NCBI GenBank assembly: GCA_016207665.1
Contig: JACQPG010000106.1
Location: forward strand, 1-37,952
Direction of reading: 5' to 3'
Origin: Elusimicrobiota bacterium
Lineage (GTDB): Bacteria > Elusimicrobiota > Elusimicrobia > UBA1565 > UBA9628
DNA length: 37,952 nt
The notes under the pieces: model-generated
Database searches by the model: none
Seen by the model: only the letters and a program-made list of their open reading frames with translations
What the model was told of the DNA's origin: nothing
Made by a program: the position numbers and the translations under genes
In this document: piece by piece, positions 1-37,952 of the stretch
Position numbering within the stretch: the first letter of the stretch is position 1
Layout: each line of letters opens with the position of its first letter

Positions 1-150
1 GTGCAGGCGCCGGTCACGAGGAAAAAGGAAAAACCGACCGAGCTGCGCCCTTTCTTGCCCAGCACGAACAGCCCGAAGGAAAGTATTCCCGCGGCGCTCA
101 ATAGCTTGCCGATGGCCCAGGGGCTGGGCTCAAGCCAGATCAGGTCCAAG
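1..150 (-). CDS. N-terminal fragment of a membrane protein (runs off window)
   Basis: An open frame begins just after the aminotransferase stop codon and runs off the left edge. The best available start is TTG at 150, giving about 50 residues; no ATG or GTG and no clear ribosome binding site precede it, so the start is uncertain. The visible part begins LDLIWLEPSPWAIGKLL, has a hydrophobic stretch (AAGILSFGLFVLG), a basic turn (KKGRSS) and a second hydrophobic stretch (VGFSFFLVTGA), as expected for two antiparallel membrane helices. It lies on the same strand directly downstream of the aminotransferase, probably co-transcribed. I do not recognise the family; too little is visible. Confidence 0.35.
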
Positions 151-158
151 CCGCGTAC

Positions 159-1424
159 CTAGTCATACTCCGGCTGGAGCCGGGCCAGCTGCCGTTCCAG
201 GCGCTCCTGGAATAGGTCGTCCAAGACGTCGGCGCATACCGCGTAACGCACGAGCGGATCGCCGGCCGGGTCCAGACCGCCTTGGAAGTGGACGCCGACC
301 ATGCCGGTCTCGCTGCTCACCAGCCTGTTGAAGGCCTCATGCCGGGGAAGGCCTCGGGTGCGAGGATCGCTGGCCAGATCCACGCCGAGCACGCGCCTGG
401 GCACCTTCCAAAGGGTGAAAAAGCCCGCGTCGGTGCGGCAAGCCGGGCGCAAGCCGGCCGCCTCCAAGCGCGGGACGAGATACTCGAGCCTCCTTTCATA
501 AAGCCCGCGCAGCTCGGCCAACGCGTCCTGGGCGTTGCGGGGGTCCTCGAGGAACTTCCCATAGGCCGCCATCACCGAGGGCACGGGCCCGGAATCGGTA
601 TTGCCCTTGATGACCAGATAATCCTCGACGAAATCCCTCGAGCCGACCATGGCTCCCACCCTCGCGCCGGGATCGTTGAAGGACTTGCTGACCGAGTAAA
701 GCTCCATCCATTCGAGCCCCGGATAATTCTTGGCCACGGCGGCCAGGGGCACGTGCCGCGTGGGCTTGGCCAAGGCCGCATAGGCCGCGTCATTGACCAG
801 CCGGGCGCCGGTCTCCAGGCAGTACTCGATGAGGGCCTTCCACTCCTCCAGTGAAGCGCCCACGGCCGCCGGGTTCCCGGGCCGGATCACGAACACCAGA
901 TGCGGCGGCCCCTCCTCGCGCGCGGCCTCCTTGAGCCTGTCTATATTGAGCCTCATGTTCTCGGCGCTGAGCAGCGGCCAGACCAGGCGCCGGGCCCCCA
1001 GATAATCCGAGGTCCAGGTTCCGATCACATCATAAGCCGGGAGATTCGAAGCGAGGCGGAAAGTCCCGCGCTTACCCCGATGCAAGCCGCAGGCCAGGGG
1101 GATCATGGCCGTCGCGGTCTTGATTCCCGCGATGGGCAGCGCTTTCAGCTGAGGATGCTGGGAGCTCAATATTCCCCCATGAAGCTCGACCATGCGCTCG
1201 GCAAAGCCGTTGAGATTCCTGTCCTCGGCGTAGGTGTGATAATCGTAGCCCGGATCGCCCGCGAACTCGGCCTTGAGCCTGCGTATGGGTTCTATCGGTA
1301 TGCCATCGGGGTTTCCGAGGGACAGGTTCAGGGCCGGCTGTCCCGTCTTCTCGGTATAGTCGCGGACCAATGTGTAGATGAACTGGAAGAGATTGATCCC
1401 CGTAGGGGGAATTTGGCGGGGCAT
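159..1424 (-). CDS. Class I/II PLP-dependent aminotransferase (possibly LL-diaminopimelate aminotransferase)
   Basis: A fold-type I pyridoxal-phosphate aminotransferase of 421 residues. Visible features are an N-terminal SLGNPDG segment, a central RPGNPAA turn where the family has NPTNPTG, the NDAAYAAL cofactor-binding strand, and SVSKSFNDPGARVG containing the Schiff-base lysine (about K247). The following IKGNTDSGP stretch resembles the VKSNxDSG segment seen in DapL-type and alanine/aspartate aminotransferases. The frame stays open far upstream, but that part lies antisense to dapB; the ATG at 1424 (MPRQIPPTG) leaves a normal-length enzyme. The gene is divergent from dapB, so transfer of an amino group to tetrahydrodipicolinate (DapL route) is a reasonable guess. 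The SxSK motif differs from the classical DapL SFSKTAGFTG, so substrate is unproven. Confidence 0.85.
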   Translation of the reverse strand: MPRQIPPTGINLFQFIYTLVRDYTEKTGQPALNLSLGNPDGIPIEPIRRLKAEFAGDPGYDYHTYAEDRNLNGFAERMVELHGGILSSQHPQLKALPIAGIKTATAMIPLACGLHRGKRGTFRLASNLPAYDVIGTWTSDYLGARRLVWPLLSAENMRLNIDRLKEAAREEGPPHLVFVIRPGNPAAVGASLEEWKALIEYCLETGARLVNDAAYAALAKPTRHVPLAAVAKNYPGLEWMELYSVSKSFNDPGARVGAMVGSRDFVEDYLVIKGNTDSGPVPSVMAAYGKFLEDPRNAQDALAELRGLYERRLEYLVPRLEAAGLRPACRTDAGFFTLWKVPRRVLGVDLASDPRTRGLPRHEAFNRLVSSETGMVGVHFQGGLDPAGDPLVRYAVCADVLDDLFQERLERQLARLQPEYD

Positions 1425-1443
1425 GTCGAAAAAAGCATACAAT
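1413..1443 (+). promoter_or_regulatory. Putative sigma-70 promoter of the dapB run
   Basis: TTGGCG at 1413-1418 and TACAAT at 1438-1443 are separated by 19 bases. The -10 box matches the consensus at five of six positions; the spacing is longer than ideal. Transcription would begin near 1450, about three bases before the dapB ATG at 1453. The elements overlap the first codons of the divergent aminotransferase, so the two genes share a very small control region. Confidence 0.4.
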
Positions 1444-1452
1444 AGTGGCGTC

Positions 1453-2178
1453 ATGCCGGCAAAGCCTATGCGTTTGATCGTCTGCGGGGCGGCCGGCCGC
1501 ATGGGTTCCCAGGTGGCGAGTCTGGCGGCCGGCGACCGCCGGTTCAAGCTCACGGCCTGCGTTTTCCACGACGCCACGGGCGATAGCCTCGGAACCGAGG
1601 CGATCCGGCCTTCGGCCCTGGCCGGACGGCTTTCCCACGCCGATGGGGCCGTGGACTTCTCCACCCCGGCCGCCTCGCTGAAATTCGCGGCAGCCGCGGC
1701 CGCGGCTGCCAAGCCTTTGGTGATCGGCACCACCGGCTTCTCCGCGCGGGAGCTGGGGCGCATCAAGGAGTTCTCCAAGAAGGCCCCGATCTTCTGGGCC
1801 CCCAATTTCAGCCCGGCTATCCAGGTGCTCTTGGCTCTGGCCAGCCGGGCCGCCAAGGCCCTGCCCGGTTTCGACGCCTCCGTCTGGGAAGTGCACCATC
1901 GCGCCAAAAAGGACTCTCCTTCGGGCACGGCGCTCAAGCTCGTCGAGGCGGTGCGCGGCTCCGGCAAGGCTCGGAACGTACCGGCTGTTTCGCAAAGGTT
2001 GGGCGACGTGGTGGGCGAGCACACCCTCACATTGGCCGGCCCTTTCGAGAGGATAGAACTCACCCATCGCGCCCATTCGCGCGCGGTCTTCGCTCTGGGA
2101 GCCTTGGAAAGCGCTCTGTGGCTGCGGGAAAAGCAACCGGGATTCTACGGCATGGCGGACAGGATGGGGCTTCCATGA
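1453..2178 (+). CDS. dapB: 4-hydroxy-tetrahydrodipicolinate reductase
   Basis: DapB reduces hydroxy-tetrahydrodipicolinate with NAD(P)H in the lysine and diaminopimelate pathway, feeding peptidoglycan and protein synthesis in the cytoplasm. The 241-residue product starts with the Rossmann loop GAAGRMG, carries VIGTTGFS at the cofactor/substrate junction and the family signature EVHHRAKKDSPSGTA, in which H148-H149 and K152 are catalytic/substrate-binding. It is slightly shorter than many homologues. Two starts are possible: ATG 1453 and ATG 1468 (MRLIVCG); neither has a clear Shine-Dalgarno, in keeping with a very short leader. Its stop overlaps the next start as ATGA. Confidence 0.96.
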   Translation: MPAKPMRLIVCGAAGRMGSQVASLAAGDRRFKLTACVFHDATGDSLGTEAIRPSALAGRLSHADGAVDFSTPAASLKFAAAAAAAAKPLVIGTTGFSARELGRIKEFSKKAPIFWAPNFSPAIQVLLALASRAAKALPGFDASVWEVHHRAKKDSPSGTALKLVEAVRGSGKARNVPAVSQRLGDVVGEHTLTLAGPFERIELTHRAHSRAVFALGALESALWLREKQPGFYGMADRMGLP

Positions 2179-2576
2179 GCCCAGCCTGGAAAAGCCTCAA
2201 GAAGGGCGCCCGGACGATCGAGGAATTTCTCGAGAGATGGGACCCCGAACCTGACCCGAAGGAGCCGGTCTACGATCCGGTGCATTTCGGCGCCGCGTTA
2301 CTGCTCTTCCTGGTGGGCGTCGGAGCCCTCTACTGGCTATTATGGACCCTGTTGGTCTACGAGGGCGGCATATTCCTTAAGGCTCAGGCCGCCTGCGACG
2401 TGCTGTTCACCTCTAAGACTCTCGCCGATTACGGCTACGAGGCGGCCCCCTACGCCATGGGCGCCTTCGAAGGCTGGCTGGCTAATGTGATCGCGTTGGC
2501 CCTTTCGGCGCTGGCTCTGGCCGGGCTTCACAGGATCTATTGGGATGCGGCGCGGCGCCATCGGCAGGAGAAATAA
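2175..2576 (+). CDS. Small two-helix membrane protein, unknown function
   Basis: A 133-residue protein starting at the ATG that overlaps the dapB stop (ATGA), so it is probably translationally coupled. The N-terminus is charged and acidic (EEFLERWDPEPDPKEP), followed by one long hydrophobic segment at about residues 39-66, a loop with the only cysteine, a second hydrophobic segment at about 98-118, and a basic tail (RRHRQEK). The basic tail suggests a cytoplasmic C-terminus. No enzyme motif is seen. Its position between dapB and folK reflects operon packing and does not by itself indicate a role. I do not recognise the family. Confidence 0.7.
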   Translation: MSPAWKSLKKGARTIEEFLERWDPEPDPKEPVYDPVHFGAALLLFLVGVGALYWLLWTLLVYEGGIFLKAQAACDVLFTSKTLADYGYEAAPYAMGAFEGWLANVIALALSALALAGLHRIYWDAARRHRQEK

Positions 2577-3060
2577 ACCCGTCGTCTGCCGCCTATTGCT
2601 CGGCGGCAACGAAGGCGATCGTCTCCGGAATTTGGATCAGGCGGTCCGCTCCCTCCTGATCCTCCCCGGCACCCGAGTCCTGGCCCGCTCACGAGTGTAT
2701 GAAACGGCTCCGATAGGACCCGCCGACCGCCCTTTCCTCAATCAGGCCCTGGAGATCGAGACATCTCTCTCGCCCATGGGATTGCTGGTGGAATGCAAGA
2801 GAATCGAGGCCGAGGCCGGCCGCAGGCCCGGATTACGCTGGGGAAACCGGCCCTTGGACATCGATATACTGTCTTATGGCCGGCTGCGCCTTCGCACTCC
2901 GTGGCTGACCATCCCTCATCCTAGGATCGCCCAACGCGCCTTTGTCCTGGCCCCCCTCCGCGAGCTGGCCCCGCGCTGGGCGCCGGATGGGCGCCGCTCC
3001 GTGGCGGCTCTGTTGCGTCGATTGAACCGGGCTCCTGGAACTGTTAAAATCTTCAAATAG
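2545..3060 (+). CDS. folK: 2-amino-4-hydroxy-6-hydroxymethyldihydropteridine pyrophosphokinase (HPPK)
   Basis: FolK transfers pyrophosphate from ATP to hydroxymethyl-dihydropterin in folate synthesis. The 171-residue product shows the family landmarks in order: LLLGGNEGDRLRNL near the N-terminus, SRVYETAPIGPADRPFLNQA in the pterin-binding region, RWGNRPLDIDIL carrying the metal-binding DxD aspartates, and IPHPRIAQRAFVLAPL near the end. The ATG at 2545 has an AGGA nine bases upstream and overlaps the preceding gene by 32 bases; the overlap is long but this is the only well-supported start. No folB/folP partner is next to it; the next gene is panB, and folK-panBC neighbourhoods are known in other bacteria. 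Confidence 0.93.
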   Translation: MRRGAIGRRNKPVVCRLLLGGNEGDRLRNLDQAVRSLLILPGTRVLARSRVYETAPIGPADRPFLNQALEIETSLSPMGLLVECKRIEAEAGRRPGLRWGNRPLDIDILSYGRLRLRTPWLTIPHPRIAQRAFVLAPLRELAPRWAPDGRRSVAALLRRLNRAPGTVKIFK

Positions 3061-3077
3061 CCCTCAATCCAGCGTTC

Positions 3078-3902
3078 ATGGCCGATAAAAGCCCCATCAC
3101 CACAACCAAGCTCCTGGAAATGAAGCAAAAGGGCGTCAAGATCACGGCCTTGACCGCCTATGACGCGCCATCGGCGCGCCTGCTCAACGAAGCCGGAGTG
3201 GACGTGATCTTGGTCGGCGACTCGGTCGGCATGGTCAAGCTCGGCTATGAGAACACGCTTCCCGTCACGCTCGAGGAGATGCTTCATCATGTCAAGGCGG
3301 TCAAGAAGGGCAACAGCCGCTCGCTGCTGGTCGCCGACATGCCCTATCTCAGCTATGAGATAGATCTCAAGGACACCCTCAAGGCGGCGGGACGGTTGAT
3401 CAAGGAGGGCGGAGCCCACGCGGTCAAGCTCGAGGGCGGCATGGAGGTCGCTCCGATGGTCAAGGAGCTGCTCAAGATCAATATCCCGGTGATGGGGCAT
3501 CTCGGCCTCACCCCCCAAGCGGTCCATCGCCTTGGAGGCTACAAGGTGCAGGGCCGCAAGCCCCAGGAAGCCGAGCGCATATTGACCGAGGCCCGAGTGC
3601 TGGAAGGCTCGGGGATATTCTCGCTGGTGCTCGAGTGCGTGCCTCCGGAGCTCGCGCGCGAGGTGACGCGCAAGCTGTCCATCCCGACCATCGGCATAGG
3701 AGCGGGCGCCCATTGCGACGGACAAATACTCGTGCTCGACGACATGCTCGGCCTGGGCGATTCGCCCCCCCTCAAATTCGTCAAACGTTACGCGGAGCTG
3801 CGGCCCGCCATGCTCAAGGCGGTTTCGAGCTATTGCCGGGAAGTGCGTGACGGCGCCTTCCCCGCGGCCGAGCACGCCTTCGTCTCCCTCAAGGCCGAGT
3901 GA
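3078..3902 (+). CDS. panB: 3-methyl-2-oxobutanoate hydroxymethyltransferase
   Basis: PanB makes ketopantoate from 2-oxoisovalerate and methylenetetrahydrofolate, the first committed step to pantothenate and CoA. The 274-residue product is a typical (beta/alpha)8 enzyme: ITALTAYDAPSARLL near the N-terminus, VGDSVGMVKLGYENTLPV containing the metal-binding aspartate, VADMPYLSYE, AVKLEGG, PVMGHLGLTPQ and IGIGAGAHCDGQILV. Length matches the family. It lies 17 bases after folK, and the folate co-substrate links the two pathways. Its TGA overlaps the GTG start of the next gene by four bases. Confidence 0.97.
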   Translation: MADKSPITTTKLLEMKQKGVKITALTAYDAPSARLLNEAGVDVILVGDSVGMVKLGYENTLPVTLEEMLHHVKAVKKGNSRSLLVADMPYLSYEIDLKDTLKAAGRLIKEGGAHAVKLEGGMEVAPMVKELLKINIPVMGHLGLTPQAVHRLGGYKVQGRKPQEAERILTEARVLEGSGIFSLVLECVPPELAREVTRKLSIPTIGIGAGAHCDGQILVLDDMLGLGDSPPLKFVKRYAELRPAMLKAVSSYCREVRDGAFPAAEHAFVSLKAE

Positions 3903-4774
3903 GCATTTGGTTCCTCCTCACCTTATTCCTGGCCTCGACCCTGATCGCGCTTTGCTATTGGGGCGCCGGCATCGTGCTCTATCCTCCCAAGATGAGCCAG
4001 CTCGAGATCTTCCCGGAGCAGTTCGGGCTTCGCTACGAGAAGGTGTCCTTCAAGACCTCCGACGGCGTGACCCTGAGAGGCTGGTTCATACGAGGGGAGA
4101 ACAGCCAGGGACGCACCCTGCTGATGTGCCACGGCTGGGGCGACAATAAAGGCGAGCTGTTGGGGCTGACCCATTTCCTGGCGGCGGACTTCGACCTTTT
4201 CTATTTCGACAATCGCTCGCATGGCGAGAGCGAAGGCCATTTCTGCACCCTGGGCTTCCACGAGCTCAAGGACTTCGATGCGGCGATGGATTTCCTCCGC
4301 GCTCGCAAACCCGAGTGCCTCGCCCGGCTCGGAGTCTTCGGCCTCTCCATGGGCGCCGCGATCGCGTGCGTAGCCGTGCCCCAGCACCCGGAGATCAAGG
4401 CCGCGGTGCTCGAGAGCCCTTTCACCGATTATCGCCAGGTGGTCAGGCAATACACCTGGAACCATTTCAAGCTGCCCCATTTCCCCTTCGTTTGGCTCAC
4501 TCTCTGGATGCTCCGGCTGAGGGTGGGCGATCCCAACGTGGACGACTATCGGCCGATCCAGCATGTCGCTCAGATAGCGCCGCGGCCCATACTGGTGATC
4601 GGCGGCTCGGCCGATGATCTGATGCGCGAGGCCGATGTCCGAGCCCTTTACGCCGCGGCCTCCCAGCCCAAGCAGCTGTGGATTGTCCCTGACGCCGGCC
4701 ACGCCGAATGCCACGAGATCGCGGGGCTCGAATACGAGACGCGCGTGGCCAATTTCCTCAACAAGCATCTGTGA
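3899..4774 (+). CDS. Membrane-anchored alpha/beta hydrolase
   Basis: A 291-residue alpha/beta-hydrolase-fold protein with one N-terminal hydrophobic helix (about residues 3-27), so it is probably tethered to the membrane. The nucleophile elbow is GLSMGA with S150; D239 or D240 (GGSADDLM) and H268 (DAGHAE) complete a plausible triad, and CHGWGDNKGE forms the oxyanion-hole strand. It resembles the BEM46/YqkD-like group that often annotates as a peptidase or esterase; the substrate cannot be told. It starts at GTG 3899, overlapping the panB stop as GTGA, and lies between panB and panC, where no pantothenate enzyme of this fold is needed. Confidence 0.85.
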   Translation: MSIWFLLTLFLASTLIALCYWGAGIVLYPPKMSQLEIFPEQFGLRYEKVSFKTSDGVTLRGWFIRGENSQGRTLLMCHGWGDNKGELLGLTHFLAADFDLFYFDNRSHGESEGHFCTLGFHELKDFDAAMDFLRARKPECLARLGVFGLSMGAAIACVAVPQHPEIKAAVLESPFTDYRQVVRQYTWNHFKLPHFPFVWLTLWMLRLRVGDPNVDDYRPIQHVAQIAPRPILVIGGSADDLMREADVRALYAAASQPKQLWIVPDAGHAECHEIAGLEYETRVANFLNKHL

Positions 4775-4779
4775 GCCCC

Positions 4780-5625
4780 ATGATCCTGGCGCGCTCGCCG
4801 TCAATGATGCGGAACCTGGCCCGGCGCTGGCGCTCAAAGAATCTGACGATAGGACTCGTGCCGACCATGGGAGCGCTCCATGCGGGCCATGCCTCGCTCA
4901 TCCGGAGGGCGCGCCGCGAATGCGATCGGGTCGCGGTCTCCATATTCGTCAATCCCGCCCAGTTCGGTCCCAACGAGGATTTCGCCCGCTATCCGCGCTC
5001 TTTACCCCAAGATCGCCGCCTGTGCGCCTCCTGCGGAGCCGACGCCGTCTATCATCCCGGGACCCAGGATGTCTATCCTGCAGGCTATCGCACCTTTGTC
5101 GAGGTGGAAGGACTCTCCTCGCTGCTGTGCGGCCGCTTCCGCCCGGGGCACTTCCGCGGAGTCGCCACGGTGGTGCTCAAGCTTTTCCAGACGGTCGTCC
5201 CGCATCGAGCCTATTTCGGCGAGAAGGATTTCCAGCAGCTCGCCATCATCAAGCGCATGAGCTCGGACTTACATCTGCCCGTCAAGATCGTCGGCTGCCC
5301 CACGATCAGGGAAAAGGACGGACTGGCGCTTTCCAGCCGCAACGCCTATCTCAGCCCCGAGGAACGCGCCCAGGCCAGGCGGCTCTACGCGGGATTGTCG
5401 CGCGGCGTCGAGCGGGCCGCCGCGGCGGGCGCCAAGCCGGAGTCCGTCACTCAAGCGGTCCGCTCGGAGATACTCGCTATCCCCGGAGTCTCGATCGATT
5501 ACGTCAGCCTGGTCGACGAGAATACCCTAGAGGACGCGCCTCGCCTCTCCGGCCGGCTTCGCCTTCTGGCCGCCATACGGCTGGGCAAGACCCGGCTCAT
5601 CGATAATGTCCCGGTAATATGTTAG
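4780..5625 (+). CDS. panC: Pantoate--beta-alanine ligase (pantothenate synthetase)
   Basis: PanC joins pantoate and beta-alanine using ATP, giving pantothenate. The 281-residue product has the class-I-synthetase-like nucleotide motifs: LVPTMGALHAGHASLI (HxGH-type), FVNPAQFGPNEDFARYPR, FGEKDFQQL and the KMSKS-like LSSRNAYLS. Length is normal. The ATG at 4780 is chosen; an in-frame GTG at 4771 would add three residues and overlap the hydrolase stop as GTGA, exactly as the previous gene pair does, so it is a real alternative. The panD gene for beta-alanine is not in the window. Isoleucine codons are 9 ATC, 5 ATA and no ATT, which is unusual for GC-rich DNA. Confidence 0.96.
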   Translation: MILARSPSMMRNLARRWRSKNLTIGLVPTMGALHAGHASLIRRARRECDRVAVSIFVNPAQFGPNEDFARYPRSLPQDRRLCASCGADAVYHPGTQDVYPAGYRTFVEVEGLSSLLCGRFRPGHFRGVATVVLKLFQTVVPHRAYFGEKDFQQLAIIKRMSSDLHLPVKIVGCPTIREKDGLALSSRNAYLSPEERAQARRLYAGLSRGVERAAAAGAKPESVTQAVRSEILAIPGVSIDYVSLVDENTLEDAPRLSGRLRLLAAIRLGKTRLIDNVPVIC

Positions 5626-5636
5626 GATAGCCGCCG

Positions 5637-6188
5637 ATGGGAAAGCGCCGTAATTTCTGGATCGACGCGCCTCTCCAGCTCCAGATGCTCGGTTACGTGC
5701 TGGTGATGCTTTTGGCCAGCCTGCTCTTGGTCACTTTCACGATGCTGCGCGGTCTGGACCAGGCCGCGACGGATTCGAAGCAGCTTTTCCATTCCCTCGA
5801 CTGGGTGCGCAGCGCCCTGCGGGGGCCGTTGCTGCTCTCCAGCGCCATCTCCATACTCGCGGGCGGGCTCGTCACGCTGATCTGGTCCCATCGCTTCGCG
5901 GGGCCGTTGCGCGTGCTCTCCGCCGCCATCGGCCGCCTCTCGCACGGCAATCTTTCGGTCCCCGTCAGGGTGCGCGCCACGGATCTGCATCAAGACCTCA
6001 TCCATGAGTTCGCGATGATGCAAGACAGCCTCCGGCAACGCGTGATCCATGACCGCCAGCTGGCCGATGAGATACGGCAAAAGGTCGAGAGCCTGGGCGC
6101 CTCGATCGCCAAGAGCGACCCCTTGCACCGGGAGCTCGAGGCCCTCGCCACCCGGCTCAAAGAGCTGGGCGCCGATTACAAGCTCTAA
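5637..6188 (+). CDS. Two-helix membrane protein with HAMP-like domain
   Basis: A 183-residue protein with membrane segments at about residues 15-38 and 60-82, followed by a HAMP-like linker (RFAGPLRVLSAAIGRLSHGN, then LSVPVRVRATDLHQDL) and a C-terminal heptad-like helix. There is no kinase, cyclase or methyl-accepting output domain, and only about 20 residues lie between the helices, too short for a sensor domain. Such stand-alone HAMP proteins occur next to chemotaxis or stress-sensing genes, but no partner is seen here. The start ATG has AGGA about eight bases upstream, 11 bases after panC, so it is the last member of the plus-strand run. Confidence 0.75.
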   Translation: MGKRRNFWIDAPLQLQMLGYVLVMLLASLLLVTFTMLRGLDQAATDSKQLFHSLDWVRSALRGPLLLSSAISILAGGLVTLIWSHRFAGPLRVLSAAIGRLSHGNLSVPVRVRATDLHQDLIHEFAMMQDSLRQRVIHDRQLADEIRQKVESLGASIAKSDPLHRELEALATRLKELGADYKL

Positions 6189-6197
6189 CCTCTATCT

Positions 6198-6216
6198 CGA
6201 CAGCGAACTGCTGTCG
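6198..6216 (+). terminator. Possible terminator hairpin after the dapB-panC run
   Basis: CGACAGC at 6198-6204 and GCTGTCG at 6210-6216 form a perfect seven-base stem with a five-base loop, ten bases after the last stop codon of the run. The following bases are pyrimidine-rich (TCTCCCTT) but do not form a proper T tract, so termination strength is uncertain. Confidence 0.35.
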
Positions 6217-6244
6217 TCTCCCTTCGCATATCCGGAAACTCCAT

Positions 6245-6278
6245 CTAGGATCGGTATGCCTGGATATACCGATCCCAG
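6245..6278. promoter_or_regulatory. Inverted repeat upstream of the XRE-type regulator
   Basis: GGATCGGTAT (6248-6257) and ATACCGATCC (6266-6275) are perfect inverted 10-base arms around an eight-base spacer; allowing one mismatch the arms extend to 13 bases (6245-6257 and 6266-6278). There is no T tract. It lies about 60 bases upstream of the XRE-type gene in a 150-base intergenic region, which fits an autoregulatory operator better than a terminator. Confidence 0.45.
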
Positions 6279-6338
6279 ACGGAATTCTAGCTCATGTATT
6301 GGAGGGGAACCTTTTAACCGCTCGATCGTAAGACCATC

Positions 6339-6692
6339 ATGGGCAAGATGAAACGGACCTCGCTCCTGCACCGGCGGGCCCTCAATCAAGCGGTCATATA
6401 CGCACGATACATGCCGGCCACTCTAATGCTCTTGCCAAGCGATTATATCTGCGCGCTACGCTCAGCCTTGCGCATGAGCCAGGCGCAACTAGCTCGACGC
6501 TGCCGCATTCCCAGATCACACATAAGCCGAATCGAGGCCGGCATGATGGATCCTCGAATGAGCACGCTCCGGCGCATCTTCCACGCGCTCTTCTGCGGCT
6601 TACTAGTGATGCCCATACCGCGGCGGCATCTCGGGGAAGCGCTGGCCGAACGGAGGTTGGAAGGTCGCCCGGAGAGGAAGCTTTGGGACTAA
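6339..6692 (+). CDS. XRE-family helix-turn-helix regulator
   Basis: A 117-residue protein with a Cro/C1-type HTH at about residues 38-92. The core MSQAQLARRCRIP followed by RSHISRIEAG (46-68) is a clear scanning-plus-recognition helix pair, and STLRRIFHALFCGLLVMP resembles the end of small XRE antitoxin-like proteins. The N-terminal 35 residues are basic and unlike the family, so translation might begin later (ATG 6348 or 6411). The gene stands alone, with an inverted repeat upstream, and its TAA overlaps the stop of the convergent kinase gene. No toxin-like partner is visible. The low-complexity upstream DNA is less GC-rich than its surroundings, hinting at acquired DNA. Confidence 0.75.
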   Translation: MGKMKRTSLLHRRALNQAVIYARYMPATLMLLPSDYICALRSALRMSQAQLARRCRIPRSHISRIEAGMMDPRMSTLRRIFHALFCGLLVMPIPRRHLGEALAERRLEGRPERKLWD

Positions 6693-8506
6693 GGCGCGAG
6701 GCGCTCGAGAAGCTCGCGCGACTCGCGCAAATCCTTCTCATATTGCGCCGGGTCCCGGGGTTCCTTAATCTCGAGCGCCCTCTTGAGCACTTCGACGGCC
6801 TTCTCCTTCTCGCCCACCGCAAGATAAGCCTCGGCCAGGGCCGGGTAATGAAGGGTCTCGTCGGGCGCCAAAGCCAGGGCCTTCTCGAATTCCAGGACGG
6901 CCTTTTTCTTGTCGCCGCCGGCGAAACCGGGAATCTGCATCAGCATCTGCGCCGTCGCGTGATGGGCTCCGGCATGCTTGGGATCGAGCTCGAGCACGGC
7001 TCGGAGCTCTTCCTTGATCGATCCGATCAGGAACAGGGATTTGAGCATGCCCTGCGTCTGTCCGGAGCGCCCCAGGGCTATGGCCAGGGTGAATCGGGCT
7101 TCGGCGCTTTTGGGGTCCAGGGCCGCGGCGCGCCGAGCCGCCCGCTCGGCCTTGCCGAAGAACTCAAGCCTCTCCCTTTCCTTCTCCTTCTTCTCCCCCA
7201 TCTTGATCAGCGCGCGGCCTTGCCGCCAAAGCAGTTCCGCGCTTTCCGGACCCTTGGCGAACTCGCCCTCGATCAAATCGAGACCGGCCTCGAGATTGCC
7301 GCCTTGGTGGCGGTTCCAGTAGAGGCGATCGATCTCATCGAGGGGCGCGGCGGAAACGGTCGATGCCACAGCCGCCGTGACGAGGCAGGCCAGCCACAAC
7401 CTCTTGATGGCGAGGGCCGCGGCCTTGGCGGCCCAGCGCGCCGGCCGCGCCATGGGATCATCCCCCCCGGCCGCCTCCTCCAGGGTCGCGACGGCGCGGA
7501 TCCCGCAGGAATCGAGCCGCCGGGCTATCGCCGGATCGCATCGCCCGCATACGGCCGCCACCGGCACCCCCAGCGAGGCGGCCAGCTTGGAGAACTCAAT
7601 AGGAGCCTTCCCGAAAAAGCTCGTCCGATCCAGCCGACCCTCCCCCGTCAAGGCGGCCCGCACGGAGCCGAGTCGCCGACGGGCGCCCACGAAATCGAGA
7701 ACATAGCCGGCTCCCGGCACCAGCTCAGCCTTAAGGAAGGCCAGCAAGCCGGCACCCAAGCCTCCGGCCGCGCCGGCGCCTGGGACGCCGGCGATGTCGC
7801 GGCCCATTTGCCGTCTCAGCCGATCCGCGTAGCGGCGCAGGGCCCGCTCGATAAGCCGGACCGTGGCGGGAGAGGCCCCCTTTTGGGGGCCATACACCCG
7901 GGCCGAGCCGCGCGGGCCGAGCAAAGGATTGTCCACGTCCGAGACTCCGATCACCCGGACCCGGCGGAGCCCGTCGGTCTCGGGGCCGGCCTCGATGCGC
8001 TGGAGCGAGAGCAAACCGGCCGCTCCAGGAGCGATCGGGCAGCCCGCAGAGTCGAGCAGCCGAAATCCCAGGGCCTGCGCCATGCCGGCCCCGCCGTCGG
8101 AGCTGGCGCTGCCGCCCAAACCCACGACGATGGCGCGGGCGCCGCGGGAGAGCGCCGCCTTGATCAACTGGCCGGTGCCGAAGGTGCTGGCGCGCCAAAC
8201 GTCCCAATCCCGCCTGGGCAACAAGGCCAGCCCGGAGGCCAGCGCCATCTCGATGACGGCCGTGCCTCCCGAGAGCATCGCGAATTGGGAACGCAACGCC
8301 CCGCCCAAGGGGCCGCGCACGCTCAAACGAAGGCGCCGGCCTCCTTTGGCGGCGAGCAGGGATTCGATGAGCCCGTCGCCGCCATCGGCGATGGGCATGA
8401 GCTCGACCTTGGCCGAGGGAAGGACTTGGCGCACGCCGGCGCGGAAAGCGCGCGCGGCCTGGGTCGCGGTCAGGGAGCCTTTGAAGGCGTTGGGCGCGAT
8501 CAGCAA
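6689..8506 (-). CDS. Glycerate kinase fused to a signal-peptide-like segment and TPR domain
   Basis: Residues 1-369 are a glycerate kinase of the GarK/GlxK family, which phosphorylates glycerate with ATP: APNAFKGSLTATQAA at the start, PIADGGDGL, the hallmark GLGGSASSDGGAGMAQALGF, and GEGRLDRTSFFGKAP. The family normally ends near 370-380 residues. Here the frame continues without a stop: residues 370-387 read like a Sec signal peptide (LWLACLVTAAVASTVSA with an A-x-A site), followed by about 215 residues of TPR-like helices (GHxxAxxxLAxALxxxP-type, for example YPALAEAYLAVGEKEKAVEVLKRAL). Two proteins may be expressed: an internal TTG at 7399 and a CTG at 7393 lie by an AAGAGG. It starts 20 bases after gdhA. 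Confidence 0.85.
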   Translation of the reverse strand: MLIAPNAFKGSLTATQAARAFRAGVRQVLPSAKVELMPIADGGDGLIESLLAAKGGRRLRLSVRGPLGGALRSQFAMLSGGTAVIEMALASGLALLPRRDWDVWRASTFGTGQLIKAALSRGARAIVVGLGGSASSDGGAGMAQALGFRLLDSAGCPIAPGAAGLLSLQRIEAGPETDGLRRVRVIGVSDVDNPLLGPRGSARVYGPQKGASPATVRLIERALRRYADRLRRQMGRDIAGVPGAGAAGGLGAGLLAFLKAELVPGAGYVLDFVGARRRLGSVRAALTGEGRLDRTSFFGKAPIEFSKLAASLGVPVAAVCGRCDPAIARRLDSCGIRAVATLEEAAGGDDPMARPARWAAKAAALAIKRLWLACLVTAAVASTVSAAPLDEIDRLYWNRHQGGNLEAGLDLIEGEFAKGPESAELLWRQGRALIKMGEKKEKERERLEFFGKAERAARRAAALDPKSAEARFTLAIALGRSGQTQGMLKSLFLIGSIKEELRAVLELDPKHAGAHHATAQMLMQIPGFAGGDKKKAVLEFEKALALAPDETLHYPALAEAYLAVGEKEKAVEVLKRALEIKEPRDPAQYEKDLRESRELLERLAP

Positions 8507-8526
8507 CCGTGGCCGCCGATTCCGGT

Positions 8527-9882
8527 TTACGGGAACGTTCCTCGTATGCGCACGGCCTTGGCCAGCCGGTTGAGCCCCACCATGAATGCCGCCAGCCTCA
8601 TGTCGACCCGTTCCCGCTGGGCCACTTCATAGACTTCGCGGAAGGCCCTGACGATGATGTCCTGGAGCCGGGCGTTGATGTCCTTCTCGCTCCAGAAATA
8701 GGCCTGGATGTCCTGGACCCACTCGAAATAGCTGACCGTGACGCCCCCCGCATTGGCCAGGATGTCGGGGATGACCAGGACGCCGCGCTCCTCGAGCACG
8801 CGATCGGCCCGGTTGGTGGTGGGGCCGTTGGCGCCCTCGATCACGAATTTGGCCTTGACCTTCGAGGCGTTCTCATGGGTGATGGTGTTCTCCATGGCGG
8901 CCGGGATGAGGACCTCGCAGGGGACCTCGACGAAGTGCTCGACGGGAACATGCTCGGCCCGTGGGTACTTGGCGATCGACTCGTGAGTCTGGCGATAGGC
9001 CATGATGTCGTCGATATCGAGGCCCTTGGCGTCGTAGAGCCCGCCTCCCACGTCCGATATTCCCACCACCTTGCAGCCATGCTCGGCGAATATCTTGGCG
9101 GCATTGGCGCCCACGTTGCCGAAGCCCTGTATCGCCACGGGGGCCTTGCGCAGGTCGAAACCTCGAATATTGGAAAGCTCGCGGGTCACGTAGAACACGC
9201 CCCGGCCCGTGGCCTCCTTGCGGCCCAGGGAGCCTCCGGCCTCGATGGGCTTGCCGGTGACCACTCCGGGGCAGGAATAGCCGACGGTCATGGAATAAGT
9301 GTCCATGATCCAGGCCATGATCTGCTCATTGGTATTGACGTCCGGCGCGGGAATGTCCCGATCCGGTCCGAGAAGGATCGAAATCTCCGAGGTGTAACGC
9401 CGCGTCAGCCGCTCTATCTCGCCGATGGACATCTTCTTCGGATCGCAGATGACGCCGCCCTTGGCTCCTCCATAGGGCAGGTTGACCACGGCGCATTTCA
9501 TGGTCATCCAGAAAGAGAGGGCCTTGACCTCGTCAAGGGAAACCTGGGGATGATAACGGATGCCGCCCTTGGCCGGGCCGCGATCAAGATTGTGCTGGAT
9601 GCGATAGCCCTCGAAAACGCTGATGCTGCCGTCATCCATCTTGACCGGCACGGACACGGTCAATATGCGCTTGCAATGCCTCAGCCTCTCCAGCACGAAG
9701 GGCTCCATGTTCATCTTGGAACCGGCCCGGTCGAGCTGCTCCATGGCCTGATGCCAGGGATTCATTTCCAGGGCTTCGGAACGCTCGGCGTCCTTTTGCG
9801 ATTTCTCGGGCATATCGACGGCTTTTTTTGAGTTTGACGACGGAGAAACAGGCGGGTGTACTTTGCTTTCCATGGCTTTCAT
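8527..9882 (-). CDS. gdhA: Glutamate dehydrogenase
   Basis: A hexameric-type Glu/Leu/Phe/Val dehydrogenase that interconverts glutamate and 2-oxoglutarate. Key segments in order: PVKMDDGSISVFEGYRIQHN, GPAKGGIRYHP, NLPYGGAKGGV with the catalytic lysine, IPAPDVNTN with the catalytic aspartate, the nucleotide-binding QGFGNVGANAA, and IEGANGPTT. The frame is open to 10035, but the ATG at 9882 (MKAMESK) has GGAG ten bases upstream and gives 451 residues; ATG 9873 is close behind. Residues 1-40 are a divergent, low-complexity N-terminal extension, and ATG 9813 (MPEKSQK) would remove much of it. Divergent from the CBM48 gene; followed by glycerate kinase. Confidence 0.96.
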   Translation of the reverse strand: MKAMESKVHPPVSPSSNSKKAVDMPEKSQKDAERSEALEMNPWHQAMEQLDRAGSKMNMEPFVLERLRHCKRILTVSVPVKMDDGSISVFEGYRIQHNLDRGPAKGGIRYHPQVSLDEVKALSFWMTMKCAVVNLPYGGAKGGVICDPKKMSIGEIERLTRRYTSEISILLGPDRDIPAPDVNTNEQIMAWIMDTYSMTVGYSCPGVVTGKPIEAGGSLGRKEATGRGVFYVTRELSNIRGFDLRKAPVAIQGFGNVGANAAKIFAEHGCKVVGISDVGGGLYDAKGLDIDDIMAYRQTHESIAKYPRAEHVPVEHFVEVPCEVLIPAAMENTITHENASKVKAKFVIEGANGPTTNRADRVLEERGVLVIPDILANAGGVTVSYFEWVQDIQAYFWSEKDINARLQDIIVRAFREVYEVAQRERVDMRLAAFMVGLNRLAKAVRIRGTFP

Positions 9883-9890
9883 GTTACAAT
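9863..9890 (+). promoter_or_regulatory. Possible promoter for the CBM48/GH57 pair
   Basis: TACAAT at 9885-9890 matches the -10 consensus at five of six positions, with a weak TTGCTT 16 bases upstream at 9863-9868. Transcription would start near 9897, about 20 bases ahead of the ATG at 9917. It overlaps the first codons of the divergent gdhA gene, the same arrangement as at dapB. Confidence 0.3.
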
Positions 9891-9916
9891 TTCTCCGCTT
9901 TCCGAACAATCCGAAA

Positions 9917-10396
9917 ATGAGGCGTTTCCAGGGGGGCAAGGTGGCGTTTTGGGCCTTCACGGCAACCGTGCTGGCCCTTTCCAGCGTGCCCTCCGCGCTT
10001 TTCGTCGATGGCCTGGCGAAATACCGGAGATTCATCGATCAATTCGACATGGACATACTCAGGCAAAATCGCGTGGCCTTCGTCCCTCACCGCGGGCGCG
10101 CCGAGTCCGATTCCCAGCGAGGCGAAAAGGCCTCGCATCTGGATTTCGCGGAATTCCGTCTCAAGGCCCCGAAGGCGGAAAAGGTCTTCCTTTTGGGGGA
10201 TTTCAACGGCTGGAGACCCGACACCCTGGCGCTCTCCCGCCAGGCGGGCGGGGTCTGGGAGATATTGCTGCCCTTGCCGGCGGGGAAATACCGCTACGCC
10301 TATCTGGTCGACGGCCAGCGCCTGCCCGACCCTGAAAATCCCGTGAGCGAGGACTGGGAAGGCCAGAGGGTCTCATTGCGGGAGGTGTCTCCCTGA
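9917..10396 (+). CDS. Membrane-anchored or exported protein with CBM48/AMPK-type glycogen-binding domain
   Basis: A 159-residue protein with an N-terminal hydrophobic segment after a basic start (MRRFQGGKVAFWAFTATV), about 40 polar residues, and then a compact carbohydrate-binding domain at about 75-155. The domain has the glycogen-binding pattern of AMPK-beta and CBM48: KAEKVFLLGDFNGWRPD, then GGVWEILLPLPAGKYRYAYLVDG, with the tryptophan, the leucine loop and the YxYLVDG strand. Later in-frame upstream ATGs (9872, 9881) exist but the promoter favours 9917. The stop overlaps the next gene, a GH57-like protein, so the pair probably acts on or senses an alpha-glucan at the cell envelope. Confidence 0.82.
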   Translation: MRRFQGGKVAFWAFTATVLALSSVPSALFVDGLAKYRRFIDQFDMDILRQNRVAFVPHRGRAESDSQRGEKASHLDFAEFRLKAPKAEKVFLLGDFNGWRPDTLALSRQAGGVWEILLPLPAGKYRYAYLVDGQRLPDPENPVSEDWEGQRVSLREVSP

Positions 10397-11949
10397 ACGG
10401 CTTGGCGTTGTTGTGCCTTCTTTGGATCCCGGCCGAGAATTTTTCGGGCTGGAAAGAGTTGGAGGGTTGGCTGTCCCGGAATTCGCAGGTCAAGCTGACG
10501 GCCGCCATGACCCCGGAAAGCCTGGGCCCTGAGGCCCAAAAGATACTGCTTCCCCTGGTGCAAAGCGGGCGCCTGGAGTTGGCACTTCGCCTGGCGGGCG
10601 ATCCTATCCTGCCCTGGATCATCGATAACCCGGACGCGCCTCGCCCCGAGGACGCGATACAGCGCCTGGCCCTGGCCCGGGAACGCTACCGGGCGGCCCT
10701 GGGCTCGTTTCCAGCGGGTTTCGTCCCCGCCGCGGGGGCGTTGACCCCGGCCCTGCGTCCCGCCGTGAGATCACTGGGCCTGTCCTGGGTCGCCGGCGGA
10801 GGCCTGGCGCCGGAATCGCTGCCGGGCTCCAGGCCCGCGGTGATACCGTTGCGCGACTTGACCGATGCCCCGAGAACCTCCAGGCCCTCGGGCTTTTACG
10901 TGCTTGACGAGAGTACGGGACCATCCGAAGAACCCCTCTTGTCCTGGCTCGACCGCTGGGCCTCGGACGAGCTCTCCGCCGCCTCATGGGCGACGGTCTC
11001 CGCCGCCTTGCGCCGCATCCCCGAGACTCCGGCCCCGGCCGGACCGGAATGGTCCTCTCCCGGCTGGTCGGCCTTCGCCTCGCATTCCAATGTGTTCTCC
11101 CAGCCCTCGTGGAAGCTCTATGCCGACGCGGCCCTCATGCTCCAACGCTATCAGAACTCGGGAGGCGCGGATTTGAAGCTCCTGGAGGAGGCGGCGGAAT
11201 CCCTTTATGCCGCCCAGGCCAACCGCTATTTCCGCCCCGCCTCCTCGCCCTCCGAGTCGGCCGCGCTGTCCCGAGAGCTGCAGGGTCATTTGCTCTCGGT
11301 CTACAGGAAGGTCCGAGAACGGCCTCCCGAAGCCTTGCGCTCGCTTGAGTCCGGCGCCGCTACCGCGACCGCCGGGGATATCGGCTTTTCCCAGGGCGTC
11401 TCGTGGCTGCAGTTCATGGCGGCGGCACCGCCGCTGGCCCCGGGCGCCACTCGTCAGCTATCCATCGATTCGCTCAGGGTGGAATGGAACGAGCAAGATA
11501 CCGCTTTCATCTTCCGATTCAGCCCCGGCGAAGATCTGGAGCTCCATGCCTACATCGACCTCAACGGCGTCACGGGGGCGGGCAACATCGACATCATCGG
11601 CGATCCTTCCAGAGCCTTCATCTCGGCCCGGGACGCCTGGGAATACGCCCTGACCGTTTCCTCCACCTCCGCCGCGCTGCACCGCTCGGTCGGCCCCAAG
11701 ACATTGGGTCTGGTCACCAACCCGCCGTTCTCCTGGAACGCCGAGGAAGGAAGCGCTCGAGTGACGGTATCCCGTCAATGGCTGAAAGGACATCCGAGCC
11801 GATGGGGCTATGTGGCGCTGGCTCTGCGCCGGGGCCTGCCCAAGCCTGAGCTCGCGGCCATACTGGGCAGCGAGGCGGCCAAGACCAAGAAAGAAGCGGC
11901 CTCCGGAAGATTGCGCCTGATCGGCTTGCGCTCCCCGGACCGGCTCTAG
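10393..11949 (+). CDS. GH57-like protein with probable loss of the catalytic glutamate; C-terminal beta domain
   Basis: About 518 residues. The N-terminal half resembles the GH57 amylopullulanase-type barrel: LAGDPILPWIID matches the xxHPILPLL region and RYRAALGSFPAGFVPAAGALTP matches the RxxFGxxPxGxWPSEGAVS region, with alanine (about A114) where the nucleophile glutamate is expected. The C-terminal part (about 350-490) is a beta-rich domain (LRVEWNEQDTAFIFRF, LHAYIDLNGVTGAGN) like the glucodextranase C-terminal domains often attached to such enzymes. A canonical start is lacking: CTG 10393 has an ideal GGAGGT six bases upstream and overlaps the previous stop as CTGA; TTG 10402 is the alternative. 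Only a weak hydrophobic N-terminus is present. The stop overlaps the convergent gene's stop in the bases CTAG. Confidence 0.7.
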   Translation: MNGLALLCLLWIPAENFSGWKELEGWLSRNSQVKLTAAMTPESLGPEAQKILLPLVQSGRLELALRLAGDPILPWIIDNPDAPRPEDAIQRLALARERYRAALGSFPAGFVPAAGALTPALRPAVRSLGLSWVAGGGLAPESLPGSRPAVIPLRDLTDAPRTSRPSGFYVLDESTGPSEEPLLSWLDRWASDELSAASWATVSAALRRIPETPAPAGPEWSSPGWSAFASHSNVFSQPSWKLYADAALMLQRYQNSGGADLKLLEEAAESLYAAQANRYFRPASSPSESAALSRELQGHLLSVYRKVRERPPEALRSLESGAATATAGDIGFSQGVSWLQFMAAAPPLAPGATRQLSIDSLRVEWNEQDTAFIFRFSPGEDLELHAYIDLNGVTGAGNIDIIGDPSRAFISARDAWEYALTVSSTSAALHRSVGPKTLGLVTNPPFSWNAEEGSARVTVSRQWLKGHPSRWGYVALALRRGLPKPELAAILGSEAAKTKKEAASGRLRLIGLRSPDRL

Positions 11950-13319
11950 CGCCGGGTCACGACGCGGGTCACTGTGGTTCTGTTGCCGGACGAGTCGGAG
12001 GCGGCGACCGAGATATTGTTGAGACCCGGCTGTAGGGGCACGTCCGCGAGAAAATTGCCGCTCTCATCGACCCGAGCCGGCTTGCCGTTGACGGTCACGT
12101 TGAGCGTGATGTCCCGGATGAGGCCTGATACGCGATACTCCTCGGTGCTGACCGCCTCGTCGGCCGAAGGCTTGAACACCACCAAGGCGGTCTTGAGATC
12201 GAGGCCCCCCGGCTTGCGGCCCAGTCCTACGGAAAAGAGCTTAGGCGAGGAGAACGCCGCTTCCGTGCCCAGCAGGTCGATGAGAGCGATACGCCACCAA
12301 TAGACGCCCTGGGGCAACCCTAGGGTATTGAGATTGATCTTTTCCTCGGCCTCGAATCTCTTGTCGAGCAATATCTTGTCGAAGGCCCGCGAGCGAGAGG
12401 CCTGGACCCGGTAACCCGAGATGGGAACGCCGATGCTCAGATTGGCCACTTCTCCGCTCAGCTCGTCGGCGTCCAAGGCCGCGTTGATCTCGTCGGCCCC
12501 GGCTCCCACGGGAAGCTGTCCCAGCACGGCCCGATTGCGGATCCGCGCCTGGCCGCTGACCTGGGCCCCGGTAAAGGCCGCGGCTCGCGCCTCGAACTGC
12601 GGCAGGTCAGGGATGGAGAAGGGCACTCCGGGAGCCAGGCCCATCTTGACCTCGCTGGCCATGCCTGCCTTGACGTCCACGGTCTTTCCCTGGCCCTCGA
12701 CCGCCGCCACGCCCGTATAGACCTCGACCAAGGTGGTCAGATCAGGGCTCACCTTGGCCGAGTATTGCGTGTCATTGGTCCTGGGGGTGATGCGCGCCGA
12801 GGCGGTCACGACCCGAGACCGCCCCACGAAAAGGCCGCCGCTCTTGAGCTCGACGTCGTAATCCTTTCTTAACGGCTTGATGATGGCCATGGAGTTGGGA
12901 TCGAGGCTTAAGAGCTCGGAGTTGAGGAATTTCACCTTGGCCTTGGAGCGATCCAGGGTGCGTAGCCCGTCGCCTTTGAACAGCTCCATGTCTTGGGCGG
13001 CATGGTTCCAAGCCGCGGTCTCCTTGCGCCGGAAATCGACCCGTCTTTGGACGAAGATCAGATGAGCGGCTCGCAGCTCCTCCTTAATCAGCTCAACGGG
13101 GACCCTGAGCGTCATTCCGGGCAGGGGAACCGTGGGGTCCGAGGAGGGCATCTTGTTGTGCTTGAGTATCTCATCCCACTTGGTGGGGTCCTTGAGATAG
13201 GTCTGCGCGATTCCCCAGAGCGAGTCGCCGGGCTTGACCTTCACGTTCTGCAACTTGATCTCGACGGCCCGGGACGATCCCGCCAGGATGATCGCCCACA
13301 ACCCGAGGCAGCGGATCAC
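11946..13319 (-). CDS. Exported LysM / FecR-like domain protein
   Basis: A 457-residue exported protein. Residues 1-18 form a signal peptide (CLGLWAIILAGSSRA); about 27-75 is a LysM peptidoglycan-binding repeat (VKPGDSLWGIAQTYLKD, then ILKHNKM, LPGMTLRVP). About 110-225 is FecR-like: KGDGLRTLDRSKAKVKFLNS and SARITPRTNDTQYSAKVSPDLTTLVEVYTG, as in cell-wall proteins of other diderms. The rest is beta-rich, with an extracellular Ig-like ending (GLIRDITLNVTVNGKPARVDESGNF is its core). GTG 13319 overlaps the histidine kinase stop as GTGA, so the kinase and this envelope protein are translationally coupled; it may be part of the signal the kinase reads or responds to. Confidence 0.85.
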   Translation of the reverse strand: MIRCLGLWAIILAGSSRAVEIKLQNVKVKPGDSLWGIAQTYLKDPTKWDEILKHNKMPSSDPTVPLPGMTLRVPVELIKEELRAAHLIFVQRRVDFRRKETAAWNHAAQDMELFKGDGLRTLDRSKAKVKFLNSELLSLDPNSMAIIKPLRKDYDVELKSGGLFVGRSRVVTASARITPRTNDTQYSAKVSPDLTTLVEVYTGVAAVEGQGKTVDVKAGMASEVKMGLAPGVPFSIPDLPQFEARAAAFTGAQVSGQARIRNRAVLGQLPVGAGADEINAALDADELSGEVANLSIGVPISGYRVQASRSRAFDKILLDKRFEAEEKINLNTLGLPQGVYWWRIALIDLLGTEAAFSSPKLFSVGLGRKPGGLDLKTALVVFKPSADEAVSTEEYRVSGLIRDITLNVTVNGKPARVDESGNFLADVPLQPGLNNISVAASDSSGNRTTVTRVVTRR

Positions 13320-15487
13320 GCCACTCCCTCGCGGATCACGACGAAGCCCTTATCGTCGAGAGTCAAGCCCTTGGGCAGGGTGAAGTAGAAGCGCGAGCCC
13401 TTGCCGAGCTCGGACTCGACCCAGATGCGCCCGCCATGCACCTCCACGAAGAAGCGCGCGATGGTCAAACCCAGACCCGTCCCGCCGCGCCTCTGCCCGG
13501 TCACCTGCTCGAATTTGACGAAGATGCGTTCCAGATAATCGGCCGGGATGCCCTCGCCGCTGTCTTCCACGCAGGCCTTGAGCTGAGCTCCTTCATCGCT
13601 AACGGATACCGTGATCCGGCCCCCTTGAGGCGTGTACTTGATGGCGTTGCCCAGGAGGTTGACGAAGACGCGTTCGATCAGATCCGAATCGACATCCAGG
13701 GTGAACTCCTCGCTGGCCTCGAGGCGCAGGTCGATGTCCTTGCCCTTGGCGAGCGACTGGAGTATGTCTATGGAACGCCCCGCCACCCCGGCCAGGGACA
13801 CGGACTTGAGATTGAGGCGCACGCGGCCCGACTCCATCTTGGCGATGTCGAGGATGTTATTGACCATGTTCATCAAACGGCTGGTCGAACGCTTGATGGA
13901 GGAGACGATCGAGTGCTGGTCCGGGTTGAGGACGCCCACCTGCCCTTTTAGAAGCACCTCCACGAAGCCCATGGCCGAGCCCAACGGATTGCGCAGGTCA
14001 TGGGTGACGTAATGAAGGAAATCCTCCTTCATCTTGTCGAGCTCGCGCTCGAGCGTAACGTCTCGCAGCGCGACCACCACGCCTATGGGAAGCTCGTGGC
14101 CCGGGGTCACCACCGGCAGGGCTGAAAGCCTGAGGAACTTGCGGCTTTGCTCCGTCGAGAGATCGATGTCGGAGAAGACCCCGGGCTTGGGGTCGGCGGC
14201 CGCCTTGATCACCGCCTCACTCAATTTGGAATCCGCCGGCAGTATCTCGGAGAGCCTGCGCCCCTCGATGTTATCCCCGGAGCCGATGCCCAATATCTCG
14301 CTGGCTCTTCGATTGGCCAATTGCACCGCGCCTTGGAGGTCGGCCATGAGTATTCCGTCGCTGATCGAGTAGAGTATGGCTCCCGTCTTCCTCTGCTCGG
14401 CGATCAGCCGGTCGACCTGGAGCAGGGAATAGGCCCGCAGCTGCGCAACCATGCGGTTGAAGGTCTCGGCCAGATGTTGCAGCTCGTCGCGGGTGTTGAT
14501 CTCCACGTTGGCCGAGAAATCCCCGCGAGCGACCGCCTCGGAGGCTCGGGTGAGCACGAGCAAGGGTTTGGTCAGCCGGCGCGCGAGCAGGGTCGCGCCC
14601 AAAATCGAGATCAGGATCACGAGCAGCACCACGCCCAGGGCGGTCCTTTTCATGCGGATGGCCGCGAAATAGGCCTCGTCCCTCTTTTGGAGCGTGACCA
14701 CCGCCCCGCCCAAGGACGAGACGGGCGCATAAGCGCCGACATAGGACTGGCCTTCGGAATCCTGGAAGTCGCTGGAGCCTACGCTTTGTGCCTGTATCGC
14801 GGCCTTGACTATGGACCAGTCCGGGATCTCAGCCAGAGCCGAGTCGCCCAGGCGGCCCTGCGGATGGAAGAGAGGGCGGCCTTCCGAGTCGACCAACAGG
14901 GCCAGTCCCGTGCCCCCCACCCTTTCCTCGGAAAAGCGGCCGGAAAGCGTGGCCAGGGAGATCACCACTCGCACCGCGGCCACTTCGCTGACCGGATAAT
15001 ACACCAGAAGATCGGGCGCCTGGCCGGCCTTCAGCGGCCTTTGCAACGAGATCACGCGCTGCTGGCTGCGTCTCAATTGTTGGAACCCCGGCTCCTCGGC
15101 CCGCGAGACGAGCTCCTTTTGCGCCTCGAGGTCCGGATTATAGACCTTGATCACTTCCTGCCCGGCCGTGTTCATCACCGAGATCTCCGCGATGTCGGAG
15201 TGGGTCTCGATCAAACCCCTCATCAAGTCCTGCTTGTCCCGCCACTCGAGCTTCTTTTGCAGCGACGATAGGGCGAAGAGTATCTTCTCGTGGCTGTTCT
15301 TGAGATAATCGTCGGTCTGCTCGGCCAGTTTCTCGGCAAGCTTGGTATGCAGCTCGAGCACCGCGGCCTGTATTCCCCTCTGGCTGATCTGGGTGAGCTG
15401 CCAGCCGAGCAGCGCCACGGGCACGAGAGCCAGGGCGCCGAGCACCGCGGCGAATCTCTGGAACAACCCCGAGCGCAAGAATAACAT
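13316..15487 (-). CDS. Membrane sensor histidine kinase (dCache-HAMP-PAS-HisKA-HATPase)
   Basis: A 723-residue sensor kinase. Membrane helices at about 12-34 and 283-303 bracket a roughly 245-residue periplasmic domain of the dCache type (LLVDSEGRPLFHP, SYVGAYAPVSSLG). Next are HAMP (RRLTKPLLVLTRASEAVARGD), a PAS domain (ILYSISDGILMADLQGAV), HisKA with the phosphoacceptor H496 in THDLRNPLG, and the ATPase with its N box (NLLGNAIKYTP, about 610), DSGEGIPADYLERIF and GGTGLGLTIA. All catalytic boxes look intact. No response regulator is in the window, so it is an orphan here. A near-consensus promoter lies directly upstream and AAGGA precedes the ATG. Confidence 0.96.
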   Translation of the reverse strand: MLFLRSGLFQRFAAVLGALALVPVALLGWQLTQISQRGIQAAVLELHTKLAEKLAEQTDDYLKNSHEKILFALSSLQKKLEWRDKQDLMRGLIETHSDIAEISVMNTAGQEVIKVYNPDLEAQKELVSRAEEPGFQQLRRSQQRVISLQRPLKAGQAPDLLVYYPVSEVAAVRVVISLATLSGRFSEERVGGTGLALLVDSEGRPLFHPQGRLGDSALAEIPDWSIVKAAIQAQSVGSSDFQDSEGQSYVGAYAPVSSLGGAVVTLQKRDEAYFAAIRMKRTALGVVLLVILISILGATLLARRLTKPLLVLTRASEAVARGDFSANVEINTRDELQHLAETFNRMVAQLRAYSLLQVDRLIAEQRKTGAILYSISDGILMADLQGAVQLANRRASEILGIGSGDNIEGRRLSEILPADSKLSEAVIKAAADPKPGVFSDIDLSTEQSRKFLRLSALPVVTPGHELPIGVVVALRDVTLERELDKMKEDFLHYVTHDLRNPLGSAMGFVEVLLKGQVGVLNPDQHSIVSSIKRSTSRLMNMVNNILDIAKMESGRVRLNLKSVSLAGVAGRSIDILQSLAKGKDIDLRLEASEEFTLDVDSDLIERVFVNLLGNAIKYTPQGGRITVSVSDEGAQLKACVEDSGEGIPADYLERIFVKFEQVTGQRRGGTGLGLTIARFFVEVHGGRIWVESELGKGSRFYFTLPKGLTLDDKGFVVIREGVA

Positions 15488-15498
15488 GTTCCTTAAGA

Positions 15499-15527
15499 AG
15501 GATAGGGCAAGGGCCCGGGGGTGTCAA
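15499..15527 (-). promoter_or_regulatory. Near-consensus sigma-70 promoter of the histidine kinase
   Basis: On the minus strand TTGACA (15527-15522, perfect) is followed after exactly 17 bases by TATCCT (15504-15499). Transcription would start near 15492, about five bases before the ATG at 15487, so the AAGGA sequence would lie right at the RNA 5' end. Confidence 0.65.
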
Positions 15528-15538
15528 TACTTCGGAAG

Positions 15539-15552
15539 TGTACCCGGGTACA
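15539..15552. promoter_or_regulatory. 14-base palindrome next to the kinase promoter
   Basis: TGTACCCGGGTACA is a perfect 14-base palindrome, 11 bases upstream of the kinase -35 box. The position suits an activator or autoregulation site. It lies between the kinase start and the preceding gene's stop, where no coding constraint applies. Confidence 0.45.
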
Positions 15553-15562
15553 GTCAGCCCGG

Positions 15563-16771
15563 CTAGCGCAAGATCCGGCGAGAGAGCAAAGCCGAAGCGG
15601 CTAGCAGGAGCACTGCGAGGACCATCGAGAAATCAACCGAAGCGGACCGGGCAGGATAGGGTAGAACTCCGCTTTCCAGAGATCTATCTTGAGAGAGTGC
15701 GGGAGGCTTAGGCGCGTCCGCCAAGGCGGAGCCGAGATACTCGCGATAGGAGTGGGCCTCGCGCTCGGAGAGCCCTAGCATCTCATCCCAGGACGCGGTC
15801 CGGGAGACGACGGGGCCGGCCAAGGCCGTAAACGGCCTGCGGGAGATCGAGGATATCTCCCGGGCCGCCACGCGCGCCGCCTGCTGCGCGGCCTGGCGCA
15901 GGGAAGCGTCGACATACACCGGCAGGAGGAAAAGCCTGTCGCCGATGAGCAGCAGCAACGGTATCTTGCGGATCAATGAAGCTTGGGGCGAAAGAGGATG
16001 TCCCGCCGCTCGGACTCCGGACAGGCGGGAAATCCTCAGGCGCGGATCGTCCGCTTGACCGGAGTGCAGCTCCCCGCGCCGCGCCCGCCCCACCGCCGCC
16101 TGGGCCGGCTCGTTCAAGCCCTCGCCTTCCGATCTTTCCGAAGCGGGGCCCGGACTCAACCACGAGCCCTGGCCCAATCCGAAAGCGGCCAGCACGGCCT
16201 GCCGGCCGCCGGACAATGAGGCCCGCTCCATGAGCGTGTCCTGTATCTGGCGGCCGAGATCGGAGGCCGCTCCGTCGCCGACCTGGGCCAGCCGGCCGGC
16301 CGCGGCCAAAGGCTGGCTCAAATTCTCCCGCAAAACCACGAGCCGGCTATCCAGGGCCGTGCGGCCCGCCTCGGAAACGCCCAAGGCGCCGGCGTCGGGA
16401 GAGAAAGGCCGATCCAAAGCAGGGGCCTGGGCCGGGGAGCCGATCGAACCCTGAAGGGCGGACGCCGACGGCAGCGCGGGAGAAAGCGCCGAGAAAGCCT
16501 CCATCCAGCCGAATTCTCCCCCCCGCGCGGCGGCTCCGGATCTGGAGCCGAGCTGGTCGGCGCTCAAGATCCTCATGAGAGAGCCCTTGGCCCCGATCGT
16601 CATCGACAAGGAGGGAACTGCCGCGATCCTGCCCGGGTTCATGCGTCCGCCGCGGAAAGAGGAGCGCCCGGAAGAGTAGGCGCGCGACTGCGCGCCCTCG
16701 GCCTTGGCGGCCAAGCCGAGGACGAGCGCGAAGATGCTGCTGGACAGAAAAGTCCGGCCGAGCATGCGCAT
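15563..16771 (-). CDS. Exported protein with C-terminal membrane anchor, unknown function
   Basis: About 402 residues from ATG 16771 (MRMLGRTFLSSS). The first 28 residues form a signal peptide ending near AEGAQ. Then comes a long low-complexity stretch rich in Ala, Gly, Ser and Pro, a helical region, and a short hydrophobic core (IPLLLLIGDRLFLLPVYV) that leads into a predicted amphipathic helix (QAAQQAARVAAREISS). The protein ends in one membrane helix and a basic tail (SMVLAVLLLAASALLSRRILR), the same architecture as the end of the giant protein upstream. It lies 65 bases downstream of the giant gene on the same strand. The frame is open to a TTG at 16831, but that would put a long polar segment before the signal peptide. 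I do not recognise the family. Confidence 0.7.
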   Translation of the reverse strand: MRMLGRTFLSSSIFALVLGLAAKAEGAQSRAYSSGRSSFRGGRMNPGRIAAVPSLSMTIGAKGSLMRILSADQLGSRSGAAARGGEFGWMEAFSALSPALPSASALQGSIGSPAQAPALDRPFSPDAGALGVSEAGRTALDSRLVVLRENLSQPLAAAGRLAQVGDGAASDLGRQIQDTLMERASLSGGRQAVLAAFGLGQGSWLSPGPASERSEGEGLNEPAQAAVGRARRGELHSGQADDPRLRISRLSGVRAAGHPLSPQASLIRKIPLLLLIGDRLFLLPVYVDASLRQAAQQAARVAAREISSISRRPFTALAGPVVSRTASWDEMLGLSEREAHSYREYLGSALADAPKPPALSQDRSLESGVLPYPARSASVDFSMVLAVLLLAASALLSRRILR

Positions 16772-16802
16772 AGCGTATACCAATACCCCTCCGGCCCTTA
16801 TG

Positions 16803-16853
16803 GGTCCTTCGGCGCCCTTATGCCGGGTCAAAGGACCTATGTCGAAATAGGTC
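16803..16853 (-). promoter_or_regulatory. Two mutually exclusive hairpins between the giant gene and the anchored-protein gene
   Basis: In the minus-strand RNA, GACCTAT/ATAGGTC (16853-16847 with 16840-16834, six-base loop) forms around the giant gene's stop codon. GGTCCTT/AAGGACC (16837-16831 with 16809-16803) forms a second stem that uses four of the same bases. The 9-mer GCCCTTATG also occurs twice (16794-16802 and 16814-16822). No T tract follows either stem. Confidence 0.35.
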
Positions 16854-19800
16854 TCATGCGACGCCGCAGGCCCAGCGACAAGGCTAGAAGACCGAGCGAG
16901 AACAAGGCCAGGGTCGCGATCCAGAGCCAGGGCCAGGAATGGACCGGCGCGGGATTTCCTGGAGAAGGCGGGATGGGATCATCCCGCTGGGGCGCAACGA
17001 TGTCGAGCCGCCGCGAGAGCCGAGACAGATAGCCGCTCCACCACGCTTTCCGCGCCGAAAGCTCGGCGAGCCGCCCCTCGAGTTCGCTTAGCTCGCGCTC
17101 TATGGCCTCCTGGCGACCCACGCGCCAATCGACCGGATGCAGCGCGTCAAGGCGCTCGCCAGCGCCTTGACGTCCCTGCTCCCGCTGCTTGAGCTGGTCC
17201 TCGAAGTCGGACCTGGCGCCGGCTCTGTCTTTCTCAAGCCCCTCGGACTTGCGCTCGAGATCCTTGCGCTCGGCCTCCAGAACGCCGGGATGGGACTCGA
17301 AAGCCTTCCTTTGCCGGGCGTATTGTTCGGCGCCCAGGCGCAGGAGCAGCCGCCTCTCCACACGCTCGACCGCCAGATTGCCAGGGCTCTCCGCGATGGA
17401 CACGGGAACCCCGTCATCGGAACGGATCAGGCCGCCGATGAGGGGATCGCCCAGGGCCTCTCCCACCGGGTCCCGTTCCTTGTCGCTCTTGCCCCGCTCA
17501 TTGGGCCGCAAAACCCGCACGGTGGAATCCTCGAAAAAGCCGCTGCGGCCCCGCCTCTGCTCGACGATGGAATCCTCGAGCCCGCCGCTGAAATAGGACA
17601 ATATCCTCTGCTGGGCGCTGCGCATGTCCTCGCGGCCGTATCTGAGCAGCCGCTCGATCCCCTTGACGCCGAAGTGGACCTTGCTTCCCTTGTCTGGATC
17701 GCGCATGCGCTTGTCGGCCATGGACTCGTCCGGCTTGAGCCGCGAGTCGATACGGACGCTGCCTGGGAACTGGCTGGGATCATAATAGCGCTCCACCTTG
17801 TCCGGCAGCAGGTTCAGCACATCCACGGCTCCCCCGAGCCTGCGGAAAAAGCCGTGATCGGGGGTGCTTCCCCCTTCGGTCTTGTACATGTAAAGCCGGC
17901 CCAAATAGTGGTGTTGGTTGGGATCCCGGCCGGTGAGCAGCTCGACCGGGATGCCCAAGGCCCCCCGCGGCAGCTCGAGCAGCAGATTGCCCCAATTCCA
18001 CGGCATGTAGCCCCAATGCTTGGTCCGCCACAGCTTCGACTTGGCCGAGTCCGCGCGCTCCGCCAGATAATGGCGGCTCAACCAAACCCGCCCGCCGTCC
18101 TTATCCTCGTAGTGGCTGAGACGGAACACCGGCCGGATGCTCAGGCCGTCCGCGCTCCGCACCGGCCTGTCATCCGGACCGAGGGTGAGGGACTTGAGCG
18201 TCCAATCCGCGGAGACACGCTCCAGCAGAGCCTCATCCTGATAAAAATGCTTGATGCGATCATCGTCCAGGACCGCGCCCAGCAGAGGGCCTTTGACCGT
18301 GAGCACGGGCGGCCCGCCTGAGCCCAGGCTCTGCTCCAAAGGCGCCCGGCCGTAGGCTGCGGGAGCTCGAGCGGAGATTATGCGGCCGTCCCGGTCCAAG
18401 CCGAGCTCGAGCTCCTCGCTGCGATACAGGGTCCACGACTTGGCCTGCTTGGCGATGAGCCGGGCCTCCTCCAAATCCTTCTCCGCCGCTCGCAGCCGCG
18501 CCGAAGAGTCCTTGCGCCTCTTGGCCGACTCTTCATGAGCCTTGGCGTAAGGCTCCAGCTTTTTCTGGGCCTCCTTGACCCTGGGGTGAGACACCACGCG
18601 CTCTTCCAGCTCGAGTTTGAAGGCGGGCTCCTTGGGATCATGGCCCTGCTCGATCATCATCTCATGAAGGACCTGGCGCACCTCGGACGTGGCCGCCTGA
18701 TACTCGTCGGATCGCTCTTGCGAGATCGCCTTATGGCGCTCGAAATCCGCTTGGGCGTCTCGCTCGGCGGCTTGGGCGCTCAACAGCGCCTCCTGCGCCC
18801 TCTTGAGATCGCGCTCCGCATGGCCGAATCCCTTCACCGCCGCCTGGAAATCATCCCGGCTCAGATAGAGCTCCACGAAGCGGCCATCCCCGTCCCTGGC
18901 AAATCCATACCCGCCCAGCTTGAGCCCGATAAGGCCTTGGCGCAGTTGGATCGATCCTTGTCTCTCGGCGCGCTCCGCCATCGCCCGCGCGCCCTGGGCC
19001 GACATCTCGACCCTATGGAAGTCGCCCGCGGCGACCGAGGCCTTCAAGCTCTCGAGGGTCGGAAAACGATCGCGCGGCAGGGCCTCATCCTTGGCATAGA
19101 TGAATATCTGATAGCGGGACGGGATCATCGCCAGAGCCGCCATGGGATGGAGGGCCCGATGCAGGCGTCCGGGCAGCTGGCGGTCAGAAGCCTCGAAGAA
19201 AAGCACTCGACCGCGGGAGTGCAGTCCCCGAGCCCCGAACAAGTCCTCGGCCGAATATCCCTGCGGGCCCGACTCGCCGGGAGAGTCCACCGCGAAATCC
19301 CATCGAGCCATGCGCCCGTGGACGCCTAATCGATCGCGATTGCGCTCATGCGACCGGCTGGCTCCCTCATGCCGGGCGTGCGCGACATCGACTCCCCCGA
19401 TCAGTTCGAGTTCATCCGCCCCTTCTTTAAGGAATATCCGCTTTTGAGAGCTGCCGTCCGGAAGCTTGATCTCGCGCTCCTCGATCACTCCGGCATTCCT
19501 GCGCGACTCCAGCTCGCTGGCCGTCAACCAGCCCTCCATGGTCCAAAGCCTTCGCCCGTCCCGGCTTACCCGGGTGGCCGCATAGAGCGGGCTGATCTGC
19601 TCGCCGCGGCCTTGCCAGCGCTGGCGCGCGGTCCTGAGCCTATCGAGGGCCAAGGCCGTCTCGTCGATCTCCGCGGGAGAGGCGCCTTCCCAGCGGACAG
19701 CCGCGAGCCTCGACTCGCCGAGCATCACCAGGGCGTTGAGGGCCGCCAAGCCGCGCCCCGAGCGGATTTCATCGATGGAATCGGACAAGGAGCCGCGTAT

Positions 19801-22800
19801 GTCGTAAAGGGCGTCCAAGGTCCACAAGGCCTCCTTGCCTCGGGCCTCAGTGTGCTGGAGCGTCTTGGCCAGCTCGGCGTTGAAGGCGAAACGCGCCTTT
19901 AAATAAAGATCCAACTTGATGTCCTTGAGGAAGAACCTCTTGGGATCTTGATCGAGATCCAAGAGATAGCTATCGAGCAGCTCCTGCCGGGCCTCCTCGG
20001 CCCTCCAGGACAGGATCTCGAGCCTCGCGAAGGCTCCCGTAAGCTCGTGGGGCTGGGAAGCCGCTTCCCAGTAGACCCGGCGCAGGCCTTGGCCCGCCCG
20101 CAGCAAGGCCTCCTTGTGCGCCGTCCCGCTCTCGGCCTGGACGCGCAGGTCCGAGCGCAGGAATTCCAGCAGCTCGATGAAGCGCGGATTGGCCGGATCG
20201 GAGGGTCCGATCGCCGCCAGAAGCTCGCTCAGCATCGATTTGAGCCGGTCGCGCTTGCCCACGAGATCGTTGCGCGATAGCCATTCGATGCGCTCAAACG
20301 GATCGAAATCCTTATGGAGAACGCCCTGTGCATCCAAAGCCGCCACCCTGACCAGATACGAATACCTCCCGATCTTGCCCACGAGCTCGCGCGGGACGCC
20401 GAGCCGCAAAAGCAGGCCCTCGTGTCGAGCCTCGAAATCGCCGTCGAGGAGCCGCTCGGCCCAATAGCTCAAAAGCTCGTCCCTTGGGTCGCGGCGCAAC
20501 GACGGCAAGGGCTCGACCGGCGCGGGAGCCGGCCTGAGCCTTCCCTTGCCGTCGGGGTCGATAGCCTCCAGCTCGGCGACCAGGCTCACGTGATCCGATT
20601 GCGTCCGAGCCACCTGCTCCGAGAGCTCGAACCAGGCCTGCACCAGGCGCTCGCGGGCGAGCTCCGCGGCGATCCTGTCGCCTTCCCCCCGCGCCGCTCC
20701 CATCCGAGCGCGGTACTCGTCCTCGGCAACGGACACAGCCCGCCTCCTGGCCTCGATGAGCCGGACTCCGTCCTCGACCCGGGCCAACAGCGAGAATATC
20801 CTCAGGGCCAGCTCCTGCAGGGCGCCGCTTTCTTGGAGCTGCTTGCGCATCATGTCCGAGATCACGTTCTCCAATCCTCGCTCGATGGCGCGCGGATCGG
20901 GGGCCTCCAGGAACCCTCCTGATATGATCCGGCCGTCCCGGAATATCCCGGCCGCGCCGACTGGGGTGACCCCCTTGTAGCTCATCTGCTCGATCAAAAG
21001 ACCGGCCTGTATCTGATGGATCAGGTCCTCCTCGCGCGAGACGACCTTGGGCCAAGATCCGTTGAACAGGGTGTCGCGGATCTGCTCGATGGGGGCGCCG
21101 CGCAAGCCCTTGAGCACCCGCTCGGCTTGCGCCGAGGGATCGCGCGAGCCGGCCGGCTCCTCCGGAACCAAGGCCATGAGGGTCTCCAGCCCGGTGCCTG
21201 GATCGAGCCCCATGATGGCCACGATCCTTCCCTTTTGCTCGAACAGCCTCTGCCTCTTTTGGTTGATGAACTCTATAAGGCCCCGGCTTGAGCCGTCTGG
21301 ATCGGCCAGTTTCCTCTCGGCCCAGCGCAGGTTCCAGACATTCTCCCTGAAATCCTCCGCCAACAATCGAGCCTTGGCCGCCTCGCCGAGCATGGAGTCG
21401 CGATGCTTGCGATCCGCGGCCTCCGTGCGCAGCCGGCCCAAGGCGATCAGGGCGTCCTCAGGCGTTCCGGGGGCCTTGAGCCTGAACTCGAGCCAGCTCT
21501 CGCCGTAATGCTCGTTGATCTTCTGGCGACCCAGAGTCTGCCCGGCGTAGTAATAGCGCGCGAAGGCGCGGCCTTGATGAGCGTAAAAACCGGGCTCCTC
21601 CGTGGCAGGGGTTCCGGAGGGCGTCCGCGCGGAAATCTGTTGGGCTCTTTGAGCCAGGCGATTCTTGAGCTCCTCGAAAGTCGAGGGCAAGGGCGTCGGA
21701 TCAAGAGAGCGGCTCGACGGCTCGCCTAAAAAGGCCAGCGTGGACCTCAGCCCGCCGATGCGATGGCGCAACTCGATCTTTCTCAGCTCGCTGGCCGCGT
21801 CCGCCCGTCCTTCCAGGCGCGCGAGCTCTCCCAGCGCCAAGTTCAAATGAAGTCTCGCCTGTTCGGCCTGCGCCGTGGCGGCCCTGTCGAAATCGTCGCG
21901 CGCCTTCTCCTCGCTCAGGGTGCGCAGCCTGGCCGCGGCCACGGAGTCCTTTTTGCTCGCCTCCTCCTCGGAAAGGGCCTTGACCAGGCGGCCCAGAGAG
22001 CGCCCGAAGATCGAAAAGGGCTCGGTGGCCAATTGCTCGACCTTCAGATTCTTGGTCACGATCTGCTCGTGCGCCTGGGCCAATCGGACTCGAGCCTCCA
22101 GTATCCGGCGCTCGGCCTGCCTGGGCTTTTTGGCCTCCAATATGCTCTCGACGGCCGCCAGAGCCTGCTCGGCGCTGATGTCGATCTCCAAGGGAGACTC
22201 GGCCGTCCTTCCCAGCAGATGATTGAGAGTGGCCACGGCCGAACGGCCGGTCAAGAGCACCTGTTCCCTCTTGGCCTTGGCCTCGTCGAGTTGCCGGCCC
22301 GAAAGCTGCGGAATGAGCCGGTCGTATTGGCGCAAAGCCTCGAGCGCCGCGTGATAGGCCGCCACGTTCTGGAAGAGATTGAGGGCCAAGACCGACTCGA
22401 GCCGGGTCTTGAGCTGGCCGTAATACTCGGATTGGTCCTTGTCCTGGCTCAACTGCAGCTCGCGCAGCTCCGAGGGCTTGAACTCCAGGCCGAATATGGG
22501 GGTGACCGGTATGCCGGTGATGCCCATGCTGGGGAGCCAGCCCACTCCATGCGAGTTGAAGCCCGCGCCGACATGCAGGTCGAGGAACACCTTCTGGATG
22601 CGATGATCGTTGAAACGACCCATCCATTGGGCCGCCTCCTGCTTGAGGGCGACTTCCTTGAGGCTGTGGGAGCGCTGGGCCACGATCTTGAACCCTTGCT
22701 GTATCGAGCTCAAGCGCAGCTCTTGGCCGTCGGAATCCATGGGCTTGACGAATTGCGACTCGAGCTCGACGGCAGCCTCGGCCAGAGCGGCCTTGCCCTT

Positions 22801-25800
22801 GGCCTCGAACACGGAGCTCGCGTACCACTCCCAGTCCTCGTAAGCCCTTTGCAGCTCGCTCCAGCTCAAGAGCCCGTTGCGGAAGGCCCTGATGGCCAGC
22901 GAAAGACTCTCGGCCGCGGGAGCCACCCCCGGCTCTAGGCTCTCGCCGCTGGCCTTCCACACCCGGGCCTTCTCCACCTCGAGCTCGGCCCGCAGGCGCT
23001 GGTCCAGGTAGGCCTGCGCCAACTCCTCGTAAACGGCCCGGCTTTCCCTTTGCAAAGCCATGTCCCTGTGGCCCTTGCGGCCCGGGTCATAGATCGGCAG
23101 GCGCAGGGTGACCCCGGCGGTGAAGGCCTGATTGGCCAACATGTCCTGGAGCTGTATGCCTACGCCCACGCTCAAACGCTCGACCCAGGGGATGAAATCC
23201 ACGACGTTGAAGGGGTTGGGCCCCAGTCTTTGCGTCAGGGCTTGCTCATCGAGAGCGCGCAAGGCCGCAATGAGCCGCTCGGGCTGGGCCAGGGTCTCGC
23301 GCATGGATTCCAGGAGCAGGGACATGTCCGAGGCGTTGAGCCGTGACAAGGCCGCGGGAAGCGGCGCGTTGGGATCTCGCCCGGTAAAAAGATTGTAGGA
23401 GAGCACGCTCTGGCGCAGCCTCTTCTCGGCCTCGATGAGCTCCACCTCGGCCTGGCTGCGGAAACTCCGCGAGGGCGCGCTCTCGAGCTTGGAGCGGGCC
23501 ATGCGCAGCTCCCATTGGCCCTTGGCCAGCTCCAGGATCAGATCCTGCCACTGACGCGCGATCTCGACCTTGCGTTCCTTGAGCCTCAGCCCCTCGCGCA
23601 CGAGAGCCGGAATCTTCGCGTCGATCAAGGCCTTTTGAGTCTTGGTCAGGGTCAGCGAGGTCTGGGTCCCGGCCATGGGCCCGCCCCCGATGACCCGGTC
23701 GGTCTGGTCTCCGGAAACCGGGGAGCTGACGAACCCGATCATGCCTTGCACCCGGGTGTTATCCATGACGGCGCCGCCCTTGCGCAGCTCCTGTATCTCG
23801 CGGGCCAGCTCCCCGATCTCCTGCACCATGAGCTTGCCCGCCATGTCCCTTTCCCAGATCTTCTGCAGCTCCGCGACCAAGGCGGGATCGGAGGCCGCCG
23901 GCTTGAAGGCTTGGGCCTCCCGCTCGCGGAACGGCTTGAGCACGTCTCCGCCCGCGATATTCTCCCGGGCGCGCTCGCTTGCGTTCTTGAATATCTCGGA
24001 GAGCACGAAGGAGCTGTTGGTCAGGAACTGGAGCCTGTTGTTCATGCCCGGATGGGGCGAGCCGTAACCCACCGAGACGCTCGCGTGATCGCCCAGCTTC
24101 TTGCCCGCCTCGAAGAAAAAGGTCCCGGTATCGGATTTGCCGCCGTAGAACAGCTTGCCTTCCCCGCTCAAGAAGATGCCGCTTCCGGGAAGGTTGACGG
24201 TGAGCTTGTCCGAGAGGGTGTTGTACTCTTGCCCGACCTCGGCGGTCATCTTGTTTTGCCCCGTCAACCAAGGCTTGCCGTCGGTCTTGAGGCTGAAGCC
24301 GTTGAGCACGGTGGCGCCCAAGGCGTTCTGGGCGATGTCGTCCGTGCCGTCGACGCGCGAGAAGAACAGGTCGAGGGTGAAGGCATTGGCATCGGCCTCG
24401 GGGTTGAAGAGCTTGGCGACGTTGAAACGGGGACCCAGTTGGCTGCGGCTGTAGCGCTTGTCGTCGGCCTCGACCCGGATGTCCAGGCTCTTGGCCAGGT
24501 CGGGATCCCAGCCGGTGAAGTCCAGCTTGAAGGGCTGCAAGAACTTGCGCGGGTCCCTAGCCAGCATCTCCTGGTGCTCGGCCGTCAGTTCCACGTACTC
24601 GGTGAACTTGAACGAGCCCTTGAGGCTGCCTCCCAGGTAGTAGGGCTTGTTCCAGGTATCATTGAGCGCGAAATCGCCGAACCCCGCCGCGGCGATATAG
24701 GCGCGGTTGCCGAGTATCAAGGCCGCGAAATCCTCGAACACCATCACCCGCCCTTCGGAGACGTTGGCCACGAATCCCAGCTCCGCGGGAGCGTCGAACG
24801 CGGAGCGCCGGAAGGTGATGTCGAGATAATTGACCATGCGCTTGCCTTGCAGCGACTCGACGCTGACCCTGATGCCTTTGTCGCCATAGGGGGCGTTCTC
24901 CTTGTTGTTCGGGCTGCCGAATTGATAGCCGGTGACGCTGATGTTGTTGCCCCAGAGGCTGGCGATATTGCCGAAAGTCACGGCGTTGCCGGTCTCGAGC
25001 CCGTGCGGCACTGAGAAGCGGCTCTGGTAGACCAGGTAGAAGCCGTCGATGTCGTCGGAAAACTCCATCATCTGGGTCTCCGGCAGCAAGCTGGTCAATC
25101 CTTGGGGGTTCTCGAGCAGGCTCTGCTTGAGCCCGGCCAGATTCTGCGCTCCCTTGGCCTGGAACATGCCGAGCAGCATCTCGACGAAATTGGGAAACGC
25201 CGACTTGCGCACGATGAGGGTCTGCGGCTGTTCCGGGTCCTCCCCCATCAACCATAAACCGCGATTCATGCGCAGCCGCTCGACGCGGGAAACGAGCTGG
25301 GGAGACAAGGTCTCCTGGAGCTCCGGGCGCGCCAGCATCTCCCGCAATTCCGCCTGGCGATCATCGAGCTCGATCATGCGCGCCTTGAGCAGGGTCTCCG
25401 AGCGCTTGGCTTGGTCGTTGAGCTCATGCCATTTGACGTTGGCTTCCAGCACCGCGCGGGTCTTTTCCTGGATCGCGGACACGTCCTTCATCACGCGAGC
25501 CAGCGCGCTCTCATGGGGATCGTTGAGCTGGGCCAGGTATCTCTTGACCAGCTCCTTCTTGCTCTGCAGGTCGTCATAGGTCTTCTTGAGCGAGTCCCGC
25601 ATCTTCTCGACGGCCTCCACCTCGGCGTCGTTGACGGTCTGCCCGCCCTCATGTATGTCCTTGAGACCCTCGTAGTATTTCTTGATGTCGTCCAAGGTGT
25701 CGTGCTTCTCGAGATCCCAGCCGGTCTTCTGGTCGAAGAAGAGCGTCCCTTCGACCAGGAAGGCCTTGAGCGCGCCCAGATTGGCGATCGCCCGCTCATA

Positions 25801-28800
25801 GACCTGCTGGGGCGTCTCGCTGGAGCCGTTGGATTCGATGTAGGCCAGGTCCTTGTCGGTGTTGGCGATGGCGTCCTCGAGCGCCTTTTTTCCCTTGTTC
25901 AAGAAGGACTCTGCCACCGGGATCTGATCCTTGAGGGCTTTTTCGGAGGCCGCGATCACGGCGTCGGAGTAGAGGAAACGCGCCACGGCCAAAGCGGCGG
26001 GGCCCCGGGCCGTGGGAGTCACGCTCGAGTCCACGATGCGAGCTCCCGCGTCCTTGGCGAGCAAGCCTATCTTGGCCCACGGATTGACGTCGATGGGCGG
26101 CTGCTCGCCGGTGGACGGGCCGCCGCTGCTGGGAGGAAGCGTGGCGCCGCCGGTGCCGGCCTTGGCCCGGGCCTCATCGCCGATATCGGTGAGCTGCGTT
26201 CTCAGCTTCTCGAAGAATTCGTCGTCGACCAGGCGCTGGAGCTTGTCCTTGCCGGCCGCGTCCGGCCCTATCCCCTCGGGAAGGCGTGGCAGCCTGAACT
26301 TGCCGGACAAGCTCTCGATCTGCGCGAGTATCTTGTTGATATCGACGGCCTGCTGATTGAACTGGGCCGCGCGCTCGATCCTTTCCTGGGTATATTTCTG
26401 TATCTTGCGCGGCACGCTGAAGGGCTGCCTCTCGCCGTAAAGCTCCTCCTCGCCCATGAAGTTGGGGTCCTTGCGCTGGGAAACCTCGACTAGGCCCTCG
26501 TTGATTCCCTTATGCTTGCGCCCCTGGTCGTCGGTGTAGCCATCCAGGTTGCGCTGCAGGCGCTGCTTCCAGAAGCTGATCGAGGACCTCGATGCGGCCA
26601 CGTCCCCCTCGGAGCCGCCATGCGACGACAAGGACCAGGGCAGGGTCTTGTCGAAGAGCTTGACCGTCTCGGTATAAAGAGTCTTCTTCGCGTCATACAG
26701 CCTGAAATAATCGCTGTTTGCCTTGGCGACCTGGTCTATGGACCTTTTTTGGAAGGGGATGAGCGTGTTCTCGATCAGATCGGCGGCGCCCTCCAGGCTC
26801 GGGATGATCTTATCCCGCAAGAGCGTGGTTTTCCGGTTGATCAGGGCTTGGGGATCGGGCGGCCCGTTCATGTAGGCCACGTCCGCGTCCACGTCCGCGA
26901 TGACATCCTTGATCATGCGCACCACGGCCGTCAGCCTCTCCTTGGCGGGGGGCAGGATATCGCGCAAGGCCTCATCGATCGCCTCGATGGTCTCCTCGGA
27001 CTCGGACCAGCGTATCACCTCATAGCCGGTCTGGGGCAACAGCCGCGCGATATTGAGCAGGTTGACCTGAGCGGTGGTGAACTCGGTCTTGTCGCTATCC
27101 GGTATCTTGATAGCTCTCAGCTTGTCGCCGTAGCCCTCGATGGCGTCTTGAAGCTGCTCGAGCGTGAGTCCCGAAAGCGGCGGCAGCGAGACTCCCAAAG
27201 TCGAGTTGATCTGGGCGGCGAGGGCGTCTATCTGCGCCGTGTTGGCCAAGCTCCTCGAGCGCGATTCGTTCAAGATCCTCTCGTTGTCCTCCCTGCGCAC
27301 GATCAGCGACTCGTATTGGGGATCGCCGAAATCGTCGGGGATCTTGCGGGTATTGGAGCGGTCCAGCCTGCGATTGATCGAATCCAGCGAGTCCTGGAAC
27401 TCCTTGAGCCGGCCCTCCCAGTGCGTCTTGCGCTCGGCCAGCATGCTCATGATCTGGCCCTGGGTGGGGTTATGCAAGCGGGTCTCCGGTCCGGGGATGA
27501 GCGCGATCAATATGCCCGCATGCTCCCGGTCCACCTCGCCCATGCGCGAGAGGCCCTCCCGCGCCTTGCTGAGATTATCCCTGGCCTCGGTCAGATCCGC
27601 CTCGAAATCCTTGAGGGAGAAGGCGTCCTTGTCATTGGGATTGCCGTCCGTCCTCAACTTGGCCACGGTAGGCAGCATCCTGATACGCTCCTCGTATTTG
27701 CGCACGGGATCGGAGCCGTCCTGGGCTTTGATCGATCCGATGAGAGCCGATATCTCGTTTCTGAAACCCGTGATGGCCCCCACTCCCCGGGTGGCCTCGT
27801 CGGCAAAGCGGAGCAAGTCGCTTTTGTTGGCCTTGTCGTCCTCGATCTCCTCGTCCACCTCCTTGCGCCAAGCCGCGAGCCGCTTGAGCTTCTCCTCCGC
27901 CTCCTTGAGGCCCTGCTCGTTCCGTTTCTCCGAATTCTTGATCTTTTTCAGCTTGGCCTCGAGAAGCTTGAGCCCCTCTTGGATGCGGGCTTGAGCCTCG
28001 GTGATCTGCTTGAGCCCGTAGGACAGATGCATCACCGCCTCGAGCCGGGACATATTGACCTGCAGGTCCATCCTCTCCTTGCCGGTGCGCCTCTCGCGCG
28101 CCGCCTGGTTGCGCATTGCGGCTTGCATGGCCAGCAGCTTGCGCACCGCATTGAGCATGTGGGTCTCGGAGGCGACGTCCGACTTGAGCCTTTCGATCTC
28201 GCCGAGAACCTTGTCGAGATCCTTGAGAGTCTTGTCGTCGACTCCCGAGACCCCGGCGGGACGATCGACGGGCCTGTCCTCGAGTATGGCCGAGGCCTTC
28301 TCCGCCAGGGCCTTGAACTGGGCTTGGCGGAGCGAGATATCCTCCCAGTAGCCAGATCTTTCCTCGGAACGCGGGGGCAGCCGCCCCTCCAGCCCGGCTT
28401 GCAGCTGGAGCAGTTCCTTGAGCCCGGGCTCATCGCCGCCGCGAGGATGAGCCAGCTCGTATCCCTGGGCCAGCTTGCCGAGTATCGCGTCCTGATCGCG
28501 CGCGGCCGATAGCTCGCGCGACAACCTCTCTTGCTCGGCGCGCTCCTCGGGCGCAAGCGGCCGGCTGATTCGCTTGAGCTCCGCCAGACGAGCCTCTCCG
28601 GCGCGGATCTGGCGGTCCAGCTCCTCGATATGCCGGCGGCTTTGCTCGACCTCGCGGCCGAGCTGGCCGGTCTTGCCCATCAATTCCTTGACGCGGGCCT
28701 CGACCTCGGCTGCGGACTTCTTGTGAAGCTCCTTGTCGAAATCGTAGACCCCGGGATCGACCAGGTCCTGGGCCGCCATCGAGAATCGCTCTTGGGCGGA

Positions 28801-30570
28801 CTGGCCCGCGCTTCCCGGGGCCAAGAGACTCATCACTCGATCGGAGATGTTGAACCCGGTCAAATCCTGCGCGTGATAGAGCAGCAAGTTGCCCCAGGTG
28901 ATGGCCCCGCCGAAGGGAATGGGGCCAGTCCCCGGCCCGCCCTCGATGGCCGCGGCTATGCCATGGAAAAGTCCGAAGCTGCGGCCCGTCGCCGCCTTCC
29001 AGGCTGGATCGACGACAGCGTCGAGCTCCTCGGTATACGAGAGAATGCCCGCGATCTCGCCGCCCACCGTGATCATCATGCCGGCGGATTTGAAGGTCTG
29101 CAGCCAAAACGCTCGGCTCGAAAATTGTTCGCCCCAGTTCCGCGGCGAATGGCTGGTCAGGGCGAGCAGGAAGGCCAGCATATAGGTATTGAGCATCTGG
29201 CCCAGCACCAAGTCCTTGAGCAGAGCGGAAACGGCCGCTCCCACGGCCGGAGCCAGAACCGGGCCGATCAACGGCACCGAGCCGATCAGCCACGGCAGCC
29301 AGCCCGCCAGATAGACCAAGGCCGGGCCGAGCAGAGGGAGGCTCGCCAGAGAGATCTGGAATAAATGGATGCCCCCGATGATGAGCAGAGGCGAGCCCCC
29401 TAGGGCGCCCAACACTCCCATCGAGACCGCGCCCAGCACGGCCATGACCAGGCGGCGCTTGAGGAATTGCAGCAGGGGCTCGGAGACTTGAAGATGCAGC
29501 AAGACCACGCTCCGGCCCCAGCCGGAATAAAGCCGGGAATCCCAGGCCTTGTCGCCGGCCTGTCCCACCCTCTGCACCACGGACTCGAAAATCCTCTTGG
29601 GCGCCTCGGCGTCGCTGGCGCTCAAAAAGTCCTCCGCGCCATGCAGGCTGTAATGGCTGATGGCCCGGCGGAAATAGCCGATGAAGAACATGTCGAAGAG
29701 ATGGAACGGGAAGCGGGCGAGCAATCCTGTCAAATGTTTGAGCGGAAGGCGCACGGCCCAGCCTAGGCCCGAGTCCCAGCGGGCGCCGTAGCCGCGCTCG
29801 GCTTGGCCGTGATGCTTGCGCTGGTCGAAACCGTCGCGGAACTTCTTGTTGAGTTTGTCGAGTTCGGTATAGAGCTTCCACCAAACGGCTGATCCGGAGC
29901 CCTCGCCGAAATTGCGGCCGGAGGCGATACGCAACACCTCGGCGCGAGCCTGCTCCACGCTTTGGCCGTCGGCCAGGAAAAAGCGCCTGGCGATATGATC
30001 GATGATCTCGGGCGCCGAGGCGCTGGAGCTCAATCTCTTCAGCGTCGGATCGCGCCGCGCTCCCGACAGCCATCGGAACCCCAAAAAACTCTCACGAACC
30101 CTGGGAGCATAGGACCGGGAACCGGGCGAGGCCGGGGCCAATTGCGAGGGGAGAGGCTCCGGAGGAGTGGGCGGGACTATCGCCGCGGGCGGCTCGTCCC
30201 CCGGCTTGAGCTGGTCGAAAAACGCGCCGCTTTCCCGGCGCGCCTGTTCCTCGCTCTTGTCCGATCCCAGGCCCGGCGTCACGGCCGAGCCGTCCTGCTC
30301 CGCGGGGCCCAACGGACCGCCGAATAGATCGCCTTGCTCGGGCTGGGGAAGCGCCGAGGAGGGAACGGCGGCCTGCCGGCCGAATGGGATCAGCTTGAGG
30401 GCGCGGTTGCCGAACGAACGCAAGGACAAGCGCGGCGGAGCCGACGGCCGCCCTGAATGGGGCCTGATAGAGCCGGCCACGGCCTGTAAAATAGCCGGAC
30501 CGGGCGCGCTGAGCCCCAGCTCCAAGACCAACAGGCAAGCCAGGGCCCTTTTCCAGAGGCCTCGAGGCAT
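16837..30570 (-). CDS. Giant envelope protein (4,577 residues) with TolC-like outer membrane factor modules
   Basis: One open frame of 13.7 kb. Approximate layout: signal peptide (1-33); Pro-rich linker (34-150); polytopic membrane block (275-510); long helical and coiled-coil region (620-1750) with a Pro/Gly linker near 1480; beta-rich block (1790-2180) with many alternating strands; TolC-like region (2270-3340); mixed region with a coiled coil (3910-4040) and a conserved-looking LLTGRDPNQHHYLGRLYMY segment near 4210; last coiled coil (4425-4475); C-terminal membrane helix and basic tail (WPWLWIATLALFSLG, then RRRMRP). TolC features are clearest at 2272-2310 (SLTLTKTQK) and 2462-2490 (GVTLRLPIYDPGRKG followed by long helices). 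Function is inferred as envelope transport or architecture. Start ATG 30570 has only a weak AGGG upstream. Confidence 0.85.
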   Translation of the reverse strand: MPRGLWKRALACLLVLELGLSAPGPAILQAVAGSIRPHSGRPSAPPRLSLRSFGNRALKLIPFGRQAAVPSSALPQPEQGDLFGGPLGPAEQDGSAVTPGLGSDKSEEQARRESGAFFDQLKPGDEPPAAIVPPTPPEPLPSQLAPASPGSRSYAPRVRESFLGFRWLSGARRDPTLKRLSSSASAPEIIDHIARRFFLADGQSVEQARAEVLRIASGRNFGEGSGSAVWWKLYTELDKLNKKFRDGFDQRKHHGQAERGYGARWDSGLGWAVRLPLKHLTGLLARFPFHLFDMFFIGYFRRAISHYSLHGAEDFLSASDAEAPKRIFESVVQRVGQAGDKAWDSRLYSGWGRSVVLLHLQVSEPLLQFLKRRLVMAVLGAVSMGVLGALGGSPLLIIGGIHLFQISLASLPLLGPALVYLAGWLPWLIGSVPLIGPVLAPAVGAAVSALLKDLVLGQMLNTYMLAFLLALTSHSPRNWGEQFSSRAFWLQTFKSAGMMITVGGEIAGILSYTEELDAVVDPAWKAATGRSFGLFHGIAAAIEGGPGTGPIPFGGAITWGNLLLYHAQDLTGFNISDRVMSLLAPGSAGQSAQERFSMAAQDLVDPGVYDFDKELHKKSAAEVEARVKELMGKTGQLGREVEQSRRHIEELDRQIRAGEARLAELKRISRPLAPEERAEQERLSRELSAARDQDAILGKLAQGYELAHPRGGDEPGLKELLQLQAGLEGRLPPRSEERSGYWEDISLRQAQFKALAEKASAILEDRPVDRPAGVSGVDDKTLKDLDKVLGEIERLKSDVASETHMLNAVRKLLAMQAAMRNQAARERRTGKERMDLQVNMSRLEAVMHLSYGLKQITEAQARIQEGLKLLEAKLKKIKNSEKRNEQGLKEAEEKLKRLAAWRKEVDEEIEDDKANKSDLLRFADEATRGVGAITGFRNEISALIGSIKAQDGSDPVRKYEERIRMLPTVAKLRTDGNPNDKDAFSLKDFEADLTEARDNLSKAREGLSRMGEVDREHAGILIALIPGPETRLHNPTQGQIMSMLAERKTHWEGRLKEFQDSLDSINRRLDRSNTRKIPDDFGDPQYESLIVRREDNERILNESRSRSLANTAQIDALAAQINSTLGVSLPPLSGLTLEQLQDAIEGYGDKLRAIKIPDSDKTEFTTAQVNLLNIARLLPQTGYEVIRWSESEETIEAIDEALRDILPPAKERLTAVVRMIKDVIADVDADVAYMNGPPDPQALINRKTTLLRDKIIPSLEGAADLIENTLIPFQKRSIDQVAKANSDYFRLYDAKKTLYTETVKLFDKTLPWSLSSHGGSEGDVAASRSSISFWKQRLQRNLDGYTDDQGRKHKGINEGLVEVSQRKDPNFMGEEELYGERQPFSVPRKIQKYTQERIERAAQFNQQAVDINKILAQIESLSGKFRLPRLPEGIGPDAAGKDKLQRLVDDEFFEKLRTQLTDIGDEARAKAGTGGATLPPSSGGPSTGEQPPIDVNPWAKIGLLAKDAGARIVDSSVTPTARGPAALAVARFLYSDAVIAASEKALKDQIPVAESFLNKGKKALEDAIANTDKDLAYIESNGSSETPQQVYERAIANLGALKAFLVEGTLFFDQKTGWDLEKHDTLDDIKKYYEGLKDIHEGGQTVNDAEVEAVEKMRDSLKKTYDDLQSKKELVKRYLAQLNDPHESALARVMKDVSAIQEKTRAVLEANVKWHELNDQAKRSETLLKARMIELDDRQAELREMLARPELQETLSPQLVSRVERLRMNRGLWLMGEDPEQPQTLIVRKSAFPNFVEMLLGMFQAKGAQNLAGLKQSLLENPQGLTSLLPETQMMEFSDDIDGFYLVYQSRFSVPHGLETGNAVTFGNIASLWGNNISVTGYQFGSPNNKENAPYGDKGIRVSVESLQGKRMVNYLDITFRRSAFDAPAELGFVANVSEGRVMVFEDFAALILGNRAYIAAAGFGDFALNDTWNKPYYLGGSLKGSFKFTEYVELTAEHQEMLARDPRKFLQPFKLDFTGWDPDLAKSLDIRVEADDKRYSRSQLGPRFNVAKLFNPEADANAFTLDLFFSRVDGTDDIAQNALGATVLNGFSLKTDGKPWLTGQNKMTAEVGQEYNTLSDKLTVNLPGSGIFLSGEGKLFYGGKSDTGTFFFEAGKKLGDHASVSVGYGSPHPGMNNRLQFLTNSSFVLSEIFKNASERARENIAGGDVLKPFREREAQAFKPAASDPALVAELQKIWERDMAGKLMVQEIGELAREIQELRKGGAVMDNTRVQGMIGFVSSPVSGDQTDRVIGGGPMAGTQTSLTLTKTQKALIDAKIPALVREGLRLKERKVEIARQWQDLILELAKGQWELRMARSKLESAPSRSFRSQAEVELIEAEKRLRQSVLSYNLFTGRDPNAPLPAALSRLNASDMSLLLESMRETLAQPERLIAALRALDEQALTQRLGPNPFNVVDFIPWVERLSVGVGIQLQDMLANQAFTAGVTLRLPIYDPGRKGHRDMALQRESRAVYEELAQAYLDQRLRAELEVEKARVWKASGESLEPGVAPAAESLSLAIRAFRNGLLSWSELQRAYEDWEWYASSVFEAKGKAALAEAAVELESQFVKPMDSDGQELRLSSIQQGFKIVAQRSHSLKEVALKQEAAQWMGRFNDHRIQKVFLDLHVGAGFNSHGVGWLPSMGITGIPVTPIFGLEFKPSELRELQLSQDKDQSEYYGQLKTRLESVLALNLFQNVAAYHAALEALRQYDRLIPQLSGRQLDEAKAKREQVLLTGRSAVATLNHLLGRTAESPLEIDISAEQALAAVESILEAKKPRQAERRILEARVRLAQAHEQIVTKNLKVEQLATEPFSIFGRSLGRLVKALSEEEASKKDSVAAARLRTLSEEKARDDFDRAATAQAEQARLHLNLALGELARLEGRADAASELRKIELRHRIGGLRSTLAFLGEPSSRSLDPTPLPSTFEELKNRLAQRAQQISARTPSGTPATEEPGFYAHQGRAFARYYYAGQTLGRQKINEHYGESWLEFRLKAPGTPEDALIALGRLRTEAADRKHRDSMLGEAAKARLLAEDFRENVWNLRWAERKLADPDGSSRGLIEFINQKRQRLFEQKGRIVAIMGLDPGTGLETLMALVPEEPAGSRDPSAQAERVLKGLRGAPIEQIRDTLFNGSWPKVVSREEDLIHQIQAGLLIEQMSYKGVTPVGAAGIFRDGRIISGGFLEAPDPRAIERGLENVISDMMRKQLQESGALQELALRIFSLLARVEDGVRLIEARRRAVSVAEDEYRARMGAARGEGDRIAAELARERLVQAWFELSEQVARTQSDHVSLVAELEAIDPDGKGRLRPAPAPVEPLPSLRRDPRDELLSYWAERLLDGDFEARHEGLLLRLGVPRELVGKIGRYSYLVRVAALDAQGVLHKDFDPFERIEWLSRNDLVGKRDRLKSMLSELLAAIGPSDPANPRFIELLEFLRSDLRVQAESGTAHKEALLRAGQGLRRVYWEAASQPHELTGAFARLEILSWRAEEARQELLDSYLLDLDQDPKRFFLKDIKLDLYLKARFAFNAELAKTLQHTEARGKEALWTLDALYDIRGSLSDSIDEIRSGRGLAALNALVMLGESRLAAVRWEGASPAEIDETALALDRLRTARQRWQGRGEQISPLYAATRVSRDGRRLWTMEGWLTASELESRRNAGVIEEREIKLPDGSSQKRIFLKEGADELELIGGVDVAHARHEGASRSHERNRDRLGVHGRMARWDFAVDSPGESGPQGYSAEDLFGARGLHSRGRVLFFEASDRQLPGRLHRALHPMAALAMIPSRYQIFIYAKDEALPRDRFPTLESLKASVAAGDFHRVEMSAQGARAMAERAERQGSIQLRQGLIGLKLGGYGFARDGDGRFVELYLSRDDFQAAVKGFGHAERDLKRAQEALLSAQAAERDAQADFERHKAISQERSDEYQAATSEVRQVLHEMMIEQGHDPKEPAFKLELEERVVSHPRVKEAQKKLEPYAKAHEESAKRRKDSSARLRAAEKDLEEARLIAKQAKSWTLYRSEELELGLDRDGRIISARAPAAYGRAPLEQSLGSGGPPVLTVKGPLLGAVLDDDRIKHFYQDEALLERVSADWTLKSLTLGPDDRPVRSADGLSIRPVFRLSHYEDKDGGRVWLSRHYLAERADSAKSKLWRTKHWGYMPWNWGNLLLELPRGALGIPVELLTGRDPNQHHYLGRLYMYKTEGGSTPDHGFFRRLGGAVDVLNLLPDKVERYYDPSQFPGSVRIDSRLKPDESMADKRMRDPDKGSKVHFGVKGIERLLRYGREDMRSAQQRILSYFSGGLEDSIVEQRRGRSGFFEDSTVRVLRPNERGKSDKERDPVGEALGDPLIGGLIRSDDGVPVSIAESPGNLAVERVERRLLLRLGAEQYARQRKAFESHPGVLEAERKDLERKSEGLEKDRAGARSDFEDQLKQREQGRQGAGERLDALHPVDWRVGRQEAIERELSELEGRLAELSARKAWWSGYLSRLSRRLDIVAPQRDDPIPPSPGNPAPVHSWPWLWIATLALFSLGLLALSLGLRRRMRPIST

Positions 30571-30591
30571 AACCCTGGAAGGATAACTCTA

Positions 30592-30597
30592 AATATA
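30592..30597 (-). promoter_or_regulatory. Possible -10 box of the giant gene
   Basis: TATATT on the minus strand, 21 bases upstream of the start codon, in an AT-rich patch of an otherwise GC-rich region. No convincing -35 box is found at the usual distance, so this is tentative. Confidence 0.3.
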
Positions 30598-30635
30598 GAA
30601 GCTCCGGGGGGACTCTAGTACCGCTTTCCCCAAGG

Positions 30636-30662
30636 AAAAGGACCCACGAAGTTTTGGGTCCT
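30636..30662 (-). terminator. Likely intrinsic terminator of the transposase gene
   Basis: On the minus strand AGGACCCA (30662-30655) pairs with TGGGTCCT (30646-30639) across an eight-base loop, followed by three more T bases. It lies 45 bases after the transposase stop codon and before the giant gene. The upstream arm is also part of a second palindrome, GGTCCTAGGACC (30657-30668). Confidence 0.45.
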
Positions 30663-30679
30663 AGGACCTAGCTCCTATT

Positions 30680-30704
30680 GGTGCCAGGCTTTTAAATTTT
30701 TAGA
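30680..30704 (+). repeat. Left 25-base direct repeat flanking the transposase
   Basis: The repeat begins GGTGCCAGGCTTTTAA and matches 31609-31633 at 23 of 25 positions in the same orientation; the first 16 bases are identical. It contains the small inverted unit GCC-A-GGC, as REP-like ends of RAYT elements do. Confidence 0.75.
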
Positions 30705-30706
30705 AA

Positions 30707-31588
30707 TTACTTGAGTTTTTTGACGGGCATCGGGCGGGAATCAGGGGCCTCGAATCGGCGCAGACATTGGCTGATGGCGCCTGGACTGCGATTGAACAGC
30801 CGGGCCAGCTCGCTGACGCCCAAGCCGGCATCCTTCCAGACACGATGTATCGCCTGCCGGCGCAAGGCGGCTATTTCACGCCACTGGAGAGGACCCACAA
30901 GACGAGAGAGCTCGATGCCCTGGGCCGCGGCAAGCTCCCTGAGCAGCCTTTGGGCCTGGATCAGCCTTTCCTGAGGATTGCCGGGCGGCGCGCTCTGTGT
31001 CCCCGGGGCCGACGGCGGCAGGCCCAGCTCCTGCCCGGCTTTCATCTTGTCCTTCAGGAATTGCAGATAACGAACGGATTGCTTGATGCGTATCTTGGCG
31101 AAACGAGACAACACCGGCTCGGTATCGACCAGGGTCTCTCCGGCCTGGCCCTCGAAATGCGCGGCGCAGCTCGACCAAGGATAGCGCCAGGGCTTTTCAC
31201 GATAACCGGCCTTGAGCGGTTGAAGGTGTATATAACGGCTGGCCTCGGCCAGCCCCTCCTCCGGCTCGAGCAGCCTCGACTGGAAGCGCCCTTGGAAAAG
31301 ATGGCCCGCGACCCCATGACGATGATTGAAATACTTGGTATAGGCGGTGCTCAAGGACTGCATGAATTGGGACAGATTGGGCTTTTCGGTCTTGAGCAAG
31401 AGGTGAATGGCAGGGTCGAGAAGGCAATAGGCGTATATCCTGAGCTCGAAGCGCTCCTTGCGATTGCGCAACAAGGCCAGGAAATGCCTGCGATCCTCGT
31501 TGGCGCGGAACAAGTCCTGGCGATTATTGCCGGCCAGCCTGACATAATAACAGGCGCCGGCGATTTGCGCGCGTAGAGGGCGTCCCAC
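30707..31588 (-). CDS. REP-associated/IS200-like Y1 transposase, with HTH C-terminus and degenerate HUH motif
   Basis: A 293-residue Y1_Tnp (IS200-like) protein of the RAYT type. It opens with MGRPLRAQIAGACYYVRLAGNNRQ and contains NHRHGVAGHLFQGRF and SRYIHLQPLKAG, all diagnostic; the likely catalytic tyrosine is Y119. The usual DNHYHLLL metal-binding motif reads DPAIHLLL, so the first histidine of HUH (expected at residue 60) is Ala and only H62 remains. The C-terminal 80 residues carry an HTH (WKDAGLGVSELARLFNRSPGAISQCLRRF, about 255-285), like the DnaA-type ends of related transposases. Start is GTG 31588. It may be inactive or act in trans on repeats elsewhere. Confidence 0.9.
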   Translation of the reverse strand: MGRPLRAQIAGACYYVRLAGNNRQDLFRANEDRRHFLALLRNRKERFELRIYAYCLLDPAIHLLLKTEKPNLSQFMQSLSTAYTKYFNHRHGVAGHLFQGRFQSRLLEPEEGLAEASRYIHLQPLKAGYREKPWRYPWSSCAAHFEGQAGETLVDTEPVLSRFAKIRIKQSVRYLQFLKDKMKAGQELGLPPSAPGTQSAPPGNPQERLIQAQRLLRELAAAQGIELSRLVGPLQWREIAALRRQAIHRVWKDAGLGVSELARLFNRSPGAISQCLRRFEAPDSRPMPVKKLK

Positions 31589-31608
31589 GAAACAATCATA
31601 GCATTTTA

Positions 31609-31633
31609 GGTGCCAGGCTTTTAAGTATTTAGA
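31609..31633 (+). repeat. Right 25-base direct repeat flanking the transposase
   Basis: The second copy of the repeat at 30680-30704, in the same orientation, with two mismatches in 25 bases. It lies upstream of the transposase GTG start and only 23 bases before the -35 box of the next gene. Confidence 0.75.
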
Positions 31634-31655
31634 TGTTATCGTCGAGGCCAGGCCC

Positions 31656-31684
31656 TTGACAGCTTCTCCCCTCCGCTTTACACT
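31656..31684 (+). promoter_or_regulatory. Near-consensus sigma-70 promoter giving a leaderless or nearly leaderless mRNA
   Basis: TTGACA (31656-31661, perfect) and TACACT (31679-31684) with a 17-base spacer. The predicted start of transcription is close to 31691, which is the A of the ATG of the next gene. No Shine-Dalgarno is present. Confidence 0.65.
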
Positions 31685-31690
31685 TCACCT

Positions 31691-32971
31691 ATGCGCGCGG
31701 GGCTGCTATTTTCGCTGTGTCTCAGCCTCTACCTCCCAGCCGCGGCCGAGCGCCATCAGGTGGATTTTTTCGATCCTGATAGCGTTGAGAGAGATCCCGC
31801 GCTCATCACGCTGTACTGCCAAAAGACCCTGCCCAACAAGGATTCTTTCCACTCCCAATGCCCGCTTGTCGACGCCAAAGGCCAGAACACCCGTTATCAT
31901 CTCTATGCCGTGGACTCGGATCATCAGCCATTCATGGTCTATAAAGGCTCGACCCAGGATTTGGCGCGAGCCCTTTCCAGCCCGGCCGTGGTCAACGGCG
32001 ATATGAGCCATGGCAATATCCTGACCGACCGGCTCGTGGACGAGGCGATTGAAAGGCTCTTCCCCGGCGAAAAACACCGCGCCGCTCAGGCCCTGATGCG
32101 CCGCTATCTCGAAACCAGGGGACCGCGCGGCAAGAACGGCAGAAGCGAGCTGGTGCGGCAGACGCGCGCGCTGGGGAAGGACCCCTCCCCCGATTCGGAA
32201 GCTCTGCTCGCGATACGCAAGCAATGGCTCGCGCGTCTCGAAGGGCTCGCTCCCTCATTGGCCGGGACCGGCAAGAAGATGGAGCTTCCTGGGCTGATCG
32301 CCTGGCTGTTTCCGGAAGACAACTCCAAGCACACCCGGAAGATGGCGGAGGAACTGCTCAAGTCCGACAAGGACCTTCACAATCGCTTCGTGTCCCGATT
32401 GGAGCAATCGGACGTGGACGCGCGCATCCCGGTCCGAAACGATATCCTTAACTTGCTCCGGAAGAATTGCGAGGCCCTGAAAACGGCTCCGGCCTCGGGC
32501 GCGCCTGAAAAGGTAAAGCAGGCTAGCGAGCAAGCGGCCGAAGCCCGGCACCTGAACAAGGCGGACGGAATGTTCTCAGGCCAGACCCCGGCCGGGAAGG
32601 GAGCGCCGGTGGCGGGCGGCTCCCAGATGACGCCGGACTGCCTCAGATTCACGACCGAGGAGTACAACCCGTTGATAGCGAAGGCCGACGGCTCCGTGCG
32701 GGGCTTCGTGCCGGGCGATTTCAAGGCTCAGCTCGGGGATCAAAAGAGCTCTTTCTGGGAGAAGTGGAAAAAACCCGTCCTTTATGGCGGCGGCGGGGCC
32801 GCGGCCGGAGCCTTGCTCGGCTTCATTCTCGGCGGCCCGCTCGGGGCCTTGATCGGCGCCGCGCTGGGCGCCGCGGGCGGCGCCATGATCGGCGCGGGCT
32901 GGCTCAAGGGGCCGGGAGAAGCGCCTCCCCCTCCCCCCTCGCAAACCCTCGACTCGCACCAAGCCCCCTAG
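31691..32971 (+). CDS. Exported protein with C-terminal glycine-zipper membrane segment
   Basis: A 426-residue protein. Residues 1-19 are a signal peptide (MRAGLLFSLCLSLYLPAAA), followed by a polar, mostly helical body with cysteines at about residues 43 and 57. At about 365-402 lies a glycine-zipper hydrophobic segment (GGGGAAAGALLGFILGGP, then LGALIGAALGAAGGAMIGAG), typical of outer-membrane or envelope oligomerising proteins such as those with glycine-zipper 2TM domains, and the protein ends in a proline-rich tail. The body matches no family I know. It is transcribed from its own strong promoter, is convergent with the SecA-like gene, and is separated from it by 24 bases. Confidence 0.75.
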   Translation: MRAGLLFSLCLSLYLPAAAERHQVDFFDPDSVERDPALITLYCQKTLPNKDSFHSQCPLVDAKGQNTRYHLYAVDSDHQPFMVYKGSTQDLARALSSPAVVNGDMSHGNILTDRLVDEAIERLFPGEKHRAAQALMRRYLETRGPRGKNGRSELVRQTRALGKDPSPDSEALLAIRKQWLARLEGLAPSLAGTGKKMELPGLIAWLFPEDNSKHTRKMAEELLKSDKDLHNRFVSRLEQSDVDARIPVRNDILNLLRKNCEALKTAPASGAPEKVKQASEQAAEARHLNKADGMFSGQTPAGKGAPVAGGSQMTPDCLRFTTEEYNPLIAKADGSVRGFVPGDFKAQLGDQKSSFWEKWKKPVLYGGGGAAAGALLGFILGGPLGALIGAALGAAGGAMIGAGWLKGPGEAPPPPPSQTLDSHQAP

Positions 32972-32995
32972 GTTATTCGAAAGGCGAACCGGCCT

Positions 32996-35900
32996 CTAGG
33001 GCAGTATTCCCGAGGCCTTGATCGCATCCTCCTCGGCCACGCGACGCATCTCCGCGGTCAGGACCTGGATCACCTTGGGATCGGACATGATTTCCTTCAT
33101 CACGACCTCATTGGCGCGCGCCTCTCCCAATCGATCTCGGCCTACGAGATCGTGCAGCTTCTTGCGGGTCAGATAATCGCGATAGAATCTCTTGGCGTCG
33201 ATGAGTTCCGGCTCCTGGAGCCGCCGCAAGATCGTGGCCTCGTCCAGGTTCTCTCCCGGCTTGAGATGCGGCCTGATGGCCTCCTCAAAATTCTTCCAGC
33301 TTGCCTTGTAGCCCTCGTCGGCTGATTGCCGCACTCTATGTCGCATCTGCGTCCAGTAGGCCTTCTGACCGAGAATCTCGGCCTTCTCATCGAGCAGGTA
33401 GAAACGCGTCTTCGCGCTTGAGGGGATGCGGCCTCGATCGATGCGACCCATGAGCTGCAGCAGGCTCACGTCCGATAGTTTTTGCGAATTGGTGATATAC
33501 ATGGAAATGATCGCGCCTTTATAAACCTCCGGGCCATCCTCCTTGCCGCCGACCTTGGCGGTCAGGGGAGGCTCGAGGCCGCGCACCATTTGGCCTACGA
33601 TCAAGACAAAGTCGATTTCTCCGCGCTCGGCAGCCTTCATATTGCGCATCAGCTCTACCTCGAACATATAGCGCTCGCGTTCGAAGTAGTTGGAACCCGG
33701 CATGGTGAGTATGGCCACGCGCTCTCGGCGCACGCCGCTTTCAGCCATGGTCTCGAGCGCCGGCTCGAGCTCCGGCTTGGAGCTGAGCCACAAGAAACCG
33801 GGGACCCTTCGCGCTTGGCGACCGGACCGCTCGCCGACCCTTTCCACCCGCTCCTTGAGCGCCCGCCAGTGCGCGATAGACCATTGAATCTGCACCCGGG
33901 TCGAATCCGCGCCAGCGCCATCGAGCAGCACATGAGGCTGCTTCATGGCCTTGCCGGGATTGGTGCCCTCGCCCAGTATGCGATAGCCCATCTCCTGGCG
34001 GAAGAAGGGCCTCATCGAGTCAGGCAGGGTGCCGGAGGCGGCGATGAGAAGGGCGTCCGCGTCGCGCGCCGCCTCATTGAGCTTGCGCATGTCCGTGATG
34101 GCCATGTGCTCGAAGTCGAGGGTCAAGGGCTTGCGCTCCCTAAGCTCTATGGGGGTCCTGTTGAAGGTGTCGAGATTGTCGAGCGGCAGGTCGTTGACAT
34201 AGCTGATGATCGAGCGCCGCGGGTCGGGATCCGGCTCATAGGTGGAATGGAGCCGCGCGCCCTCGGAGGCGGACTCATAGGCGCCCTCGAGTATCTTGCG
34301 GATCCAGTTCTCGAGCTTGCCGTAGCGGGCCTCGACCACGCCCAGCTTGAAAGCGCTTCCCAGGGCGTTGCGATACTCCTTGAGCATCTGGGCGTAGAGC
34401 TGATCCCGCGTCATGCCGTATTGCCGGGCCTTTTCCTCGGAAATCTCGGAGAAGACCTCTCCAGACCTGATTTTTCCGTGAGCCTCATTAGCCTTCTCGA
34501 GCGTGCGCGCCACCAGGTTGTTGAAAGCCAGGCGGAAATTCGCATCGCTCTCCAGCATCGCCCTGAACTCGGCCTGGCTGAGGCTTTGGCCGCCATGCCT
34601 TTGGTGAAGGACAGTCCACGCCTCCTCCACCCCCTCGCGCAACGCCCGCTGGAACGGATCGACGTCCGGGAAGCTGAGCTTGCCGTTGAACTGGCCCAAC
34701 GACAAGGGCGTGCCCAAGCCGACTATGTCGAACTCATCGGCGTAGACCTCATGGGTCTGGAAAGGGGTGAGGGTGCCGCTGGCTTGAGCCATGGTCTGGC
34801 GCAACATCAGGTCGGAATAGGTCATCACCTGGAATTTAGGCTGGCGTCCCCTGAAGAATGCCTTGTAATTGTCCAAGGTCTGCAGCACCAAGTCGCCGTT
34901 GGCCGTGGCGTAAATGGCGCCCTCCTTGCCCCGGACCTTCGCGTAAGCCTCCATCATGCCGATGAGCACGAATCCCAGAAGCGTCTTCCCGCCGCTGGTC
35001 TCGAGCAAGTCGTAAAGCCTGTTATAGGGTTGATATATCTCCTTGCCGTCCGCGCCCTTCTCGGGCAAGGCGCCAGCGACGGAGAGGAAGTTCTCGCGTA
35101 TTATCTCCAACTGCGCCTTCGGGCCGATCTTCCTTCCCTCAGCATCCGTCTTCTGCCGGCGAAACGCCTTGATCGAGTTTTGATTGACGTCGGAGAAGCG
35201 GTATTCCTCTGGTATCTCCCAGACGAGCTCGCCGCCGCGCTCCACGCGGACCCGGAAATGCAGGCCGAACACCCCCTGCTCCCACACATCGATCAGGAGC
35301 TCGATGGCCCGCTCCAGCCTTTGCATCTCCTGCGGCCCCCTGCTTGCCTGGCGGAAGAGGTCGATCTCCTTGACGAGGTTGATGTTGACGAATTGAAGGT
35401 CCGCATCGGACTCGATGGTGCGCCTGAGGCTCTCGAGCGACTTGCGATAAGTCGGATGCGAGCCGGCCTGCTCGATCAAGTCGTCGAGCTTGAGATTGGC
35501 GTAATGAATGAGGTCTCCCGCGCTCAGCCGCCCATCCAGGCTCTCCTTGAGCCCTTCCAAGGTCTTTCTCGGGGCGCCTCGGTCCTGCTCGATCAGGCGA
35601 TCGATCTCGGCCTTGGCGCGGGCTATCTTCTCTGAAACCGGCGAGGGCTCGGCAAGACGCTCGACTAGTCCATCCAAGGACCGAGCATCCTCGGCCGCGC
35701 TGCGCCGCCGGATGGCCTGGACCTGCTGGCGCGCCTCGCGCAAGTTCTCCTCGGGGGAGTTGCGCGCCTTGCGCTTAGCCATGCTTTCGATATGCTGGCG
35801 CACCCCGGTGATCATCATCTCGGAGGGAGTCTCGCTCGGGAGATCGATCAGGGCTTGCCAGAACCTGGTCTTGATCAGGGAGGAAAGGGCCGCGCCCAGG

Positions 35901-37952
35901 GGCAGGGGGGCGCTGTTGATCTCGGCCCACTGCGCCTCGGTTTTAAGTCGCTTGAGGGCCTTGCCCGAGATAAGATAGGTCTGCCCCCCCTCTTCCCAGT
36001 GAAGACTGTCTTCCGCGTTGATGATTTTCTCTCGCAGATCGGCCTTCTTGAGCAGCCTGTCGATCAAGGTTTCCCTCCAGGCCTTGACCGCCTCGGGGGT
36101 GACGAACACCTCGTCAGCGGCGAGAGCGGGCGGTTCGGGTCTTGGGGATGCTGAAGACCCTCCGAAAAGCTCGGCCTGGCGATCGTCCGCGGCGCGGCCC
36201 GGCCGGCGCGACGTCTCCCCTGCCGATTTTTTGCGCGGGGCTGGAGCATCGGCGATCTCCACGTCCAAGGACAGCCCGCCTTGCGCGCCATCGTCAGCCA
36301 GGGCGATAAGTTCCTTGAGCTTGCGCCGCCCGGAGATCGCGCTGGCATCCACGGTGGCTCCGACCATGATCTCCAAATCGCTCATGCCCCGGGCCCGCTC
36401 ACGGTTGGCCATCTCCCTGAGATCCTCCTGGCCCTGTATCTCGCCGACCTCGCCCTCGCCCTTGCGCAGCCAGCGCTTGAAGCGCTCGCCCCAACCGCGG
36501 CTGTACCATTTTTTCTTGAATTGGACGGGATCGCTGTTGGAGGCGGTTTCAAGCTTATGCAATTGCTTCTGCCGCGACAAGGTATAATAGGCCCGCTCCG
36601 TCTCCCGCGCCTGGGCCATCTCGGAGCGGCCGCTCATGGTATTGACCGGGATCAGCAGCCAGCTCACCTGACCCGCGCGCATCCAGGTGCTCACGCTTCC
36701 GGAGAGCCTTTGCAGGCGGCCGGTGATCCCATTCATATCTTGATACGGATCCACCAAACCCAACTCCTCCGCCTTGGCGCTGCCGTAATAATGGGCCAAG
36801 GCCGCGGCATCCATCATGCCCTCGCCCAGCACGAAATATTTGCCGGCCCCGTCGACGAAACCCGCGGTCCGCAAGCCGACCTTCGCCGCGGCGCGAGGCA
36901 CGGGAGCCAGCCTATTGGTCGCTTCCTCGGCCGCCTCGAACAAGCCCTTTTTCCCCGCCTCGGTGCGGCGCAGGCGCAACGAAGCGCGCGCGATCACATT
37001 CGCCAAGCCGCTGACGGGGCCCGCGCCTTGGGCCACATTGCGCAGCCCCCGGCCTAGCGCCGAGTTGCCGAAAGCGGTGGCCGGGAACGGGCTCATGAGG
37101 AACAATAGGCCCGCCTTGGGGCCGAACGAGGCTCCGCCTATGGCTGAATGCTTGAGGAATTCGCCGAAATCCTTGGTTCCGCTGGCATCCGGATTGACCC
37201 AGTAATGCACCGCGCCCATGCCCGTGGAGGCGACCGACATCACCACGGCCTGCCCCGCGTTGAAGCGCAGGGCGTTGAGGAGGTTCGTGGTGACGGCCTG
37301 CTTGGCTAGACCCTTAAGCGTGACGACATCACGCAGCTCCAAGGTATTGGTGAAGTTATTGTTCCAGGCCAGTCCCAGGCGCTTCGGGTAGCGGAAGGGA
37401 AACAGCGCTCCGGGCTTGAGCGCGCCGATAAGAGGCCGGCCCTGGAGCCAACGCACGGCGATCGGAATGCCCTTGCTCGCTCCCCGAATGGCCCAACCCA
37501 CCCCTACCGAGACCGCGCTCATGAAACCGATATCATAGATCGTGGTGCCCATCATGAAGCCCAGCATGTAGCGGTCGAGATAATTCATCTGGCTGGTGAG
37601 CACCCCCATAGCCTTGACCACGCGGGGGTCGGCGCTGTCGCGCGTGAGGCTCGATTCCAGGTCCAGCTTATGGAAACGGTATTCCTTGGGCTTGGAATCC
37701 AGGTACTTTTCCCACGCCTTGTCGGCCGACTCGGAGTCCAATTTGGCAAGCTTGTCATAGACCCCGCCCTCGCCCTCGTAGCGCTGCTCGGCCATGAGCT
37801 TGAGTATTTCCCTGCGTTTAGCGTGATCGCCCAGCTTGCGATAAGCCACGGGATAGATCTTCTCGATCGCCCTCTCGCCGGACCAATCCCGGCTGCCTTT
37901 CCAGTCGCTCCAAGACTCCATCCACTTGAAGCTGAAGAGATGGGTCCAGAAC
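32996..37952 (-). CDS. SecA-like ATPase fused to an N-terminal membrane region (5' end outside window)
   Basis: The frame is open to the right edge (first internal ATG at 37921), so 1,651 codons are visible and the N-terminus is missing. Numbering from that ATG: hydrophobic segments at about 95-300; helical linker to about 900; motor with SecA-type motifs. Walker A is ETSGGKTLL (about 973), matching SecA TGEGKT; QVMTYSDLMLRQ resembles the VTVNDYLARRD segment; YADEFDIVGLGTPL (about 1057) matches VDEVDSILIDEARTPL; AASGT (about 1290) is motif III; QLMGRIDRGR with TRFYLLD (about 1486) matches the QLRGRSGRQG and SRFYLS segments. All ATPase residues look intact. SecA-like export or related SF2 remodelling is the likely activity; partner and substrate are unknown. 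Confidence 0.75.
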   Translation of the reverse strand, partial: FWTHLFSFKWMESWSDWKGSRDWSGERAIEKIYPVAYRKLGDHAKRREILKLMAEQRYEGEGGVYDKLAKLDSESADKAWEKYLDSKPKEYRFHKLDLESSLTRDSADPRVVKAMGVLTSQMNYLDRYMLGFMMGTTIYDIGFMSAVSVGVGWAIRGASKGIPIAVRWLQGRPLIGALKPGALFPFRYPKRLGLAWNNNFTNTLELRDVVTLKGLAKQAVTTNLLNALRFNAGQAVVMSVASTGMGAVHYWVNPDASGTKDFGEFLKHSAIGGASFGPKAGLLFLMSPFPATAFGNSALGRGLRNVAQGAGPVSGLANVIARASLRLRRTEAGKKGLFEAAEEATNRLAPVPRAAAKVGLRTAGFVDGAGKYFVLGEGMMDAAALAHYYGSAKAEELGLVDPYQDMNGITGRLQRLSGSVSTWMRAGQVSWLLIPVNTMSGRSEMAQARETERAYYTLSRQKQLHKLETASNSDPVQFKKKWYSRGWGERFKRWLRKGEGEVGEIQGQEDLREMANRERARGMSDLEIMVGATVDASAISGRRKLKELIALADDGAQGGLSLDVEIADAPAPRKKSAGETSRRPGRAADDRQAELFGGSSASPRPEPPALAADEVFVTPEAVKAWRETLIDRLLKKADLREKIINAEDSLHWEEGGQTYLISGKALKRLKTEAQWAEINSAPLPLGAALSSLIKTRFWQALIDLPSETPSEMMITGVRQHIESMAKRKARNSPEENLREARQQVQAIRRRSAAEDARSLDGLVERLAEPSPVSEKIARAKAEIDRLIEQDRGAPRKTLEGLKESLDGRLSAGDLIHYANLKLDDLIEQAGSHPTYRKSLESLRRTIESDADLQFVNINLVKEIDLFRQASRGPQEMQRLERAIELLIDVWEQGVFGLHFRVRVERGGELVWEIPEEYRFSDVNQNSIKAFRRQKTDAEGRKIGPKAQLEIIRENFLSVAGALPEKGADGKEIYQPYNRLYDLLETSGGKTLLGFVLIGMMEAYAKVRGKEGAIYATANGDLVLQTLDNYKAFFRGRQPKFQVMTYSDLMLRQTMAQASGTLTPFQTHEVYADEFDIVGLGTPLSLGQFNGKLSFPDVDPFQRALREGVEEAWTVLHQRHGGQSLSQAEFRAMLESDANFRLAFNNLVARTLEKANEAHGKIRSGEVFSEISEEKARQYGMTRDQLYAQMLKEYRNALGSAFKLGVVEARYGKLENWIRKILEGAYESASEGARLHSTYEPDPDPRRSIISYVNDLPLDNLDTFNRTPIELRERKPLTLDFEHMAITDMRKLNEAARDADALLIAASGTLPDSMRPFFRQEMGYRILGEGTNPGKAMKQPHVLLDGAGADSTRVQIQWSIAHWRALKERVERVGERSGRQARRVPGFLWLSSKPELEPALETMAESGVRRERVAILTMPGSNYFERERYMFEVELMRNMKAAERGEIDFVLIVGQMVRGLEPPLTAKVGGKEDGPEVYKGAIISMYITNSQKLSDVSLLQLMGRIDRGRIPSSAKTRFYLLDEKAEILGQKAYWTQMRHRVRQSADEGYKASWKNFEEAIRPHLKPGENLDEATILRRLQEPELIDAKRFYRDYLTRKKLHDLVGRDRLGEARANEVVMKEIMSDPKVIQVLTAEMRRVAEEDAIKASGILP

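Follow-up and report, generated by a model that had tools for sequence, protein, structure and literature searches.

Three tandem TolC-like modules in a giant Elusimicrobiota protein: a candidate single-chain outer-membrane channel

The window, a stretch of 37,952 nucleotides from an Elusimicrobiota bacterium which represents one entire contig of a draft genome, holds two giant genes and a transposase-like gene between them (Table 1). Elusimicrobiota are known for huge, poorly characterised proteins (PMC11573180). The first of the two giants contains a TolC-like region at residues 2240-3345 (20536-23853, minus strand) which is made up of six units of ~165-200 residues, in agreement with the spacing of about 165-205 residues given in a preliminary description of this DNA. 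Further downstream (11946-15487, minus strand), a sensor kinase with HAMP, PAS and HisKA domains and a LysM/FecR-like protein are encoded, an arrangement conserved in about a dozen loci.

Table 1. Features of the giant gene and its neighbours, with the basis of each assignment.
Feature	Position	Strand	Basis and remarks
Giant open reading frame, 4577 aa	16837..30570	(-)	Uninterrupted; carries the TolC-like region; open in homologues of ~3300-5650 aa
Predicted signal peptide, residues 1-34	30469..30570	(-)	Hydrophobic N-terminus recurring in full-length homologues (hydropathy only)
Hydrophobic block, residues about 370-460, several possible membrane helices	29191..29463	(-)	Hydropathy; in most long homologues
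Porin-like beta region, residues 1818-2190	24001..25119	(-)	AlphaFold2 and Foldseek; directly upstream of the six units
Unit 1 (U1), residues 2240-2405	23356..23853	(-)	OMF N-half, protomer 1; two strands, two helices; tail N-half 8e-6 vs C-half 7e-3
Unit 2 (U2), residues 2405-2612	22735..23358	(-)	OMF C-half, protomer 1; C-half P = 4e-6 over 135 columns in register, N-half 7e-4
Unit 3 (U3), residues 2612-2790	22201..22737	(-)	OMF N-half, protomer 2; P = 1e-6 over 173 columns
Unit 4 (U4), residues 2785-2955	21706..22218	(-)	Presumed C-half, protomer 2, degenerate hairpin; topology only (one strand, two helices)
Unit 5 (U5), residues 2955-3140	21151..21708	(-)	OMF N-half, protomer 3; two strands, helices of 52 and 25 residues; tail N-half 3e-3, C-half 0.71
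Unit 6 (U6), residues 3140-3345	20536..21153	(-)	OMF C-half, protomer 3; P = 6.5e-5 to C-half; tail 9e-6 vs N-half 8e-4
C-terminal membrane anchor with RRR tail, residues 4549-4567	16870..16926	(-)	Kept in most long paralogues; absent in short form
Y1 transposase-like gene (Y1_Tnp, IS200-like)	30707..31588	(-)	Pfam Y1_Tnp above cut-off; between the two giants
P0002, second giant gene, SF2-type ATPase domain	32996..37921	(-)	Upstream; 5' end cut by contig end

Homologues of P0002 are found upstream of the TolC-like giant, on the same strand and in the same order, in at least ten genomes. They vary in length from 2356 to 2893 aa, with those of 2356-2599 aa matching Pfam ResIII above the cut-off, and the motifs of P0002 itself comprise a Walker A TSGGKT, DE-D and GRID-GR. 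Reading the motifs by eye had pointed to SecA, an identification that was not confirmed: the only Pfam match is to ResIII, and hhalign gives P = 0.03 for the comparison with local SecA and P = 0.001 for the set of other SF2/Uvr-type proteins; a search of P0002 against the PDB returned no relative. The homologues carry a signal peptide ahead of the ATPase domain and several have one predicted membrane helix, which would place the ATPase domain in the cytoplasm. The Y1_Tnp gene also has relatives just upstream of the TolC-like giant in roughly 20 homologous loci, most of them with 44-59% identity, and because its position is conserved it appears to be a domesticated gene and not a mobile one; a search for REP-like palindromes in its vicinity found none.

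The TolC-like giant belongs to a family of similarly large proteins. Residues 1850-3400 are present in 50 of the 77 relatives searched, mostly colinear and at full length with ~30-50% identity, and the open reading frames that hold them mostly measure 3300-5650 aa. Phylum-wide searches recovered the region in 39 of 295 genomes when alignment A1 was the query and in 48 of 341 with L060, a member of a distant family of the same class (L060/L236/L237) which aligns to the region over 979 columns (P = 8e-44) and shares about 16-21% identity with A1 members in that region. Members bearing the region belong to one order and a few near families of Elusimicrobiota; the homologues in GTDB genomes are mostly Elusimicrobiota MAGs, with some records labelled “bacterium” alone. 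A scan of genome contigs gave zero matches with the single window protein and 43 loci with the family alignment. In some genomes both a long and a short form of the paralogue occur, the shorter (L114, L115, L116, L119; ~3600-3900 aa) keeping the six-unit region and lacking the C-terminal membrane anchor. Most long homologues end in one membrane helix followed by an arginine-rich tail, as judged by hydropathy only.

Members of the OMF family (Pfam OEP, PF02321; TolC, OprM, CusC) are homotrimers with a 12-stranded barrel to which each subunit contributes four strands. Each OMF repeat combines a pair of transmembrane strands with one long helix (H3 or H7) and with shorter helices that come in pairs (PMC8277102). 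This is also what structure prediction returns for the giant protein: in an AlphaFold2 model of residues 2240-3370, calculated as a monomer from the 45 sequences of alignment A1 (pLDDT 73, pTM 0.70), the OMF half-repeat order of strand, strand, long helix and helix appears in six units, with unit 4 incomplete. The strands were placed at 2272-2281/2297-2309 in U1, 2465-2471/2483-2494 in U2, 2658-2672/2689-2697 in U3, 3000-3011/3017-3030 in U5 and 3202-3210/3214-3223 in U6, while U4 has one confident strand at 2844-2849, which brings the chain to 11 confident strands. In each unit they are followed by a long helix of 42-64 residues and then a second helix of 23-42 residues. Conservation in the family alignment peaks at the blocks 2250-2299, 2450-2499, 2650-2699, 2825-2874, 3000-3049 and 3200-3249, so that the strand segments which the preliminary description had put near residues 2290, 2476, 2680, 2853, 3018 and 3211 are matched both by predicted units and by conservation.

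In the window protein hmmscan found no OEP match, the sole OEP signal being one of 12 bits, below the cut-off, near residues 2469-2535. The colinear homologue L060, 18% identical in this region, scores above the OEP threshold in unit 3 (31.1 bits vs 22), and OEP recurs in 11 of 39 members, with each of the other Pfam families shown matching one. PDB sequence searches with the region found no relative, and the profile of the wider alignment A4 gave coiled-coil-like matches only. As a separate observation, one relative has an OEP match within an open frame of 1263 aa (G006:C35:110756-111340), possibly a further long OMF fusion.

Ordinary OMFs from the same genomes, split into N-half and C-half profiles, served for comparison with the units. 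Whole units matched these halves with P = 6e-4 for U1 (N), 4e-6 for U2 (C), 1e-6 for U3 (N) and 6.5e-5 for U6 (C), with U4 and U5 not significant and the control regions all at P > 0.05. In a second test, which used the unit tails in alignment A4, the matches were U1 to N (8e-6), U2 to C (8e-4), U3 to N (about 3e-8 to 4e-8), U5 to N (3e-3) and U6 to C (9e-6); the matched half beats the other half for every significant tail (U1, U2, U3, U5, U6), and the best of 42 control comparisons reached P = 0.0087. U4 has no significant match to OMF halves in either test. OMF homology is therefore present in five of the six units, in the order N-C-N-(U4, no match)-N-C, which is the pattern that three fused protomers predict. 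The consensus tails illustrate this, with YNaLTGRDP in U1, LNyLLGRPP in U3 and IAALLGLPP in U5 compared to LnaLLGrPa in the OMF N-half, and IRAYRNGLI in U2 compared to sRYrAGvas in the C-half; in the window protein, U2 contains GVTLRLPIYDPGRKG and the FRNG tip motif, and U3 terminates in NHLLGR.

The three tandem TolC-like modules read earlier from the sequence are thus well supported by predicted topology, by OMF homology that alternates between N- and C-half in five units of the six, by structural matches (see below), by the OEP match of L060 and by order-wide conservation. Unit 4 had been called the least convincing, which its single confident strand and missing profile match uphold. Units 5 and 6, both described there as weaker, are not so to the same degree: U5 has a short N-half tail match only, and U6 has clear homology to the OMF C-half. 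That the OMF relationship might be limited to the first protomer (U1+U2), with the remainder an unrelated helical protein, could be argued from the position of the sole OEP signal; it is contradicted by the unit and tail matches, in which U3 and U6 equal or nearly equal U2 in their similarity to OMF halves, by the L060 match above the OEP cut-off at U3 and by a topology repeated six times, and can be regarded as highly improbable. The outcome that the preliminary description would have taken as refutation, one OMF match and no repeat, is at odds with OMF homology in five units and with the sixfold topology.

An internal repeat was not detected when unit profiles were compared with each other, since no pair is clearly similar and the best reaches P = 2e-4 over 29 columns; at the level of profiles, the units resemble OMF halves and not detectably one another. 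This divergence bears on the question of how the modules would assemble. Structurally known OMFs function as trimers (PMC3017539), and it is conceivable that the modules are real and that a pore is formed from several chains or from proteolytically released subunits rather than by a single chain, all the more as the region has no solved relative by sequence. Yet the six units amount to exactly one TolC equivalent, and their strong divergence is more easily reconciled with one fixed asymmetric assembly than with equal subunits, which makes assembly from several chains rather unlikely.

Whether the hairpins look like strands of a barrel can be judged from the in/out alternation of their residues, which was scored in eight-residue sliding windows against a null drawn from the remainder of the region, as fixed AlphaFold2 boundaries were uninformative for U5. 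Alternation exceeds the 99% null level in U2, U3 and U5 and the 95% level in U1, and is not above null levels in U4 and U6, so that the hairpins of four units resemble strands of a barrel and those of the other two are questionable. A Foldseek search of the six-unit model against the PDB returned 26 matches at E <= 0.001, all 26 of them OMFs with probability 1.00. The global superposition on TolC is poor, with an rmsd of mostly 9-10 A and a TM-score by target length of about 0.35-0.55 (Foldseek), and with a single confident strand in unit 4 the strand count is odd, and an odd number would not close an antiparallel barrel. Of the earlier reading as a whole, the three tandem modules therefore stand, while the complete single-chain barrel is a candidate, with the U4 strand, the alternation of U4 and U6, and the TolC superposition speaking against it.

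An AlphaFold2 model of residues 1818-2616, which takes in the porin-like region directly upstream of the units, has a low overall confidence (pLDDT 61, pTM 0.38). In it, residues 2064-2186 form a run of eight strands, each 8-16 residues long and joined by short turns (pLDDT mostly 67-88), with the first half of the porin-like region mostly below 60, and Foldseek ranks OmpU, Omp32, OccAB3, BamA and PapC after the OMFs. The predicted porin-like barrel would be a second pore-type domain in the TolC-like chain. The giant protein also has further long helical regions besides the six units. Together with the inner-membrane anchors, such regions would suit a degenerate OMF-derived scaffold, a helical rod spanning the periplasm with residual hairpins and no outer-membrane barrel, as would the missing barrel-like alternation in U4 and U6 and the missing second confident strand in U4. 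However, conservation in the hairpin blocks ranks with the highest, alternation is retained in U1, U2, U3 and U5, and the porin-like region adjoins the units, so that a mere scaffold also appears improbable.

Taken together, a tandem OMF architecture of residues 2240-3345 is very probable, and the fused protomers U1+U2, U3+U4 and U5+U6 probably work as a single-chain, asymmetric TolC-type tunnel. Three OMF protomers would be joined head to tail in this channel, one chain supplying the six half-repeats that TolC draws from three subunits, and its strand pairs would make up a barrel in the outer membrane while its long helices would build a tube in the periplasm. The tunnel would be asymmetric because the units have diverged. 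This presumes that unit 4 arose from a C-half in a fused trimer, that the barrel closes in spite of its degenerate hairpin and that the monomer is the working form. From the hydropathy of the chain we infer a tether to the inner membrane through the hydrophobic block near the start of the same chain and, where the long form is present, through its C-terminal anchor, with the porin-like barrel carried beside the tunnel. The giant chain would then serve an export system as its conduit through periplasm and outer membrane, with the neighbouring giant SF2-type ATPase as its likely energy source. A two-giant secretion machine spanning the envelope, in which an inner-membrane-anchored SF2-type ATPase is coupled to a chain uniting anchor, periplasmic tube and complete TolC-type channel, is a tentative extension of this model. 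A point against the channel reading is that ordinary OMF genes are also encoded in the genome, so the giant protein is not needed as a general TolC; another is that no adaptor, ABC or RND partner was seen among the scanned genes of the window.

If true, a natural single-chain TolC-type duct would mean that each of the six half-repeats could evolve separately, and a single gene would then suffice for work on asymmetric opening and asymmetric docking. One of the giant uncharacterised proteins of Elusimicrobiota would thereby gain a function, and the finding suggests an export system, so far unrecognised, whose partner is an SF2-type ATPase. No earlier description of a single-chain TolC or OMF was found in the open-access papers searched, although one elsewhere is possible.

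OMFs are described as trimers (PMC3017539, PMC8277102), and the giant protein resembles them in its unit of two strands, long helix and further helix, in the N/C pairing of halves, in the N-half tail motif LnxLLGRxP and the C-half tip motif RYxxG, and in its Foldseek and profile matches. It differs in having three protomers in one chain along with inner-membrane anchors, in its strongly diverged units with a degenerate unit 4, and in an OEP score that, for the window protein, does not reach the Pfam cut-off. Like tripartite efflux and type 1 secretion systems, the proposed system would combine a TolC-type exit duct with an ATPase; unlike them, it has no adaptor, ABC, RND or MFS transporter gene among those genes of the window that were scanned with Pfam, the ATPase next to it is of the SF2 type, and inner-membrane anchoring appears to reside in the same chain. 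The closest precedent for several outer-membrane pore domains per chain is that of naturally fused outer-membrane porins with two or three OMPP domains (PMC4827864), but there porin-type barrels are fused, whereas in the giant protein the joined parts appear to be three subunits of a single oligomeric pore.
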